Shown here: piece after piece, positions 1-64,000 of the stretch
Numbering within the stretch: the stretch's first letter is position 1
How the letters are laid out: each line of letters starts with the position of its first letter
NCBI RefSeq assembly: GCF_017813365.1
Contig: NZ_JAGIZA010000002.1
Location: forward strand, 1 to 64,000
Source: Roseomonas indoligenes
Lineage (GTDB): Bacteria; Pseudomonadota; Alphaproteobacteria; Acetobacterales; Acetobacteraceae
Reading direction: 5' to 3'
Length of the DNA stretch: 64,000 nucleotides
Position numbers and translations under genes: made by a program
The notes under the pieces: model-generated
What the model saw: the letters and a program-made list of their open reading frames with translations, nothing else
Databases searched by the model: none
What the model was told of the DNA's origin: nothing

Positions 1-83
1 GACCAGCATCCCGACCCAGGCTCCCGATCATCCCGGGAACCACCGTGAACCCCGCCGTCAGAGGGGTCCCGTTTGGACGCCGA

Positions 84-965
84 TCACCCCTCCAACAGGG
101 TCCCTATTCCACGCCGATCCACATGGCAGAATCGGATGGTTGGCCCGTCGCGCTCTCCGGTTGCCGCGTTGTTGCCGATGGCAGCATCCCGCCCGAAGGC
201 ACGCTCGAACGCGGCACACAATTTGATGAAGAGCACGCGATCCGGCGGGAGTTCGCGTATCGGGCGGGAGGCCGACGAGTACGTCTCCGCCGCAAGGCGG
301 CTTGCCTGGATCAGGTAGGCGAGGCCGTTCGCTGTCCGCCTAAGGACTGCCATCACCGGATCCGGCTGCAACACGTTCCCGCCGGTCAACGATGCCCATT
401 CCACGTGCTGCTGCAAGCCGGCGCCGCCAAGTACCTGGGTTTCCTCGCTCTCCAGGGCCTGAAAGAGAACCTCACCCGCGTCTGAGACCTTGCTCGACAT
501 CCCGGGGACCATCGGGCGCGGTCGGGGCAGGTCAAGAATCCAGGGGCGCCGATCGCGCCACTCCAGCAAGACCGCCAGATCTTCAGGTGGTGCTGCACCA
601 ATTTGATCGGGATCCATGCCAAGCCGCTGCAGGATGCGCCGGCAATCGTCCTCCAGGTCTCGCGCCCACTTGGCCCGCTTGTGAGGAGGAGACGGCCCGG
701 ACTGAGCGGCCTCCCTTACAAAGAGTTCGCCCGCACGGGACAATTCGTTAGCGATTTGGCCGGCTATACCAGTCGCAAGAGGCAACCGAGTCGCCGCGAC
801 CACTCGTGCAATGTCTGCTTCCCCAAATCGGATCGGCAAGAGCGCTTGGCTGAGCAGGTTGGGACTGACCCGAGGCAGGTCAGTGACGCGCGGCTGACGC
901 TTCCTCCGAGCCTGCGAGCCCGATGCAGCCTCCGCTTTGTTACTCGCCTTAGGTTTCGGGGGCAT
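84..965 (-). CDS. Hypothetical protein next to integrase (element cargo)
   Basis: A protein of about 293 residues that I do not recognise. It is hydrophilic, with a basic, Lys/Arg-rich first 30 residues, no signal peptide and no membrane segment. A central stretch (about 95-120) is rich in charged helix formers. The frame has a GTG at 977, but the ATG at 965 is preceded at the right distance by GGAG and is preferred. It lies 76 bases downstream of the leftward integrase gene, so it is probably cargo or an accessory gene of the same integrative element and may share its transcript. A DNA-binding role would fit the basic N terminus, but this is speculation. Confidence 0.6.
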   Translation of the reverse strand: MPPKPKASNKAEAASGSQARRKRQPRVTDLPRVSPNLLSQALLPIRFGEADIARVVAATRLPLATGIAGQIANELSRAGELFVREAAQSGPSPPHKRAKWARDLEDDCRRILQRLGMDPDQIGAAPPEDLAVLLEWRDRRPWILDLPRPRPMVPGMSSKVSDAGEVLFQALESEETQVLGGAGLQQHVEWASLTGGNVLQPDPVMAVLRRTANGLAYLIQASRLAAETYSSASRPIRELPPDRVLFIKLCAAFERAFGRDAAIGNNAATGERDGPTIRFCHVDRRGIGTLLEG

Positions 966-1041
966 TCGCATCTCCACAGTAAGGTTGGAGAGTCCTCAAG
1001 CCGTTCAAGCGGCTTCGGGACCTCGCTCGCGCGCTCCGATG

Positions 1042-2346
1042 TTAGGGGCATTCCAAGCCGCGCTCTATCCGCGGGGCCGCTACCGCGGGCGGGTATTGCA
1101 GTTTGTCGAGCGTGGCAAAGGCGACCTCGTCGGCCACCTTCAGCAAGACCCGGTCCGAGCGGTGGGTATATCGGGCTGTGGTTCCGCTCCGTGAATGGCC
1201 GATGAGGGCTGCAATAGCGGCGTCGCCATAACCCAGGTCTGCGGCAAGGGAGGCAAAGGAATGGCGAAGGGTATGTAAGGTGATATCCTCCCCGAGTTGG
1301 GATAATGCGCGAATGCGAGCCCACATTCTGGGAAGGCCCTGCAGCGCCTTGTTCTCGCTCCTTGCGGGGAAGACAAAGGGACCTCCGGTCCGGGTCTGTT
1401 CCTGAAGCAGGCCGACCACGGGCTGGGCTAGTGGCCGCATGCTCGCACCCGTTTTTGTATCCGACAGCCTGGCTGTACGGCCCGGAATGTCAACCTCCGA
1501 CCACCGCAACTCTGTAGCCTCGCCGCGCCTCCAGCCGGTGAGCAGGAGGAACCGAACGCAACTTATGCCGAACGGGTTGACGCCCTCAGCCTGTGCGCGG
1601 ACAAGGCCGGCCGCCAGCAAAGCGTACTCCTCGTCGGAGAGCCGCCTCTCCCGCTTGCCGTCGGCATACCGGGTAACGCCCCGGACGGGATTGTCCGGGC
1701 GGTGCCCTTCGGCCACTGCGTAGGCGAAGATGCTGCCGAGGAGGCCAATCGTGCGGGATGCGGCGCCACGGCCTCCGCGTACGTTCGAAACGGCACGAGA
1801 GCCGAGCTTGCTTCGCTTCGCCGAGGCACCTGCCGCGATCCCGTGCATGAACCTCTGCACGTCCCTTTGCGAGATCGCGTCCACAGGCATCGAACCGAGC
1901 AGGGGTTTAATGTGGGCAGCGATGCGGCTCTTGTCAGTGGCGATCGTGCTTGGCTTCTTCGGCCTCCTTTCCCGGCGGAGGAGCAGATTCGGGACCGCCG
2001 CGAGATAGGCGTCACATAGCTCAGCCACAGTGGGCATGGCTTTGCGGTGATCACGATCTGCAGCTGGATCGCGGCCGAGGCGAAGTGCGTCACGATGGGC
2101 CGTAGCGACCTTGCGTGCGTCGTCGATGCCCCAGTCGCCGCGGCCCCAGGGCCCTATGGTGATGTAGCGTTGGCGGCCCCGGCCCGTCACATCCCGGTCG
2201 ATAGGGCTCCGGTACTTGAAGACGAAGATCACCCTACCGTCATTGCCCCGCCGGCGTGCACCGAGACCGCGAACCTCCTGGTCCCACAAGGTCGCGCCAG
2301 GCTTGAGGGAATTGAGGGCACGCTCGGTTAGGCGTGAGCTCGGCAT
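1042..2346 (-). CDS. int: Tyrosine-type site-specific integrase
   Basis: A 434-residue tyrosine recombinase that would catalyse integration and excision of the element at the adjacent tRNA-derived site. Residues 1-100 look like the DUF4102-type arm-binding domain common in tRNA-targeting island integrases, 105-215 like the core-binding SAM-like domain, and 235-410 are catalytic. All active-site residues are visible: Arg274 (in GWRRGE), Lys298, His358-x-x-Arg361 (HTLR), His384 (GHS) and the nucleophile Tyr393 (RYTH). The ATG is preceded by AGGTGA. The gene reads away from the tRNA fragment 130 bases to its right. It looks intact. No excisionase gene is visible. Confidence 0.95.
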   Translation of the reverse strand: MPSSRLTERALNSLKPGATLWDQEVRGLGARRRGNDGRVIFVFKYRSPIDRDVTGRGRQRYITIGPWGRGDWGIDDARKVATAHRDALRLGRDPAADRDHRKAMPTVAELCDAYLAAVPNLLLRRERRPKKPSTIATDKSRIAAHIKPLLGSMPVDAISQRDVQRFMHGIAAGASAKRSKLGSRAVSNVRGGRGAASRTIGLLGSIFAYAVAEGHRPDNPVRGVTRYADGKRERRLSDEEYALLAAGLVRAQAEGVNPFGISCVRFLLLTGWRRGEATELRWSEVDIPGRTARLSDTKTGASMRPLAQPVVGLLQEQTRTGGPFVFPARSENKALQGLPRMWARIRALSQLGEDITLHTLRHSFASLAADLGYGDAAIAALIGHSRSGTTARYTHRSDRVLLKVADEVAFATLDKLQYPPAVAAPRIERGLECP

Positions 2347-2363
2347 GGGTCACCTAGGAGGTG

Positions 2364-2384
2364 TGGCTACCCCATGGCTACCCT
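2364..2384. repeat. Short direct repeats upstream of the integrase
   Basis: TGGCTACCC occurs twice with an 11-base period (2364-2372 and 2375-2383), just upstream of the integrase start and between it and the attachment site. Repeats of this kind at about one helical turn are typical of integrase arm-type or excisionase sites. The role here is inferred from position only. Confidence 0.4.
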
Positions 2385-2475
2385 GGCACGGGGCGGCAAG
2401 GGAAGCCACGAGCTGCCAAAATACTGCTATAGTTGTGTATTGTCGGGCGATGGCGGTCCCTGGCGGGCCATGTTC

Positions 2476-2525
2476 TTGCCCTCCGAAGGCAAAGGTCGTA
2501 CGTTCGAATCGTATCGGGTCCGCCA
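2476..2525 (+). tRNA. 3' half of a tRNA-Arg(CCG) gene: probable attachment site (attR)
   Basis: The anticodon arm (stem TTGCC/GGCAA, loop CTCCGAA with anticodon CCG at 2483-2485), a five-base variable loop, the T-arm (GTACG, TTCGAAT, CGTAT), the 3' acceptor strand CGGGTCC, discriminator G and encoded CCA (2523-2525) are all present. No D-arm and no matching 5' acceptor strand (GGACCCG) lie upstream, so this is a fragment and not a working tRNA. A tRNA 3' half beginning at the anticodon arm, 130 bases from an integrase, is the standard mark of integration into a tRNA gene. The intact gene should lie at the other end of the element, left of this window. Confidence 0.85.
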
Positions 2526-2695
2526 ATTTCTTCATCTTTTCAGCGGAAGACGCCCCAGGCATCGTCCCGGGATCGTGGTGCTCGTCGCCACTTGCTCCCC
2601 TCGCAAGCCTGAGGACAGACACTTCCTCGGCGGTCATCCGGCCCCCATCGCCGGCCTTACCATGTCCCGAGCCCCCGCTCGCGCGTTGATGCCGC
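2526..2695. other. Junction spacer between attachment site and chromosome
   Basis: About 170 bases between the tRNA fragment and the DUF3891 gene. Open frames cross it on both strands, but none has a convincing start or family signature. No terminator or promoter could be supported. This is the first chromosomal sequence to the right of the element. Confidence 0.4.
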
Positions 2696-3463
2696 ATGAT
2701 CCTGCGAAGCCCGGAGGACGGCATCCGCCTCCTCATTCCCCAGCCCTCCCACGCCCTGCTCTCCGGACAGATGATGGCCGCCTGGGGCGCCTCCGGCTTC
2801 GCGCGGCCGGACCCGGCGCCAGAGGTGATCCTCGCGGCCGAGCAGCACGACATTGCCTGGCTGACCTGGGAGACCGCCCCGACGCTCGACCGGGAAACGG
2901 GCCTGCCGCATCCCTTCACCCGGCTCGGCGCGGCGGTCCACGCCCCCATGTGGGCGCGCGGCGTGGAGATGGCGCGCGGCGCCTGGGGCCTCTGGCCCGC
3001 CCTGCTGATCTCCCTGCACGGCACGCGGATCTACACGCAGTACATGGACCCGGAGCAGCTGCCGCCGAAGGACCAGGCCGCGATCGACCGCAACAACGCC
3101 AAGGAGGAGGCGCTCCAGGCGGATTGGATCGCGAAGCTGGGCGCCACACCCGATCAGGTGAAGCGGAACTCCGCCCTCGTCGCGGTGACCGACGCCCTCT
3201 CCCTCGCCCTCTGCTTCGCTGATCCGGACAAGGCCGGGGAGGCTCCGATGGAGGATGGCAGCACTCGCAAGATGAGGCTCGTGCGGCAGGGAACCTCCCG
3301 CTGGTCGCTGGACCCCTGGCCCTTCCGCGAGGGCATGCTGACCCTGCGCTGCGAGACGATCCGCCTGCCCGCCGGGACACGCTGGACCGACGAGGAGACG
3401 ATGCGCCGCGACCTGCGCGAAGCGACCTGGAGCACGATGGCCGAGACCCTGGTCCCGGCCTGA
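2696..3463 (+). CDS. DUF3891 family protein
   Basis: A 255-residue protein resembling the DUF3891 family. Recognisable elements are an early segment on handling 'bad' blocks (LLIPQPSHALLSG), the AEQHDIAW segment near residue 45 and SLHGTRIY near residue 103. Family members are soluble proteins of unknown function. The early His/Asp-containing motif (EQHD) suggests a metal-dependent phosphohydrolase-like (HD) fold, but this is unproven. The ATG at 2696 begins directly with family-like sequence. It is the first chromosomal gene right of the tRNA-derived site and stands alone; the following Bug gene starts 150 bases later. Confidence 0.75.
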   Translation: MILRSPEDGIRLLIPQPSHALLSGQMMAAWGASGFARPDPAPEVILAAEQHDIAWLTWETAPTLDRETGLPHPFTRLGAAVHAPMWARGVEMARGAWGLWPALLISLHGTRIYTQYMDPEQLPPKDQAAIDRNNAKEEALQADWIAKLGATPDQVKRNSALVAVTDALSLALCFADPDKAGEAPMEDGSTRKMRLVRQGTSRWSLDPWPFREGMLTLRCETIRLPAGTRWTDEETMRRDLREATWSTMAETLVPA

Positions 3464-3616
3464 CGAACCGGGCGGTCGCCTGAATCTCCTGCGCGGCGCC
3501 CGTGCCACGGGCAGCGCATCCTCGCCGCGAACCCCCTGGCGCGATCCGCCCCGAAATGGAATGACCGGACCGACTGCGGAAGGGGAACGACGCCCCTCCG
3601 GCGGGAGGAGAACGAG

Positions 3617-4606
3617 ATGAGCCCTGATCGCACCGCGCCGACCCGGCGCGCCTTGCTCGCCGGCGCGGCGGTGGCGGCCCTGGCGCCTGCCGCGCACGCG
3701 CAGGAGACCTGGCCCAGCCGCCCCGTGCGGGTGATCGTACCCTTCCCGCCGGGCGGCACGCCGGACACCGCGGCGCGCGCCCTGGTGCCGCATTTGTCCG
3801 AAGCCTTCGGCCAGCCCTTTGTGGTGGACAACCGTTCCGGCGCCGGCGGCAATCTCGGCACGGATCTGATCGCCAAGGCGCGGGACGGGCACACAATCGG
3901 GGTGAGCATCAACGGCCCGCTGGTAACCGCCCCGGCCCTCTACTCCCGCCTGCCCTACGATCCGGCGGCGGACCTCACCTACCTCTCCCAGCTCGTGCGC
4001 GGGGCGCAGCTGCTGGTGGTGCACCCTTCCGTGCCGGCGCAGAACCTCGCCTCCTTCGTCGCCTATGCGAAGGCCAATCCAGGCGTGATGAGCTTCGGTT
4101 CCGTCGGCCCCGGCTCGGCCGGGCACCTGGCGATGGAGGAGCTGAAGGCGCGGCTGGGGATCGACCTCGTCCACGTGCCCTATCGCGGCTTCCCGGAGGC
4201 CACGGTGGACCTCGTCGCCGGGCGCATTCAGGCGATGATCCAGATCGCGGCCGGCATCATCCCGCAGGTGCAGGACGGCAAGGCGCGCGCCCTGGCCGTG
4301 ACGGCGGATGCGCGCCTGGCGAAGCTGCCTGACGTGCCCACCCTGGCCGAGGCCGGCGTGCCGGACGCGGCGAGCTATGCCTGGATCGGCCTCGTCGCCC
4401 CGGTCGCCACCCCCGCGGGCGTGGCCGCGCGGCTGGCGGCGGAGACGCGGACGGCGCTGGCGGAGCCGCGGGTGCGCGGCGTGCTGGAAGGGGCGGGGTT
4501 CGAGGTGGTTGCCTCCACCCCGCAGGCCTTCACGGAGCTGACGGCGGCCGAGCGCCAGCGCTGGGCCGGGCTGATCCGGCGCCTGGGCATCACCGCCGAC
4601 GGCTGA
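3617..4606 (+). CDS. Tripartite tricarboxylate transporter substrate-binding protein (Bug family), copy 1
   Basis: A 329-residue periplasmic solute-binding protein of the Bug/TctC family, which captures small carboxylates or related anions. The first 29 residues form an export signal with a TRRALLAGAAVAAL core (twin-arginine-like) ending in AHA-Q. Family hallmarks follow: WPSRPVRVIVPFPPGGTPD (about 31-50), VVDNRSGAGGNLGTD, and VPYRGFPEATVDLVAGRIQ. The RBS is the GGAGGAGAA upstream of the ATG. No TctA or TctB membrane partner is encoded nearby, as is usual for solitary Bug proteins in this group. The ligand cannot be read from the sequence. Confidence 0.93.
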   Translation: MSPDRTAPTRRALLAGAAVAALAPAAHAQETWPSRPVRVIVPFPPGGTPDTAARALVPHLSEAFGQPFVVDNRSGAGGNLGTDLIAKARDGHTIGVSINGPLVTAPALYSRLPYDPAADLTYLSQLVRGAQLLVVHPSVPAQNLASFVAYAKANPGVMSFGSVGPGSAGHLAMEELKARLGIDLVHVPYRGFPEATVDLVAGRIQAMIQIAAGIIPQVQDGKARALAVTADARLAKLPDVPTLAEAGVPDAASYAWIGLVAPVATPAGVAARLAAETRTALAEPRVRGVLEGAGFEVVASTPQAFTELTAAERQRWAGLIRRLGITADG

Positions 4607-4696
4607 CGGATCGGCTGACCCTTGACGGGAGTGGGGTCCGGCGCTCCCGTTGCTCCGGACGTGCCGCGTAAGGCGCGCCGGAGGAGTGGAAGCGCC

Positions 4697-5671
4697 ATGA
4701 TCCTGTCCCGCCGTATCTTCGGGGGCTCGCTTCTGGCCGCCGCCCTGCCGCACAGGGCCCGGGCGGCGGAGACCTTCGCCGCCACCCGCCCCATCCGCCT
4801 GCTGCTGGCCTTCGGGACGGGCACCGGGGCGGACGTGCTGGCGCGCGAACTCGGCCAGCGCCTCGGCACCGTGGTCGGCCAGCCCGTGGTGGTGGAGAAC
4901 GTGACGGGCGGCACCGGCGTGGTGGCGCTCCGCACCCTGGCCCGCGCCGCGCCGGACGGGCACACGCTGTTCCTTGCCGCGCTCGGCAACGTGGTGATCA
5001 ACTCCATGGTCAGCGCCGCCGCGCGGGGCACGGAGGCCCTGGCGCGGCCGGTGGGGCAGATGAGTGACAACCCGCACGTCATGCTCATCCACGGCGCGCT
5101 GCCTGTGAAGGACGTGCGGGAGTTCGTGGCCTACGCGAAGGCGCGACCGGGTGAGGTCAACTTCGCCTCCCCCGGCGCGGGCGGCGTCTCCCACCTTGGG
5201 GCGGAGCTGTTCCAGTCGGTCGCCGGCATCCAGGGCGTCCACGTGCCCTACCGCGACGGCTCTCAGTTGCTGACGGACATGATGACCGGGCGCGTGCAGG
5301 CCGGCTTCATGAGTGCGGGCGGGCTGATGCCGATCCTGGCGGATGGCAGGATCCGCGCGCTCGGCGTGACGGCCCCGACCCGCGTGCCGGAGCTGCAGTC
5401 CCTGCCGGTGGTGGAGAGCCAGGGCCTGCCCGGCTTCCGCTACAGCACCTGGTACGGACTCTACGCCCCGGCCGCGACGCCGGACGGGCTGATCGGCCCG
5501 CTGAACGCCGCCCTCCGCACCGCGCTGGACGACGAGGGGCTTCGGACCCGCCTGACGGCCCAGGGCGCGGAGCTGCGGACCGGCTCGGCCGAGGAGCTCG
5601 CGGCACTGATGGAAGCCGATGCCCGCACCTGGCGCGCCATCATCCAGAGCCGCGGGATCATGGCGGAATAG
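4697..5671 (+). CDS. Tripartite tricarboxylate transporter substrate-binding protein (Bug family), copy 2
   Basis: About 324 residues. The open frame extends upstream to 4622, but the ATG at 4697 is preferred: it follows GGAGGAGTGG and begins directly with a signal peptide (MILSRRIFGGSLLAAALP). The mature part has the Bug pattern: RPIRLLLAFGTGTGADVLAREL, PVVVENVTGGTG, then HVPYRDGSQLLTDMMTGRVQ around residue 190. The first phosphate-loop-like segment reads FGTGTG in place of the usual FPPGG, so ligand contacts may differ from its neighbours. It lies 90 bases after copy 1 on the same strand and may be cotranscribed. Confidence 0.9.
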   Translation: MILSRRIFGGSLLAAALPHRARAAETFAATRPIRLLLAFGTGTGADVLARELGQRLGTVVGQPVVVENVTGGTGVVALRTLARAAPDGHTLFLAALGNVVINSMVSAAARGTEALARPVGQMSDNPHVMLIHGALPVKDVREFVAYAKARPGEVNFASPGAGGVSHLGAELFQSVAGIQGVHVPYRDGSQLLTDMMTGRVQAGFMSAGGLMPILADGRIRALGVTAPTRVPELQSLPVVESQGLPGFRYSTWYGLYAPAATPDGLIGPLNAALRTALDDEGLRTRLTAQGAELRTGSAEELAALMEADARTWRAIIQSRGIMAE

Positions 5672-5806
5672 CCGCCGGGCGTTCGGAAATCGGCGCGGAG
5701 CTATTCCGGCCGCTTATACCGGGGCCGTAAAAAGCCATAGGACGTGCCGGGGAAGCGGCCCTAGCCTCCGCCCATCCCGCCCGAGAGCGGGGCGGAGGAA
5801 CGCTGC

Positions 5807-6820
5807 ATGAGCGCGATGCGATCGCCGGCCATCTCGCGCCGCGCGGCCCTGGGCGGGCTGCTCCTTGCCCCGCTGGCGGCGCCGCGCATCGCCCGTGCCC
5901 AAGGCGCTGGGCAGGGCGCCTGGCCGGACCGGCCGGTGCGGATCGTGGTGCCCTTCACCCCCGGCGGCTCCACCGACATCATCGCCCGGGCGCTCGCGGC
6001 GGAACTGCAGGACACGCTCGGCCAGCCCTTCGTGGTGGAGAACCGCGGCGGCGCCGGCGGCACCATCGGCACGGAAGTCGTCGCCCACGCGCCGGCCGAT
6101 GGCTACACGCTGCTGATGGGGCATATCGGCACGCTGGCCGTGAACCCCTCCCTCTACCGCAACCTCTCTTATGACACGGTGCAGTCCTTCGCCCCGATCA
6201 CCCTGGCAGCCGTGGTGCCGAACGTGATGGTGGTGAACCCCCGGAAGATGCCGTCCGGCGGCATCTCGGAACTGGTGGCAATGGCGAAGCGCCGCCCGCG
6301 CTCGCTCACCTATGGATCCGGCGGCAACGGATCGGCCGCGCACATCGCCATGGCGGCCTTCTGTCTCGCGACGGGGGTGGAGATGGAGCACATCCCCTAT
6401 CGCGGCACCGCGCCGATGATGAACGACCTGATCGGCGGCACTATCGACCTGACCTTCACCGGCGGCCCGCCCATCCTGCCGCCCGTGCGCGCGGGGATGC
6501 TGCGCGCGCTCGGCGTCTCCTCCGACCATCGCCTCTCCGGCGCGCCGGACATCCCGACCGTGGCGGAGCAGGGCGTGCCGGGCTTCGAGGCGAACCAGTG
6601 GTACGGCCTCGTCGCCCCCGCCAATACACCGCGCCCGATCGTAGACCGGCTGAATGCGGAGTGCGCGCGGATCCTGAAAGGCGAGAAGCTGCGCCCGCGC
6701 CTGGAATCCGAAGGGGCGGAGGCCGCGCCCGGGACGCCGGAGGCCTTCCGCGACTTCATCACCGCCGAGCGCGCCCGCTGGGGCGACGTGGTGCGCCGTG
6801 CCGACCTGAAGCCGGACTAG
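5807..6820 (+). CDS. Tripartite tricarboxylate transporter substrate-binding protein (Bug family), copy 3
   Basis: A 337-residue Bug/TctC-type periplasmic binding protein. Its signal (ISRRAALGGLLLAPLAAPRIARA) has a twin-arginine-like motif. Hallmarks are WPDRPVRIVVPFTPGGSTD, FVVENRGGAGGTIGTE and HIPYRGTAPMMNDLIGGTID. The ATG follows GCGGAGGAA. Immediately downstream (22 bases) is the secreted metallo-hydrolase gene, so this copy, the hydrolase and copy 4 form one probable operon. That suggests uptake or sensing of a substrate or product of the hydrolase, which is inference from order only. Confidence 0.93.
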   Translation: MSAMRSPAISRRAALGGLLLAPLAAPRIARAQGAGQGAWPDRPVRIVVPFTPGGSTDIIARALAAELQDTLGQPFVVENRGGAGGTIGTEVVAHAPADGYTLLMGHIGTLAVNPSLYRNLSYDTVQSFAPITLAAVVPNVMVVNPRKMPSGGISELVAMAKRRPRSLTYGSGGNGSAAHIAMAAFCLATGVEMEHIPYRGTAPMMNDLIGGTIDLTFTGGPPILPPVRAGMLRALGVSSDHRLSGAPDIPTVAEQGVPGFEANQWYGLVAPANTPRPIVDRLNAECARILKGEKLRPRLESEGAEAAPGTPEAFRDFITAERARWGDVVRRADLKPD

Positions 6821-6842
6821 AAAAACAAAGGGAGGAAGGGTC

Positions 6843-7808
6843 ATGATCACGCGCCGTCAGGCGGGCCTGTCGCTGGCCGCCATCACCCTGGCCGCGGGCG
6901 CCGCGCGGGCGCAGGGCACCGCGCCGCAACCGGCGGCACCGGCCGCATCGTCCGGACCGGGCTTCCACCGCTTCCGCGTGGGCAACTTCACCGCCACCAC
7001 GGTCTTCGACGGTACGGCGACCCTGCCGCTGGAGAACTTCGTGCTGAACGCGCCGGTGGAGACCGTGCGCGACGTGCTGGCGGAGAGCTTTCTGCCGCGC
7101 GACCGCTACGTGACGCCCTATACCCTCACCGCTCTGCAGGCGGGCGGGCGCACGGTGCTGTTCGACGCCGGCACGGGCGGGCAGCTGGCGCCCACCGCCG
7201 GATCGGCGCTGGCAAACCTGCGCGCCGCCGGGATCGAGCCGGAGCGGGTGGACCTCGTCGTGCTGACGCATGTGCACGGCGACCACATTACCGGGCTGGC
7301 CACCGCCGACGGGAAAGCGGTGTTCCCCAACGCCGAGATCGTCATCCCCGAGGCCGAGTGGCGCTACTGGAGCGACGCCGGCAACGAGACCTCCGCCCCC
7401 GCGCGGCAGAAGCCGAACTTCGCCAACCTGAAGCGCCGCCTGGCGCCGTATGAGGGGCGCGTGCGGCGGGTGGAGGAGGGGCAGGAGGCGCTTCCGGGCA
7501 TCCGTGCCATCACCACGCCGGGCCACACGCCCGGCCATACCTCCTGGCACGTGGCGGATGGCGATGGGGAGCTCATCGTGCTCGGCGACGTGACGCACCG
7601 GCCGGAACTTTTCGCGCGCCGCCCCGGCTTTCACGTGATGTTCGACTTCGATCCCGCGATGGCAGAGACGACGCGCCGCCGCGTGCTGGACCGCTGCGCG
7701 GCGGACCGCGTGCGCGTCACCGGCTACCACTTCCCTTTCCCGGCGAATGGCTACATCGCGTGGGAAGGGGAGGGCTTCCGCTTCATTCCCGCCGATTGGA
7801 CCGCCTGA
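6843..7808 (+). CDS. Secreted metallo-beta-lactamase-fold hydrolase
   Basis: A 321-residue MBL-fold enzyme with an N-terminal export signal (TRRQAGLSLAAITLAAGAARA) for the periplasm. The zinc site is complete: His143-x-His145-x-Asp147-His148 in LTHVHGDHITG, His228/His232 in TPGHTPGHTS, and Asp249 in VLGDVTH. The length and the PGHTPGHTSWHV segment resemble the quorum-quenching lactonase/glyoxalase-like branch and not true beta-lactamases; the substrate is unknown. The stop overlaps the start of the next Bug gene (TGATG), so the two are translationally coupled. Confidence 0.88.
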   Translation: MITRRQAGLSLAAITLAAGAARAQGTAPQPAAPAASSGPGFHRFRVGNFTATTVFDGTATLPLENFVLNAPVETVRDVLAESFLPRDRYVTPYTLTALQAGGRTVLFDAGTGGQLAPTAGSALANLRAAGIEPERVDLVVLTHVHGDHITGLATADGKAVFPNAEIVIPEAEWRYWSDAGNETSAPARQKPNFANLKRRLAPYEGRVRRVEEGQEALPGIRAITTPGHTPGHTSWHVADGDGELIVLGDVTHRPELFARRPGFHVMFDFDPAMAETTRRRVLDRCAADRVRVTGYHFPFPANGYIAWEGEGFRFIPADWTA

Positions 7809-8803
7809 TGCAGAAGCCTTCCCCTCTCGGCCGCCGCGCCCTGCTCGGCGGCACGGCGGCGATCGGCCTGCCCTTCGCGGCCCCCTTCTCGCCGGCCCTG
7901 GCGGCCTTCCCCGACCACGACGTGCGGCTGCTCGTCGGCTTTTCCGCCGGCGGCGCCGTGGACCTCGTCGCGCGGCTGGTGACGGACCCGCTGCGCGCGG
8001 CGCTCGGGCAGAACGTCGTGGTGGAGAACCGCCCCGGCGCCTCCGGCCTGATCGCGGCGGAGGCGGCGGCCAAGGCGCCGCCGGACGGGCACACCCTCTA
8101 CGTCGTGGCGATGAGCGCCTACGTCGTGCTGCCGCAGCTTCCCGGCCAGCCCATGCCGATCAACATGGAGCGCGACCTCGTGCCCGTGGGGAACGTCGCG
8201 GGGGTGCTGAACGCGCTCGTCGTCTCGCCGAAGTCGCAGTTCCGCTCCGTGCCGGACCTCATCGCCTACGCGAAGGCGAACCCGGAGAAGCTGACCTATG
8301 CCTCCACCGGCAACGGCACCAGCCAGCACTTGGCGGGCGAGCTCTTCGCGCGGCAGGCGGGCATCAAGATGACACATGTGCCCTATCGCGGCGGCTCCAA
8401 CGCCATCGTGGACATCGCGGCGGGCCGGGTGGACATGATGCTCGGTAACTTCCCTGAATTCATCGGGCAGATCCGGGACGGCGGGCTGCGGCTGCTGGCC
8501 TTCGGTGGCACCGCGGCCTCGCCGCTGTTCCCGGGGACGCCGCTGATCCGGGATACGCTTCCAGGGTTCGAGGTGACGAGTTGGATCGGTCTGGCCGGGC
8601 CAGCAGCCATGCCGCCGGCATCGGTCGCGGCCTGGGACGCGGCCCTGGCGAAGGTGACGGCCGACCCGGAGTTCCGCCGCCGCGTGACGGAGAACGGGAT
8701 GGAGGTGCTGGGCGGGGATGGGGCCGCCTTCCGCGCCACCATCGCGACCGACCGGCAGCGCTGGGGCGACGTGATCCGCGGCGCGGCCATCCGCGCGGAG
8801 TGA
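7808..8803 (+). CDS. Tripartite tricarboxylate transporter substrate-binding protein (Bug family), copy 4
   Basis: A protein of about 331 residues. The open frame begins at 7760, but the ATG at 7808 overlaps the stop of the hydrolase gene and starts directly with a signal sequence (MQKPSPLGRRALLGGTAAIG). Bug hallmarks are DHDVRLLVGFSAGGAVDLVAR, VVVENRPGASG and HVPYRGGSNAIVDIAAGRVD. The one-base overlap with the MBL hydrolase is the strongest functional link in this cluster: binding protein and enzyme are made together in the periplasm. Confidence 0.92.
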   Translation: MQKPSPLGRRALLGGTAAIGLPFAAPFSPALAAFPDHDVRLLVGFSAGGAVDLVARLVTDPLRAALGQNVVVENRPGASGLIAAEAAAKAPPDGHTLYVVAMSAYVVLPQLPGQPMPINMERDLVPVGNVAGVLNALVVSPKSQFRSVPDLIAYAKANPEKLTYASTGNGTSQHLAGELFARQAGIKMTHVPYRGGSNAIVDIAAGRVDMMLGNFPEFIGQIRDGGLRLLAFGGTAASPLFPGTPLIRDTLPGFEVTSWIGLAGPAAMPPASVAAWDAALAKVTADPEFRRRVTENGMEVLGGDGAAFRATIATDRQRWGDVIRGAAIRAE

Positions 8804-8818
8804 TCCGGGGCGGTGCGT

Positions 8819-9022
8819 TCAGCCGTTCCGGGCGGCGGCGTCGGCCGGAACGTCCCGATGGTTGATGCGGGGCATCCGGCCCTTCACCTCCGCCCAGGCC
8901 CGGACCTGGGCCAGCATGAGAGTCCGCACCTCGGGCGCGGCCGCGTTCCAGAGGGCGACCAGTTCATCCCGCCCGCGATCGGCGGTGACGGGCTGGGGAG
9001 GGGAGGGGCGAAGGTTCAGCAC
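8819..9022 (-). CDS. 67-residue protein, candidate SOS-induced gene
   Basis: A short frame starting with GTG at 9022, with AGGAG seven bases upstream. Residues 18-50 (DELVALWNAAAPEVRTLML... to RAWAEVKG) would form one long amphipathic helix. There is no signal peptide and no membrane segment. No family is recognised. A LexA-type box lies 47 bases upstream of the start, on the promoter side, which argues that the ORF is real and damage-inducible. It is transcribed alone, convergent with the Bug copy 4 gene. Small SOS proteins in related bacteria include division inhibitors, but nothing in the sequence shows that role here. Confidence 0.6.
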   Translation of the reverse strand: MLNLRPSPPQPVTADRGRDELVALWNAAAPEVRTLMLAQVRAWAEVKGRMPRINHRDVPADAAARNG

Positions 9023-9069
9023 GGAGGGACTCCTGCAGGGCCGCAGAGAGCTTCATCCTAGCCGAACGA

Positions 9070-9084
9070 GAACAAAATAGGAAC
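9070..9084 (-). promoter_or_regulatory. LexA (SOS) box
   Basis: On the minus strand this reads GTTC-CTATTTT-GTTC, an exact match to the alphaproteobacterial LexA operator GTTC-N7-GTTC with the usual AT-rich spacer. It sits in a locally AT-rich patch 47 bases before the GTG of the 67-residue gene and 180 bases before the pirin gene. The leftward gene is the likelier target by distance and orientation. Confidence 0.7.
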
Positions 9085-9263
9085 AATTTGGTTCCCGGCG
9101 CTCTGCGGAGAACGTCGCTCGCGCCACGCGGTCCAGGCTACCCCCGACACGCCGCTGACCCTCTCACGGCCTGGCGCAGGAGGCTGGCACCGGCCGGGGC
9201 GGCCTGTGAGGTGACCGGGGGCCATGCGCCGTGCGAGAATATGGCCGACGACAGGGGGTGGCG

Positions 9264-10229
9264 ATGAGTGTGGACGGCGATCCGACCGGGCTGATGCCCG
9301 AATGCGGCGAGGGACCGGTGGGGCAGGTGATCCTGCCCCGTGTGCACGACATCGGCGGTTTCGAGGTTCGCCGCGCCCTGCCCGCGAAGCAGCGGCAGAT
9401 GGTCGGGCCCTTCATCTTCTTCGATCAGATGGGGCCGGGTGAGTTCCTGACCGGCCAGGGGCTGGACGTGCGGCCGCACCCGCATATCGGCCTCTCCACC
9501 GTCACCTACCTGTTCGAGGGCGAGATCCAGCACCGGGACACCCTGGGCTCCGATTTGGCGATCCGGCCGGGCGACGTGAACTGGATGACGGCCGGGCGCG
9601 GCATCGCCCATTCCGAGCGCACGGCGGAGGCGCGCCGCAGCCATCCCAACCCGCTCTACGGCATCCAGTCCTGGGTGGCGCTGCCGCGCGCGCAGGAGGA
9701 GGTGGCGCCGGGCTTCGCGCACCACCCCGCCGCCACCCTGCCGGTCATCAAGGACCGGGGCCTGCAGCTGCGGCTGGTCGCGGGCACGGGCTGGGGCGCG
9801 CGCTCCCCCGTGGTGACCTCATCCGAGCTGTTCTACGCGGATGCCGTGATGGCGCCCGGCGCGTCGCTGCCCCTTCCGGACCACGAGGAGCGCGGCGCCT
9901 ATGTGGTGGAGGGCGCCGTGGAGATCGCCGGCGACCGCTTCGAGGCCGGGCAGATGCTGGTGTTCCGCGCCGGCGATGGGTTGGCGATCACGGCGGGGCC
10001 GAAGGGCGCGCGGCTGCTCATGCTCGGCGGGGCCGCGATGGACGGGCCGCGCTTCCTGTTCTGGAACTTCGTCTCCTCCTCCCGCGAGCGGATCGAGCAG
10101 GCGAAGGACGACTGGCGCGAGGGGCGCTTCGGCACCGTGCCGGGGGACGACAAGGAGTTCATCCCGCTTCCGGTGGAGCGGGTGCGGGCTCAGGTGCAGG
10201 CGCCCTCCGGCGGGTCGCCGACGAGCTAA
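9264..10229 (+). CDS. Pirin family protein
   Basis: A 321-residue bicupin of the pirin family, iron-binding cytoplasmic proteins, some of which oxidise quercetin or act as redox-linked regulators. The metal ligands of the N-terminal cupin are all visible: His72 and His74 (RPHPHIG), His116 and Glu118 (GIAHSE). The C-terminal cupin (about 170-280) and the C-terminal segment PRFLFWNFVSSSRERI are typical. The open frame begins at 9231, but the ATG at 9264, after GGGGGTGG, fits the family start better. The gene stands alone and faces the mlaE-mlaF operon across a hairpin-rich gap. Confidence 0.93.
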   Translation: MSVDGDPTGLMPECGEGPVGQVILPRVHDIGGFEVRRALPAKQRQMVGPFIFFDQMGPGEFLTGQGLDVRPHPHIGLSTVTYLFEGEIQHRDTLGSDLAIRPGDVNWMTAGRGIAHSERTAEARRSHPNPLYGIQSWVALPRAQEEVAPGFAHHPAATLPVIKDRGLQLRLVAGTGWGARSPVVTSSELFYADAVMAPGASLPLPDHEERGAYVVEGAVEIAGDRFEAGQMLVFRAGDGLAITAGPKGARLLMLGGAAMDGPRFLFWNFVSSSRERIEQAKDDWREGRFGTVPGDDKEFIPLPVERVRAQVQAPSGGSPTS

Positions 10230-10251
10230 TCCTCGTCTGCCGGTCTGTCCC

Positions 10252-10315
10252 GGGGAGAGGAAGAAGGAATTCTTCCTATTCCCGGACCCCTCTCCATCAT
10301 CTTTCTCTGGGAGTT
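10252..10315 (+). repeat. Dispersed GGAA-loop hairpin element, copy A
   Basis: A hairpin of AGGAAGAA (10258-10265), loop GGAA, TTCTTCCT (10270-10277), followed by CCGGACCCCTCTCCATCATC. A second copy at 52884-52945 keeps the loop, the inner stem and the 3' tail, while the outer stem differs by paired changes. It follows the pirin stop codon and may act in 3' end formation or be a REP-like mobile repeat. Confidence 0.65.
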
Positions 10316-10336
10316 GGTCTGACCCGGCTGCCGGTG

Positions 10337-10361
10337 CGCCTCGGCTCGTCGAGCCGAGGCG
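10337..10361. terminator. Strong hairpin between convergent genes
   Basis: An inverted repeat with arms CGCCTCGGCTCG and CGAGCCGAGGCG separated by one base, in the gap between the convergent pirin and mlaF genes. There is no T-run, so it may slow polymerase or mark 3' ends on both strands without being a classic intrinsic terminator. Confidence 0.45.
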
Positions 10362-10469
10362 ATTGCAAGAGCAGGATTAAGCCCGCCGCGCAGAAACGCG
10401 ATCGCAGGCCAGTTCCGCGGCAGCCCCATGCAGGTCCTGGAGCCCCGGGGCTCCTGGCGGGAGAGGTGT

Positions 10470-10490
10470 GGAGAGGGCGGCGCCCTCTCC
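10470..10490 (-). terminator. Hairpin just past mlaF
   Basis: GGAGAGGGC and GCCCTCTCC (9 base pairs, 3-base loop), 15 bases beyond the mlaF stop codon. A second palindrome, GGAGCCCCGGGGCTCC, lies at 10439-10454. The position fits 3' end formation for the leftward operon, but neither hairpin has a clear U-tract. Confidence 0.45.
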
Positions 10491-10504
10491 ACGGGCGGGA
10501 TCGC

Positions 10505-11284
10505 TTACCGCCGAAGTTCCATGGCGATCGGCCCTTCGCGTTCGCCGCGGGCGAACTGGTCCACCAGGGGATTGCCCGTCTCGCCCAGCGTGTTGGCCGG
10601 GCCGGTCCAGACGATGCGGCCCTTGTGCAGCATCGCCGCGTCGTCGCCGATGCGGCGGGCGCTGGCCATGTCGTGGGTGATGGTCACGGCCGTGGCGCCC
10701 AGGCGCTTCACGCAGTCCACGATCAGCCCGTCGATCACCGCGCCCATGATGGGGTCCAGGCCGGTGGTCGGCTCGTCGAAGAAGATGATGTCGGGCTGGG
10801 ATACGATGGCGCGGGCGAGGGCCACGCGCTTCTGCATGCCGCCGGAGAGGGAGGCGGGGTAGAGTTCCCCCACGCCCATGCCGAGGCCGACATCCACCAG
10901 CGCCTCCACCGCGCGCTGGCGGGCCTTCTCGCGGGAGATGCGGCCCTGGGCGAGGAGCTTGAAGCAGACATTCTCCCAGACCGGCAGGCTGTCGAAGAGC
11001 GCGCCGTTCTGGAAGAGCATGCCGGTGCGGTCCAGCACCGCCTCCCGCTCGCGCCGGGACATGGTGAGCACGTTCCGGCCGTCGATCTCGATCGTGCCGG
11101 AATCCGGCTCGATCAGGCCGAGGATGCACTTGATGGTGACGGACTTGCCGGTGCCGGAGCCGCCGAGGATCACCATGGAGCGGCCGGGCATGACGTCCAG
11201 GTCCACCCCGTCCAGCACGGGCTTACCCTGGAACGCCTTCTTCAGGCCGCGCAGGCGGATCTTCGGCGTCTGCATGTTGCTCAT
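10505..11284 (-). CDS. mlaF: ABC transporter ATP-binding protein, MlaF type
   Basis: A 259-residue ATPase of the Mla phospholipid (or MCE-type) transporter, which moves lipids between the inner and outer membranes. Visible motifs are Walker A GGSGTGKS, the Q-loop region, the signature LSGGMQKR, Walker B IIFFDEPTTGLDP and the switch His in TITHDMASA. The start ATG overlaps the mlaE stop (ATGA), so the pair is translationally coupled. The frame stays open far upstream through mlaE, but that part is a shadow. No MlaD (MCE), MlaC or MlaB gene lies within the window, so the rest of the complex must be encoded elsewhere. Confidence 0.9.
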   Translation of the reverse strand: MSNMQTPKIRLRGLKKAFQGKPVLDGVDLDVMPGRSMVILGGSGTGKSVTIKCILGLIEPDSGTIEIDGRNVLTMSRREREAVLDRTGMLFQNGALFDSLPVWENVCFKLLAQGRISREKARQRAVEALVDVGLGMGVGELYPASLSGGMQKRVALARAIVSQPDIIFFDEPTTGLDPIMGAVIDGLIVDCVKRLGATAVTITHDMASARRIGDDAAMLHKGRIVWTGPANTLGETGNPLVDQFARGEREGPIAMELRR

Positions 11285-12087
11285 CGGGCGAAGAACGCCT
11301 CGGTCAGCACGTAGTCGAGGGCGAGGATGAGGATGGAGGAGGAGACGACGGCCGTGGTGGTGGCCGCCCCCACGCCCTGCGCGCCGCCGCGGGAGTTGTA
11401 GCCGCACCAGGTGCCCATCAGCGCCACGACGAAGCCGAAGACCGCCGCCTTCGCCAGGCCGCTGACCACGTCCATCCACTGCAGGAAGTCCAGCGTGGCC
11501 TTGAGGTAGGCGGGGCCGGAGAAGCCGAGCTTGAGGGTGCCGATGAGATAGCCGCCCATCACGCCGAGGATGTCCGCCACCAGCACGAGCAGCGGCATGG
11601 CCAGCAGCCCGGCCAGCAGGCGGGGGGTGACGAGGTACTTCATCGGGTTGGTGGAAAGGGTGGTGAGGGCGTCGATCTGGTCGGTCACGCGCATGGTGCC
11701 GATTTCCGCCGCGAAGGCGGCGCCGATGCGGCCGGAGACCATGAGGCCCGCCAGGACGGGCCCGAGTTCCCGCGTGATGGAGAGGACGACGACGTTGGCG
11801 ATGGCCCCTTCCGCACCGAAGCGGGAGAAGCCGGAGAAGGACTGCAGCGCCAGCACCATGCCGGTGAACACCGCCGTCAGCCCCACCACGGGCAGGGAGA
11901 ACCAGGCGATCTCCAGGAAGGCCCGCAGGAAGAGGCGGGGGTGGAAGGGCGGGCGCAGCAGGTGACTCAGCGCCGTGAGCGCGAAGAGGGTGACCGCGCC
12001 GGTGCGCTGGCACAGGTTCAGGGTGGAGCGGCCGAGGGCAGCCACCAGCCCGAGCGGCGCAATGGCCGGGGAAAGAGGGGGGATCAC
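11281..12087 (-). CDS. mlaE: ABC transporter permease, MlaE type
   Basis: A 268-residue inner-membrane permease of the MlaE/YrbE family, partner of the ATPase gene that overlaps its 3' end. It has about five to six membrane segments. The family core is visible: ALQSFSGFSRFGAEG, VVLSITRELGPVLAGLMVSGRIGAA near residues 100-130, and EIGTMRVTDQIDAL. The C terminus (SSSILILALDYVLTEAFF) matches the family. It follows alr by 10 bases in the leftward operon. The start at 12087 is the only reasonable ATG. Confidence 0.92.
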   Translation of the reverse strand: MIPPLSPAIAPLGLVAALGRSTLNLCQRTGAVTLFALTALSHLLRPPFHPRLFLRAFLEIAWFSLPVVGLTAVFTGMVLALQSFSGFSRFGAEGAIANVVVLSITRELGPVLAGLMVSGRIGAAFAAEIGTMRVTDQIDALTTLSTNPMKYLVTPRLLAGLLAMPLLVLVADILGVMGGYLIGTLKLGFSGPAYLKATLDFLQWMDVVSGLAKAAVFGFVVALMGTWCGYNSRGGAQGVGAATTTAVVSSSILILALDYVLTEAFFAR

Positions 12088-12097
12088 GCGGTCCAGT

Positions 12098-13180
12098 TCA
12101 GGCGGCGCTATAGGCGCGGCGATAGCGGGCGCCGAGGGCGGTCAGCACCTCGTAGCCGATGGTGCCGGCCCGGGCGGCGACGTCGTCCGGCGAGTTGCCG
12201 GGGCCGATCAGCTCGATCATCGAGCCGGGGCCGATGGCGGGGTGGTCGGTCACGTCGAAGGTGGAGAGGTCCATGGAGATCCGGCCGACCAGGGGCACTT
12301 CGTGCCAGTTGTGGCGGCCAGTCGCCCGGCCGGAGAGGGACCTGAGATAGCCATCGGCGTAGCCCGCGGCAACGGTGGCGATCCGCGAGGGGCGTTGGGC
12401 GGTCCATCCCGCGCCGTAGCCGACGGGGGTTCCGGCCGGGATTTCCCGCACCTGCAGGACGGGCACGGCCAGGCGGACGGTGGGGCGCATGGGATTGGGG
12501 CGCCCCGGAGTGGGGTTGAGGCCATAGACCGCGCAGCCCGGCCGGGCGAGGTCCGAGGCGAAGTCCCGGCCGAGGAAGATCCCCGCCGAATTGGCCAGGG
12601 AGAAGGGCAGGGCGGGAAGGCGGGCGCGGGCGGCGGCGAAGCGGGCGGCCTGGGCGGCATTCAAGGGGTGGGCCGGCTCGTCCGCGCAGGCCAGGTGGGT
12701 CATGACGAGGAGAAGTTGCAAGCCGCGGAGGGGGGAGGGGTCCTCCGCCAGCGCGTCCAGTTCGGCAGGGGTGAGGCCCAGCCGGGCCATGCCCGTGTCC
12801 AGGTGCAGGATGGCGTCCCGCCCGGTGCCGGACCAGGCGGCGATGTCGCCGGGGCTGTTCAGGACGGGGGTGAGGGCGGCGTTCTCGTCCGCACCCGGCG
12901 GGAACCCGTTCAGCACGGCGATCATCGGCCCGGGGCCGAGCAGCGGGCGGAGTGCCATGCCCTCGGCGAGCTGGGCGACGAAGAAGTGGCGGCAGCCCGC
13001 GGCCGCCAGGGCCGGGGCCACCACCGCGGCACCAAGGCCGTAAGCATCGGCCTTCACCGCGGCGCCCGTCTCCCTCCCGCCGGACTCCCTGTGGAGATCC
13101 CGCAGGGTGCGCCAGTTGGAGGCGATGGCGTCGAGATCGACCGTCAGGACGCCCGCGGATTCAGGCGTGCCCGGGTTCAC
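12098..13180 (-). CDS. alr: Alanine racemase
   Basis: A 360-residue PLP enzyme that interconverts L- and D-alanine for peptidoglycan synthesis. The PLP lysine is Lys43 (AVKADAYGLG). The second catalytic base is Tyr255 (VGYGAGW). The C-terminal beta domain carries RISMDLSTFDVT. The start overlaps the dnaB stop by four bases, so it is translationally coupled to the helicase. The dnaB-alr pairing is common in alphaproteobacteria. Confidence 0.95.
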   Translation of the reverse strand: MNPGTPESAGVLTVDLDAIASNWRTLRDLHRESGGRETGAAVKADAYGLGAAVVAPALAAAGCRHFFVAQLAEGMALRPLLGPGPMIAVLNGFPPGADENAALTPVLNSPGDIAAWSGTGRDAILHLDTGMARLGLTPAELDALAEDPSPLRGLQLLLVMTHLACADEPAHPLNAAQAARFAAARARLPALPFSLANSAGIFLGRDFASDLARPGCAVYGLNPTPGRPNPMRPTVRLAVPVLQVREIPAGTPVGYGAGWTAQRPSRIATVAAGYADGYLRSLSGRATGRHNWHEVPLVGRISMDLSTFDVTDHPAIGPGSMIELIGPGNSPDDVAARAGTIGYEVLTALGARYRRAYSAA

Positions 13181-14709
13181 TCATACTGGTCCTGGTCGTG
13201 GGTCTGGTCGAGGTCGCCGAAGCGGGTGAACTCGCCCTCGAAGAAGAGACGGATGGTGCCGGTGGGGCCGTGGCGCTGCTTGGAGATGATGAGCTCGGCC
13301 TTGTTATGGGCCTGCTCCATGTCCTTCTGCCACTTGTCCAGGGATTCCGTGTACTTCTCGTTGTTGTCGAAGTTCAGTTCCTTCGGCATTTTCTGCGCGA
13401 GGTAGTATTCGTCGCGATAGACGAACATCACCACGTCGGCGTCCTGCTCGATGGACCCGGATTCGCGGAGGTCGGCCAGCTGAGGCCGCTTGTCCTCGCG
13501 GCTCTCCACCTGTCGGGAGAGCTGGGAGAGGGCGATCACCGGCACCGACAACTCCTTGGCGATCGCCTTCAGCCCCTGGGTGATCTGGCTGATCTCCTGC
13601 ACGCGGTTCTCGGGCCGGGAGCCGGCGGCGGGCCGCATCAGCTGGAGGTAGTCCACGATGATGAGGTTCAGCCCCTTCGTCCGCATCAGGCGCCGGCAGC
13701 GTGTGCGCAGGGCGGAGATGGTAATGGCCGGGGTGTCGTCAATGAACAGGGGGATGGAGGAGAGCTCCCGGCTCACCTCCACGAACTTGTCGAAGTCGCG
13801 CTGGGAGATGTCGCCGCGGCGGATGCGGTCGCCGGAGACGCGGGACTGTTCCGACAGGATACGGGTGGCGAGCTGGTCGGCGCTCATTTCCAGGGAGAAG
13901 ATGGCGACGCCGCCGCGCGGCACGGCGTTCGGGTCCTTCTCCAGCGCCTCCCGCCTCACGGCCTGGGCGGCCCCGTAGCCGATCTTCACGGCCAGCGCCG
14001 TCTTGCCCATGGCCGGGCGGCCCGCGAGGATCAGCAGGTCCGACGGGTGCAGGCCACCGAGCTTGCTGTCCACGTCCCGAAGGCCGGTGGAAAGGCCGGA
14101 GACGCCGCCGGGGGTGGAGAAGGCGCGCTCGGCCAGTTCCACCGCGGCGGTCAGCGCCTTCTCGAAGGAGACCATGCCGCCTTCGCTGCCGCCATCGGTC
14201 GCCAGGTCGAAGAGGGCCTGCTCGGCCGCCTCCAGCTGCATCCTGCCGTCCAGCTCGGGTTCCGCCCCGAAGGCACGGTTCACCACCACCTCGCCGAGGT
14301 CCACCAGCTGGCGGCGGAGGAAGCAGTCGAAGATGACGCGGCCGTACTCGCCGGCATTGATGATGCCGACCATGGCCGTGAGGAGCTGGGTCAGGTAGGC
14401 GGGGCCGCCGACCTCGTCGAGGAGGCCGGAGTGCTCGAACTCCGCGCGCAGCGTGACCACGTCGGCCAGCTGGCCCGCCTCGACCCGGCGCTGGATGGCG
14501 TGGAAGACGCGGCCGTGGATCGGGTCGGCGAAGTGTTCCGCCGCCAGGAACTCCGATACCCGCTCATAGGCCTTGTTGTTGGCCAGGAGCGCGCCCAGCA
14601 GGGCCTGCTCCGCCTCCAGGTTGGAGGGGGGCAGGCGTTGGGAGAGGCCCAGCAGCCCGTTGCCGGACGGCTCGGCCCCGGGCTGGACGAGGGAGTCGAA
14701 GGCGTTCAT
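13177..14709 (-). CDS. dnaB: Replicative DNA helicase DnaB
   Basis: A 510-residue RecA-fold hexameric helicase that unwinds DNA at the replication fork. The N-terminal DnaB domain spans about 27-130, followed by a linker, and the C-terminal ATPase from about 200. Walker A is GRPAMGKT (230-237), Walker B LNLIIVDYLQLM, with the conserved QISQITQGLKAIAKEL and SQLSRQVE motifs. The length is normal with no intein. It is encoded downstream of the rpsF-rpsR-rplI genes as in many alphaproteobacteria, here separated from them by cfa. Confidence 0.97.
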   Translation of the reverse strand: MNAFDSLVQPGAEPSGNGLLGLSQRLPPSNLEAEQALLGALLANNKAYERVSEFLAAEHFADPIHGRVFHAIQRRVEAGQLADVVTLRAEFEHSGLLDEVGGPAYLTQLLTAMVGIINAGEYGRVIFDCFLRRQLVDLGEVVVNRAFGAEPELDGRMQLEAAEQALFDLATDGGSEGGMVSFEKALTAAVELAERAFSTPGGVSGLSTGLRDVDSKLGGLHPSDLLILAGRPAMGKTALAVKIGYGAAQAVRREALEKDPNAVPRGGVAIFSLEMSADQLATRILSEQSRVSGDRIRRGDISQRDFDKFVEVSRELSSIPLFIDDTPAITISALRTRCRRLMRTKGLNLIIVDYLQLMRPAAGSRPENRVQEISQITQGLKAIAKELSVPVIALSQLSRQVESREDKRPQLADLRESGSIEQDADVVMFVYRDEYYLAQKMPKELNFDNNEKYTESLDKWQKDMEQAHNKAELIISKQRHGPTGTIRLFFEGEFTRFGDLDQTHDQDQYE

Positions 14710-14718
14710 GGGGACAGT

Positions 14719-16017
14719 CTAGTCCCCGGCGCGCTCCGCGTCCTGCCCGACCTTCTCCCGGGGTCCTGTGGATGGCGGTGGATCATGTGGATAAGCCGCC
14801 TGCGCCGCCGCCGCCCGTTCGGTTTCGAACATGTAGTCGCGGGTCAGCGGCAGGGCGTCCACCTTCTTCGCCAGCTGCACCTGCCAGTTCATGTGGCCCC
14901 AGCGCCGGAAGGCGAGTTCGGATGAGGCCAGGTAGAACTCGAACATGCGGCAGAAGCGCTCGTCGTAGATGGCTTTGATTGCGTTGCGGTTTGCCGCGAA
15001 GCGCTCCCGCCAGTGGCGGATCGTCAGCGCGTAATGCAGGCGCAGGATCTCCAGGTCCGTGACCCAGAGGCCGGCCTTCTCGATGGCCGGGATCACCTCC
15101 GACACGGCGGGGGAGTAGCCGCCGGGGAAGATGTACTTCGTGATCCAGGGATTGGTGGTGGCCGGGCCGCCGGTCTGGCCGATGGCATGGATCAGCGCCA
15201 CCCCGTCCTCCTTCAGCGCGTCCTTCACGGTGCGGAAGAAGGGCGTGTAGTGGTTGATCCCCACATGCTCGAACATGCCGACGGAGACGATCCGGTCCAT
15301 CGGGCGGTTCCAGGCGCGGTAGTCCATCAGCTCGAACTTCACGCGGTCCGCTAGGCCGGCGGCCTCCGCCCGCGCGCGCGCCGCGGCCAGCTGCTCCTCC
15401 GAGAGGGTGAGGCCGGTGACGCGGGCGCCGTATTCCCCGGCCAGGGTCAGCGCGAGGCCGCCCCAGCCGCAGCCGATGTCCAGCACCTCCAGGTCCGGCC
15501 GGTCCAGCCGCAGCTTGGAGGCGAGATGGCGCTTCTTCAGCACCTGCGCCTCCTCCAGCGTCTCCTCCCCCGTGGGGAAGTAGGCGCAGGAGTACTGGCG
15601 GTCGGCGTCGAGGAACAGGGAGTAGAGCGTGCCGTTCAGGTCGTAGTGGTGGGCGACGTTGCGCCTGCTGCGCACCGCCGTGTTCAGGTCCAGCAGCCGG
15701 CGCCCGACCTGGCGAAGGCCCTGACCGACCTGCATGGCGGGGTGCGTGCCGCCCTCGGCCAGGTTCAGGATCAGCACGTCCAGCACGTCGTAGATGGTCG
15801 ATCCCTCGATGGGCTCGATGCTGCCGTCCATGTAGCCCTCGCCGAAGCCGAGGGAGGGGTCCCAGAGCAGCCGCCGGGCGATCTCCGGGGTCTTGAGGGC
15901 GAGGGCGGCGGTGGGGCCGGGGCTGGTGCCGCCCATGATGCGGAAGGTGCCGTCCGGGCGGCGGACCCGCAGGGTGCCATGGCGGATAAGGCGGGAGAGG
16001 ATGGGATCGAGAAGCAA
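14719..16017 (-). CDS. cfa: Cyclopropane-fatty-acyl-phospholipid synthase
   Basis: A 432-residue SAM-dependent enzyme that adds a methylene bridge to unsaturated acyl chains of membrane lipids. The SAM-binding motif LDIGCGWGG is at 179-187, and the substrate-site motif QYSCAYF is at 141-147. The start is TTG at 16017, supported by GGAGG eight bases upstream. It sits between rplI and dnaB, an insertion into the usual ribosomal protein-helicase order, and a hairpin terminator separates it from rplI, so it probably has its own promoter. The C-terminal 20 residues (Pro- and Ser-rich) extend past the usual end. Confidence 0.95.
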   Translation of the reverse strand: MLLDPILSRLIRHGTLRVRRPDGTFRIMGGTSPGPTAALALKTPEIARRLLWDPSLGFGEGYMDGSIEPIEGSTIYDVLDVLILNLAEGGTHPAMQVGQGLRQVGRRLLDLNTAVRSRRNVAHHYDLNGTLYSLFLDADRQYSCAYFPTGEETLEEAQVLKKRHLASKLRLDRPDLEVLDIGCGWGGLALTLAGEYGARVTGLTLSEEQLAAARARAEAAGLADRVKFELMDYRAWNRPMDRIVSVGMFEHVGINHYTPFFRTVKDALKEDGVALIHAIGQTGGPATTNPWITKYIFPGGYSPAVSEVIPAIEKAGLWVTDLEILRLHYALTIRHWRERFAANRNAIKAIYDERFCRMFEFYLASSELAFRRWGHMNWQVQLAKKVDALPLTRDYMFETERAAAAQAAYPHDPPPSTGPREKVGQDAERAGD

Positions 16018-16114
16018 CGTTGGGCCTCCTTCAGTTACGAAGGCTGTCCCTCTCCGGCCGGCGCTTCAATTACGTGCCATGGCCATCACGCCCACGTGAT
16101 GGTGCAGATATGCA

Positions 16115-16143
16115 AATGGCCGCCCCTTGTGGAGGCGGCCATT
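16115..16143 (-). terminator. Intrinsic terminator after rplI
   Basis: On the minus strand, AATGGCCGCC and GGCGGCCATT form a 10-base-pair stem with a nine-base loop, followed by TTGCATAT, 29 bases beyond the rplI stop codon. It would end the rpsF-rpsR-rplI transcript before cfa. Confidence 0.7.
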
Positions 16144-16171
16144 CGCGGTTCGCGCTTGTGCGGCGAGTCGC

Positions 16172-16738
16172 TTACTCGCTGGCGGCGCCCAGCTCGGAGA
16201 GCTCGGCGGCCAGCTCAGCCTCGAGAGAAGCCTCCTCGGCCTCCTGCTCGGCCCGAAGGTCCTCGCCGCGCGCCTGCTTCTCCGCCTCTTCGGGGGAGCG
16301 GGCGACGTTCACGATCACGGGGATCGAGACCTCCGGGTGCAGCGCGACGCGGACGGTGGTGAGGCCCAGCGTCTTGATCGGCTGCTCCAGGACGACCTGG
16401 TCGCGGGTGATCGTCAGGCCGGCGTCCTTCACCGCGTCCGCGATGTCGCGGCCGGAGACGGAGCCGTACAGCGCGCCGCTCTCGCCGGCGGAGCGGATCA
16501 GGACGACCTGCAGGCCCTCCATCCGCTCGGCCACGCGCTCGGCCTCCTCGCGCCGCTTGATGTTCAGGGCCTCGAGCTGCGCGCGCTCGGCCTCGAACTT
16601 CTTGAGGTTCGTCTCGGTCGCGCGGATGGCGCGGCCGGAGGGGAGGAGGAAGTTGCGGGCGTAGCCGGGCTTCACCTTCACGGTGTCGCCCATCTGGCCG
16701 AGCTTCTCGACCCGCTGCATCAGGATGACGTTGATCAT
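16172..16738 (-). CDS. rplI: 50S ribosomal protein L9
   Basis: 188 residues; binds 23S rRNA at the base of the L1 stalk. The N-terminal domain begins [29 protein letters not shown], the L9 signature, followed by the long connecting helix (about 40-75) and the C-terminal domain. It is longer than the usual ~150 residues because of a Glu/Ala-rich tail (about 155-188), as in several alphaproteobacteria. It is the third gene of the rpsF-rpsR-rplI operon. Confidence 0.97.
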
Positions 16739-16753
16739 GGTGCTATGCCCGGA

Positions 16754-17032
16754 TCAGTCGTTGATGACGTAGGGCAGCAGCGCCAGGAAGCGGGCGCGCT
16801 TGATGGCATTCGCCAGCTCGCGCTGCTTCTTGGCGGAGACCGCCGTGATGCGGGACGGCACGATCTTGCCGCGCTCGCTCAGGAAGCGGGAGAGCAGGCG
16901 CACGTCCTTGTAGTCGATCTTCGGCGCGTTCGGGCCGGAGAAGGGGCAGGACTTGCGGCGGCGATAGAAGGGCCGGCGGGCGCCGACGGCCGGGCGGCGC
17001 GCGGCGGGGGTCAGGTCGGTCGTGTCGGACAT
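16754..17032 (-). CDS. rpsR: 30S ribosomal protein S18
   Basis: 92 residues; binds with S6 to the platform of the small subunit. The conserved core is [20 protein letters not shown], then [28 protein letters not shown]. The conserved Cys of the N-terminal motif is present. It lies between rpsF (6 bases away) and rplI (15 bases away) in the same leftward operon. Confidence 0.97.
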
Positions 17033-17038
17033 CTTGGC

Positions 17039-17518
17039 TTACTCCTCGCCGCCCATGCCACCCATGCCGTCCGCGTCGTCGCGGGGGCGGGCGCGGAACT
17101 CCTCGCGGTCGTCGCCGCGCTCGCGGCCGCGGCCGGAGCTGAAGCGGCCGGCCGGGCGGGGGCCGCGGAAGCCGCGGTCACGCTCGCGGTCGTCGCCGCG
17201 CTTGGCGAGGATGGCGGAGGGGGCGTCGTCGATCGTCTCGATCCGCAGCGTCATGTGGCGCAGCACGTCCTCGTGCAGGCCCAGCTGGCGCGCGGTCTCC
17301 TTCTCGGCCTCGGCCGGGCAGTCGAGGCCCAACAGCATGTAGTGGGCCTTGCGGTTCTTCTTGATCTTGTACGCGAGGCCGCGAAGGCCCCAGTACTCGC
17401 GCTTGCGGATCTCGCCGCCGGCGGCGCCGACGATCTCGCCGACCTGGTCGGCGATGGCCTCGACCTGCGCCTGCGTCAGGTCGTTCCGCGCGATCAGCAC
17501 GGTTTCATAGAGCGGCAT
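17039..17518 (-). CDS. rpsF: 30S ribosomal protein S6
   Basis: 159 residues; partner of S18. The ATG at 17518 begins MPLYETVLIAR, the canonical N terminus, and is preceded by AAGGGA; the longer open frame upstream is not coding. The S6 fold ends near residue 100. The remainder is an Arg/Gly/Asp-rich disordered tail ending in GMGGMGGEE, typical of alphaproteobacterial S6. First gene of the operon. Confidence 0.97.
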   Translation of the reverse strand: MPLYETVLIARNDLTQAQVEAIADQVGEIVGAAGGEIRKREYWGLRGLAYKIKKNRKAHYMLLGLDCPAEAEKETARQLGLHEDVLRHMTLRIETIDDAPSAILAKRGDDRERDRGFRGPRPAGRFSSGRGRERGDDREEFRARPRDDADGMGGMGGEE

Positions 17519-17585
17519 CTGTATCCCTTCGGATGTCTCAGCCCCGGAGGCCGGCGCGGGATGCGACGGCCGGAAAAAGGGCATA

Positions 17586-17611
17586 GCCGGGCGCGATGCC
17601 TCGCGCCCGGC
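17586..17611 (-). promoter_or_regulatory. rpsF: Hairpin in the rpsF leader
   Basis: Arms of 11 bases (GCCGGGCGCGA and TCGCGCCCGGC) with a four-base loop, followed on the minus strand by TATGCCCTTTTTCC. It lies right at the 5' end of the predicted transcript, before rpsF. It looks like an attenuator or a protein-binding leader; S6:S18 autoregulation of rpsF is known in other bacteria, but the specific CCG motif was not established here. Confidence 0.5.
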
Positions 17612-17625
17612 AGGGTGGCGGGGGC

Positions 17626-17653
17626 GTATAGCCGCCCGGGCCGGTGGGGGCAA
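17626..17653 (-). promoter_or_regulatory. rpsF: Putative sigma-70 promoter of rpsF-rpsR-rplI
   Basis: On the minus strand, TTGCCC (17653-17648), a 16-base spacer and CTATAC (17631-17626), about 108 bases before the rpsF ATG. It is a good match to the alphaproteobacterial housekeeping consensus and well placed for the ribosomal protein operon. Confidence 0.55.
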
Positions 17654-17682
17654 GCCGTTTCGGCGGCGGCCCGCTCCGGCCC

Positions 17683-17895
17683 TCAGCCCGTTCCGCTGTT
17701 GTCCGTCTTGTCGCTCTCCGCCAGCTTCCGCAGCTCCTCGGAGGTGAGGCCGGCGGGAACGGATCCGGTCAGGGTGCCGTCTCCATCGTCCAGATGGGCC
17801 TTGTTGGTGGGGGCACCGCCCGCGGTGTGGGTCCCGTCCCCCGTCGTGGGTGCCGGGCCCTTGTCCTGGCCCGCCCCGTCCTTGCTCTCGCTCAT
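17683..17895 (-). CDS. Small disordered hypothetical protein
   Basis: 70 residues, starting at the ATG at 17895, which follows GGGAGAG; the frame extends 12 codons further upstream without a better site. It is rich in Gly, Asp, Thr and Lys with no hydrophobic core, so it is probably unstructured, apart from a short helix TSEELRKLAES near the C terminus. No family is recognised. It lies between the PiuC-like gene and rpsF, on the same strand as both. Confidence 0.55.
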   Translation of the reverse strand: MSESKDGAGQDKGPAPTTGDGTHTAGGAPTNKAHLDDGDGTLTGSVPAGLTSEELRKLAESDKTDNSGTG

Positions 17896-17962
17896 GGTCT
17901 CTCTCCCTTGCCTCTGGGGACCAGGGAGCAACGCATGAGGGCGGCGAGGTATGCCGGGCGGC

Positions 17963-18646
17963 TCAGATCTCCACCCAGCGGCGGAGGAGGTTGTGGTAGC
18001 CGGAGGTCATGGCGAGGACCCCCGGGTGGTCATCCGGCAGGTCCTGGCGAAGGGCGATGATCCCCATGTCCATTTCATAAAGGAAGGCGCGCTGGGCATC
18101 GTCCTTCACCATGGACTGGGTCCAGAAGAAGGAGCCCCAGCGGCTGCCTGCTGTCACGGGGTTCACGTGGTGCAGGGAGGTAGAGGGGTAGACCACCATG
18201 TCGCCGGCCGGGAGCTTCACCTCCTGCGTGCCGTAGGTGTCCTGCACCACCAACTCGCCGCCGTCATAGGCGTCGGGGTCGGTCAGGAAGAGGGTGGAGG
18301 AGATGTCGGCGCGGATCCGCTGGCCGGTGCCGGGCACGGCGCGGATGGCGTTGTCCACATGGGGATGGAAGGTCATGCCGGGGTCGTAGCGGTTGAACAT
18401 GGGCGGCAGCACGCGCAGCGGCAGGGCGGCGGTGGCGAAGAGCGGGCTGCGGCCGAGTGCGTGGAGGACGAGCTCGCCGAGTTCCTTCGCCACGGGGGAA
18501 TCCACGGGGATCTGCAGGTTGTGCTTCACCTTGGCGGATTGCTCGCCGGCCGTGGCGCGGCCGTCCTGCCAGGCGGCGGCCTCCAGGCGCTCGCGGCAGA
18601 GGGCGACCTCGGCTTGCGTCAGGACCTGGGGGATGCGGACGAGCAT
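17963..18646 (-). CDS. piuC: Fe(II)/2-oxoglutarate dioxygenase, PiuC/PKHD type
   Basis: 227 residues of the PKHD-type hydroxylase family, often encoded next to TonB-dependent siderophore receptors and linked to iron uptake. The iron ligands are His96-x-Asp98 (FHPHVDNA) and His159 (SLHHVNPVT), with Arg169 as the 2-oxoglutarate anchor. The ATG at 18646 begins with the family start MLVRIPQVL; the frame upstream is not coding. It lies 112 bases downstream of a TonB-dependent receptor on the same strand, the arrangement seen for piuA-piuC, so it is probably cotranscribed under iron control. Confidence 0.92.
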
Positions 18647-18724
18647 CGCGGGCGCTCCGGGCAGAAAAGGATGCGGGCGGCGGGGATGGCCTTGTGCCAC
18701 CGCCGCCGCCCGCCGTCAGGTCCG

Positions 18725-18745
18725 GGGGCGCCTTCCGGCACCCCC
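18725..18745 (-). terminator. GGAA-loop hairpin between receptor and piuC
   Basis: On the minus strand, GGGGGTGCC, loop GGAA, GGCGCCCCC. There is no U-tract, so an mRNA-processing or stabilising role between the receptor and piuC is at least as likely as termination. Confidence 0.4.
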
Positions 18746-18758
18746 GCTGTTCCCGCCC

Positions 18759-21017
18759 TCAGAAATCGGCGGCGAGGGAGACGAGCACCGTGCGGCCGGC
18801 CGAGACCACGGCACGGTTGCTGAACAGCCCTTCGTAGTTCGTGCGGTCGGTCAGGTTGTAGCCGTTCACGCGAACGGTCAGGTTCTGGTTGACCGGGTGC
18901 TGGATCAGCGCGTCGAGGCTGAAGTTGTCGGGGACCTCGGCGGTGTTGGCCGTGTCCACGAACACCTGGCTGCGATAGACGATGCCCGCGCCGAGGGTGA
19001 CGTTCCACGGCGTGTCGCGGCCGATATCGTAGGTGGTCCAGACGGAGGCGGAGTGCTTGGGCACGTACTGCACGCGCCGGCCCACATTGGCAGCGGTGGA
19101 GGACCGCGTCGTCTCGCTGTCCAGGTAGGTATAGTTCGCCAGGACGTTCCATTCCGGCGTGATCCGGCCTGTGACGCCGAGCTCCACGCCCTTGATCCGC
19201 TGCCGGTCATTGGTGGCCACGAAATCGCCGACGACGGTGTCCGAGGGAACCAGGGCGTTGTTGCGCTCGGAGTGGAAGAGCGCGGCGGTCAGGCCCAGCC
19301 GCTGGTCGAGCAGGCTGATCTTCGCGCCGATCTCGTGGTTGGTGTTCCGGGTCGGCTCGAAGTTGCTGTTGAAGGTGGTGGTATCGGCGGGGAAGGTCGT
19401 GAAGAAGGTGCCCGGCGGCGTCGTGGAGGTGGAGAAGGAGTAGTAGTAGGTCTGGCTCGGCGTCGGCTCCCAGATCACGCCGGCGCGCGGGTCGAAGAAG
19501 CTGTCGTGGACGCTGACGTTCTGGCTGGGCGCGAGGCCCGGCGTGCCCGCCTTGTAGTCGAAGTCGTAATTCGTCCAGCGGAAGCCACCATAGAGCGACA
19601 GCGTCGGCAGCACGTAGAAGCGCTCGTTCAGGAACAGGCCGAGATTCGTCGATTCCGTGTTGCGGACGTTGTTCGCCGCGCCCGTGTCGAGCATCAGGTC
19701 ATTGTTCGTGAAGGGCGTGAGCAGCGAGACGCCAGGGCGGGTGGGCGAATAGGGATAGGCGGTGCGGTCCACCGTCTCATGCGCGATGTCCACGCCGGCC
19801 GTCAGCTCGTGGCGGAAAGGGCCGGTGGTGAAGCGGGCCAGGGCCGTGGTGAGGTTCTGGATGCCCTCGTTCACCTGGTTGTAGGGCGCGTTGCTGCCGC
19901 CGCCATAGGCAAGGGCGGGGTTCAGGCCCCGGAAGAATGCGCCGGAGCACGAGTTGGCGTAGGTGACCGTCGCGGTCTGGCCCCCGCAGGTGGCGGCCGT
20001 CAGCGCCGTGTAGCGGTCGACATGCGTGTAGCGCGTGTCGTTGGTGATCGTCAGCCAGTTGCTGAAACGGTGGGACAGGCGTCCGGTGATGCGGTCCACC
20101 GTCACGTTGTCCAGATCATTCTCGATGCCGTAGAAGTTGGCGCGTCGCACGCCGTACTCCGAGGCGGGGCGGCCGATGGCATTCGGGCCGCGGAAGACGA
20201 TGGGCATGCCGCCATCGATCGTGTGCCGGTCGCGGTAGTGCAGGTACTCGAGCGAGAAGGTCGTGGGCGTGCCGAGGCCGAAGGCGATGGAGGGCGCGAC
20301 GCCCCAGCGGCGCGTGTCGATGTCATCACGGCCCACCAGGCTGCTGGACTGGCCCATGACGTTGATGCGGGCCGCGATCGTCTCGCTGATGCGCTGGTTG
20401 ATGTCGAGGGTGCCGCGGGCGAAGGGGCCCATGCCGCCGGTCGCCACGCCGGAATAGCGGTTCTCCAGCGTCGGCAGCTTGCTGTTCACGTTGATGCCGC
20501 CGCCAATCGAGCTGGTGCCGAGGGCGAAGCCGGAGGCGCCCTTCAGCACCTGCACGTCCTCATAGGTGAAGGCGTCGCGCGAGTAGGAGCCGAAGTCGCG
20601 CAGGCCGTCCACCAGCACGTCGTTCTGGGCGGAGAAGCCGCGGATGCGGAACTGGTCGCCCGAGACGCCGCCATTGCCCTCGCCGATGGTGGAGGTGATG
20701 CCGGGGACGTTGCGGAGCGCCTGCTCCAGCGTGGTGACGGTCTGCTGCTGCAGGATCTCCTGCGGCACCACGTTGATGGTCTGCGGCGTGTCCTGGATGG
20801 AGTTGGGCAGGCGGGGATTGCCGGTGGGCGCCAGGAGCTGGTTGACGGGCCGTGCGCCGGAGACGGCGACCTCGGGGACCGCGAGGGCGGCCGGGGCATC
20901 TGCGGCGAAGGGGGACTGGGCGAAGGCCGTGCCGCCCGCCATGGCCGCACCGAGGCTCAGGCCGGCGACGAGGGCGGTGTTGGGCACGCCGCGAACCCGG
21001 CTCGGAACGTTACTCAT
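18759..21017 (-). CDS. TonB-dependent siderophore receptor 1
   Basis: A 752-residue outer-membrane receptor that imports ferric siderophores using TonB energy. From the ATG at 21017 there is a signal peptide (NTALVAGLSLGAAMAGGTAFA), then the plug domain with TINVVPQEILQQQ and ALRNVPGITSTIGEGNGG, DGLRDFGSYSRDAFTYEDVQVLKG, then a 22-strand barrel ending in the aromatic ...TVLVSLAADF. No N-terminal signalling domain is present, so it is not of the FecA surface-signalling type. It belongs to the catecholate-type (Fiu/PiuA-like) branch. It is a tandem paralogue of the next gene and is followed by piuC. An operator-like sequence lies just upstream. Confidence 0.93.
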   Translation of the reverse strand: MSNVPSRVRGVPNTALVAGLSLGAAMAGGTAFAQSPFAADAPAALAVPEVAVSGARPVNQLLAPTGNPRLPNSIQDTPQTINVVPQEILQQQTVTTLEQALRNVPGITSTIGEGNGGVSGDQFRIRGFSAQNDVLVDGLRDFGSYSRDAFTYEDVQVLKGASGFALGTSSIGGGINVNSKLPTLENRYSGVATGGMGPFARGTLDINQRISETIAARINVMGQSSSLVGRDDIDTRRWGVAPSIAFGLGTPTTFSLEYLHYRDRHTIDGGMPIVFRGPNAIGRPASEYGVRRANFYGIENDLDNVTVDRITGRLSHRFSNWLTITNDTRYTHVDRYTALTAATCGGQTATVTYANSCSGAFFRGLNPALAYGGGSNAPYNQVNEGIQNLTTALARFTTGPFRHELTAGVDIAHETVDRTAYPYSPTRPGVSLLTPFTNNDLMLDTGAANNVRNTESTNLGLFLNERFYVLPTLSLYGGFRWTNYDFDYKAGTPGLAPSQNVSVHDSFFDPRAGVIWEPTPSQTYYYSFSTSTTPPGTFFTTFPADTTTFNSNFEPTRNTNHEIGAKISLLDQRLGLTAALFHSERNNALVPSDTVVGDFVATNDRQRIKGVELGVTGRITPEWNVLANYTYLDSETTRSSTAANVGRRVQYVPKHSASVWTTYDIGRDTPWNVTLGAGIVYRSQVFVDTANTAEVPDNFSLDALIQHPVNQNLTVRVNGYNLTDRTNYEGLFSNRAVVSAGRTVLVSLAADF

Positions 21018-21037
21018 ACTGGAACCCCCTCGCATAC

Positions 21038-21063
21038 TGATAATGCGAAGCGCTCCTAATTGC
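21038..21063. promoter_or_regulatory. Operator-like sequence upstream of receptor 1 (Fur-type candidate)
   Basis: Starts TGATAATGCGAAGCG and matches 19 of 26 positions with the sequence upstream of receptor 2 (23475-23500). It lies 21 bases from the receptor start. Conservation between two receptor promoters plus similarity to GATAATGA-type Fur sites suggests iron-responsive repression (Fur, or Irr/RirA in this class). Confidence 0.55.
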
Positions 21064-21196
21064 ATTTCGGGGAGGGGGTCAAGAATGCGTGACGAAACCT
21101 CCACATTCGCTGGACCCAGCGTGGCCGGGGAGCCACGCCGGGCGGCGGTCACCATGACCGGGGTCGAATTGTCGGCCGCCGATCATGCCCCAGTCC

Positions 21197-23455
21197 TCAG
21201 AACTCCGCGGCGACGGAGACCAGGACGGTGCGGCCGGCCGCGACCACCACGCGGTTGCCGAACAGGCCCGCGTAGTTGGTGCGGTCCGTCAGGTTGTAGC
21301 CGTTCACCCGCAGGGTCAGATTCTCGTTGATGCGGTGCTGCACCAGGGCGTCCAGGCTGAAGTTGGACGGTGCCTCCGCCGTATTTGCCTGGTTCAGGTA
21401 GACGGGGCCGCGCCAGACGACCCCGAGGCCGACGGTCGCGTTGTAGGGCGTGTCGCGGGCGATGTCGTAGGTGGTCCAGAGCGTGGCGGCGTTGTCCGGC
21501 ACGAACTGCACGCGCTTGCCGACATTCACGGGCGTCAGGGAGCTCGTCGTCTCGCTGTTCAGGTAGGAGTAGCTGGCCAGGACGTTCCACTCCGGCGTGA
21601 TGCGACCGGTGGCGCCGATCTCGAAGCCCTGGATGCGCTGGCGGTCGGCGGTCTGGATGAAGGTGCCGACGTTGTTCGGATCCTGGGCGAGGGCGTTGTT
21701 CTTCTCGGAGCGGAACAGGGCGGCGGTCAGGCCCAGGCGCTGCTCGAAGAGGCTGATCTTCGCGCCCACCTCGTAGTTGGTGTTCCGCTCGGGCTCAAAG
21801 GCCGTGCTGCTGGCCGTCGCCTGGGAGGGAATGGTGGTGAAGTAGGTGCCGGGCGGGGTGGAGGAGGTGGAGTAGGAGAAATAGTAGGTCTGGCTCGGCG
21901 TCGGCTCCCAGATCACGCCGGCGCGCGGGTCCCAGAAGTTGCGGCTGAGGCTGACATTGGTGGTCAGTGCCTGACCGGGGGTGCCGGCCTTGTAGTCCAG
22001 GTCGTAGTCGGTCCAGCGGAAGCCGCCGTAGATGGACAGCGTGGGCAGCAGCCACAGGCGCTCGTTCAGGAAGAGGCCGAGGCTTGTCGCATCGGTCGAG
22101 CGCTGGTTGTTGGCGGCGCCGAGGGGCAGGTAGGTGCTCTGCGTGGAGGGGTTGCGGAGCAGGAAGCTCGGGCGCGTCTGGGCATAGGGATAGCCGGTCC
22201 GGTCCACGTCCTCGTGGAAGATGTCGACGCCGCCGACCAGCTCGTGCCGGAGCGGCCCGGTGTTGAAGCGCGCGACGGCGGTCGTCACGTTCTGGATGCC
22301 GAAGCTCTGTTGGCTGTAGGGGCCGGGACCGCCGGGATTCACCAGCGGGTTCCCCCCGTTCAGGAACTGGCCGGAGCAGCTGGCATTGAACAAGGTGAGG
22401 GTGACCTGGCTGGTGCCGCAGGACAGCGGCGTCAGCGCGGTGTGACGATCCACCCAGGTGGCGCGGAAGTCATTGGTAACCGTGAGCCAGTTGGTGAAGC
22501 GGTGGGAGAGGCGGGCGGTGACCCGGTCCACGTTCACGTCGTCGATGTCGTTCTTCACACCGAAGAAGAGGGAACGGTTCAGGCCGTATTCCGGCACCGG
22601 GCGGCCGACCCCGGTGAAGGGCGTGATGACGGGGGTTCCGCCATCGATCGTGCTCCGGTCGCGGTAGTGCAGGTATTCCACGGTCAGCGTGGTCGGCGTG
22701 CCGAGGCCGAGGGCGATGGAAGGGGCGACGCCCCAGCGGTCCGTGGTCTGGTCCTGGCGGTCCACCAGGTTGCTGCTCTGGCCCATGACGTTCAGCCGGA
22801 CCGCCATCGTCTCGTTGATGCGCTGGTTCAGGTCCAGCGTGCCGCGGATGAAGGGGCCCATGCCGCCGGTGATGGTGCCGAGATAGCGGTTCTCCAGGGT
22901 CGGCGACTTGCTGTTGATGTTGATGGCACCGCCGACGGAGCTGCTGCCGAAGGCGAAGCCGCCAGCGCCCTTTAGCACCTGCACGTCCTCGAAGGTGAAG
23001 GCGTCGCGCGTGTAGGAGCCGTAGTCGCGCAGGCCGTCCACGTTGATGTCATTCTGGGCCGCGAAGCCGCGGATGCGGAACTGGTCGCCGCTGACGCCGC
23101 CGCCGCCCTCGCCGATGGTGGAGGTGATGCCGGGGACGTTGCGCAGCGCCTGCTCCAGCGTGGTGGCGTTCTGCTGCTGCAGGATCTCCTGTGGGACGAC
23201 GTTGATGGTCTGGGGCGAGTCCTGGACCGTGGAGGGGAGGCGGCTGACGCCGGTGGGGACCTGCAACTGGTTGGCGGGGGCGGCGCCGGTCACGGCGACT
23301 TCCGGCACGGGGATGGTGGGCGTGGCGTTCGGGGCCAGTTCCTGTGCGAAGCCTGGGGCAAGGGCGGCCCCGCCGGCCATGGCGGCGCCGAGACTGAGGC
23401 TGGCGACCAAGGCAGTGCTGGGGGCGCTATGGCTCCCCGAAGTGGCGCGGCGCAT
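21197..23455 (-). CDS. TonB-dependent siderophore receptor 2
   Basis: 752 residues, the same length as receptor 1 and similar throughout (plug with TINVVPQEILQQQ, NVPGITSTIGEGGGG, RIRGFAAQNDINVDGLRDYG; barrel ending TVLVSVAAEF). It has a signal peptide in the first 38 residues. The two genes are tandem paralogues 180 bases apart. Extracellular loop regions (for example about residues 345-385) differ most, so they may recognise different siderophores. Each has its own operator-like upstream sequence, so they appear to be separately promoted. Confidence 0.93.
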   Translation of the reverse strand: MRRATSGSHSAPSTALVASLSLGAAMAGGAALAPGFAQELAPNATPTIPVPEVAVTGAAPANQLQVPTGVSRLPSTVQDSPQTINVVPQEILQQQNATTLEQALRNVPGITSTIGEGGGGVSGDQFRIRGFAAQNDINVDGLRDYGSYTRDAFTFEDVQVLKGAGGFAFGSSSVGGAININSKSPTLENRYLGTITGGMGPFIRGTLDLNQRINETMAVRLNVMGQSSNLVDRQDQTTDRWGVAPSIALGLGTPTTLTVEYLHYRDRSTIDGGTPVITPFTGVGRPVPEYGLNRSLFFGVKNDIDDVNVDRVTARLSHRFTNWLTVTNDFRATWVDRHTALTPLSCGTSQVTLTLFNASCSGQFLNGGNPLVNPGGPGPYSQQSFGIQNVTTAVARFNTGPLRHELVGGVDIFHEDVDRTGYPYAQTRPSFLLRNPSTQSTYLPLGAANNQRSTDATSLGLFLNERLWLLPTLSIYGGFRWTDYDLDYKAGTPGQALTTNVSLSRNFWDPRAGVIWEPTPSQTYYFSYSTSSTPPGTYFTTIPSQATASSTAFEPERNTNYEVGAKISLFEQRLGLTAALFRSEKNNALAQDPNNVGTFIQTADRQRIQGFEIGATGRITPEWNVLASYSYLNSETTSSLTPVNVGKRVQFVPDNAATLWTTYDIARDTPYNATVGLGVVWRGPVYLNQANTAEAPSNFSLDALVQHRINENLTLRVNGYNLTDRTNYAGLFGNRVVVAAGRTVLVSVAAEF

Positions 23456-23474
23456 GTGGACGACCTTGCAATGT

Positions 23475-23500
23475 TTGATAATGAGAGTCGTTCTTATTTG
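23475..23500. promoter_or_regulatory. Fur-type operator upstream of receptor 2
   Basis: Contains AATGAGAGTCGTTCTTATT, an interrupted palindrome close to the Fur consensus AATGAGAATCATTCTCATT, 20 bases before the receptor 2 start and inside an AT-rich promoter patch. It resembles the site upstream of receptor 1. Confidence 0.65.
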
Positions 23501-23751
23501 GGCTAGTTACACTCCGTCAAGAATGCGTGTGCGAGGCGTTCTCAATGAAAACGTGGGTTTCCGTCCCTGCTCGCCGCTATTCTGGAACGCGGTCGGTAAG
23601 ATTGCTGGAATGTAATCCGCATGGGGCGCTGGTAGCGGCCGCCGCTTGGAAACGGATGGTCACTTGCTGCCTTCATTCTGCCGCTGCCCTGCCTTCGTGC
23701 AGGGCCGATCCGGCCGGATAACCGGCCGATCAGAGAGAAGGAGGTACGCGT

Positions 23752-24015
23752 ATGTCCTGGCTTTCCCGTTCGATCCTGCTGGCCGGTCTGCTTGCTGGCG
23801 GCGCCTCCCTGGCTCCGGCCCATGCGGCGCCGGTCTCCGGCGGGCTGATGCTGGCGGGTCCCTCCGCCGCCACCTCCTCCGACCTGCTGCAGGAGGTGCG
23901 CTACGTGAACCGCTGCCGCCCCGTGACGACCTTCCGGCGGGACCGCATGGGCCGCCCGATGCGGGTGACCCGCGAGGTCTGCCGTCGCGTCTGGGTGGGG
24001 CGCGGCCGCTACTGA
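23752..24015 (+). CDS. Small secreted protein
   Basis: 87 residues with a clear signal peptide (SRSILLAGLLAGGASLAPAHA), leaving a mature, strongly basic peptide of about 62 residues with two Cys (in NRCRPV and REVCRRV) that could form one disulfide. The RBS AAGGAGG is perfect. No family is recognised. It stands alone, divergent from receptor 2, and may share that intergenic region, but no operator is visible on its side. Confidence 0.75.
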   Translation: MSWLSRSILLAGLLAGGASLAPAHAAPVSGGLMLAGPSAATSSDLLQEVRYVNRCRPVTTFRRDRMGRPMRVTREVCRRVWVGRGRY

Positions 24016-24129
24016 TCGGCCCGCGGCCTATAGTGCCGCGGTTGACAGGGTTGTGACACGGCCGCTACCCCGCCGCGCCACGGCGGGGTAGCGGCTCCCT
24101 GCCGGGCCACAGGCAGGAAACAGATCACC

Positions 24130-25089
24130 ATGGCCCTCGCGCTCGTCTTCCCCGGCCAGGGCAGCCAGGCCGTCGGCATGGGCCGGGAACTGGCCGCTGC
24201 CTTCGCCCCGGCCCGTGAGGTGTTCGAGGCGGTGGACGAGACGCTGAAGCAGCACCTCACCCGCCTGATGTTCGAGGGGCCGGCGGAGGAGCTGACCCTG
24301 ACGGCGAATGCCCAGCCGGCGCTGATGGCCGTCTCCCTCGCCGTGCTGCGGGTGCTGGAGGCCGAGGGCGGCTTCGATATCAAGGACAAGGTGGCGCTGG
24401 TGGCCGGGCACTCGCTCGGCGAATACAGCGCGCTAGCGGCCGTGCGGGCCTTCGATGTGCCGCAGGCGGCGCGGCTGCTGCGGCTGCGCGGGGAGGCCAT
24501 GCAGAAGGCCGTGCCGGCGGGCACGGGGGCCATGGCGGCGCTGCTGGGGGCCGAGATGGAGCAGGCGCGCGCCATCTGCGAGCGCGCGGCGGAGGACCCC
24601 GTGACGGGCGAGCGCGAGGTGGTGGAGGCCGCCAACGACAATGGCGGCGGGCAGGTGGTGATTTCCGGCCACAAGGCCGCCGTGGAGCGGGCGGTGGAGA
24701 TCGCGAAGGCCGAGGGGGTGAAGCGCGCGATGCTGCTGCCCGTCTCCGCGCCCTTCCACTCCTCCCTCATGGCCCCGGCCGCGGATGCCATGGCGGAGGC
24801 GCTGGAGAGCGATCCGCCGAGGGCGCCGCTGGTTCCCGTGGTGGCCAATGTGACGGCGGCCAAGGCGACGGACCCCGACACGATCCGTGACCTTCTCGTG
24901 CGGCAGGTGACAGGCACGGTGCGCTGGCGCGAGTGTGTGGCCGCCATGACCGCCATGGGCTGCGACCGCTTCATCGAGGTAGGGGCGGGCAAGGTGCTGA
25001 CGGGGCTGATGAAGCGCAATGCGCCGGATGCCACCGCCATGGCCTGCGGCACCCCCGCCGAGATCGAGGCGGTGCTGAAGGCCCTGTGA
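24130..25089 (+). CDS. fabD: Malonyl-CoA:ACP transacylase
   Basis: 319 residues; loads malonate onto acyl carrier protein for fatty-acid elongation. The nucleophile Ser95 is in GHSLGEYSA and the catalytic His210 in SAPFHSSLM. The N terminus VFPGQGSQAVGMG is canonical. First gene of the fabD-GNAT-fabG-acpP-fabF cluster; its stop overlaps the start of the following GNAT gene. Confidence 0.97.
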   Translation: MALALVFPGQGSQAVGMGRELAAAFAPAREVFEAVDETLKQHLTRLMFEGPAEELTLTANAQPALMAVSLAVLRVLEAEGGFDIKDKVALVAGHSLGEYSALAAVRAFDVPQAARLLRLRGEAMQKAVPAGTGAMAALLGAEMEQARAICERAAEDPVTGEREVVEAANDNGGGQVVISGHKAAVERAVEIAKAEGVKRAMLLPVSAPFHSSLMAPAADAMAEALESDPPRAPLVPVVANVTAAKATDPDTIRDLLVRQVTGTVRWRECVAAMTAMGCDRFIEVGAGKVLTGLMKRNAPDATAMACGTPAEIEAVLKAL

Positions 25090-25553
25090 ACGAAGGCATG
25101 AGCGACGGAACCCACATCACCGTCGAGGATGCGGCGGACCCGGCGGCCCGGGCGGCGGTGCTGGACGGGCTGATGGCCTACAACGCGGCCCGGACCCCGC
25201 CGGGAACTTTTACCGGGCAGCCCCTGCTCGTGGTGCTGCGCGACGCCGAGGGCGCGCCGGTCGGCGGGGTGGTCGGGCGGCACCGTGCGGGCTGGCTCTA
25301 TCTGGAACTGTTCCACATTCCCGAGTCCTACCGCGGCCAGGGACTGGGGCAGAAGATCCTGGAGCGGGCCGAGGCGGAGGCGCGGGCGCGCGGCCTCGCC
25401 GGGGTTTGGCTCGAGACCTACGCCTTCCAGGCGCCCGGCTTCTACGCCCGCATGGGCTACACCACCGTGGGCGTGCTGCCCGGCTGCCCGCCGGGACAGG
25501 CCTGCCATTTCCTTGCCAAGCGCCTCGACGGCGCGCCCCTGGAGACCCCGTGA
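25086..25553 (+). CDS. GNAT family N-acetyltransferase
   Basis: About 155 residues. The GTG at 25086 overlaps the fabD stop (GTGA) and is preferred over the ATG at 25098, which has no spaced RBS. The acetyl-CoA binding motif is IPESYRGQGLGQKIL (Q/R-x-x-G-x-G/A), with the C-terminal FYARMGY element typical of GNAT. The target is unknown. It is inserted between fabD and fabG and tightly coupled to both, so it is expressed with fatty-acid synthesis, but nothing shows that it acts in that pathway. Confidence 0.85.
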   Translation: MNEGMSDGTHITVEDAADPAARAAVLDGLMAYNAARTPPGTFTGQPLLVVLRDAEGAPVGGVVGRHRAGWLYLELFHIPESYRGQGLGQKILERAEAEARARGLAGVWLETYAFQAPGFYARMGYTTVGVLPGCPPGQACHFLAKRLDGAPLETP

Positions 25554-26290
25554 TGTTCGACCTGACCGGCAAGACCGCCCTCGTCACCGGCGCCACCGGG
25601 GGGATCGGCGCGGCCATCGCCCGCGCGCTGCACGCCCAGGGGGCGCGGGTGGCGCTGACCGGGCGGCGGGAGGCGGAGCTGGCCTCCCTGGCCGGGGAGC
25701 TCGGCGAGCGGGCCTTCGTGGCGCCGGCAGACCTTTCCGACCCGGCGGCGCCCGCCGCGCTGGTGGAGAAGGTGGAGGCGGAGTTCGGGGCGCTGGACAT
25801 CCTGGTGAACAATGCCGGGCTGACGCGGGACGGGCTGGCGCTGCGGATGGGCGACAAGGACTGGTCCGACGTGATCGAGGTGGACCTGACCGCCCCGTTC
25901 CGCCTGGCGCGGGCCTGCCTGCGGGGGATGATGAAGCGGCGGTCCGGCCGGATCGTCTCCATCGCCTCCATCGTCGGCGTCACCGGCAATCCCGGGCAGG
26001 CGAACTACGCGGCGGCCAAGGCGGGGCTGATCGGGATGAGCAAGGCCTTGGCGCAGGAGGTGGCGCCGCGCGGCGTGACCGTGAACGTGGTGGCGCCGGG
26101 CTTCATCAAGACCGCCATGACGGACGCGCTGAACGACGCCCAGAAGGCGGCGCTGATGGGCCGCATCCCCATGGGGAAGATGGGCGCTTCCGAGGACATT
26201 GCCGCCGCCGTGGCCTACCTGGCCTCCGACGAGGCGGCCTGGGTGACGGGGGTGACCCTGCACGTGAACGGCGGGATGGCGATGATCTGA
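25553..26290 (+). CDS. fabG: 3-oxoacyl-[ACP] reductase
   Basis: 245-residue SDR that reduces 3-oxoacyl-ACP with NADPH. The nucleotide motif TGATGGIG is at 12-19, NNAG at 86-89, the catalytic triad is Ser139, Tyr152 and Lys156 (YAAAK), and VAPGFIKTAMT is the conserved substrate-side segment. The ATG overlaps the GNAT stop by one base (TGATG). Its place between fabD and acpP supports FabG over other SDRs. Confidence 0.95.
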   Translation: MFDLTGKTALVTGATGGIGAAIARALHAQGARVALTGRREAELASLAGELGERAFVAPADLSDPAAPAALVEKVEAEFGALDILVNNAGLTRDGLALRMGDKDWSDVIEVDLTAPFRLARACLRGMMKRRSGRIVSIASIVGVTGNPGQANYAAAKAGLIGMSKALAQEVAPRGVTVNVVAPGFIKTAMTDALNDAQKAALMGRIPMGKMGASEDIAAAVAYLASDEAAWVTGVTLHVNGGMAMI

Positions 26291-26494
26291 GGCCTGATGC
26301 GGGGCCGGGAAGGTGCGGCGCGGGAACAACGGTCCTTGAACCGGGCTTCTGGCGTCCCTTCCTTGGCCTAGGCCGCGTCACGGAGGCGTGCTAAGGCGCG
26401 CGCCCAATGTGCCGGGGGCGCGGGCCTGCGATGTCCGCCCGGTTGCATGACCAGGTTTCCCGGCGGGCAACCGCCATCAGAGAGAGCAAACGCA

Positions 26495-26734
26495 ATGAGC
26501 GAGACCGCCGAGAAGGTGAAGAAGATCGTCGTCGAGCACCTCGGCGTCGAGGAGGCGAAGGTGACGCCGGAGGCGTCCTTCATCGATGACCTGGGCGCGG
26601 ACAGCCTGGACACGGTCGAGCTGGTCATGGCCTTCGAGGAGGCTTTCGGCGTGGAAATCCCGGACGACGCGGCCGAGAAGATCACGACCGTCGGCGACGC
26701 CATCACCTATATCGACGCGCACAAGACGGCCTGA
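26495..26734 (+). CDS. acpP: Acyl carrier protein
   Basis: 79 residues, acidic, four-helix ACP. The phosphopantetheine site is Ser37 in [10 protein letters not shown]. The ATG at 26495 begins [10 protein letters not shown]; the frame upstream is not coding. A 204-base gap before it, longer than others in the cluster, probably holds its own promoter, as is usual for this highly expressed gene. Confidence 0.98.
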
Positions 26735-26882
26735 AGGCCGGATCGGGATCGGCGGGCCGGCCCTTCCGGGGCATGGCCCGACCGCCAGCATGAGATCGCG
26801 CGCGGCGGGGCCGGTTCCTCCGGCCGCCGCCCGGCCCCGCACCAGCCGCTGGGGCCCGGACGCGGGTAGGGAGTAAGCGAGA

Positions 26883-28166
26883 GTGTTCGGTCAGCTCACG
26901 GCCCCGCGCCGCGTCGTCGTCACCGGCATGGGCATCGCCAGCCCGCTGGGCCTTGGCGTGGAACATGTCTGGAAGCGGATGCTGGCCGGGGAATCCGGCA
27001 TCACCGCCATCCAGGCCTTCGATGTGTCCAACCTGCCCGCGAAGATCGCGGGCACCGTCCCTACCGGCACGAAGGCCGATGGCGCGCTGGACCTGGCGGA
27101 GTGGATCCCCGTCAAGGACCAGAAAAAGATGGACCGCTTCATCCAGCTCGCGCTGGTGGCGGCCACCGAGGCGGTCGAGGATTCCGGCTGGGTGCCGGAG
27201 ACCGAGGAGGATCGCTACGCCACGGGCGTGATGATCGGCTCCGGCATCGGCGGCCTGCAGACGATCTACGAGGCTTCGCAGCTGATCGCGGCGGGCAAGC
27301 ACCGGCGGCTCTCGCCCTTCTTCATTCCCTCGGCGCTGATCAACCTCGCCTCCGGGCACGTCTCCATCAAGTACGGCTTCAAGGGCCCGAACCACTCGGT
27401 GGTCACGGCCTGCGCCACCGGCGTGCACGCGCTGGGCGATGCCGCGCGGCTGATCGCGCTGGGCGATGCCGATGTGATGGTGGCCGGCGGGGCCGAGGCA
27501 GCGGTCGTCGAGATTGGCATGGCGGGCTTCGCCGCCTCCCGCGCGCTCTCCACCGCCTTCAACGATACGCCCTCCGCGGCGTCGCGCCCCTGGGACAAGG
27601 ACCGGGACGGCTTCGTGATGGGCGAGGGCTCCGGGGTGCTGGTGCTCGAGGAGTACGAGCACGCCAAGGCGCGCGGCGCGAAGATCTACGGCGAGGTGAT
27701 CGGCTACGGCATGTCCGGCGACGCCTATCACATCACGGCCCCCGCCGAGGGGCATGAGGGCGCCTACCGGGCGATGAAGGCCTGCTTCCGCTCCTGCGGC
27801 CTCTCGCCGGAAGACGTGCAGTACATCAACGCCCATGGCACGAGCACGCCGCTGGGCGACGACCTGGAGCTGCAGGCGGTGGAGCGGCTGTTCGGCGATG
27901 CCGCCAAGGGCGTGGCCATGTCCTCCACCAAGTCGGCCATCGGGCACCTGCTGGGCGCTGCGGGGGCGGTGGAGGCGATCTTCTCCCTTCTCGCCATCCG
28001 CGACGGCGTGGCGCCGCCGACGCTGAACCTGGAGGAGCCTTCCCACCCCTCGGTGATCGACCGGGTGGCGAAGGAGGCGCAGCCGCGCAAGATCGAGGTG
28101 GCGCTGTCCAACTCCTTTGGCTTCGGCGGCACCAACGCCTCCATCATCTTCAAGGCGGCCGCCTGA
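26883..28166 (+). CDS. fabF: 3-oxoacyl-[ACP] synthase II
   Basis: 427 residues; condenses malonyl-ACP with acyl-ACP. The catalytic triad is Cys177 (VTACATG), His318 (NAHGTSTPLGD) and His355 (KSAIGHLLGAAG), with Lys350. The start is GTG at 26883, in the context GGGAGTAAGCGAGA-GTG, directly before FGQLTAPRRVVVTG. It follows acpP by 148 bases and precedes mltG by 36, the standard acpP-fabF-mltG order. Confidence 0.97.
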   Translation: MFGQLTAPRRVVVTGMGIASPLGLGVEHVWKRMLAGESGITAIQAFDVSNLPAKIAGTVPTGTKADGALDLAEWIPVKDQKKMDRFIQLALVAATEAVEDSGWVPETEEDRYATGVMIGSGIGGLQTIYEASQLIAAGKHRRLSPFFIPSALINLASGHVSIKYGFKGPNHSVVTACATGVHALGDAARLIALGDADVMVAGGAEAAVVEIGMAGFAASRALSTAFNDTPSAASRPWDKDRDGFVMGEGSGVLVLEEYEHAKARGAKIYGEVIGYGMSGDAYHITAPAEGHEGAYRAMKACFRSCGLSPEDVQYINAHGTSTPLGDDLELQAVERLFGDAAKGVAMSSTKSAIGHLLGAAGAVEAIFSLLAIRDGVAPPTLNLEEPSHPSVIDRVAKEAQPRKIEVALSNSFGFGGTNASIIFKAAA

Positions 28167-28202
28167 GCCTCTGACCCCTGCCGCTGAAGGGACCGCACGC
28201 CG

Positions 28203-29237
28203 ATGGGCCGAGCGATCCGTGGGCTGCTGATCCTGGTGCTGCTGCTCGGCCTGGCCGGGGGCGGCGCCTTCCTCTACGCGCGGCAGGTCTATGAGAGCCC
28301 GGGTCCCCTGGCGGAGGCTCGGAACCTTGTGGTGCCGCGCGGGGGGACGGAGGCGATCGGGGCGGCGCTGCAGGGTGCCGGGGTCGTGTCCGATGCCCGC
28401 GCCTTTCTTGCCGCTGCCACGGTCACGCGCGGGGAAGGGCCGCTGCGGGCGGGGGAATTCGCCTTTCCGGCCAGGGCCTCGCTGCGCGACGTGCTGGAGG
28501 TTCTGCGGACGGCGCGGCCGGTTCAGCGCCGCCTGACGATCGCCGAGGGGCTGACGGCACGGCAGATGACCGCCCTGATCGACAGGGCGGAGGGCATGAC
28601 CGGCGAGACGCCGCCGATCGACGAGGGCGACCTGCTGCCGGAGACCTATACCTACCAGTGGGGCGATACGCGGGCCGCGGTCGTCCGCCGCGCGGAGGCC
28701 GCCATGCAGGAGGCGCTGCGCGAGGCCTGGGCGGGGCGGGCGCAGGACCTGCCGCTCGCTTCCCCGCGGGAGGCGCTGGTGCTGGCGAGCATCGTGGAGC
28801 GGGAGACCGGGGTTGCGGCGGAGCGGCCGCGCGTGGCTTCCGTTTTCATCAACCGGCTGCGGCGGGGGATGCCGCTGCAATCCGACCCCACCGTGGCCTA
28901 TGCCGCGGGGGAGGGGGCGGCGCTGGACCGGGCGCTGACGCGGGCGGACCTGGACCGGGACCATCCCTTCAACACCTACCGCAACCGGGGCCTGCCGCCC
29001 GGCCCCATCGCTTCCCCGGGCAAGGAGGCGCTGCGGGCTGTGACGCGGCCGGAGGCGACCGACTTCCTCTACTTCGTGGCGGACGGCACGGGCGGGCACG
29101 CCTTTGCCCGCGCCCTGGACGAGCACAACCGCAACGTGACGCGCTGGCGGGAGGTGGAGCGGGGGCGCGCTGCTCCGGCCGCGCCGGCTCAGGCCCCGGC
29201 GCCCGGCGCGTCGCCGAATCCGGCCCCGGCACGATGA
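28203..29237 (+). CDS. mltG: Endolytic murein transglycosylase
   Basis: 344 residues of the YceG/MltG family, an inner-membrane enzyme that cleaves nascent glycan strands. There is one N-terminal membrane anchor (about residues 7-25), a LysM-like region, then the YceG domain. The catalytic Glu199 is in LASIVERETG, followed by RVASVFINRLRRGMPLQSDPTV and NTYRNRGLPPGPI. A Pro/Ala-rich tail follows residue 325. Located after fabF as in many proteobacteria. Confidence 0.96.
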   Translation: MGRAIRGLLILVLLLGLAGGGAFLYARQVYESPGPLAEARNLVVPRGGTEAIGAALQGAGVVSDARAFLAAATVTRGEGPLRAGEFAFPARASLRDVLEVLRTARPVQRRLTIAEGLTARQMTALIDRAEGMTGETPPIDEGDLLPETYTYQWGDTRAAVVRRAEAAMQEALREAWAGRAQDLPLASPREALVLASIVERETGVAAERPRVASVFINRLRRGMPLQSDPTVAYAAGEGAALDRALTRADLDRDHPFNTYRNRGLPPGPIASPGKEALRAVTRPEATDFLYFVADGTGGHAFARALDEHNRNVTRWREVERGRAAPAAPAQAPAPGASPNPAPAR

Positions 29238-29273
29238 GGGCCACCGAGGCTCCGACCTGACCGAGGTCGCGGC

Positions 29274-30158
29274 TTGAGCGAGGCGCTGCCCCTCTCGGGC
29301 TGGCCGCTCTGGTGGCGGCTGCTGCTGGTCTCGTCCCTCTGGGCCACGGCCTTCCCTGTCGTGCGGCTGCTCACGCGCTCCATGCCGCCTTTCGCGCTCT
29401 CCTTCGGGCGGGGCGTGGCGGCGGTGCTGGTGATGCTGGGTTTCGCCCTGGCGACGGGTGCCTTTCGCGGGCTGCGGCGCGGCTTCTGGCGGCACGGGGC
29501 GCTGCTGGGCACGACGAATGGATGGTTGCCGAACTGCCTGATCGCGGTGGCGCTGGTCTCCTTGGGAGCCGCGACGGTGTCGCTGATCCAGTCCACCACG
29601 CCGCTCTTCGTCGCGCTGCTGGCCTTCGGCTTCCTGCCGACGGAGCGCCCGGGTCTGCGGACGCTGGCGGGGATGGCGGTCGGTTTTGCGGGGATCGCGG
29701 TCATCCTCGGCCCGCAGGCGCTGCTGGGTGGAAGCGGGTTGCTGGCGGGTGGGCTGGTGCTGCTGGCGGCGCTCTCCTACGCCGTGGGCACGGTCTATGT
29801 GCGGCGGCGGCAGCCCGGCTCGCCCGTGGCGCTCTCGGTCGGGCAGCAGGCCGGCAGCGCGGCGGGGGCGGGGGTGATGACCCTGCTCTTCGAGCCGGCG
29901 GGGGCCTTCGACCAGCCGATCGAGGTCTGGGGCGCGGTGCTCTGGGTGGGGGTGGTGGCCTCCGCCCTGCCGCTGACCTTCTTTCTCTCCCTGGCGCAGC
30001 GGGCGCGGGCGACGGATGCGGCTATGACAGGGTATCTGCAGCCCGGCTTCGCCGCCGTCTTCGCGGCGCTGCTGCTGGCGGAATGGCCGGAGCCGAGGGT
30101 CCTGCTGGGCGGGGCGGTGGTGCTGCTCGGCGTCTGGCTGGCGACCGGGAGGCGGTAG
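29274..30158 (+). CDS. DMT superfamily (EamA) transporter
   Basis: 294 residues with ten predicted membrane segments in two EamA halves (about 15-140 and 155-290), characteristic of drug/metabolite exporters in the inner membrane. The first half has LWATAFPVVRLL and the motif VSLGAATVSLIQSTTPLFVALL, typical of the family. The start is TTG at 29274, preceded by GAGG 11 bases upstream; no ATG is placed plausibly. The substrate is unknown. Confidence 0.88.
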   Translation: MSEALPLSGWPLWWRLLLVSSLWATAFPVVRLLTRSMPPFALSFGRGVAAVLVMLGFALATGAFRGLRRGFWRHGALLGTTNGWLPNCLIAVALVSLGAATVSLIQSTTPLFVALLAFGFLPTERPGLRTLAGMAVGFAGIAVILGPQALLGGSGLLAGGLVLLAALSYAVGTVYVRRRQPGSPVALSVGQQAGSAAGAGVMTLLFEPAGAFDQPIEVWGAVLWVGVVASALPLTFFLSLAQRARATDAAMTGYLQPGFAAVFAALLLAEWPEPRVLLGGAVVLLGVWLATGRR

Positions 30159-30198
30159 CAGGGGCCGGGTGGCCCCTGCCAGGGTTCAGCCCGGAGGT

Positions 30199-31284
30199 TC
30201 AGGACAGCGCGGGTTCCCGCAGGTGGGCCCGGCTCTTCATCAGCGGCTGGATGTGCTGGCCGTAGGCCTCGATGCCCTCGAGGAAGTCGTCGAAGGTGAG
30301 CAGGACGCCCGACAGGCCGGGAACCTCCGCCATCTCGTCCAGCATGCGCGCGACGGAGGCGTAGGAGCCGACGAGGGTGCCCATGTTCAGGTTGATGGCA
30401 CCTTCCGGCAGCGCGTACTGCTTGGCATTGGTGTCCGAGCCGGACCGGGTGTCGGCGGCGGCCTGGCCGGCCATCCAGGCGATGGCCTCGCGGTCCGCGC
30501 CGGCCTGGTAGTGGTTCCACCGGGCCATGGCGGCCTCATCCGTCTCGTCGGCGATGAGCATGATGAGGGCGAGGGAGCCGACCTTGCGGCCGGTGACGGC
30601 GGCGGCCGCCCCGGTGCGGGCGACCATGGGCGCCAGCGCCTTCGGGGTGTTGATGCCCTGGCCCAGGCAGAAGTTGTAGTCCGCGTATTTCGCCATGAAC
30701 TCCAGGCCGGCGGCGCTCTGCCCGGCGCAGACGATCTTGATGTCGCCCGTCGGCTTCGGCAGCAGGCGGCAGTCGTCCATCTGAAAGTGGTTGCCCTTGA
30801 AGTCCGAGCGGCCGGTGGACCAGAGCTCCCGGATGATCGTGGCGAATTCGGAGAGGTGCTCGTAGCGGGAGGCGAAGTGCTCATCCCCTGGCCAGAGCCC
30901 CATCTGCGAGTATTCCGGGCGCTGCCAGCCGGTGATGAGGTTCACCCCGAAGCGGCCGGGGGCGATGGAATCGATGGTCACGGCCATGCGAGCCATGATG
31001 GCCGGGGGCAGCACCAGGGACGCCGCCGTGGCGAAGAGCTTGATGCGGCTGGTGACGGCGGCGAGGCCGGCCATGAGGGTGAAGGATTCCAGGTTGTAGT
31101 CCCAGAACTCCGTCTTCCCGCCGAAGCCGCGCAGCTTGATCATGGAGAGAAGGAAGTCGAGCCCGTAGTGCTCGGCGCGCTGCGAGACCTGCTTGTTCAG
31201 CTCGAAGCTGGGCTTGTACTGCGGCGCATTGGCCGAGATGAGCCAGCCGTTGTTGCCGATCGGGATGAAGACGCCGACGTCCAT
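30199..31284 (-). CDS. rutA: Pyrimidine monooxygenase RutA-like (LLM flavin enzyme)
   Basis: 361 residues, closely resembling RutA, the FMN-dependent luciferase-like monooxygenase that opens the uracil ring. Diagnostic segments: [20 protein letters not shown] at the start, [37 protein letters not shown] and [17 protein letters not shown]. The ATG at 31284 begins at the family N terminus; the longer frame upstream is not. No rutB-rutG or rutR genes flank it, so either the pathway is dispersed or this copy acts on another substrate. Confidence 0.9.
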
Positions 31285-31480
31285 GATGCGGTGGCTCCCT
31301 GGGAGAGACGGAACCCCTCCGGCCGAGCAAATCCCGTTCCATGGCGGCTGGCCCGGCGTAAATTCGTGACCCCAGGCTGAATTTAGTGGAAAATCGGACC
31401 AGGCCGGAGCGGCACGCCTTACAGATGGCGGCCTGCGACACCATACCCTGGCGCACATTACAGAAAGGACATGTCAGGCC

Positions 31481-32299
31481 GTGGAAGCCGAGGTTCTCGT
31501 TGCCCTTGTGGCGCTGATCGGGATGGAGGTGGTCCTCGGGATCGACAACCTCGTCTTCATCGCCATCCTGACCAACCGCCTTCCCGTGGAGCGGCGGCGC
31601 TCGGCGCGGCTGATCGGGCTGGGGCTGGCCGTGCTGATGCGGCTGGGCATGCTGGCCGGCGTGGGCTGGCTGATGACGCTGACGGCGCCGCTGTTCTCCG
31701 TGCTCGGCAACGAGATTTCCGGCAAGGACCTGATCCTGCTCTCGGGCGGTCTGTTCCTGATCGGCAAGGCCGTGATGGAGATCCATCACCGCGTGGATCC
31801 GGAGGCGCAGGCCGAAGCGAAGGTGGCGGACAAGGCGATGGCGGGGTTCGGCACCACCGTGGTGCAGATCATCCTGATCGACATGGTGTTCAGCGTGGAC
31901 AGCATCCTGGCCGCCATCGGCATGACCCAGGTGATGTGGGTGATCGTGGTGGCGATCCTCGTCTCCGTGGCCGTCATGCTGCTGTCGATGGATGCCCTCT
32001 CCAACTTCATGGAGAAGAACCCGACGGTGGTGATGCTGGCGCTCGCCTTCCTCGTCATGATCGGCATGGTGCTGATCGGCGAGGGGCTGGGCTTCCACGT
32101 GCCGAAGGGCTTCGTCTACGTCGCCATGGCCTTCGCGGCGGCGGTGGAGGGGCTGAACATCTGGGCGCGGCGCTCCCACGGGCATCGCACGGCGTCGCCG
32201 GGTTCCTCCGGCCTCGCGGCGCCGGGGGAGGCCTCGGTCAGCCAGGGTGCTGTGGCGGCGGAGGTTCTCGCGCATCGGCCTTCGCCGGGAGCCGGCTGA
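31481..32299 (+). CDS. TerC family membrane protein
   Basis: 272 residues, with about seven membrane segments and the TerC signatures GIDNLVFIAIL (near 20-30) and FSVDSILAAIG (near 138), whose Asp residues lie in the membrane. Members include manganese exporters (Alx/MeeF) and TerC. The start is GTG at 31481 after a distant AAAGGA. I looked for a yybP-ykoY manganese riboswitch upstream and could not support one. The last 62 bases overlap the 3' end of the convergent SDR gene. Confidence 0.9.
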   Translation: MEAEVLVALVALIGMEVVLGIDNLVFIAILTNRLPVERRRSARLIGLGLAVLMRLGMLAGVGWLMTLTAPLFSVLGNEISGKDLILLSGGLFLIGKAVMEIHHRVDPEAQAEAKVADKAMAGFGTTVVQIILIDMVFSVDSILAAIGMTQVMWVIVVAILVSVAVMLLSMDALSNFMEKNPTVVMLALAFLVMIGMVLIGEGLGFHVPKGFVYVAMAFAAAVEGLNIWARRSHGHRTASPGSSGLAAPGEASVSQGAVAAEVLAHRPSPGAG

Positions 32300-33053
32300 G
32301 CCAGGAGACGGGCAGCGCGCCGGCGAGGCGCGCTGCCGCATAAAGGGGCCAGGGAAAGACGACCCTGGCCCTTCCTTTTTGCACCCCTTCCAGCGTGCTG
32401 CGCGCAGCTTCCACCGGCTCCATCAGGAAGGGCATGGGGAAGGTGTTCGGCGCCGTCATCGGGGTGCGGATGAAGCCCGGACAGACGGCGTGGAGGCGGA
32501 TGCCCTCCGCGCGGGCGGTGGCGTCGGTGGCCTCGGTCCAGCGTTGGAGCGCGGCCTTGGAGGCACAGTAGGCCGGGGCGCCGGGGGAGGCGGTGAAGGC
32601 CGCGATGGAGGCGATGGCGGCCACGCGGCCGCGGACGCCGTCCGGGCCACGGGGCTGGGCCCGCATGAGGTCCAGTGCGGGCATGATCGTGTTGAGGGCG
32701 CCGGTTAGGTTCACGGCGAAGATGCGGGCGACCTGGTCCGGTGCCTCCCGCGTTCCGCCGGTGCCGGCGGAGGTGCCGGCATTGGCGACGAGGAGGTCCA
32801 GGCCGCCGGTGCCGCGGATCCAGGCTGCGGCCGCCTCCGCGTCGCGCACGTCGAAGGCGGCCTCCGTGACGGTGGCGCCCCGGGTGCGGCAGGCGGCGGC
32901 GGTGTCGGCGAGGCGGGCGGGATCCCGGCCGGAGAGGTGAAGGACCCGGCCGGGCGTGGCGAGTTCCAGCGCCAGGGCGGCGCCAAGGCCGGAGGAGGCG
33001 CCGGTGATCGCGGCGCGCGGCCAGGGCCAGGTGCCTTTGCTGCCTTGCATCAT
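32238..33053 (-). CDS. Short-chain dehydrogenase/reductase
   Basis: 271 residues. The nucleotide motif TGASSGLG is near residue 17, NAG near 89, catalytic Ser in IASIAAFT and YCASK near 164. It has an extra C-terminal stretch (about 230-271) after the SDR core, with LYAAARLAGALP, seen in the DltE/YdfG-like branch. Start: ATG at 33053 or 33050 (ATGATG), after GGGAGAGG. It is divergent from yicC. The open frame continues far upstream but only as a shadow of yicC. Substrate unknown. Confidence 0.88.
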   Translation of the reverse strand: MMQGSKGTWPWPRAAITGASSGLGAALALELATPGRVLHLSGRDPARLADTAAACRTRGATVTEAAFDVRDAEAAAAWIRGTGGLDLLVANAGTSAGTGGTREAPDQVARIFAVNLTGALNTIMPALDLMRAQPRGPDGVRGRVAAIASIAAFTASPGAPAYCASKAALQRWTEATDATARAEGIRLHAVCPGFIRTPMTAPNTFPMPFLMEPVEAARSTLEGVQKGRARVVFPWPLYAAARLAGALPVSWLSRLPAKADAREPPPPQHPG

Positions 33054-33080
33054 GCCCTCTCCCGCCGCAGAAGGCCGGGC

Positions 33081-33974
33081 ATGGCTATCCGATCCATGAC
33101 TGGCTTTGCGCGTGCTACCGGAACACTTCCGGACGGCACCCCCTTCACCTGGGAACTCCGCAGCGTCAACGGCCGTGGGCTGGACGTGCGGCTGCGCCTG
33201 CCCGGCGGGCTGGACGTGCTGGAGGCGCCCCTGAAGGAGGCGGCGGCGGCGCGCTTCGCGCGGGGCAACGTCTCGGCGAGCCTGACGGTGAAGCGGGAGG
33301 ACCGGGCGCCGCGGCTGGTGCTGGACCCGGCGGCGCTGGAGCGGGCGCTTGCGCTGGTCATGGACCTTTCGGCGCGGATGCCGGGGGCAGCTTCCCCCAG
33401 GCCAGAGGCGGTGCTGGCCCTGCCTGGGGTGCTGCGGACGGAGGTGGAGGTGCCGGACGAGGCGGCGGAGGGCGCGCGGCGCGCCGCCGTATCCGAGGGA
33501 TTCGGGGAGGCGCTGGCCGATCTTTTTGCGGCCCGTGCGGCGGAGGGCGCGCGGCTGCACGCCATTCTTTCCACCCTGCTGGACGAGATCGAGTCCCTGC
33601 GCGTCCAGGCCGTGGAGGAGGCGGCGCGGCAGCCGGTGGCGCACCGGGAGCGGCTGGAGGTTTCGTTGCGGGACCTGCTGGAGGGCGAGCGGCGCGTGCC
33701 GGAGGAGCGGCTGGCGGCCGAGGTGGCGCTGCTGGCCGCGCGATCCGACGTGCGGGAGGAGCTGGACCGGCTGGGCGCCCATGTGGAGGCCGCGCGGGCG
33801 CTGCTGGCCGAGGCGGCGCCGGTGGGGCGCAAGCTGGAGTTCCTGACCCAGGAGTTCGGGCGGGAGTCGAACACGCTGGGCGCCAAGGCGGGCAGCTTGG
33901 CGCTGACGCGGCTCTCCCTGGAGTTGAAGGCGGCCGTGGAGCGGCTGCGCGAGCAGGCGGCGAACGTGGAATGA
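33081..33974 (+). CDS. yicC: YicC family endoribonuclease
   Basis: 297 residues. The N terminus IRSMTGFARATG and WELRSVNGRGLDVRLRLP are family hallmarks, as is the C-terminal GRKLEFLTQEFGRESNTLGAKA. Members are metal-dependent RNases that act on small RNAs. The ATG at 33081 is the canonical start. The stop overlaps gmk by four bases (ATGA), a conserved pairing. The start lies 27 bases from the divergent SDR start, so the two promoters overlap. Confidence 0.95.
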   Translation: MAIRSMTGFARATGTLPDGTPFTWELRSVNGRGLDVRLRLPGGLDVLEAPLKEAAAARFARGNVSASLTVKREDRAPRLVLDPAALERALALVMDLSARMPGAASPRPEAVLALPGVLRTEVEVPDEAAEGARRAAVSEGFGEALADLFAARAAEGARLHAILSTLLDEIESLRVQAVEEAARQPVAHRERLEVSLRDLLEGERRVPEERLAAEVALLAARSDVREELDRLGAHVEAARALLAEAAPVGRKLEFLTQEFGRESNTLGAKAGSLALTRLSLELKAAVERLREQAANVE

Positions 33975-34606
33975 CCCCCGAGGATCCGAGCATGCGGCGG
34001 CGCGGCTTGTGCCTGGTTCTGGTGGCGCCTTCCGGCGCGGGGAAGACCAGCGTCTCGCGCGCGCTGCTGGGGCGGGAGGAGGAGCTCTCGCTCTCCATCT
34101 CCGCCACCACCCGGGCGGCGCGGCCGGGGGAGGTGCACGGGGTGCACTACTTCTTCCATGGGCTGGAGGAGTTCGAGGCCATGGAGGCGGCGGGGCACTT
34201 CCTGGAGACCGCCCATGTCTATGGCAGGCGCTACGGCACGCCGCGCGCCCCGGTAGAGGAGGCCCTTGCCGCCGGGCGGGACGTGCTGTTCGACGTGGAC
34301 TGGCAGGGGCACCTGCTGCTGCAGGAGGCGATGCCGGGCGACGTGGTGGGGGTGTTCCTGATGCCCCCCTCCATCCCCGAGCTGGAGCGGCGGCTCCGGG
34401 CGCGCGGAACGGATAGCGAGGAGGAGATCGTCCGCCGCATGGGAAAGGCGCGCGACGACGCCTCCCACTGGCGGGAGTTCGACCATGTGCTGGTCAACAC
34501 CGACTTCGCGGAGACGGTGGACACGGTGCAGGCGATCCTGCGTGCCGCGCGCACGGCGCGGACGCGGAATCTGTGGCTGGGGGATTTCGTGGCGGGCATG
34601 GGCTAG
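33971..34606 (+). CDS. gmk: Guanylate kinase
   Basis: 211 residues; phosphorylates GMP to GDP with ATP. The P-loop is APSGAGKTSV (19-28), the GMP-binding region has TTRAARPGEVHGVHYFF, YGTPRAPVEEAL and DVDWQG, and the lid RLRARGTDSEEEI. It could start at residue 8 (MRRRG), but the first ATG overlaps the yicC stop. It also overlaps the next gene by one base (TAGTG). Confidence 0.97.
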   Translation: MTPEDPSMRRRGLCLVLVAPSGAGKTSVSRALLGREEELSLSISATTRAARPGEVHGVHYFFHGLEEFEAMEAAGHFLETAHVYGRRYGTPRAPVEEALAAGRDVLFDVDWQGHLLLQEAMPGDVVGVFLMPPSIPELERRLRARGTDSEEEIVRRMGKARDDASHWREFDHVLVNTDFAETVDTVQAILRAARTARTRNLWLGDFVAGMG

Positions 34607-35538
34607 TGCTCGGCGTCCTCGGCCTCGTCGCGCCGGTCTTCCTGCTGATCGCCCTCGGCTACGTGTCGGGCGTGCGGCGGATGCTCTCGGACGAGGCGAT
34701 GCGGGGAATCAACGACTTCGCCTTCTGGCTCTGCGCGCCGGCGCTGCTGTTTGTCTCGGCGGCCTCGGGCGGGGGGCTCGCGGCGCACGGGGCGCGGCTG
34801 GAGGTCGCCTTCTTCTCCGGCGTGCTGGCCGTCTATGCCGTGTGCCTGGTGCTGTGCCGGGTGGTGGCGCGGCGGGGGCTGGCGGAATCGGGGCTGTTCG
34901 CCCTGAACTGCGCCTTCGGGAACACGCTGATGATGGGCCTGCCGGTGGTGCTGGCGAGCTTCGGGCCGGCGGGGGTGGCGCCGGCGACGGCGGTGATCGG
35001 CCTCTACTCCCTCATCATGCTGCCGCTGACCACGATCGTCGCGGAGGCCGGGCTGAACGCGGGGGCGCACCCGCTGCGGGTGTTGCGGACCACCGCGCGG
35101 TCGGTGGTGCGGAACCCCGTGGTGATGGCGGTGCTGCTGGGAAATCTCTGGGCGCTGTTGCTGCCGCCTCCGCCGGCCCCGATGCAGAGCTTCCTGCACC
35201 TGCTGGGCGGGGGGATGAGCCCCATGCTTCTGTTCTGCCTCGGCGGCTCGCTGCGGGACTTCCAGATCCGGCGGGACTGGGGGGACGCGGTGGCGATCAG
35301 CGTGGCGAAGCTGGCGGTGCTGCCGGCCGTGGTCTTCGCCGTCGGGCGCTGGGCGGGGCTGGGCTCGCTGGAGCTCTCCGTGGTGGTGGTGATGGCGGCG
35401 ATGCCGACGGGGGCAAACGCCTTCCTCCTCTCCCGCCGCTATGCCGTGGGGATGGAGCGAGCGGGAGCGGCGGTTCTGCTGGGCACCATCGCCTCCGTGG
35501 TGACGCTGACGGCGGTGCTGGGAATCGTCGCGCGCTAG
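34606..35538 (+). CDS. AEC family transporter (auxin efflux carrier-like)
   Basis: About 310 residues, ten membrane segments in two halves. Family features are IALGYVSGVRRMLSDE at the start, FGNTLMMGLPV (the conserved crossover-helix region) and the C-terminal AAMPTGANAFLLSRRY. Start: GTG at 34606, overlapping the gmk stop. Such carriers move organic anions such as malate or malonate; the ligand is not readable here. It overlaps the usg stop region by 4 bases at its 3' end. Confidence 0.9.
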   Translation: MLGVLGLVAPVFLLIALGYVSGVRRMLSDEAMRGINDFAFWLCAPALLFVSAASGGGLAAHGARLEVAFFSGVLAVYAVCLVLCRVVARRGLAESGLFALNCAFGNTLMMGLPVVLASFGPAGVAPATAVIGLYSLIMLPLTTIVAEAGLNAGAHPLRVLRTTARSVVRNPVVMAVLLGNLWALLLPPPPAPMQSFLHLLGGGMSPMLLFCLGGSLRDFQIRRDWGDAVAISVAKLAVLPAVVFAVGRWAGLGSLELSVVVVMAAMPTGANAFLLSRRYAVGMERAGAAVLLGTIASVVTLTAVLGIVAR

Positions 35539-35810
35539 TGCAGGCGCAGCTCGCCATCCGCGTAGGTGAACTCGGCGGGCTTCCAGAGGGCGGCGGAGGC
35601 GACGCGGACGGAGTGGAGGGCGCCCTCGATGTCCTTGCGCCAGAAATCGAGGAAGCCGTGCAGCTCGGGGAAGGTCGGGGCCCGGTCCACCTTCTGCCAG
35701 ATAAAGCTTTGCAGGACGGCCGGATGGTCGGGCAGGCGGTAGAGGATCTCGGCCGTGGTCAGGTGCCATTCGGGGATGCGGACAACCCGTTCAATGCCCC
35801 GCAGATGCAT
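35535..35810 (-). CDS. usg: Usg family protein
   Basis: 91 residues from the ATG at 35810. The family pattern is clear: HLTTAEILYRLPDHPAVLQSFIWQ, then PTFPELHGFLDFWRKDIEG and the end FTYADGELRLH. The function of this short alphaproteobacterial family is unknown. It reads toward the AEC gene and is divergent from groES; the region between includes the two CIRCE elements, although the usg start lies about 100 bases from the nearer one. Confidence 0.88.
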   Translation of the reverse strand: MHLRGIERVVRIPEWHLTTAEILYRLPDHPAVLQSFIWQKVDRAPTFPELHGFLDFWRKDIEGALHSVRVASAALWKPAEFTYADGELRLH

Positions 35811-35910
35811 GTCCTTCCTCCTGATGCCGGACGGCGGGGAGGCCGCCCGGGGCGAATGGTGCCATGCAGCAGCAATGTCCGGGCGCAAAAAATGTTTCAT
35901 ATCAATGCAA

Positions 35911-35936
35911 TGGCACTCTCCGGCTGAGAGTGCTGC
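35911..35936. promoter_or_regulatory. CIRCE element 1 (HrcA operator)
   Basis: GGCACTC, nine-base spacer, GAGTGCT: the inverted repeat bound by the heat-shock repressor HrcA. It lies just upstream of the predicted groES -35 box. Confidence 0.85.
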
Positions 35937-35943
35937 CGGACCC

Positions 35944-35972
35944 TTGACGTCATGGGGGGCGATCTCCTAGAT
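35944..35972 (+). promoter_or_regulatory. groS: groESL promoter
   Basis: TTGACG (35944-35949), 17-base spacer and CTAGAT (35967-35972), placed between the two CIRCE elements. The CTTGA and CCTAGAT context also partly matches the alphaproteobacterial sigma-32 consensus, so dual use by RpoD and RpoH is possible. Confidence 0.7.
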
Positions 35973-35974
35973 CG

Positions 35975-36001
35975 CTGGCACTCGCCGGGGGTGAGTGCCA
36001 A
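35975..36001. promoter_or_regulatory. CIRCE element 2 (HrcA operator)
   Basis: TGGCACTC, nine-base spacer, GAGTGCCA: perfect 8-base-pair arms, just downstream of the -10 box and about 50 bases before groES. A repressor bound here would block the start of transcription. Confidence 0.92.
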
Positions 36002-36052
36002 CAAACCTCCCGGCAGGGGTCAACCCAACATCAAGGCTCAGGAGAGGACCGC

Positions 36053-36352
36053 ATGACGAAGTTCCGTCCCCTGCACGACCGCGTTCTCGTCCGTCGCGTG
36101 ACGGCCGAAGAGAAGAGCGCTGGCGGCATCATCATTCCGGACACCGCCAAGGAGAAGCCCCAGGAGGGTGAGGTCGTGTCCGTCGGCGCCGGCGCGCGCA
36201 ACGAGACGGGCCAGATCGTGGCGCTGGACGTGAAGGCCGGCGACCGCATCCTGTTCGGCAAGTGGTCGGGCACCGAGGTCAAGCTCGATGGTGAGGAGCT
36301 CCTGATCATGAAGGAGTCCGACATCATGGGCATCGTGGAGAAGGCCGCCTGA
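36053..36352 (+). CDS. groS: Co-chaperonin GroES
   Basis: 99 residues; heptameric lid of the GroEL folding chamber. [14 protein letters not shown] starts the fold; the mobile loop is [20 protein letters not shown]. The RBS GGAGAGG fits the ATG. First gene of the groESL operon, under double CIRCE control. Confidence 0.98.
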
Positions 36353-36363
36353 TCGCTCCGTAA

Positions 36364-38052
<1,689 letters not shown>

Positions 38053-38053
38053 T

Positions 38054-38102
38054 CCCCTGGGGATCGGCTTCGATCTCCCCCTGGGGATCGGCTTCGATCC
38101 CC
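38054..38102. repeat. Tandem duplication after groEL
   Basis: The 22-base unit CCCCTGGGGATCGGCTTCGA(TC) occurs at 38054 and 38078, a period of 24. Each unit contains inverted repeats (GATCCCC/GGGGATC; GGGGATCG, loop GCTT, CGATCCCC at 38083-38102), so the duplication creates alternative hairpins immediately after the groEL stop codon. Confidence 0.75.
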
Positions 38103-38131
38103 AACAGAAGTTCGGTCTTCGTGACGACGAG

Positions 38132-38160
38132 GGGCGGTCCGGCAACGGGCCGCCCTTTCT
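38132..38160 (+). terminator. Intrinsic terminator of groESL
   Basis: GGGCGGTCC, loop GGCAAC, GGGCCGCCC (9-base-pair stem with one G-T pair), followed by TTTCT. Confidence 0.75.
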
Positions 38161-38198
38161 CGTTGTAGGATGGGATGTTCAGCGCGGAGGTTGGCGCG

Positions 38199-38408
38199 AT
38201 GCCGACAGGGACGGTGGTCTGGTACCAGCCGCACAAGGGGTACGGCTTCATCCGGCCCGACGATGGCGGGCCGGATGTGATGGTTCACGAAACGGTGGTG
38301 GAGGCCGCCGGAAGGCGGGACCTGAAGAAGGGCGAGGAGATTGCCTACGAGGCGGAGCAGCTTCCGAAGAAGCCGGCGCCGATCGTGACGCGCATCCTCT
38401 CCCGCTAG
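38199..38408 (+). CDS. Cold-shock domain protein
   Basis: 69 residues from the ATG at 38199, which has GGAGG upstream; the frame opens at 38175 but the shorter form fits the family. The RNA-binding motifs are KGYGFIRP (RNP1-like) and VMVHETVV (RNP2-like). Typical of alphaproteobacterial CspA-like proteins that melt RNA structure. It stands alone after the groESL terminator. Confidence 0.9.
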   Translation: MPTGTVVWYQPHKGYGFIRPDDGGPDVMVHETVVEAAGRRDLKKGEEIAYEAEQLPKKPAPIVTRILSR

Positions 38409-38412
38409 CGGC

Positions 38413-38904
38413 CTACTCCTCCCAGACCTTGATTGCGGAGATCTTGCGGAGCACGCCCTTGGCGCGTTCCGCCTGGTCGGCATTGGCGACGTTCACGGTG
38501 AGGACGGCGACCGCCTTCTCGGAATCCGGGACCACTTCCGGGGTGGCGGCGTTGCTCACGCCCTGGGTGACCGCGCCGGCGCCGAGGCCGGCCGCGGCCG
38601 CGGCGGCGACAGCCGGCAGGGCGGCGCCGCCCGTGGCGACCACCACGCCGGCGGCGGCCATCGCCGCACCGGCCGAGGCCATGCTCGTGCCCATGGTGCG
38701 GAGGTTGCGCTGCTCATCCTCCTGCACGACGCCGTTCGTCTCGCCGGGGGCCTGGACGGGCTGGAGGCCGGTGTCGGAGGTGCGGATGGAGATCTGGTCG
38801 CGGGGGATCGCCTCCGCGGTCAGGTACTGGATGGCCTGCTCGGCGCCATCATGGGTGCCGAAGCTCGCGATGATCTGGCGCTGGGCGTGCGGTGCATCTG
38901 ACAT
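38413..38904 (-). CDS. General stress-like protein with a glycine-zipper segment
   Basis: 163 residues. Residues 8-50 (IIASFGTHDGAEQAIQYL) and 128-160 (VAVLTVNV... RAKGVLRKI) look like the two halves of a ferredoxin-like fold seen in YflT/DUF1269-type stress proteins. The middle (70-115) is an Ala/Gly-rich hydrophobic segment that could be a membrane-inserting glycine zipper. Function unknown. It is convergent with the csp gene. Confidence 0.7.
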   Translation of the reverse strand: MSDAPHAQRQIIASFGTHDGAEQAIQYLTAEAIPRDQISIRTSDTGLQPVQAPGETNGVVQEDEQRNLRTMGTSMASAGAAMAAAGVVVATGGAALPAVAAAAAAGLGAGAVTQGVSNAATPEVVPDSEKAVAVLTVNVANADQAERAKGVLRKISAIKVWEE

Positions 38905-38988
38905 GGTGCGTTCCTCTGGATTAACCTTGCCAGGGAACGCCGCTTGCGCCGGGTTGTTGCCGCCGGAACGGTCCGGGCGGCGGCCGGC

Positions 38989-39438
38989 TCAGATAACCTG
39001 GAAGCGCGCCTTGGCCGCCCGCTCGATGGCGCCGGCGACGAGGCGATCGATGTCGAGGGCGATTCGGAAGTCCTGCAGGAAGCGGAGCTCCTCCTGGCTG
39101 GCATCGCCGTCCGCGGCCGCGATCTCGCAGGCCAGGAGGTAGGCGGTCTCGCGCAGGCGGGGGGGCAGGGCGTCGCGGATCATCTCGCTCGCACGGTCCA
39201 GCCCATCGGCCTGGTCGAGGAGGCCGAGGACGACCTCGGTGACCGTGTCGATCTCGCTCGGGTGGAAGTCGCCGAAGGCCGGGAGTTCCCGCACCAGGCG
39301 GGACATGGCGGCAAGCTCGGCATCGGTCATGCCGCGGTCGCTGACGCCCATCAGCACCATGGCGCAGACCAGGGCTTCCTGCGCGGTGAGGCGCGTGGGC
39401 AGGGGGGTGGGAGCGGCGTCCATGACGTTCGTGTCCAT
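38989..39438 (-). CDS. TerB family tellurite resistance-like protein
   Basis: 149 residues, mostly helical, with the acidic TerB-type features: ALVCAMVLMGVSDRGMTDAELAAMSRL and AYLLACEIAAADGDASQEELRFL, where the Asp/Glu residues would bind metal. Members act in stress or metal-linked membrane complexes, often with TerC; a TerC homologue lies 7 kb away but not in the same operon. It follows the helicase gene leftward by 36 bases and may be cotranscribed. Confidence 0.8.
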   Translation of the reverse strand: MDTNVMDAAPTPLPTRLTAQEALVCAMVLMGVSDRGMTDAELAAMSRLVRELPAFGDFHPSEIDTVTEVVLGLLDQADGLDRASEMIRDALPPRLRETAYLLACEIAAADGDASQEELRFLQDFRIALDIDRLVAGAIERAAKARFQVI

Positions 39439-39474
39439 CGTGGGGGGAAGGGTTCTTCCGCCACGGGCCTTCCG

Positions 39475-42315
39475 TCAATCGGCGGGACGATCACCATTTA
39501 GGAAGCGGCGGGTCTCCCGCACCGCCTCGGCCAGCCCCATCCGGTGCACGGCCACCCCTTCCGGCAGGCCGGCGAGGAGGCGGGTGGGGGCGCGGGAGTC
39601 CAGCAGCACGAAGACGCCGCGGTCGTCGGCGCGGCGGATCAGGCGGCCGAAGGCCTGGCGCAGGCGGTGGCGGGCGATGGCGTCGTCATAGGATTTCGGT
39701 CGCCCGCCCGAGAGGTGGGTCCGGCGCTCACGGTGCAGGATGGTCGGGCGGGGCCAGGGGATGCGGTCGAAGACCAGCAGGCGGAGGGAGCGGCCGGGCA
39801 CGTCCACGCCGTCCCGCAGGGCGTCGGTGCCCAGCAGGCAGGAGTCCTCCTCCGCCCGGAAGACATCAACGAGGGTGGAGTTGTCCATCGCGTCCACGTG
39901 CTGGGCGTAGAGGGGGAGGCCGGCGGCCTCCAGCCCGGGGGCCATGCGGTAATGGGCGTCGCGCAGGCGACGGATGGCGGTGAAGAGGCCGAGGGCGCCG
40001 CCGCCGGAGGCGCGGAAGAGCTGTTCCATGGCCATGGCGGCCTGCGGGCCGTCCCGCGCGACATCGGTGACGACGAGGGCCAGGGTCTGGCTCGGGTAGT
40101 CGAAGGGGGAGGGAACGGCGGCGCGGATGGCGGGGCTGGCGATGTGGTTCGCGCCGGTGCGGGCCTCGGCCTCCTCCCAGGCGGATTCGGGGTCGCCCTC
40201 GCCGCTGTCGCGGAGGGTGGCGCTGGTGATGAGCAGGCCGTGGGCGGGGGCGGCGACGACCGTGGCGAAGGGCTGGGTAGGGTCCAGGAAGTGGCGGTGC
40301 AGGGCGGCGTCGATCACGCGGCCCTCGCGCCGGGTGATGGCGAGCCAATCCACGTGGAGGGGGCGGTTGCCCGGCTCCGGCGCGCGGTCGGACAGGGCCT
40401 TCAGCATGCCGCGCCAGGCGGCCAGGGGGCGCAGGCCGCGGCGGTCCACGGTGCGGCGGGCGGTGTCCAGGCGGATGCGGTCGCCCGTTTCAAGCTCCGC
40501 GTCCGGATCCTCCAGCAGGCCGGTGAGGCGGGCGTGCAGGGCCTGGAGGGGGGTCTCGATGAGGCGGAGGGCGTCTTCCAGGGCGGCCCCGGCCTCGGCG
40601 AGGCCGGGGTTCAGGGGGCGGAGGTCGCACTCGGCATCGTAGCCGATATCGGCCTCTGGGCTGCGGGCGAAGACCTGGAGGATGACGCTGCGCAGGAAAG
40701 TCTCACCGGGATTGGTCTTCGCGGGGTGGCCGGGGAGGTCCTCCGCGTCCAGGTCGTGCTCCTCCGGCTCGCCGAGGCGGGAGGACCAGCCAGGGCCGGG
40801 GAGGCTGCCGGCGTGGCGCAGGGCTTCCTCCATTAGCGGGAGGAGGGCGGGATGGTCTCCGGTGACCTCCTCCAGGCGCCGGCGCAACCCGCGGGCGCGG
40901 CCGCGGCCGCCTTCGGCGCCGAGGAGCCAGCGGCGGAGTTCCGCCATCTCGCCGCCCGAGATCTCGGCGGAGAAGGCGGCGTCGGCGGCGTCGAAGAGGT
41001 GGTGGCCCTCGTCGAAGACGTAGCGGAGGGCCGGCTTGTCGTCGCCGCCGCCCAATGCCGCCTGGACCATGACGAGGGCGTGGTTGGCGATGACGAGGCG
41101 CGCGGTGCGGGCACGGCGGATGGAGTGCTCCACGAAGCAGCGGCGCCAGTGGGGGCAGGCGGAATGGATGCACTCGCCGCGGCGGTCGGTCAGGCCGGCG
41201 ACGTGGCCCCAGGGGAAGAGCTCGGCGATCCAGCCCGGGAAGTCACCGCCCTGCATGTCGCCGTCCCGCGTGGCGGCCGCCCAGCGGGAGACAAGGGAGA
41301 GGGCGAGGAGGCGCGACGGCATGGCGCCGTTCACCGCTTCCTCGTGGTTCAGCAGGCAGAGGTAGTTCTCGCGGCCCTTGCGGATGACGACGTGCTGGCG
41401 GCGCTCCGCCGGGTCGGGGAAAAGGCGGAAGAGCTCGCTGTCGATCTGGCGCTGGAGGTTGCGGGTATAGGTGCTGACCCAGACGGGCGCGCCGTTGCGC
41501 TCCGCCCAGAGAGAGGCGGGGGCGATATAGCCGAGGGTCTTGCCGGTGCCCGTGCCGGCCTCCGCGAGGACCAGCTGGGGATGCCCTTCGGCCTCGCGCG
41601 GGGCGAAGGCGAGGGAGGCGGCGGAGGCGTAGTCGGCCTGGGCGGGGCGGGTCTCGGCGTCCGCGCCGAGGATTTCGGCCAGGCGCCTGCGGGCTTCCAG
41701 CGGGGCGACCGGGATGGAGGCGGGCGGCGTGGGGGGCGCCGTTTCCTCCCATTCCGGCAGGCGGCGCCAGACCTTCAGCGCGTCCGTGCCCGGGCGGGCT
41801 TCCGGCTGGCCGAGGGCGGCGAGGAGGCTGGGGGCCCAGGGCCAGTCCGAGGCGTCGCGCAGCCGGGCGGCGAGCATCCCGGCATCGCGGTTCAGCAGCG
41901 CGTGGCGGGTGGAGGCGAGGCGGCGGAGGAGGGTGGTGGCGATCTCCGGCAGGAGGATCGCGGCGGCCTCGTCGTCCTTCGGCGGATCCATCTCTAGCAC
42001 CATGGCGAGGCCGCGCGGCGTGGGGGCGGCGAGCTGGGCGGGGAGGATGAAGGCGAAAAGCTCGAGCAGGTCGAAGGCCATGGGGAAGGGCGGCAGGCCG
42101 AGGCGGCGGGCCGTGGCGGGGGCGTGGACGAGGAGCGGGGGCGGCAGCTCCGACAGGCGGCCGGCGAGGGCGGCGGTGGGAAGGGTCTCGATCTCGCCGT
42201 CGGGCGTCAGGATCGTGGCGCGGCCGATCCCGGCGACCAGGGCGGGGGCCTCGGGCAGCAGAAGGCGGGGCGTTGCCGAGGCGGGCGCCGCGGAGGGGGC
42301 CGGGAGCGGAGGCAT
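39475..42315 (-). CDS. ATP-dependent helicase, DinG/XPD family
   Basis: 946 residues, an SF2 helicase. Walker A is AEAGTGTGKT (254-260 core). The Fe-S cluster cysteines are visible in YLCLLNHE and RGECIHSACPHWRRC. The DEAH box is VFDEGHHLFDAAD, motif VI is ARHRLRQAFGRLIRR. Residues 1-235 carry no complete exonuclease site and appear to be a degenerate or lineage-specific domain. Such helicases resolve R-loops or G-quadruplexes. The ATG at 42315 is chosen; 48 codons of open frame upstream overlap the fbaA promoter region. No LexA box was found upstream although E. coli dinG has one. Confidence 0.9.
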   Translation of the reverse strand: MPPLPAPSAAPASATPRLLLPEAPALVAGIGRATILTPDGEIETLPTAALAGRLSELPPPLLVHAPATARRLGLPPFPMAFDLLELFAFILPAQLAAPTPRGLAMVLEMDPPKDDEAAAILLPEIATTLLRRLASTRHALLNRDAGMLAARLRDASDWPWAPSLLAALGQPEARPGTDALKVWRRLPEWEETAPPTPPASIPVAPLEARRRLAEILGADAETRPAQADYASAASLAFAPREAEGHPQLVLAEAGTGTGKTLGYIAPASLWAERNGAPVWVSTYTRNLQRQIDSELFRLFPDPAERRQHVVIRKGRENYLCLLNHEEAVNGAMPSRLLALSLVSRWAAATRDGDMQGGDFPGWIAELFPWGHVAGLTDRRGECIHSACPHWRRCFVEHSIRRARTARLVIANHALVMVQAALGGGDDKPALRYVFDEGHHLFDAADAAFSAEISGGEMAELRRWLLGAEGGRGRARGLRRRLEEVTGDHPALLPLMEEALRHAGSLPGPGWSSRLGEPEEHDLDAEDLPGHPAKTNPGETFLRSVILQVFARSPEADIGYDAECDLRPLNPGLAEAGAALEDALRLIETPLQALHARLTGLLEDPDAELETGDRIRLDTARRTVDRRGLRPLAAWRGMLKALSDRAPEPGNRPLHVDWLAITRREGRVIDAALHRHFLDPTQPFATVVAAPAHGLLITSATLRDSGEGDPESAWEEAEARTGANHIASPAIRAAVPSPFDYPSQTLALVVTDVARDGPQAAMAMEQLFRASGGGALGLFTAIRRLRDAHYRMAPGLEAAGLPLYAQHVDAMDNSTLVDVFRAEEDSCLLGTDALRDGVDVPGRSLRLLVFDRIPWPRPTILHRERRTHLSGGRPKSYDDAIARHRLRQAFGRLIRRADDRGVFVLLDSRAPTRLLAGLPEGVAVHRMGLAEAVRETRRFLNGDRPAD

Positions 42316-42461
42316 CGGCGGGTCTATACCCGCTTTGTTCGCAGCGGATAGCCCGCGCCGTCTCCAATTCTTTTCTGTGGAAGAGGGGTTCGGCGCGGCG
42401 CTTAGCTTGTATAAGGCGGGCATCCGGGATTGCGGATCAACCAGACGCAGGAAAGCCAAGC

Positions 42462-43559
42462 GTGAATCACATTGCGCCGTCGGGCAGCACCACGAAGCTG
42501 AAGCCGGGTGTCGTGACCGGCCAGGACTACCTGACCCTTCTCGAAGCCTGCCGCGAGGGCGGCTACGCCCTGCCGGCGGTGAACGTGGTGGGGACGAACT
42601 CCATCAACGCGGTGCTGGAGGCGGCGGCGAAGAACAAGTCCGACGTCATCATCCAGCTCTCCAACGGCGGCGCGCGCTTCTTCGGCGGCGAGGGCTGCCC
42701 GGATGCGGATGCGGCGCGGGTCCTGGGCGCGGTTTCCGCGGCGCAGCACGTGCACACGCTGGCGGCTGCCTACGGCGTCTGCGTGGTCCTGCACACCGAC
42801 CACGCGGACCGGTCCCTGCTGCCCTGGATCAACAAGCTGATCGACCATGGCGAGGAGCACATGAAGCGGACGGGCAAGCCGCTCTACTCCTCCCACATGA
42901 TCGACCTGTCGGCCGAGCCGCTGGACGTGAACATCGCGGAGTGCGCGACCGTCCTGAAGCGCATGGCGCCGCTGGGCATGAGCCTGGAGATCGAGCTCGG
43001 CGTGACGGGCGGCGAGGAGGACGGGATCGGGCACGACGTGGATGAGAGCGCCGACAACGCGCATCTCTACACGCAGCCCGAGGACGTGCTGAAGGCCTGG
43101 GAAGTGCTCTCGCCGATCGGGCACATCACCATGGCGGCATCCTTCGGGAACGTGCACGGCGTGTATGCGCCGGGCAACGTGAAGCTGCGCCCGGAGATCC
43201 TGAAGGCCTCGCAGGAGGCGGTGTCCGCGAAGTTCGGCGGCGGCGACAAGCCTATGAGCCTCGTGTTCCACGGCGGCTCGGGCTCCGAGAAGGACAAGAT
43301 CGCGGAGGCGGTGTCCTACGGCGTGTTCAAGATGAACATCGACACGGACACGCAGTTCGCCTTCTCCGAGCCGGTGGGCGCCTATGTCGACGCCAATCCG
43401 GTGGCCTTCAAGCACCAGATCGACCCGGCGACGGGCAAGCCGCAGAAGAAGTTCTACGACCCGCGCAAGTGGCTGCGGGCCGGCGAGAAGGGCGTGGCGA
43501 AGCGGCTGGACGAGGCCTTCGCCGATCTGGGTTCGGCCGGGCGCACGCTGGCCGGGTGA
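42462..43559 (+). CDS. fbaA: Class II fructose-bisphosphate aldolase
   Basis: 365 residues, of the larger FbaA (class IIa) type; a zinc-dependent glycolytic/gluconeogenic aldolase. Zinc and catalytic elements: VVLHTDHADRS, EIELGVTGGEEDG, SFGNVHGVYAPGNV and LVFHGGSGS. Start: GTG at 42462, after GGAAAG; the frame upstream is not coding. Divergent from the helicase gene. A strong GC hairpin follows its stop. Confidence 0.96.
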   Translation: MNHIAPSGSTTKLKPGVVTGQDYLTLLEACREGGYALPAVNVVGTNSINAVLEAAAKNKSDVIIQLSNGGARFFGGEGCPDADAARVLGAVSAAQHVHTLAAAYGVCVVLHTDHADRSLLPWINKLIDHGEEHMKRTGKPLYSSHMIDLSAEPLDVNIAECATVLKRMAPLGMSLEIELGVTGGEEDGIGHDVDESADNAHLYTQPEDVLKAWEVLSPIGHITMAASFGNVHGVYAPGNVKLRPEILKASQEAVSAKFGGGDKPMSLVFHGGSGSEKDKIAEAVSYGVFKMNIDTDTQFAFSEPVGAYVDANPVAFKHQIDPATGKPQKKFYDPRKWLRAGEKGVAKRLDEAFADLGSAGRTLAG

Positions 43560-43565
43560 CGGGAT

Positions 43566-43593
43566 GCGGGCGGGGGTTCCGGCCCCCGCCCGC
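43566..43593 (+). terminator. Hairpin after fbaA
   Basis: GCGGGCGGGGG, loop TTCCGG, CCCCCGCCCGC: 11 GC base pairs starting seven bases after the stop codon. No U-tract; it may need a factor. Confidence 0.5.
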
Positions 43594-43728
43594 TATCCGT
43601 GGTGCCTGCGGCAAGCTTCGGAGCTGATAGGCAATCCTTATGGGCCTGGGTGGCCCTTTGTATTTCATCCGCCCGATCTACCTCCTTAGGGTCGCGTTTC
43701 TCAGCGACTTGGCAGGGAGAGATTCGAT

Positions 43729-45231
43729 ATGGCGGACAAGCCGCAAGGTGTGGGCCTGACCACGCGCCAGGGACATCCGGTTTTCGACAACCAGAACTCG
43801 CGCACCGTCGGATCGCGCGGCCCGCTGGTGCTGGAGGATTATCAGTTCCTCGAGAAGATCACGCATTTCGACCGGGAGCGGATCCCGGAGCGCGTGGTGC
43901 ATGCGCGCGGCGCGGCGGCGCACGGCGTGTTCATCCCGACCGGCAAGGCCGGCGAGGATCCGATCACGAAATACACGCGGGCGAAGGTGTTCACCGCCGG
44001 CACGGAAACGCCGATCTTCCTGCGCTTCTCCACGGTGATCCATGGCGGGCACAGCCCGGAGACGCTGCGGGATCCGCGCGGTTTCGCGATCAAGTTCTAC
44101 ACGGAGACGGGCAACTGGGATCTGGTGGGAAACAACCTGAAGGTGTTTTTCATCCGCGATCCGCTGAAGTTCCCGGACATGGTCCATGCCTTCAAGCCGG
44201 ACCCGATCCACAACCGCCAGCAGATGAACCGGTTCTTCGACTTCGTGAGCTGCACGCCCGAAGCGACGCACATGATCACCTGGCTGTTCTCGCCCTGGGG
44301 CATCCCGGCCACCTATCGGGAGATGCAGGGATCGGGGGTGAACACCTACAAGCTGGTGGACCCCGAGGGTAGAACGGTGCTCTGCAAGTTCCACTTCCAG
44401 CCGCGCCAGGGCATCCGGAACCTGACGGCGGATGAGGCCTCCGCGATCCAGGCGAAGGACTTCAACCACGCCACCGGCGACCTGTACGATTCGATCGAAC
44501 GGGGCGAGTTCCCGGAGTGGGACTTCTTCATCCAGGTGATGAGCGACGACGAGCATCCCGAGCTGGACTGGGATCCGCTGGATGTCACGAAGCTCTGGCC
44601 GGAGGACCAGTTCCCGCTGCTGCATGTCGGCCACATCCAGCTGAACCGGAACCCCGTGGACTACCATAACGAGGTGGAGCAGGTGGCCTTCGGCACGGGC
44701 GTGCTGGTGGACGGGATCGACTTCTCCGACGACAAGCTGCTGCAGGGGCGGACCTTCGCCTATTCGGACACGCAGCGTTACCGCGTGGGGCCGAACTACC
44801 TGCAACTGCCGATCAACGCGCCGAAATGCCCCTTCGCGACGAACCAGCGCGGCGGGCAAATGAGCTACCACGTGGACGGGGCGGAGCAGGGCGCGAACAA
44901 GCACGTGAACTACGAGCCCTCTAACTTCCACGGTCTGGTGGAGCAGCCGCGGCTGGGACCGCCGCCGCGCGTCTTCGTGCAGGGCGAGGTAGGCCGGCAG
45001 AAGATCGAGCGGACCAATGACTTCCAGCAGGCCGGGGAGCGGTGGCGGGCGTTCAGCGACTTCGAGCGGGACGATCTGGTGAAGAACCTGGTCGGGGCGC
45101 TCTCGGAGTGCGCGCCGGTGATCCGGGAGAAGATGGTCTGCTACTTCATGCAGGCGGATCGCGAGTACGGGCGCCGGGTGGCGGAAGGGCTGGGTATTTC
45201 CATGCCGCAGCGCCAGCAGGCGGCGGAGTAG
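43729..45231 (+). CDS. katA: Catalase (monofunctional, haem)
   Basis: 500 residues of the small-subunit clade of haem catalases. Distal His58 ([12 protein letters not shown]), Asn135 in WDLVGNN, and proximal Tyr345 ([13 protein letters not shown]-x-F-x-Y). No signal peptide, so it is cytoplasmic. The RBS AGGGAGAG precedes the ATG. It is followed by a clear intrinsic terminator. A partial OxyR-like palindrome lies upstream but is too weak to call. Confidence 0.97.
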
Positions 45232-45256
45232 GCCCGGCAGGCCAGTGGCTGAAGGA

Positions 45257-45288
45257 GGCGGGGGACCCATGGTCCCTCCGCCTTTTTT
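45257..45288 (+). terminator. Intrinsic terminator of katA
   Basis: GGCGGGGGACC, loop CAT, GGTCCC-T-CCGCC, then TTTTTT. The best classic terminator in the window; it ends five bases before the stop codon of the convergent DUF1206 gene. Confidence 0.88.
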
Positions 45289-45292
45289 CTTG

Positions 45293-46129
45293 TCAGCGGC
45301 GCAGGGCGGTCCGCGCGATCTCCGCTTCCGTCGGGGCCGCGATGTGGCGGTATCGCGCCTCGGCGAATTCGAAGGCGCCGAAGGCCGCGAGGCCGAGGGC
45401 GACGAGGCCGAAGACCACGGGGCCGAAGTGCTGGTCCTGCACGGCAAGCAGGGCGCCACCCAGGCCGCGCGCCTCCCTCGCATCGGACTGCCAGGCCGCG
45501 AGCAGCAGGAAAGCGGCGATGATCAGGAAGACCAGGGAACGGGCCGCGTAGCCGATCCGGCCGAGCGGAATCACCCAGCGCGCCACCGCCGGCCCGCAGG
45601 CGAGGTGCTTTCGGAAGGAGGCCGTCCAGACCTTGTGCGCCATGCCGATTGCCGCGCCGAGCACGGCCAGGGCGACGCCGGCTGTCAGCCAGCGGCCGAA
45701 GGGCTGGCGGAGGAGCCAGCGCGTCCAGTCGCGGGCGGCCTGTTCCTCGCCGCCGGCCGCGCCGGAGCCGGCAAGAAGGCTGAGGGCGAAGACCCCGAGG
45801 CTGGCGTAGACGATGGCGGAGACGAATTGGCCGGCGCGGGCGCCGAGGGCGGACCAGGAGCGGCCGCGCCGGTCCGCGTCCAGCAGGGATTGCAGCAGGC
45901 GCCAGAGAGCGAAGCCGAAGAGGCCGAGCGCCACGACCGCGAGCAGCACGCTCCCCCAGGCCTGGGAGAACAGGGCCTCCAGGGCGCCCTTCGAGCCCGT
46001 GACCTCTCCGCCCCTGCCGAAGGCGGCGAGCAGCGCCAGGAGACCGATGAGGAGGTTCACGACGCCCCTGGCCGCATAGCCGAGGCGGGCGAGGAGTTCG
46101 AGGCGGTTGCGAGCGTATGAAATCGTCAT
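45293..46129 (-). CDS. DUF1206 membrane protein
   Basis: 278 residues, with three copies of the two-helix DUF1206 unit (LGYAARGVVNLLIGLLAL near 16, FVSAIVYASLGVFALSLL near 102, IGYAARSLVFLIIAAFLLL near 192), six membrane segments. Function unknown. The ATG at 46129 is the first plausible start; the frame upstream is a shadow of the lipid-kinase gene. Divergent from the kinase gene. Confidence 0.88.
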   Translation of the reverse strand: MTISYARNRLELLARLGYAARGVVNLLIGLLALLAAFGRGGEVTGSKGALEALFSQAWGSVLLAVVALGLFGFALWRLLQSLLDADRRGRSWSALGARAGQFVSAIVYASLGVFALSLLAGSGAAGGEEQAARDWTRWLLRQPFGRWLTAGVALAVLGAAIGMAHKVWTASFRKHLACGPAVARWVIPLGRIGYAARSLVFLIIAAFLLLAAWQSDAREARGLGGALLAVQDQHFGPVVFGLVALGLAAFGAFEFAEARYRHIAAPTEAEIARTALRR

Positions 46130-46267
46130 GTCCGGTCCGCGTCGAAAGGCCAGCCAAGAACGTTGTGGGGCGGGCAGTGGTTCGGCCGGGGTGGTCCCGG
46201 CAGGGCCGATAGGTGGTCGTGGGACGGGTTGCACGATGTTGATGGCGGTGAGAGGCGGCCGGACGGG

Positions 46268-47200
46268 ATGAGCGCCGATCCTGATGCCCTTGGGGACGCG
46301 ATGGCGGGGTCTCGTCCGGCGCGGCGCGCCCTGTTCGTTGCCAATGGAAAGAGCCGCCGGGGGGCGGAGGGGGCCGATGCCGCCGCTGCCGCGCTGGAGC
46401 AGGGTGGCATCCGCTTGGTGCGCGAGCCCTGTTCCGATGCGGAATCCCTGCGTGCCGCCATCCGCCGCGAGGCCGGTTCCGTGGACATGGTGATCCTGGG
46501 CGGCGGGGACGGGACGATGAATTCCGCCGCGCCGGCCCTGATTGAGACGGGGCTGCCGCTCGGCCTGCTTCCGCTGGGCACGGCGAACGACCTGGCCCGG
46601 ACCCTCGGGATCCCCCTTGATCTGGAGGCGGCGGTGCGGGTGGTGCTCGACGGGCAGCCCCGCCGGATCGACCTGGGGGAGGTCAACGGCCATCCCTACT
46701 TCAACGTCGCGAGCATCGGGCTGAGCGTGGCCGTGACGCGGGAGCTGACGGGGGAGGTGAAGCGGCGCTGGGGGCGGTTGGGCTACGCGCTGGCCACCTG
46801 CCGCGCGCTCTGGAAGATGCGGCCTTTCCGTGCGGAGATCCGGCATGACGGCGTGTCGCACAGGGTGCGGACCCTGCAGGTGGCGGTTGGGAACGGGCAC
46901 TACTACGGCGGGGGCATGGCGATCGACGAGGCGGCCGCGATCGATGACGGCCGCCTGAACCTCTACAGCCTGGAGTTCGAGGGGATCTGGAAGCTGGCGA
47001 TGATCTATCCGGCCTTCCGCTCCGGCCGCCACGGGCTTCGGCAGGAGGTCCGGACCGCGAGCTCCGAGGAGGTGGAGATCCGGACGCGGCGTCCGCGGCC
47101 GGTCAACACGGACGGGGAGCTGACGACGCGGACGCCGGCGCGGTTCCGGGTGCTCCCGGGGGCGGTCACCGTTCTGGTGCCGCCCCCGGCGGAGGCCTGA
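46268..47200 (+). CDS. Diacylglycerol kinase family (YegS-like lipid kinase)
   Basis: 310 residues. The nucleotide motif GGGDGT is at 78-83, followed by LPLGTANDLARTLGIP and VASIGLSVAVTREL, and the C-terminal DGE segment (NTDGELTT). It would phosphorylate a lipid (diacylglycerol or phosphatidylglycerol in the family). Start: ATG at 46268; the frame opens earlier without an RBS. Its last 35 bases overlap the 3' end of the convergent PAP2 gene, so a lipid kinase and a lipid phosphatase are encoded tail to tail. Confidence 0.92.
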   Translation: MSADPDALGDAMAGSRPARRALFVANGKSRRGAEGADAAAAALEQGGIRLVREPCSDAESLRAAIRREAGSVDMVILGGGDGTMNSAAPALIETGLPLGLLPLGTANDLARTLGIPLDLEAAVRVVLDGQPRRIDLGEVNGHPYFNVASIGLSVAVTRELTGEVKRRWGRLGYALATCRALWKMRPFRAEIRHDGVSHRVRTLQVAVGNGHYYGGGMAIDEAAAIDDGRLNLYSLEFEGIWKLAMIYPAFRSGRHGLRQEVRTASSEEVEIRTRRPRPVNTDGELTTRTPARFRVLPGAVTVLVPPPAEA

Positions 47201-47933
47201 GGGCGGGCGCGGCGGCCGCTTGCCGGGCCCGGCGGCGGGCCTTCTGGATGGAGAGCAGGACCAGCCAGCACAGCAGCGCCCAGGCCGCGCCCACGGCCCA
47301 GCCGGCCAGGACGTCGGTTGGCCAGTGGACGCCGAGGTAGACGCGGCTCAGCCCGATGATGACGGTGAGGAACACCGCCACGACCAGGAGGTAGATCTTG
47401 ACCGGCCATGCCGCCTGCACCCGGGCAAGGAGGGCGCCCAGGGTGAGATAGACGATGGCGGAGAGCATCGCGTGCGCGCTGGGGAAGCTCTGCGTGTAGA
47501 CCGCGGTGCCGTGGGGGACGAGGTCGGGGCGCGGCCGGTCGAAGCCCCATTTCAGGGCGTGGCTCAGCAGCGTACCGGTGATGAGGGAGGCCGCGATCAT
47601 GGCGGCGGCCCGGCGCTTCCCCGTGAGGACCAGGAAGCCGGTGATGGAAAGGGAGAGGATGGCGAGCACGACGTTGCCGCCCAGGGCGGTGAGGTCGCGC
47701 ATGATCTCCTCAAGCCAGCGCGGCCCGATCGGGTCGGAAAGGTCGGCGGGGTTGCGGAGCGCCAGCAGGATCGCGCGGTCGAAGGCGTTGGTGTCGCCCT
47801 CGGTCACCTCGGCCGCGAGGTTGACGAAGGCGAAGAGCGAGACGGCCGTGAGGGCGATGGCGATCAGCGTCCACCGCTCCATCCGCGTCACCCGCTCCGG
47901 CAGTGCCCAGAGCCAGGCCTTCCGTCCTGCCAT
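47166..47933 (-). CDS. PAP2 family lipid phosphatase
   Basis: 255 residues, six membrane segments. The three catalytic motifs are complete: KWGFDRPRP (KxxxxxxRP), SFPSAHAM (PSGH-type) and SRVYLGVHWPTDV (SRxxxxxHxxxD). The ATG at 47933 follows GGAGA and is preferred over the one at 47960. It probably removes phosphate from a membrane lipid at the outer face. Tail-to-tail with the lipid kinase. Confidence 0.93.
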   Translation of the reverse strand: MAGRKAWLWALPERVTRMERWTLIAIALTAVSLFAFVNLAAEVTEGDTNAFDRAILLALRNPADLSDPIGPRWLEEIMRDLTALGGNVVLAILSLSITGFLVLTGKRRAAAMIAASLITGTLLSHALKWGFDRPRPDLVPHGTAVYTQSFPSAHAMLSAIVYLTLGALLARVQAAWPVKIYLLVVAVFLTVIIGLSRVYLGVHWPTDVLAGWAVGAAWALLCWLVLLSIQKARRRARQAAAAPALRPPPGAAPER

Positions 47934-48061
47934 CGTCTCCGCCCTCCGATTCCCGGCCATGCCCCTGGCCGGCCGGAAGGGCTAACGCGCGCGGTCGGAT
48001 TTCGACCGGAGGAAACGGGGAGGGTGGGACCCTCCCCGCCCGTCTCTCAGGCGGCTAGCCC

Positions 48062-49075
48062 TCAGGCGGCCAGCTTGACCGGCAGGGCCTCGGCGATCTG
48101 CACCGCGTTCAGGGCGGCGCCCTTGAGCAGCTGGTCGCCCACCACGAAGAAGTCGATCCCGTGGTCACCGAAGACGAGGCTCTGGCGGACGCGGCCGGCC
48201 TCGACGTCGTAGCGGCCGCTGGCGGTCAGCGGCATCGGGTAGGCGGCGTTCGCCACGTCGTCCACCAGCTTCACGCCGGGGGCGTTGGCCAGGGCGGCGC
48301 GGGCAGCCTCCGGGGTGATCGGCTTCAGCGTCTCGATCGTCACGGCCTCCGCGTGCGCCCGCAGGGTGGGGACGCGGACGGCGGTGCAGGAAACGAGGAG
48401 GTCCGGCAGGCCCATGATCTTCCGGGTCTCCCAGGTGACCTTCATTTCCTCCCGCGTGTAGCCGTTGGGCTGGAAGCTATCGATGTGGGGAATGAGGTTC
48501 ATCGGCAGCGGGTGGCGGAAGACGCTGTTCTTCGCCGTGCCGCCGTTGAGCAGGACCTCCTTCAGCCCCGTCTCCAGCTCCTCCATGCCCTCGGCGCCCG
48601 CGCCGGAGGCGGCCTGGTAGGTGGAGACGATGACGCGCTTCAGGCCGAACTCGGCCTGCAGCGGCGCCAGGGCCACGGCCAGGATGGCGGTAGTGCAGTT
48701 CGGGTTGGCGATCAGGCGGGCGCCCTTGGCGGCCCCGGCGTTCACCTCGGGCACCACCAGGGGGACATCGTCGTCCAGGCGGAAGGCGGAGGAGTTGTCC
48801 ACCACCACGGCGCCGGCGGCCACCAGCTCCTTCGCATGGGCCTTGGACCAGTCGCCGGAGACGGCGAGCAGGGCCAAGTCCAGGCGCGGGGGCTTGGCCG
48901 GGTCGTAGACCTCGATCGTTTTCTCGCCGAAGGGGGTCGTAATTCGGGTGCCGGCGCTGCGGGTGGAGGCGAAGAGGCGCAGCTCGGTCACCGGGTAACC
49001 GCGGTCACCCAGGACCTGCACCAGTTCCTTGCCGACCGCGCCCGTCGCTCCGAAAACCCCAACGCGCATGACCAT
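48062..49075 (-). CDS. asd: Aspartate-semialdehyde dehydrogenase
   Basis: 337 residues; reduces aspartyl phosphate to the semialdehyde, feeding lysine, diaminopimelate, methionine and threonine. NADP motif [13 protein letters not shown], active-site Cys127 (NPNCTT), and [11 protein letters not shown]. The ATG at 49075 follows AAGG; a second ATG two codons later is possible. Divergent from lysS across a gap holding a perfect 9-base inverted repeat. Confidence 0.95.
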
Positions 49076-49121
49076 TTCATCCTTCGAGGCGTTGTTGCCG
49101 GGGCGGGTCGTTGAAGACCCA

Positions 49122-49142
49122 CCCATGCCAGTGTGGCATGGG
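49122..49142. promoter_or_regulatory. Operator-like palindrome between asd and lysS
   Basis: CCCATGCCA, spacer GTG, TGGCATGGG: 9 perfect base pairs with a three-base centre. CTTATAC, a good -10 box for rightward transcription, begins two bases further on. Protein-binding site or leader hairpin; the factor is unknown. Confidence 0.55.
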
Positions 49143-49279
49143 GCTTATACAGGCGGTGCTGGTTGATGCGAGGCGCTTGTTTCGGAGACCAGACCCGCCC
49201 TGCGGCGGAGGCGCCTTGTTTTGGGGCCGTGTGCCTCTCCGTTGACCCCGAGGGGGCGCGGGGGCATGTGGGCCGGGCT

Positions 49280-50911
49280 ATGCAACGTCCCCCCGCCGAC
49301 CCCTCCCTCCGCGACGTGCGCGCCTGGCCCTTCGAGGAGGCGGCGAAGGTGGCGGACCGCGCCGCGGTGAAAGCCAAGGGGGCGGCGCTGTTCGAGACGG
49401 GCTACGGGCCGTCCGGGCTGCCGCATATCGGGACCTTCGGGGAGGTGGCGCGCACGACCTGGGTGCGGCGGGCCTTCGAGCGGCTGACGGGGTTGCCGGG
49501 CCGGCTGCTCGCCTTCTCCGACGACATGGACGCGCTGCGGAAGGTGCCGGACAACATCCCGAATGCCGAGCTGCTGCGGGCGAACCTGGGCAAGCCGGTC
49601 TCCCGGATTCCGGACCCCTTCGGGACCCATGAGAGCTATGGGGCGCACAACAATGCCCGGCTCCGGGCCTTCCTGGAGGCTTTCGGCTTCGAGTTCGAGT
49701 TCGCCTCCTCCACCGACTACTACACCTCCGGCCGCTTCGATGAGGCGCTGCTGCGGATGCTGACGGTGCATGAGGAGGTGCGGCAGGTGATCCTGCCGAC
49801 GCTGGGGGCGGAGCGGCGGGCGACCTATTCTCCCTTCCTGCCGATTCATCCGAAGACCGGCCTGGTGATGCAGGTGCCGATGGAAGAGGTGCGGCCGGCG
49901 GCCGGGACGGTGGTGTGGCGGGACCCGGAAACGGGTGAGCGCTTCGAGACGCCGGTGACGGGCGGCCATGTGAAGGCGCAGTGGAAGGCGGACTGGGCCC
50001 TGCGCTGGTACGCGCTGGGCGTGGACTACGAGATGTCCGGCAAGGACCTGATCGACAGCGTGAAGCTCTCCTCCGGCATCTGCAAGGTGCTGGGCGGGGA
50101 GCCGCCGGTGGGCTTCACCTACGAGTTGTTCCTGGATGCCCAGGGGCAGAAGATCAGCAAGAGCAAGGGCAACGGGCTGACCATCGACGAGTGGCTGCGC
50201 TACGCGCCGCCCGAGAGCCTGTCCCAGTTCATGTACCAGCAACCCGGCCGGGCGAAGCGGCTGCACTTCGACGTCATCCCGCGGGCGACGGACGAGTACC
50301 TGGCGAATGTGGAGAAGCTTCGGGCCGCCAATGATCCGGCGAACCCGGCCTGGCACATCCATGGCGGGGCGCTGCCGAACGGGGCGGGGAGCCCGATCAC
50401 CTTCACCCTGCTGCTGAACCTGGCGCTGGCGGCGAATGCCGAGACGCCGGAGATGCTGTGGGGCTACCTGCGGCGGCACGCGCCGGAGGCGACGCCGGAG
50501 GCCTCGCCGATGCTGGCGACCCTGGTGGAGCGGGCCAGCGCCTATTACCGGGACGTGGTGAAGCCGACGAAGACCTTCCGGGCGGCCACCCCGCCGGAGC
50601 GGGAAGCGCTGCTGCATCTGGCGGAGCTGCTGCGGGAGAACCAGGGGCGGATCGAGGCGCTGCCGGCGGCAGAGCGCCCGGGGGCCATCCAGGATCTGGT
50701 CTATGACGCCGGGCGGCGGGAGCCCTTCCTGCAGCCGGGCAAGGATCCGTCCCGGCCGGGGGTTTCCAGGGCCTGGTTCGCGGCGATCTACCAGGTGCTG
50801 CTGGGGCAGGAGGAGGGGCCGCGCTTCGGCGGATTCGTCGCTCTCTACGGCATCCCGGAAACGGCGGCGCTGATCGAGGGGACGCTGGCGAAGGACGTGG
50901 CCGCCGCATGA
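49280..50911 (+). CDS. lysS: Lysyl-tRNA synthetase, class I
   Basis: 543 residues of the class I (archaeal-type) enzyme found in many alphaproteobacteria instead of the class II form. Signatures are GPSGLPHIG (43-51, HIGH-type) and KISKSKGN (291-298, KMSKS-type). The ATG at 49280 fits the family; the frame opens at 49133, but this part is unlike LysRS. No second lysS is in view. The stop overlaps the start of the MprF-like gene (ATGA), so the two proteins are made from one message. Confidence 0.94.
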
Positions 50912-52839
50912 GCTGGGCGCTGATCCGCAAGCACGGGCCGACGGTCTTCGGGCTGGTCCTGCTCGTGGGGGCGCTCTACGTCGTGCAGAAGGAGTTCCGC
51001 AACCTTTCGGTGGCGGATGTCGGGCGGGCGCTGGACGGGACGCAGCGGAGCACGCTGTGGATCGCGGGCGGGTGGACGCTGCTCGCCTACGCCGTGCTCA
51101 CCATCTACGACCGGCTGGGGTCGGTCTATGCGGGGAAGCCGATCTCCTACCTGCGGACGTCGCTGGCTTCCTTCTGCGCCTATACGCTGGCGCACAACAT
51201 CGGCTTCGCGGCGGTATCCGGCGCCGCGGTGCGGTACCGGTTCTACGCGGCCTGGGGGCTGACGCCGGTCGAGATCGCGAAGGTGATCGCCTTCACCTCC
51301 CTTACCTTCGGGCTGGGCGGCTTCGCGCTGGGCGGGCTGGTGCTGGTGCTGGAGCCCTCCGTGCTGCCCTGGGTGGGAGCGGGGGAGGCGGTGCCGGCCT
51401 GGGTGGCGCAGGCCGTCGGCGTGCTGATGTGGTGCATCGTGGCCGTCTATCTCGTGCTGTCCCGGGCGCTGCCGCATTTCACGATCTTCAAGCACCGGAT
51501 CGACCTGCCGGGGTTCCGGATGGCGCTGGCGCAGGTGGTGCTGGCGAGCGTGGACGTGGCGGTGACGGCGGCGATCTTCTACGCGCTGCTGCCGGAAGCG
51601 CCGGGGCTGACCTACTGGCGGTTCCTGGGCATCTACATCGCGGCCTATACCGCGGGGCTGGCGGCGAGCGTGCCCGGAGGCCTGGGCGTGTTCGACGGCT
51701 TCATCCTGCTGAGCCTCGAGCCCTATCTGCCCTCCGCCCAGGTGGTGGGGGCGGTGCTGCTGTTCCGGCTGTTCTACTACATCGTGCCGCTGTTCCTGGC
51801 GGGTGGGCTCTTCGCGGTCTTCGAACTGAACCAGAGGCGTCCCTCCGCGGGAAGGATGCAGACGGAAACCCGGGTGACGGGCGCTCTGGAGGTGCCCGTG
51901 CTGTCCGGGCTGACGGGGCTTGGGGGGGCGGTGCTGCTCTTCGTGGGCGCGCTGCCGGCGCGGGCGACGGATATCGCCCTGTGGGGCGGGGAATGGGCGG
52001 CGCTGGCGAGCCAATTCGCGGCCTCCATCGTCGGATCCCTGCTGCTGGTCGTCTCCTACGGGATGTTGCGGCGGCTTCGGATCGCCTGGTGGGCGGGGCT
52101 GTTCCTGCTGGCCAATGGCGTCTGGATCCTGCTGGTGCGGGGGGATCCCTGGTGGGTGGCGGTGGGCTATCTCGGCACCGGGCTGTTCCTCGCGGCGATG
52201 CGGCACGCCTTCTACAGGGACGCGCGACTGACGGGGGAGCCGCTGACGGGGTCCCGGGTCTTCTCGCTCGCGGCCGGGGTGATCTGCGGACTGACCCTGG
52301 CGACGGTGGCCTATCACGGGCGCTTCTCCTCCGCGGCCTGGTGGGAGGTGGTGGTGGAGGCCGGGACGCCGGCACCGCTGCGCTTCGCCGTGGTGGCGGC
52401 GGTGGCCCTGCTGCTCTTCGCCGCGTTCCGCCTGCTGCGCCCGGCGCGGATCCGCGCGGATGACTATGACGAGTCCGCCCAGGCGCGGCTGATGGGACTG
52501 GGGGCGGTTCTGCCCGCCCATGCCGACGGGGTGATCTTCGCCGATGGCGACCGGGCGGGCTTCCCGTTCCGCAAGCTGGATGGGATCTGGGTGGCGGAGG
52601 GCGATCCGGTCGGGACGCCGGAGGCGCGGGTCAATGCCATCTGGCGCTTCCGCGACCTGTGCGACACGGCCGGGGTGGCGCCCGCCTTCGCCGGCGTGGG
52701 GCAGGGTATGCTGCGCGCCTATGAGCAGGCCGGGATGGCGCCGGTGACGCTGCCGGACGGGCGGGTGATGGTGCTCTCCGGCGAGCAGGACCCGAAGAAG
52801 GTGCTGCGACTGCTGGCGGATGGCGCCGCCGGGGATTGA
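50908..52839 (+). CDS. MprF-like membrane protein with shortened synthase domain
   Basis: 643 residues. Residues 1-510 form about 13 membrane segments with the flippase signatures of the lysyl-phosphatidylglycerol synthase/UPF0104 family ([34 protein letters not shown]). From 515 on, the start of the DUF2156 (double-GNAT) synthase domain is recognisable ([40 protein letters not shown]), but the protein stops after about 130 residues, roughly half the usual domain. No continuation is found in other frames downstream. It is translationally coupled to class I lysS, whose product is the donor Lys-tRNA in true MprF reactions. It is either a flippase with a regulatory remnant or a decayed synthase. 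Confidence 0.88.
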
Positions 52840-52883
52840 TGCCCGGGCCGGGTGTTCCGGTTCTTCGCTGATGGCCTGTGCAG

Positions 52884-52945
52884 GGCGGGGGAGAAGGAAT
52901 TCTCCCCGTCCCCGGATCCATCTGCATCATCGTTCCAGGCTGAGG
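52884..52945 (+). repeat. Dispersed GGAA-loop hairpin element, copy B
   Basis: GGGGAGAA (52888-52895), loop GGAA, TTCTCCCC (52900-52907), then CCCGGATCCATCTGCATCATC. Matches copy A at 10252-10315 in loop, inner stem and 3' tail, with paired changes in the outer stem. It lies 45 bases after the MprF-like stop codon, again at a 3' end. Confidence 0.65.
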
Positions 52946-52974
52946 CCGGCTTGGTCCGCGGGCCGCGCCGGCTG

Positions 52975-53610
52975 TTACTGGCTGGCCCAGACGATGCGGT
53001 GCATCCAGGTCAGTTCCTCCAGCCCGAAGCTGTAGTTCGGATGGGCGGGGTTGAGGCTGGCGAGTTCCACGCGGCGGGCGGATTGGCGGAGGAGTTCCTT
53101 CGCCATCACCTCGCCGCCTTTGGTGCGGACCACGACACGGTCGCCGCGACGGACGGGGGCGGAAGGGGAGACGATGATGATGTCGCCGTCCCGGAAGACG
53201 GGCTCCATGGAGTCGCCGCTAATCTCCAGGGCATAGGCATTGGGGTCGCCGACCTCGGGCAGGCTGATCTCGTCCCAGCCACCGCCGACGGGGTAGCCGC
53301 CATCGTCGAAATACCCGGAGCTGCCGGCCTGGGCGAGGCCGATGAGGGGGATGCGGCGGCTCGGACGGGTGGCGGTGCGGAGGTTGCCGGTGATGAGGCT
53401 GGCGAACTCGTCCATGCCGGAGCCGGTGGCGGCGAGGACCTTCGCCACGCTCTCGGTGGAGGGCCAGCGGGCGCGACCGTCCGGGCCGATGCGCTTCGAG
53501 GGGTTGAAGGCGGTCGGGTCGAGTCCCGCCCTGCGGGCGAGGCCGGAGGCGGAGAGGCCGTTTTCCGCCGCCAGGGCATCGAGCGCGCGCCAGATGTCGC
53601 TGTGCTGCAT
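52975..53610 (-). CDS. Self-cleaving phage-type repressor (HTH + peptidase S24)
   Basis: 211 residues. The N terminus (5-65) is an HTH domain of the CI/XRE class (SASGLARRAGLDPTAFNPSKR). The C terminus is a peptidase S24 domain with Ser134 (SGDSMEPV) and Lys171 (VMAKEL). A likely cleavage bond Ala95-Gly96 lies in LAQAGSSGY. Such repressors cut themselves when activated RecA is present, lifting repression after DNA damage. It is divergent from the two small genes before the virion module and has a perfect palindrome three bases before its start codon, so it is probably autoregulated. It is not LexA itself. Confidence 0.92.
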   Translation of the reverse strand: MQHSDIWRALDALAAENGLSASGLARRAGLDPTAFNPSKRIGPDGRARWPSTESVAKVLAATGSGMDEFASLITGNLRTATRPSRRIPLIGLAQAGSSGYFDDGGYPVGGGWDEISLPEVGDPNAYALEISGDSMEPVFRDGDIIIVSPSAPVRRGDRVVVRTKGGEVMAKELLRQSARRVELASLNPAHPNYSFGLEELTWMHRIVWASQ

Positions 53611-53612
53611 GT

Positions 53613-53629
53613 CACCTATCTTATAGGTG
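53613..53629. promoter_or_regulatory. Operator palindrome at the repressor start
   Basis: CACCTAT-CTT-ATAGGTG, a perfect 7-3-7 inverted repeat, three bases upstream of the repressor ATG. It overlaps the expected -10/leader region of the repressor gene, consistent with autorepression. An ATAGG half-site recurs at 53719-53723 on the rightward side. Confidence 0.7.
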
Positions 53630-53669
53630 GGGAATCTGGGGGCAACAGGAATTCGATCATAGAATCGGC

Positions 53670-53698
53670 TTGACGGTCACATCGACGTGGGTTGATGT
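53670..53698 (+). promoter_or_regulatory. Promoter facing the virion module
   Basis: TTGACG (53670-53675), 17-base spacer and TGATGT (53693-53698). The -35 box is strong and the -10 is weak. The LexA box begins inside the -10 element. Confidence 0.55.
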
Positions 53699-53711
53699 TC
53701 ACGTTGTGTTC
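53697..53711 (+). promoter_or_regulatory. LexA (SOS) box
   Basis: GTTC-ACGTTGT-GTTC, an exact GTTC-N7-GTTC operator overlapping the rightward -10 box and 25 bases before the start of the 144-residue gene. Together with the self-cleaving repressor, it points to DNA-damage control of this region. Confidence 0.7.
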
Positions 53712-53735
53712 GCAACCGATAGGGATCAGCCCCCG

Positions 53736-54170
53736 ATGACCCGTCCTGTTTCCGGCGCCCTGCGCGCCCCTTCGCCCACCTTGTCGAGCATTGGTAAGGT
53801 CCAACCTTTCATCGATGCCGAGGAGGCCTGGTTCTGGACCATGGCCGCCCTGGTCGCCCGGCGCGACGGCGCGCGGATCGTTTCCGGCCGCGGGCTGGTG
53901 ACGCGGCCCTGCGAGCCGGATGACGTGGTGAAGTGCCTGGACCGGCTGTACCGGCAGCGCCGGATCGACCTGGCCCATGCGCGCATCATGCGAATCTGGG
54001 GAGAGCGCGGCGTGGCGCCCGACCCGAGGGCCCTGCGCGAGCGCGGCGACTATCGGCTGTGGCGCGAGGCGATGGAGCGGCTGGACTGGCCGCTGCGGAT
54101 GAAGGGGATCGTTGCCGGTCCCGCACCGGGCGGGGCCGAGGGCGACGTCGTCGCCTTCCCGAAGGCCTGA
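53736..54170 (+). CDS. Conserved hypothetical protein, first gene after the LexA box
   Basis: 144 residues from the ATG at 53736. The frame opens at 53670, before the LexA box, so the later start is required if the box is an operator. The central region (EAWFWTMAALVARRDGAR to RCLDRLYRQRRIDLAHARIMRIWGERG-like) is helical, with many Arg and Trp residues, and looks nucleic-acid binding. I have the impression of similar proteins in other Rhodospirillales, but cannot verify it. Function unknown. Confidence 0.75.
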   Translation: MTRPVSGALRAPSPTLSSIGKVQPFIDAEEAWFWTMAALVARRDGARIVSGRGLVTRPCEPDDVVKCLDRLYRQRRIDLAHARIMRIWGERGVAPDPRALRERGDYRLWREAMERLDWPLRMKGIVAGPAPGGAEGDVVAFPKA

Positions 54171-54177
54171 ATCGCTC

Positions 54178-54708
54178 ATGATTCACGTGCCGACCGTGCC
54201 GGCGCCCGACCTGATCGCCGCCACGGGAAACCGGGGCGGCGATCGTCGTTCGCGGGCCGGACCCGCCGGGGCGGGGCATCGCCGCGCGGCCGATTCGCGG
54301 CCGCAGGCTCTGTGGATCGCCTTCGGTGGCGGGGCGGACCAGGGCTGGGCACGGCTGCTTCGGCCGGGGTTCCGGCACTGCTTCGCGGGGCTGTGGGACG
54401 AGGCGGGATGGACCGTGCTGGACCCTCTCTCGGGCCGGCTGCTGGTGACGCGGCTGGCGGTCGATCCCGGGTTCGACCTGCCGGGGTTCTGGCGGCGGGC
54501 GGGGTGTCGGGTGCTCGGGCCTTTCGTGCCGGGTGCGCCGGCGCGGCGCCTGCCGGAGGTGGTTCCGCTCTCCTGCGTGTCGATGTGCCGGGCGGTGCTG
54601 GGGCCCCGCGCACCCTTCGCGCTGACGCCCTATGGGCTGTTTCAACGTCTGGATAAACTTTCCCAACAAAAGGAAAATGTTCTTGACGAAGGCGTCGTGG
54701 CCGGCTAG
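54178..54708 (+). CDS. Conserved hypothetical protein upstream of portal gene
   Basis: 176 residues from the ATG at 54178, seven bases after the previous stop. After a low-complexity first 45 residues, a compact domain begins at ALWIAFGGG, with WARLLRPGFRHCFAGLWDEAGWTVLDPLSGRLLV and a Cys pair near SCVSMCRAVLG. The Cys/His arrangement (RHCF...CVSMC) resembles papain-like or NlpC/P60-type folds, but this is not established. Ends in a Lys/Glu-rich tail. A terminator follows at 54773. Confidence 0.7.
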   Translation: MIHVPTVPAPDLIAATGNRGGDRRSRAGPAGAGHRRAADSRPQALWIAFGGGADQGWARLLRPGFRHCFAGLWDEAGWTVLDPLSGRLLVTRLAVDPGFDLPGFWRRAGCRVLGPFVPGAPARRLPEVVPLSCVSMCRAVLGPRAPFALTPYGLFQRLDKLSQQKENVLDEGVVAG

Positions 54709-54772
54709 ACCCCTCTTGTCAACGGGTGAGTTGCGCCCGGTGGCTTCCTCCCCCGATGCACCAAACCTTCGC

Positions 54773-54813
54773 AGGCCCGGCCCGGATCCTTCCGGCGCCG
54801 GGCCTGTTCGTTT
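54773..54813 (+). terminator. Intrinsic terminator before the portal gene
   Basis: AGGCCCGGC and GCCGGGCCT (9 base pairs) around a 15-base loop that can pair further, then GTTCGTTT. It separates the SOS-type small genes from the virion genes, so read-through or a second promoter is needed for the latter. Confidence 0.65.
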
Positions 54814-54901
54814 GCGGGCCGGGGGTTCCGAGCAGAGGAGCAGGCCGGCGCATGGGCGAGAGCATCCCTTTCCCGCCGCACCCCGAGGGGGAGATGGCGG
54901 C

Positions 54902-56320
54902 ATGACGCCCGACGAGATCATCCTGCGCGCCGAGCGCGCCCTGGAGCGCCGGCGGCCCTGGGAGGGTGTTTGGCGGGACTGCTACGACCACGTCCTGGCG
55001 GGCACGCCGGGCTCGGGCGGCCCCGCGCTGTATGACGGGACGGCGGCGGATGCGGCGGAGCATCTGGCGGCCTCCCTGCTGGCCGAGTTAACGCCGCCCT
55101 GGTCGCGCTGGTTCGGTCTCTCGCCCGTGGACGAGGGGATGGACCCGGAGGTTCTGGAGCGGGCGGCGGAGGTGCTGCAGGGGCATCTGGACCAGTCCAA
55201 CTTCGCGCTCGAGATGCACCAGGCCTTCCTGGACCTCGTGGTGGCCGGGACGGGCGTGGTGTTCGTGGAGGAGGCGGCGCCGGGCGAGCCCTCCGCCCTG
55301 CGCTTTACGGCGGTGCCGCTGCGAGAGGCGGTGCTGGAAGAGGGCGCGACCGGGCGGCTGGACACGGTGTTCCGTCTCGTGCGGATGACGGCGGACGCGA
55401 TGGCGGCGCGCTACCCGGAAGCGGTCCTGCCGGCCGGGATCTTCCAGTCCGGCGATGTCGAGGCGACGCACAAGGTGATCGAAGCGGTGTGGCCGGGGCG
55501 TTCCGGGCCGCGCTTCGCGGCGGTGCTGGAGTGGGACGGGCGCGGGACGCTGCTGGCGAGCGGGCGGTTCGAGGAGAGCCCCTTCCTCGCCTTCCGCTGG
55601 CTGAAGGCGCCGGGCGAGACCTATGGCCGCGGTCCCGTGATGAAGGCGCTGCCGGATATCCGCACGGCGAACAAGGTGGTGGAGTTGGTGCTGAAGAACG
55701 CCTCCATCGCCGCGACCGGGATCTGGCAGGCCGATGACGACGGGGTGCTGAACCCGGCGACGGTGCGGCTGGAGCCGGGAAGCATCATCCCGAAAGCGGT
55801 CGGCTCGGCGGGGCTAACGCCGCTGGCGGCGCCGGGGTCCTTCGACGTGTCGCAGCTGGTGCTGACGGACATGCGGGCGCGAATTCGCGCCGCGCTGCTG
55901 GCGGACCGGCTCTCCGTTCCGCAGCAGCCGGGGATGACCGCGACGGAGGTGCTGGAGCGGAGCGCGGAGACGGCGCGGCTGCTCGGCGCGACCTATGGCC
56001 GGCTGCAGGCGGAGCTGCTGACGCCGCTGGTGGCGCGCTGCCTGTCGATCCTGCGGCGGCGCGGGGAGGTGCCGCCGATCCTGCTGGACGGGGCGGAGGC
56101 GCGGATCGCCTACCAGTCGCCGCTGGCGCGGGTGCAGGGGCGGGCGGATGCCTCCAACACCCTGTTGTTCCTTCAGGCCGTGGCGGCGCTGGGGCCGGGG
56201 GCGGCGGGGGTCGTGGACCTGCCCGCGGCGGCCCGGCACCTGGCCCGCACCCTTGCCGCCCCGGCCGCCATCCTGGCGCCCGCGCCCAACCCGATGCCCG
56301 AACAGGAGCCCAGCGCATGA
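54902..56320 (+). CDS. Phage portal (head-tail connector) protein, podovirus type
   Basis: 472 residues of the T7-like portal family (Head-tail connector). The dodecameric ring sits at one vertex of the capsid and passes DNA. Features: DCYDHVLAG, LAASLLAELTPPWSRWFGL, the MHQAFLDLVVAGTGVVFVEE helix-strand, and TYGRGPVMKALPDIRTANKVVELVLKNA, typical of the family. RBS GAGGGGGAG before the ATG at 54902. Translationally coupled to the next gene (ATGA). Slightly shorter than T7 gp8 (536). Confidence 0.9.
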   Translation: MTPDEIILRAERALERRRPWEGVWRDCYDHVLAGTPGSGGPALYDGTAADAAEHLAASLLAELTPPWSRWFGLSPVDEGMDPEVLERAAEVLQGHLDQSNFALEMHQAFLDLVVAGTGVVFVEEAAPGEPSALRFTAVPLREAVLEEGATGRLDTVFRLVRMTADAMAARYPEAVLPAGIFQSGDVEATHKVIEAVWPGRSGPRFAAVLEWDGRGTLLASGRFEESPFLAFRWLKAPGETYGRGPVMKALPDIRTANKVVELVLKNASIAATGIWQADDDGVLNPATVRLEPGSIIPKAVGSAGLTPLAAPGSFDVSQLVLTDMRARIRAALLADRLSVPQQPGMTATEVLERSAETARLLGATYGRLQAELLTPLVARCLSILRRRGEVPPILLDGAEARIAYQSPLARVQGRADASNTLLFLQAVAALGPGAAGVVDLPAAARHLARTLAAPAAILAPAPNPMPEQEPSA

Positions 56321-57063
56321 GCGAGAACCTGCTGGAGATCGAGACCGATCCCGAGGAGGCGGAGGCAGTGCCCGAGCGTCTAGAGCGACCGGAGGAGGTG
56401 CCGGAGAAGTTCTGGGACGCTGAGCGCGGCGCGCTGCGGACGGAGGCGCTGCTGAAGTCCTACCGCGAGCTGGAGCGGAAGCTTTCCGCCCGCCTCGCGC
56501 CGCCGGGCGAGGACGCGCCGGAGGAGGAGCGCCAGCGCTTCCGCCGGGCCATCGGCGTGCCGGAGACGGCCGAGGAGTATGTGGTGGAGCAGCGCCACGA
56601 GCTGGTGGGTGCCGACCCCGAGGTGAACGCCATGTCGCATAAGGCGGGTTTCACCCCGGCGCAGGTGCAGGTGGTCTACGACCTGGCGGCGGATCGGCTG
56701 CTGCCGATCGTGGCCGAGGCGGCGGGGCAGTTCGAGGCGGAGCGCCAGCGGGACCGGCTGCGGGCCGAGTTCGGCGGGGAGGAGCGGTTTCGGCGCACGG
56801 CGAAGCAGATCGCCGCTTGGGGCCGCGCCAACCTGCCTGCCGAAGTGGTGGCCGCGCTTTCGACCACTGCGGACGGGGTGATCGCGCTGCACCGCATGAT
56901 GGAGAAAGGTGAGCCCGTCCTGGCGCGGCAGGGGGCGGCCCCGGAGCCAATGGACGAGGCGGGGCTGCGCAAAATGATGCGCGATCCCCGCTACTGGCGA
57001 AGCCGGGAGCCGGACTTCGTGAAGAAGGTGACTGAAGGCTTTCGGCGGCTCACGGGAGGGTGA
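56317..57063 (+). CDS. Phage scaffold-like protein
   Basis: 248 residues, acidic and largely helical: PEEVPEKFWDAERGALRTEALLKSYRELERKL is the motif seen in T7 gp9-like capsid assembly proteins. It would guide capsid assembly and leave before DNA packaging. The C-terminal part ends in a short helical hook (FVKKVTEGFRRLT). Its start overlaps the portal stop. Confidence 0.82.
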   Translation: MSENLLEIETDPEEAEAVPERLERPEEVPEKFWDAERGALRTEALLKSYRELERKLSARLAPPGEDAPEEERQRFRRAIGVPETAEEYVVEQRHELVGADPEVNAMSHKAGFTPAQVQVVYDLAADRLLPIVAEAAGQFEAERQRDRLRAEFGGEERFRRTAKQIAAWGRANLPAEVVAALSTTADGVIALHRMMEKGEPVLARQGAAPEPMDEAGLRKMMRDPRYWRSREPDFVKKVTEGFRRLTGG

Positions 57064-57482
57064 TGCAAGACTCTCAACCTGATCTTCAGGTTTTCTGGCT
57101 AAGCTACTGAAACCGGAATCGGGAAGCGGCGTTTTCCCGATACCTTCATGCGACGGGCAGTCACCGACTGCATCCCCCCAAGGGTGGCTCCCGTCCGCGC
57201 CGGTCCCGCATCCCCCCTCGTGCGGGCCGGCTGCGGGGGCGGGCGGCACCCTACTTCCCCCTGGTGCCGCCTGCCCCCGTCCTACTTCCCGAAAGGGCCC
57301 CCTCCGCATCGCGGGGCGGGGCCCTTCTTCGTTCTTATCCCCTTTCCGGCGCGACCAACCTGCCCGGCCCTATCGGGCCGCGGCGGGCGCGCGCCGTTCC
57401 GCGCGCCGCCCGGCCCCGGTTCGCCGTGCCAACCGGTCGGCCGCACGCCTGCGCCCCAGAACCCCATCCGAAGGAGGACCGC
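57064..57482 (+). other. Hairpin-rich gap between scaffold and capsid genes
   Basis: 419 bases without a credible gene. Four inverted repeats lie in a row: AACCTGA/TCAGGTT (57076-57092), ATCGGGAA/TTCCCGAT (57118-57141), GGCGGCACC/GGTGCCGCC (57242-57271) and a full terminator at 57293-57335. The rest is C-rich. AAGGAGG directly precedes the capsid start. Probably a terminator plus a promoter and leader for the capsid gene. Confidence 0.6.
57293..57335 (+). terminator. Intrinsic terminator upstream of capsid gene
   Basis: AAGGGCCCC and GGGGCCCTT (9 base pairs, 16-base loop), then CTTCGTTCTT. It separates portal-scaffold from capsid transcription. Confidence 0.7.
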
Positions 57483-58316
57483 GTGTCCGCCACGATCGAC
57501 CAGGCTTTCGTGAAGCAGTTCCAGGCCGAGGTGCACGAGGCCTATCAGCGCCAGGGCAGCAAGCTTCGCCCGACCGTGCGCTCCAAGACAGGCATCCACG
57601 GTGCCTCCACCGTCTTCCCGCGCGTCGGCAAGGGCACCGCGGCGGCGAAGGCGCGCAACGGCGTGGTGCCGGTGATGAACCTCGACTACTCCGCGGTGGA
57701 GTGCTTCCTGCAGGACTACTACGCCGGCGAGTGGGTGGATAAGCTCGACGACGTGAAGTCCAGCGTGGATGAGCGCGCGGTGGTGGCGAATGCCGGTGCC
57801 TATGCGCTGGGCCGCAAGACGGACGAGCTGATCATCGCCGCCCTCGACACCGCGACTCAGGAGGCGGTGGGCACCGCGGCCGGCACGACCGATACGGACG
57901 GGCTGACGAAGGCGAAGGTGCTGCTGGCCTTCGAGGCGCTGGGCGCCGCCGATGTGCCGGATGACGGCAACCGCTACGCCGTGGTGGGCTGGAAGCAGTG
58001 GAGCCAGCTGCTGCAGATCGAGGAGTTCGCCAATTCCGACTACGTCGGCGAGGCGGACCTGCCCTGGAAGGGCATGCAGGCCAAGCGCTGGCTCGGCGCG
58101 CTGTGGATGCCGCATTCCGGCCTGACGAAGAGCGGTAACCTGCGCTTCTGCTACTTCTACCACCGCACGGCGCTCGGCCATGCCGTGGCGCAGGACGTGA
58201 TGACCGACATCACCTGGCACGGCGACCGCGCCGCGCATTTCGTGAACAATATGATGAGCCAGGGCGCGGTGCTGATCGACGGCGTCGGCGTCGTGCGGAT
58301 GCGCGCGGCGGAGTGA
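57483..58316 (+). CDS. Phage major capsid protein, podovirus type
   Basis: 277 residues. Start: GTG at 57483, after AAGGAGGACC. The HK97-type fold is suggested by the N-arm (DQAFVKQFQAEVHEAYQRQGSKLRPTVR), an E-loop region (HGASTVFPRVGKG) and the C-terminal DITWHGDRAAHFVNNMMSQGAVLIDGVGVVRM. The sequence NLDYSAVECFLQDYYAGEWVDKLD is typical of capsids from alphaproteobacterial podoviruses. It is a single-gene unit between two terminators, as expected for a highly made protein. Confidence 0.88.
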   Translation: MSATIDQAFVKQFQAEVHEAYQRQGSKLRPTVRSKTGIHGASTVFPRVGKGTAAAKARNGVVPVMNLDYSAVECFLQDYYAGEWVDKLDDVKSSVDERAVVANAGAYALGRKTDELIIAALDTATQEAVGTAAGTTDTDGLTKAKVLLAFEALGAADVPDDGNRYAVVGWKQWSQLLQIEEFANSDYVGEADLPWKGMQAKRWLGALWMPHSGLTKSGNLRFCYFYHRTALGHAVAQDVMTDITWHGDRAAHFVNNMMSQGAVLIDGVGVVRMRAAE

Positions 58317-58338
58317 CCGGCCCGACGCCCTGACGAGG

Positions 58339-58366
58339 GGCCGCGCGGCGATGCCGCGCGGCCTTT
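58339..58366 (+). terminator. Intrinsic terminator after capsid gene
   Basis: GGCCGCGCGGC, loop GAT, GCCGCGCGGCC (11 base pairs), then TTTCCTCCCT, 22 bases after the capsid stop. Beyond it, 58367-58557 holds no further signal that I could support except the GGAGG before the next gene. Confidence 0.78.
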
Positions 58367-58557
58367 CCTCCCTCACGAGACAACGCGCGCGCTGCTGCCC
58401 CCCTTGCCTGCCGGGGAGCCGGTGCGCGCGGCGCGTGGGGCCGGTGCTTGCGGTGCACCGCCTGTTCCGCGCCCGCTCTGGCGCGACGTTCGCGGCCGCA
58501 CCGGCGCCGGCCCCCGCGCAATCCCTTCCTCATTCCTGAACTGGAGGCACCGAACCG

Positions 58558-59124
58558 ATGGCGCTGTCCGCCCTCGCCCTCTGCTCGCGCGCGCTGCTCA
58601 AGGTCGGCGCGCAGCCCATCGCCTCCCTCGAAGAAGGAACCGCCGAGGCGGAGGTCGCGGCCAACCTCTACCCGGGCACGCGGGACGCGCTGCTCTCCTG
58701 CCATCCCTGGTCCTTCGCGACGGGGCAGGCCGAGCTGAACCGGCTCGATGCGGTGCCGGTGGCCGATCTCTCCAACGCGTTCCAGCTGCCGGCGGGGCTG
58801 CTGCGCGTGATCTCCGCCGGCAGCGGGCGCGGGCGGGGGATCGTCTACCGGATCCAGGAGGGCCGGCTGCAAGCCGATCCCTATCAGGTGACCCTGACCT
58901 ACGTGGTCCGCCCGGCGGAGGCCGAGTTCCCGCCCTTCTTCGCGGCGGCCCTGGTCGCGCGGCTGGCGGCGGAGTTCTGCCTGCCGCTGACGGAGAGCAC
59001 CTCCCGCGCGGACATGCTGCACCGGATCGCGGAGACGGAGCTGCGCCAGGCTCGGCTGGCGGACAGCCAGCAGGCGACGCCGAAGGCCATCGACGGCTTC
59101 ACGCTGATCGGCGCGCGGGGCTGA
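58558..59124 (+). CDS. Tail tubular protein A-like (T7 gp11 type)
   Basis: 188 residues, the adaptor between portal and nozzle in short-tailed phages. Family features: ALCSRALLKVGAQPIASLEEGTAEAEVAANLYPGTRDALL at the start and HPWSFAT after it, with PPFFAAALVARLAAEFCLPLT in the helical C half. RBS GGAGG. Length close to T7 gp11 (196). Confidence 0.9.
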   Translation: MALSALALCSRALLKVGAQPIASLEEGTAEAEVAANLYPGTRDALLSCHPWSFATGQAELNRLDAVPVADLSNAFQLPAGLLRVISAGSGRGRGIVYRIQEGRLQADPYQVTLTYVVRPAEAEFPPFFAAALVARLAAEFCLPLTESTSRADMLHRIAETELRQARLADSQQATPKAIDGFTLIGARG

Positions 59125-59130
59125 TACGCC

Positions 59131-61011
59131 ATGCCCGTCATCAAGCGCGCCAAGACGGCCTTCACGGCCGGGGAGCTGGCACCGGAGCTGCTGGGGCGCG
59201 GCGACGTGCCGGCCTGGGGCAACGGCGCCGCCCGGCTCCGCAACATCTTCATCCAGCCCACGGGCGGCGTGCAGCGCCGGCCGGGGCTGCGCCACATCGC
59301 CACCCTGGCGGGACGCTCGCGCCTGGTGCCCTTCGAGGTGAGCACGGAGCAGACCTATCTGCTCGCGCTGCGTGAGGGCGCCTTGCGCGTGTTCCAGGGC
59401 GACACCCCGGTCGTCGAGCTGGGCGGCCCCTGGACGGCAGGCATGCTGTCGCAGATCGTATTCACGCAGAACGCGGAGATGCTGCTGCTGCTGCACCGGG
59501 AGATGCGGCCGCAGGTCGCCGCCCGCACGGCGTCCGGCGAGTGGTCCGTGCGGCCGGTGGAGTTCAGCGGAGAGCCATTCTACCGCTACGCGCCGGCCGG
59601 AGTGACGCTGACACCCAGCGCGACAACGGGGAGCGTGACGGTCACGGCTTCCGTAGCCGTGTTCGAGGCCGGGCATGTGGGGGCGCGACTGCGGCTGGAG
59701 GGGCGGCGCGTTCTCGTCACGGGGTATGCATCCCCGACCGTTGTCACCGCGACAGTGCAGGATGCGCTGTCCGGCACGGACGCGACCGCTTCGTGGGACG
59801 AGAGCGCCTTCGGGGCCGCGCGAGGCTGGCCCGCCAGCGCCTGCTTCCACCAGGGAAGGCTGGTGCTGGGCGGGGCGCGGAGCCTGCCGAACTGGCTGTG
59901 GTTCTCCCGCACCGCCGACCCGTTCAACTTCGACCTCGGCGAAGGGCTGGACGATCAGGCGATCGCCTTCAGCCTCGTCTCGGACCAGCTGAACGCGATC
60001 CGCGCCGTCTTCGCGGGGCGGCACCTGCAGGTCTTCACCTCTGGCGCGGAGTGGATGGTAACGGGCGATCCGCTCACCCCCGCTTCCATCCAGGTGACGC
60101 GGCAGACCCGCGTGGGATCGCTGGCGGACCGCAGCGTGCCGCCCCTCGACGTCGATGGGTCCACCGTCTTCGTCGGGCGCTCCGGGCGGGCGGTGCACGA
60201 ATTCTCCTACACCGACCTGCAGCAGGCCTATCAGGCGGACGACCTGGCGCTGGTGGCGCGGCACCTGATCGTCTCACCCGTGGCCATGGCCTACGACTCG
60301 CGCCGGCGGCTGCTGCACCTGGCGATGGCGGATGGCGGCCTGGCGACGCTGACGATCTACCGGGCCGAGGGCGTCACGGGCTGGACGCGGCAGGAGACGG
60401 ACGGGGCCTTTCGCTCGCTTGCCGAGATTGAGGGCGCTGTCTACGCCGTGGTGGAGCGCGCCGGCAGCTTCCGCCTGGAGCGCTTCGACGATGCGCTGAC
60501 GCTGGACGCCGCGGAGACCCCGACCGGCAGTGCCGCGGGCACCGTCTGGTCCGGGCTCGATCACCTGGAGGGACGGATCGTCGCCGTGGTGGCCGATGGC
60601 GCGCCGCGCGATGCCGCGACGGTGGTGGGCGGCGCGATCACGGTCGATCCCGCGGCGGGCGCCGTGCAGGCCGGGCTTCCCTTCACCCACGTGGTGGAGC
60701 CGATGCCGCCGGAGACGATCTCCGCCGCCGGCGCAAGGATGGGGCCGGTGCGGCTGGTCTCCATCACCTTCCGTCTGCTGGGGACGGGCACGCTGGCGGT
60801 GGATACCGGGCGCGGCGTGCGGCCCGTGCCCTTCCGCCGGCTGGACTCGCCGCTGCTGGACGCGGCGCCGGCGGCCTTCACGGGTGATGTGACGCTGCGG
60901 GCCTTCGGCTGGCGCCGGGATTCCGTCGCGCCGCTCTGGCGCATCGAGGATCCGGCGCCGCTGCCCTTTACCCTGCTTTCCGTGACCACCGAGACGAGGA
61001 CGACCGACTGA
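59131..61011 (+). CDS. Tail tubular protein B-like (nozzle, T7 gp12 type)
   Basis: 626 residues, the nozzle of a podoviral tail. N terminus KRAKTAFTAGELAPELLGRGDVPAWGNGAARLRNIFIQPTGG is characteristic, then HQGRLVLGGARSLPNWLWFSRTADPFNF and HEFSYTDLQQAYQADDLALVARHL of the propeller. Shorter than T7 gp12 (794). Six bases after the gp11-like gene and overlapping the next by one base. Confidence 0.92.
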   Translation: MPVIKRAKTAFTAGELAPELLGRGDVPAWGNGAARLRNIFIQPTGGVQRRPGLRHIATLAGRSRLVPFEVSTEQTYLLALREGALRVFQGDTPVVELGGPWTAGMLSQIVFTQNAEMLLLLHREMRPQVAARTASGEWSVRPVEFSGEPFYRYAPAGVTLTPSATTGSVTVTASVAVFEAGHVGARLRLEGRRVLVTGYASPTVVTATVQDALSGTDATASWDESAFGAARGWPASACFHQGRLVLGGARSLPNWLWFSRTADPFNFDLGEGLDDQAIAFSLVSDQLNAIRAVFAGRHLQVFTSGAEWMVTGDPLTPASIQVTRQTRVGSLADRSVPPLDVDGSTVFVGRSGRAVHEFSYTDLQQAYQADDLALVARHLIVSPVAMAYDSRRRLLHLAMADGGLATLTIYRAEGVTGWTRQETDGAFRSLAEIEGAVYAVVERAGSFRLERFDDALTLDAAETPTGSAAGTVWSGLDHLEGRIVAVVADGAPRDAATVVGGAITVDPAAGAVQAGLPFTHVVEPMPPETISAAGARMGPVRLVSITFRLLGTGTLAVDTGRGVRPVPFRRLDSPLLDAAPAAFTGDVTLRAFGWRRDSVAPLWRIEDPAPLPFTLLSVTTETRTTD

Positions 61012-61451
61012 TGGCACAGCTTGCCCCCGTCGTGACGCTCGCCGCCACCGGCGCCTCCATCTACTCGCAGATGGAGACGGCGAAGCGGCAGAAGAAGAAC
61101 GCGCAGGCCCAGCAACAGAACGCGCAGGTGCAGCAGGCGGCGCAGGAACAGGTCCTGGCCGCGCAGGCCGCGCAGGACACCGCCGAGCGGCAGCGCGCGC
61201 TGGACAGGACGATCGCCTCCTCCCGCGCGCGCCTGGCCGCGGGCGGCGTGAACCCGGACGAGGGATCCGGCGCCGCCATGGCGGCCGGGCTGCGCGGTGC
61301 CGCGGCGGCGGCGCAGGGCACCAACGACGCGGTCTATGCCGCGCGGCTCTCGGCTAACCGGAAGTCGCTGCTGGACGGGGACTCATCGCTCAACAACTGG
61401 GTACGCGCGGGGCAGGGCCTCGGCCGCGCCGTGAAGAGCCTGCTGGACTGA
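61011..61451 (+). CDS. Small internal virion-like protein (T7 gp14 type)
   Basis: 146 residues. One hydrophobic stretch (6-18) near the N terminus, then a long Gln/Ala-rich coiled coil (20-65), then AAGGVNPDEGSGAAMAAGLRG. The position after the nozzle and the layout resemble T7 gp14, an ejected core protein. The two large partners (gp15 and gp16) are missing: the tail-spike gene follows after only 37 bases. Confidence 0.7.
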   Translation: MAQLAPVVTLAATGASIYSQMETAKRQKKNAQAQQQNAQVQQAAQEQVLAAQAAQDTAERQRALDRTIASSRARLAAGGVNPDEGSGAAMAAGLRGAAAAAQGTNDAVYAARLSANRKSLLDGDSSLNNWVRAGQGLGRAVKSLLD

Positions 61452-61488
61452 CAACCTCACGCCCACGCGGCGGAACCGGAGAATCCTG

Positions 61489-63771
61489 ATGGCCGAGCAC
61501 ATCCGCATCGGCGACATCGCGCCGCGCGTGCAGTACGTGGCCGATGGCGCGCAGACCGCCTTCGTCTATCCTTTTCCCGTCTTCCAGGCCGACGACATCG
61601 CCGTGCATGTCGATGCGCTGCCCATGGCCGCCGGCTACGCCGTCTCCGGCGCCGGCAATTCGGAGGGCGGTCTCGTCACCTTCGCCCGGGCCCCGGCCGC
61701 CGGCGCCAGGGTGGTGCTGCGGCGCCACCTGGTGATGCAGCGGGTGACGGACTACCAGCCCAACGGCGTGCTGCGGGCCAACACGCTGAACGACGAGCTG
61801 GACCGCCAGATGGCCGCCCTTCAGGAGGTGAGGGAGGAGGCGACGGGAACCATCCGCCAGGGGCCGGGCGAGGCGGGCGGGCGGTTCGAGCTGCCGCAGC
61901 GCGCCGCCCGTGCCAACCGACTTCTGGGCTTCGACAGCCTTGGCGACATCGCCACCTTCTCCCGCGGGGAGGCGACGCTCTCCGCGCCCTTCCCCGGAGC
62001 GATCCCACGCACGGTGGAGGACAAGCTCTCCGAACGCCTCTCCGCCCGCGACTTCGGGGCGACCGGGAACGGCGTGGCCGATGACGGCCCGGCGCTGCAG
62101 GCGGCGATGAACGCGGCGGCCGCCTCGGGCAAGTTCCTGGACATCGGAGAGGGAACCTTTCGCACCACCATCCCGCTGACCCTTCCGGGTGCCGCCGCGG
62201 GCCTCTCCATGCGGGGTGCCATCCTCTATGCCGGCGCGGGCGGGGAGGCGGCGCTGACGCTCGGTGACGGCGGCAACGTGCGGAACCGCGCGAAGATCTA
62301 CCAGGGGCTGCGGGTGCTGCGCGCCGGTCTCTCCTCCTGGGAGGATGAGCGGGACGTCGGCATCCTCATCCGGAACCAGGACTCCGGCTTGATCGACATC
62401 CGCCAAGTGGAGATGTTCACCATCGGCGTGCAGACCCTGGGCGTGGAGCGCGGCTTCGAGGACAGCGTGCTCTATCTCGGCCGCATCGTGGACAACCGCT
62501 ACGGGCTTGATGTGCGGACGGCGAGCGCGGCGGCGTGGAACACCTCGGTGCGCTACTACGGCGGGCACTTCGCCATGTCGCTGGCGACCTATCCCGACAA
62601 GGACCGCTACGGCATCCGGCTCTCCGCCGCGCCCGGCGCTTATGTCGCGCACAACCGTCACGTCTTCGATGGGCCGGCCTTCGAGCTGCAGGCGCGGGAC
62701 CGGCCGATTGACGGGATCCCCTTCCTGATCGGGGTGAACTCGCGCGCGGTGGTGGCCCGCAACATCCGCATGGAGGGCTGCGACGCCTTCGTGGCCCGCC
62801 ACACCGCCGGCGCGCAGGATCACCTCTACGAGGTGGCCTGGGCCAGCCAGGCCTATGGCGTGGACATCGACTACACGGCCACGGCGACCCGCGTTGGCAG
62901 CGTGGTGCGCTGCTTGCACCAGGCGGCGGCGCACCGGGAATCAACCCGAACGCTGGCGGAGGTGCCGAATCTGCGCGCGGCCGCGATCCGGTGGAACGCG
63001 GCGGAGATCGGCTTCGAGAAGCTGGCCTGCCTCTCCACCAATGTCGGCAACGCGCCAACCCTGCTACCGCAATTCGCCTTCCAGGCGCTGGACAGCTATG
63101 TGCTGACGGATCGCGGCGTGATCCTGCCGGGTGGGCGTGGCCTCGGCTTCGTGGTGGATGCGCGGAAGTGCAAGGAGTTCGCACTGGCCGTCGATGCCGA
63201 CGACCCCCGCATGATCATCCAGTGCTTCGGCGCGGGGAACGCGCTGCTGACGGCGGCAGACGGGGTGATGGTCCGGGCCTCCGGCATGTCGCTGACCTAT
63301 GTGGACGGGCCGCGATGGTGGCAGGGCAATGCGGACAGCAACGACGCCGGGCTGACGCGGCTGCAGGTGGTGCGGCTGGCGCCGCAGGTGCAGACCGCGA
63401 TCATCGGCGTGGCGCGCGTGGGCACGGATTACGAGGTGCGGAGCATGCGCTTGGCCTGCGACCCCTCACAGAGCCCGGCGGTGCTCTACGGCACGCCGGA
63501 GCTGCCGCACGGCGCGCGGGAACTGAAGGCTGAGATGGCCTGGGACCCGCCCTCCATCGCGGCGGGCGGCTCGGCCTCGCTCAATGTGCCCTGCACGGGG
63601 GTGCGGCCCGGCGACTTCGTGCAGGCGGCCTTCAGCCTTTCCTCGTCGGGCGTGATGTTCCTCGCGCAGGTCGGCGCGCAGGACGTGATCACCGTCACGG
63701 CCTGGAACCGCAGCGCGGCGGCGATCGACCTGAACGCGGGCACGGTGCGCGTGCGGGCGGTGAAGTCTTGA
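61489..63771 (+). CDS. Phage tail spike/fibre with beta-helix domain
   Basis: 760 residues. The first ~150 match the T7 gp17-type attachment domain (YVADGAQTAFVYPFPVF, LRRHLVMQRVTDYQPNG). A short linker leads to ARDFGATGNGVADDGPALQAAMNAAA, the start of a pectate-lyase-like right-handed beta-helix, as in spikes that cut surface polysaccharide. No catalytic residues can be assigned. It would set host range. The next gene begins in the stop codon overlap. Confidence 0.9.
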   Translation: MAEHIRIGDIAPRVQYVADGAQTAFVYPFPVFQADDIAVHVDALPMAAGYAVSGAGNSEGGLVTFARAPAAGARVVLRRHLVMQRVTDYQPNGVLRANTLNDELDRQMAALQEVREEATGTIRQGPGEAGGRFELPQRAARANRLLGFDSLGDIATFSRGEATLSAPFPGAIPRTVEDKLSERLSARDFGATGNGVADDGPALQAAMNAAAASGKFLDIGEGTFRTTIPLTLPGAAAGLSMRGAILYAGAGGEAALTLGDGGNVRNRAKIYQGLRVLRAGLSSWEDERDVGILIRNQDSGLIDIRQVEMFTIGVQTLGVERGFEDSVLYLGRIVDNRYGLDVRTASAAAWNTSVRYYGGHFAMSLATYPDKDRYGIRLSAAPGAYVAHNRHVFDGPAFELQARDRPIDGIPFLIGVNSRAVVARNIRMEGCDAFVARHTAGAQDHLYEVAWASQAYGVDIDYTATATRVGSVVRCLHQAAAHRESTRTLAEVPNLRAAAIRWNAAEIGFEKLACLSTNVGNAPTLLPQFAFQALDSYVLTDRGVILPGGRGLGFVVDARKCKEFALAVDADDPRMIIQCFGAGNALLTAADGVMVRASGMSLTYVDGPRWWQGNADSNDAGLTRLQVVRLAPQVQTAIIGVARVGTDYEVRSMRLACDPSQSPAVLYGTPELPHGARELKAEMAWDPPSIAAGGSASLNVPCTGVRPGDFVQAAFSLSSSGVMFLAQVGAQDVITVTAWNRSAAAIDLNAGTVRVRAVKS

Positions 63772-64000
63772 ACCCGCTGACGCCGGAGGAACTGCACCGC
63801 GCCATCCGCAAGGTGGTGGCGGATTACGAGGCCTTCGTCGCGCGCGGGCCGGCCCCCGGCACGCACGAGGACCCGAAAGCCTTCACCGCCCATCACGCGG
63901 CGGCGCGCTCCGCGCTCGCGCATCTCGAGCACCTGATGAAGCTCGACAAGGGGCAGGTGGAGCCGGACGCGGTGGCGGAAACGGGCGCGCTGATCGCGGA
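63768..64000 (+). CDS. Partial hypothetical phage protein (runs off the window)
   Basis: At least 77 residues, starting with TTG at 63768, which overlaps the spike stop codon (TTGA). Begins NPLTPEELHRAIRKVVADYEAFVARG and continues as a helical protein with a His-rich middle (FTAHHAAARSALAHLEHL). No family is recognised. The frame is open to the right edge. Coupling to the spike suggests a spike chaperone or an associated virion protein, by position only. Confidence 0.6.
   Translation, partial: MNPLTPEELHRAIRKVVADYEAFVARGPAPGTHEDPKAFTAHHAAARSALAHLEHLMKLDKGQVEPDAVAETGALIA

Follow-up and report, generated by a model that had tools for sequence, protein, structure and literature searches.

A probably podovirus-derived, domesticated and GTA-like particle cluster on an alphaproteobacterial chromosome

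We describe here a cluster of phage-type genes of ~13.4 kb (53.7-67.1 kb of the contig) that extends to the right beyond the window, by which we mean the whole 64,000-nt stretch of Roseomonas indoligenes DNA that was analysed. The cluster probably derives from a podovirus and has since settled in the chromosome, for the most part at a constant place, where it is passed on vertically; it resembles a gene transfer agent (GTA), packaging of host DNA being inferred. Its anatomy, its gene order, its largely conserved place, a descent that is mainly vertical, purifying selection, the retained catalytic residues, the LexA-type box in the family, and the absence of ejection-core and replication genes are all directly observed. 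The earlier note had suggested a domesticated, GTA-like particle rather than an ordinary prophage, and the conserved order, purifying selection and host-like trees support that suggestion, gene transfer itself being still an inference. If the inferred function is true, many RcGTA-free alphaproteobacteria own a GTA from a different virus lineage that is linked to DNA damage. It would also represent an independent phage domestication reaching across a bacterial class, with which one may test why bacteria retain such particles, and the missing ejection core would show what a short-tailed particle can forgo in delivering DNA to kin.

Anatomy and borders of the cluster

The genes from portal to spike had been read as following the familiar gene order of T7, and the profile matches agree (Table 1), the identity of the gp14-like gene being weak; portal, scaffold, gp12-type tail and terminase are T7-type features found in the cluster. 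The absence of the two large internal proteins, inferred from the 37 bases separating the gp14-like gene and the spike, was borne out, as no large core proteins of the gp15/gp16 type were found between these two genes. Where both genes lie on one strand, the gap between their ORFs is at most 258 bases at 69/69 family loci and at most 83 bases at 25 of 27 class loci; the gp14-like gene itself was detected at 71/75 family loci. The spike starts with a domain like that of the T7 tail fibre (PF03906, sub-threshold), followed by a pectate-lyase-like start.

Table 1. Features of the cluster and its flanks (positions on contig C12)
Feature	Position	Strand	Basis or remark
lysS	49133-50911	+	Left host flank; NF001968, 776 bits
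mprF-like gene	50908-52839	+	Left host flank; MprF-like matches under equivalog cut-off
S24/LexA-CI-type repressor gene, 211 aa	52975-53610	-	PF00717, 3.7e-23
LexA-type box GTTCACGTTGTGTTC	53697-53711	+	Pattern GTTC-N7-GTTC; between S24 repressor gene and g1
g1, 144 aa	53736-54170	+	Leading conserved gene; no assigned function
g2, 176 aa	54178-54708	+	Possible circularly permuted papain/NlpC-P60-like protein (tentative)
Portal	54902-56320	+	PF12236, E 6.4e-126; solved relatives 9efk, 8ck0
Scaffold, T7-type	56317-57063	+	PF05396, E 7e-14
Scaffold-capsid gap	57064-57482	no strand	Strong hairpins predicted, one of them terminator-like
Major capsid protein, 277 aa	57483-58316	+	PF19821, E 2e-78; solved relative 9eg4
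gp11-type tail protein	58558-59124	+	phrog_394, E 2e-42
gp12-type tail protein	59131-61011	+	phrog_376, E 1e-132
gp14-like small internal protein	61011-61451	+	phrog_418, E 0.0012 (weak)
Tail spike	61489-63771	+	phrog_1640, E 9e-25; PF03906 and PF12708 below cut-off
Putative small terminase	63768-64073	+	phrog_31793, unknown function; named from position
T7-type large terminase (TerL)	64057-65502		NCBIfam termin_lrg_T7 NF033889, 407 bits (cut-off 150)
Holin-like gene	65831-66211		phrog_29007, unknown function; called from position
Endolysin-like gene	66216-66722		PF07486, E 0.015; phrog_938, E 0.025 (weak)
DUF952 gene (right border)	66797-67129		PF06108, E 6.7e-25

On the left, where a housekeeping flank without integrase, replication or RNA polymerase genes had been noted, lysS and the mprF-like gene were found, and with them the S24 repressor gene. 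Profile scans detected neither integrase nor replication genes on either side of the cluster, and a scan confined to 53.7-67.1 kb found no RNA polymerase or replication genes there. An adjacent integrase, as in an ordinary prophage, was not found; the sole integrase match on the contig (1153-1557, in a gene at 1045-2346) lies ~51 kb left of the cluster. Terminase and lysis genes were expected right of 64000, and of these TerL is clear, the small terminase and holin are positional calls, and the endolysin is weak; an EamA transporter and then pyrD follow the DUF952 gene. A rightward replication module with an integrase, together with absence from related strains, would have refuted domestication, but no such module or integrase was found and the cluster is present in relatives.

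The scaffold-capsid gap holds 1 terminator-like site versus 0.3 expected, and the cluster is broken near it in other families, giving split modules. No second LexA-type box lies ahead of the capsid in any of 70 such gaps, and an Rfam scan of locus L005 returned zero families at gathering score. As a separate observation, 36 unassigned ORFs of at least 250 aa lie inside clusters, spread over 16 family and class loci; several look antisense or of low complexity, and others resemble inserted genes.

Both small leading genes had been called conserved-looking and SOS-controlled. Conservation holds for g1 (63-87% identity to 30 relatives) and a LexA-type box does precede it, but SOS induction itself is only inferred. 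The exact box is present in 51/65 S24-g1 gaps of the family and in 58/92 regions when family and class are pooled, being missing from 16 of the 26 class regions. The product of g1 has no Pfam and no NCBIfam match and a single weak PHROG match (E 0.015); its AF2 model is weak (pLDDT 68.7), and a Foldseek search of the PDB with it returned nothing at E <0.001. No PDB match at that threshold was obtained with the model of g2 either. In VIA-align the g2 AF2 model scored Z 7.2 with TseH and Z 5.5 with YiiX, a comparison with BFVD matched phage proteins (E 1.3e-5), and His67, Cys68, Cys133 and Cys137 are invariant in the alignment. Judging from these Z scores and the conserved His and Cys residues, g2 is possibly a circularly permuted papain/NlpC-P60-like protein, a reading that stays tentative because Z is under 8.

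Order, place, selection and descent

Synteny across Acetobacteraceae was examined as the earlier note had proposed; in part of the family, order is conserved and place largely so. The cluster genes found are collinear at 73/75 family loci, the two exceptions differing solely by overlapping holin/endolysin calls, and all nine marker genes are present at 62 of the 75, with one main-type locus per genome among the matches listed. At least one host flank (lysS/mprF or DUF952/pyrD/transporter) is kept at 51 of the 57 family loci covered on both sides (both flanks at 29; one or both missing at 28), and LysS/MprF stand left of the cluster at 39/65 family loci with the left side covered. Placing the cluster in Acetobacteraceae was right for part of that family, 221/299 genomes of which lack a capsid match, but too narrow: beyond it, the capsid gene is found in another 34 families of the class, and the core cluster at a single locus in 19. 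Among class genomes, 90 had a capsid match, and exclusion of the 31 with distant matches only (E >1e-40) left 59 cluster-positive genomes; collinearity of the detected genes holds at only 44/57 class loci. A plasmid search with the cluster gave no match.

The dN/dS values are well below 1, indicating purifying selection. In four genera they are 0.07-0.16 for mcp, 0.13-0.21 for portal and 0.15-0.19 for terL, and the faster genes reach 0.39 (gp14), 0.36 (lys) and 0.65 (terS). These estimates used subsets of loci, namely 5/8 from the window's own genus (labelled g1, like the gene), 5/6 from g102, 7/7 from g16, 5/7 from g36 and 4/4 from f90, whose dS is close to saturation. Many cluster genes have a somewhat higher dS than lysS and mprF. 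The ATPase and nuclease catalytic acids of TerL are near-invariant in 106-109 sequences.

GTDB groups are monophyletic in 20/21 cases for portal, 26/29 for mcp and 22/24 for terL, and for the host proteins PyrD and LysS in 8/9 and 8/10 (trees exclude L081-L084 and L304-L306); distances of cluster genes correlate with those of lysS or pyrD at 0.70-0.91 over 25-39 taxa. Thus the cluster trees largely follow the host, and descent is mostly vertical. The window's own genus is monophyletic for terL, LysS and S24, and is not so for portal, mcp, gp12 or gene g1, which leaves room for some exchange between genera or for an error in the trees.

Proposed mechanism and its alternatives

SOS induction, particle production, packaging of host DNA and gene transfer are inferred, without any experiment. 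Upon DNA damage, LexA, and probably also the neighbouring S24 repressor, would free the promoter ahead of g1. A particle would then be built from portal, scaffold, capsid, tail and spike, and the T7-type terminase would load the heads with DNA. This DNA would probably be host chromosome, given that replication genes are absent from the cluster and the locus is too short for a normal T7-type genome. The lysis genes would presumably break the cell open and the spike attach to kin. As for the step across the inner membrane, the lack of an ejection core suggests either a simplified route or one that the recipient provides.

A domesticated particle could also serve to kill or lyse competitors, with capsid and terminase retained for assembly. 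Tailocins, in which phage domestication is known to have ended elsewhere, offer a precedent, and the spike and lysis-type genes are retained; yet a DNA-free killer would need neither an intact terminase nor low dN/dS in terL and capsid, and in f90 the terminase is retained along with an endolysin-like gene where no spike was found, which makes this use unlikely. Still less probable is an ancient anchored phage whose heads are filled mainly with the 13 kb of the element itself, for instance as concatemers via host-driven replication. Head, tail, packaging and lysis-type genes do sit together, and IMG/VR carries the region in the form of viral contigs, of which many measure 12-14 kb. However, integrase and replication genes were not found in the profile scans, the place is largely the same across genera, the split modules of several families would hardly be tolerable for a self-packaging genome, and among the 80 loci retained out of 465 in IMG/VR no contig exceeds 16.2 kb.

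Losses and partial deletions occur, as in G248 (without gp12, gp14 and spike) and in G204 (without g1 through scaffold and without the capsid start), and internal stops interrupt the capsid in G072 and two class genomes. Nevertheless, a non-functional, decaying prophage remnant is hard to credit when every cluster gene has a median dN/dS well below 1 in four genera, even terS as the highest, and only one capsid among the 75 family loci carries an internal stop. Without replication and mobility genes the cluster resembles the late operon of a helper, and might thus be a structural kit that the host keeps and a satellite element exploits; we give this idea very little weight, as the conserved LexA-type box and the lysis-type genes suggest autonomous use.

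Relation to known systems

RcGTA is of the siphovirus HK97 type, whereas the cluster described here has a portal, capsid, tail and terminase of the podovirus/T7 type, and a LexA-type box. PF13547, which we take to be the GTA TIM-barrel protein, was used as the RcGTA marker and had no match in G000 or in any of the 59 cluster-positive class-set genomes; it is missing, too, from the 31 class genomes with distant capsid matches only. Among 385 class genomes, 36 have PF13547/RcGTA and 59 the cluster, with zero overlap, and by this sequence criterion the cluster is distinct from RcGTA. The likeness is one of history: RcGTA/Rhodogtaviriformidae, the alphaproteobacterial type I GTA, is described as a domesticated phage cluster that co-evolved with its alphaproteobacterial hosts (PMC9662315).

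A bolder form of the GTA-like reading, to which we give somewhat less than an even chance, would make the cluster a second, podovirus-type GTA, inherited in many alphaproteobacterial families, where LexA and S24 would control it at an ancient lysS-S24-pyrD locus. On this view it would replace RcGTA, one or the other being found per lineage, and would have dropped the core as recipients complete uptake. Competence was tried as a discriminator and discarded: ComEC (PF03772) is present in 48/49 cluster-positive genomes (49 of the 59 were used) versus 29/30 capsid-negative ones, and so it carries no information either way.

In the literature examined, FpGTA of Faecalibacterium prausnitzii is the sole GTA termed podovirus-like. 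Its description presents a GTA-like, most likely podovirus-like element in two operons, for which host DNA in capsids was measured (PMC12946183). Our cluster resembles it as a podovirus-like element of GTA type, but the host of FpGTA is Gram-positive and no such measurement exists for the alphaproteobacterial cluster. A literature search over titles and abstract starts of open-licence papers found no description of this cluster, which leaves its absence from print unproven.

The S24 repressor is not LexA itself, which was ruled out at 27.8 bits against the 110.95 required. It is reminiscent of RogA of the Caulobacter GTA, a 213-aa LexA-like HTH-S24 repressor that is widespread in Alphaproteobacteria, acts via gafYZ and is reported to lack the catalytic residues (PMC9632790). 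The gene found here is of similar length, is divergent from g1, and also exists without the cluster in 31 of 48 selected capsid-negative genomes (26 of these at E <1e-40); unlike RogA as so described, it retains the Ser, Lys, Ala and Gly positions in 83-84 of 88 sequences.

T7-type podoviruses and podo-prophages share portal-scaffold-capsid-gp11-gp12 homology with the cluster. Three ordinary podo-prophages of the same family (L083, L084 and L305) differ from it in carrying two large internal proteins behind gp12 and, in two of the three, primase or helicase genes, the cluster being without both. The best phage match is 57%, to a 5 kb contig, and the capsid matches that of Pelagibacter phage Hodr at 44%.

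Anatomy of the module and the missing ejection core

The podovirus-type module spans about 53.7 to 67.1 kb of contig C12 (492,745 bases of a 5.8-Mb genome), of which the window covers bases 1-64000. The names gp14, small terminase, holin and endolysin are weak or positional assignments, and the module does not stand out from the remaining window in G+C content (0.72 and 0.70).

Features of the window and of the adjoining part of contig C12
Feature	Window position	Strand	Remarks
Tyrosine integrase with arm-binding domain	1045-2346	-	near left end of contig
Second exact LexA-type box, GTTCCTATTTTGTTC	9070-9084	-	between ORFs 7760-8803 and 9231-10229
Left flank: lysS and mprF-like gene			followed by the repressor gene
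S24-type repressor gene		-	
g1, leading small gene	53736-54170	+	
After g1: g2, portal, scaffold, capsid, gp11-like, gp12-like, gp14-like, spike		+	in this order
Long gap rich in hairpins	57064-57482		just before capsid gene
After the spike: small gene at small-terminase place, T7-type large terminase (TerL), holin-like, endolysin-like, DUF952		+	in this order
Right flank: EamA transporter, pyrD			after DUF952

The earlier note stated that the two large internal proteins are absent, with only 37 bases between the gp14-like gene and the spike. This gap is exact, and the absence of an ejection core is borne out by comparison with prophages. The two ORFs lie at most 258 bases apart in all 69 family (Acetobacteraceae) loci that hold both genes, and at most 83 bases apart in 25 of 27 loci from the class (Alphaproteobacteria), the exceptions being L283 (1139) and L284 (463). 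In contrast, gp12 is followed by two large ORFs in each of three Acetobacteraceae podo-prophages that have a homologous portal and capsid (1022 and over 1514, 1019 and over 546, and 864 and 793 amino acids). Five of these ORFs were scanned against profile families: phrog_342 (internal virion protein with endolysin domain) and other lytic families match both ORFs of prophage L083 and the first of L084, while the first of L305, where a gp14-type protein precedes the large ORFs, matches endolysin and head-protein families and its second matches unknown families only. Thus, the missing core is a real difference and not an annotation gap.

Conservation and descent in the family

The capsid search found matches in 78 of 299 family genomes and 24 of 102 genera. 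Named carriers among the relatives are Roseomonas and its kin in the Acetobacteraceae, of which R. populi is the closest by capsid (97%). Among the weaker matches, genomes G177 and G297 have distant ones only and G289 only a fragment. Across 75 family loci (74 main-type loci fetched and the window's own), 73 show collinearity of the genes found, 64 have portal, capsid, gp11, gp12 and TerL in a single stretch, and 62 hold all nine marker genes, many incomplete loci being truncated at contig ends. The place in the genome is also largely shared: lysS/mprF stand on the left in 39 of the 65 loci covered there, and pyrD/DUF952/transporter on the right in 48 of 62. With both sides covered (57 loci), 29 have both flanks, 51 at least one and six neither; in one of these six, L057, an internal deletion has brought the right flank near. 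Second, more distant podo-elements (L081 and L305, capsid 55-61%) occur in genomes that also hold the main cluster.

The cluster evolves together with its host. Median dN/dS, computed on subsets of loci within four genera, is 0.07-0.16 for capsid, 0.13-0.21 for portal and 0.15-0.19 for TerL, and in the three genera where the host flank was in reach it is 0.10-0.19 for lysS and 0.13-0.32 for mprF; median dS of cluster genes overlaps the lysS/mprF values and is often somewhat higher. Groups with at least two members are mostly monophyletic, about equally often in trees of cluster genes (portal 20/21, capsid 26/29, TerL 22/24, gp12 24/26, gp11 24/27, gene g1 14/17) and of host genes (pyrD 8/9, lysS 8/10), with 17/17 for S24. 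Branch distances of capsid, portal and TerL correlate with those of lysS or pyrD at 0.70-0.91, and lysS with pyrD at 0.83. One result points the other way: the window's own genus is monophyletic in the lysS, S24 and TerL trees, but the trees of portal, capsid and gp12 divide it cleanly in two, which may reflect some exchange between genera or an error in the trees.

The cluster is not a recent prophage. Twelve integrase matches were found in the genome, and the sole one on this contig lies at the window's far left, 51 kb from the cluster, probably in a separate island. Primase or primase/helicase genes are found in prophages L084 and L305 (a primase/helicase in L305). The absence of a capsid match from 221 of 299 family genomes means either that lineages can do without the cluster for long periods or that these never had it. 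Of ten family loci without a capsid match, four have S24, gene g1 and pyrD close together, which looks like loss with gene g1 left behind; in genome G124, a single ORF is hit by both the gene g1 and the TerL models, which marks an internal deletion. The S24 gene itself is independent of the cluster: it is matched in 31 of 48 capsid-negative genomes (51 genomes chosen in all), 26 of them at E < 1e-40, and genome G417, a carrier of the RcGTA marker, has lysS, S24, DUF952 and pyrD within 3.6 kb but no cluster there.

Spread across the class

The cluster is class-wide. Capsid matches occur in 90 of 385 class genomes, 58 of them (besides the window's own genome) at E < 1e-40 and 53-72% identity, with several such genomes in families f51 and f90 (four each) and f68, f82, f105, f131 and f136 (three each). 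We examined 57 class loci from 34 families: 44 show collinearity of the genes found, 31 (19 families) have the five core genes side by side and 13 (eight families) hold nine markers. In other class loci, the capsid-to-lysis part is separate from the rest. A portal gene was present in all 19 genomes tested, at 52% identity or more in 13 and within the same cluster in two (G758, G519), and scaffold together with gene g1 or g2 adjoins the portal at 12 of 21 portal loci. The link to the cluster is weaker in f82, f62 and f17 because their portals have diverged (34-43%). The capsid module is followed by pyrD or DUF952 in eight class families and by a transporter match only in two further ones, and lysS lies upstream in four.

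No spike was found in the f90 clusters (L297, L298, L299 and L303; genomes of 1.1-1.5 Mb), where terminase, endolysin-like gene and LexA-type box are all present. In L285, L286, L288 and L289 (f68 and f157; 0.9 Mb), related genes are rearranged with the portal downstream of the capsid, and in L289 an ORF that looks DnaB-like by eye lies in the vicinity.

Marker domain PF13547 of RcGTA was found in 36 of 385 class genomes and in none of the 59 cluster-positive ones (Fisher p 0.003), although this test ignores descent and largely restates that different lineages carry the two; within f93, the cluster occurs in two genomes and a weak PF13547 match in one. Our search of open-licence papers found no account of this cluster, which does not prove its absence from print, and the GTA families classified are of Rhodobacter, Bartonella and Brachyspira types (PMC9662315).

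Control and proposed working

The box GTTC-N7-GTTC, the alphaproteobacterial LexA motif, occurs in 51 of 65 family gaps between S24 and gene g1 and in 10 of 26 class regions (58 of 92 regions for family and class, versus 0.044 per kb overall). Given that the window holds three occurrences against 0.77 expected, the claim rests on conservation of the box and not on a single match. Also in 51 of these 65 family gaps stands ATCCTAGG, which, from sequence alone, may be an S24 operator. Of 88 S24 proteins, 83-84 retain the Ser, Lys, Ala and Gly positions typical of repressors that cleave themselves, as matched by eye to LexA; the LexA DNA-binding family has one match in the genome. In Caulobacter, the LexA-like S24 protein RogA represses GTA activators (PMC9632790). 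Both it and the repressor beside the cluster are S24-type.

We propose that DNA damage would free the promoter, particles would then assemble, TerL would fill the heads with DNA and lysis would follow. The ATPase and nuclease residues of TerL are near-invariant. Packaging of the cluster's own DNA is unlikely, because it has no replication genes and its genes are split in several families; the cargo is therefore probably host DNA, and both host-DNA packaging and gene transfer remain inferences. The hairpin-rich gap before the capsid gene is a possible attenuation point, and the split of the cluster in other families falls near the matching place.
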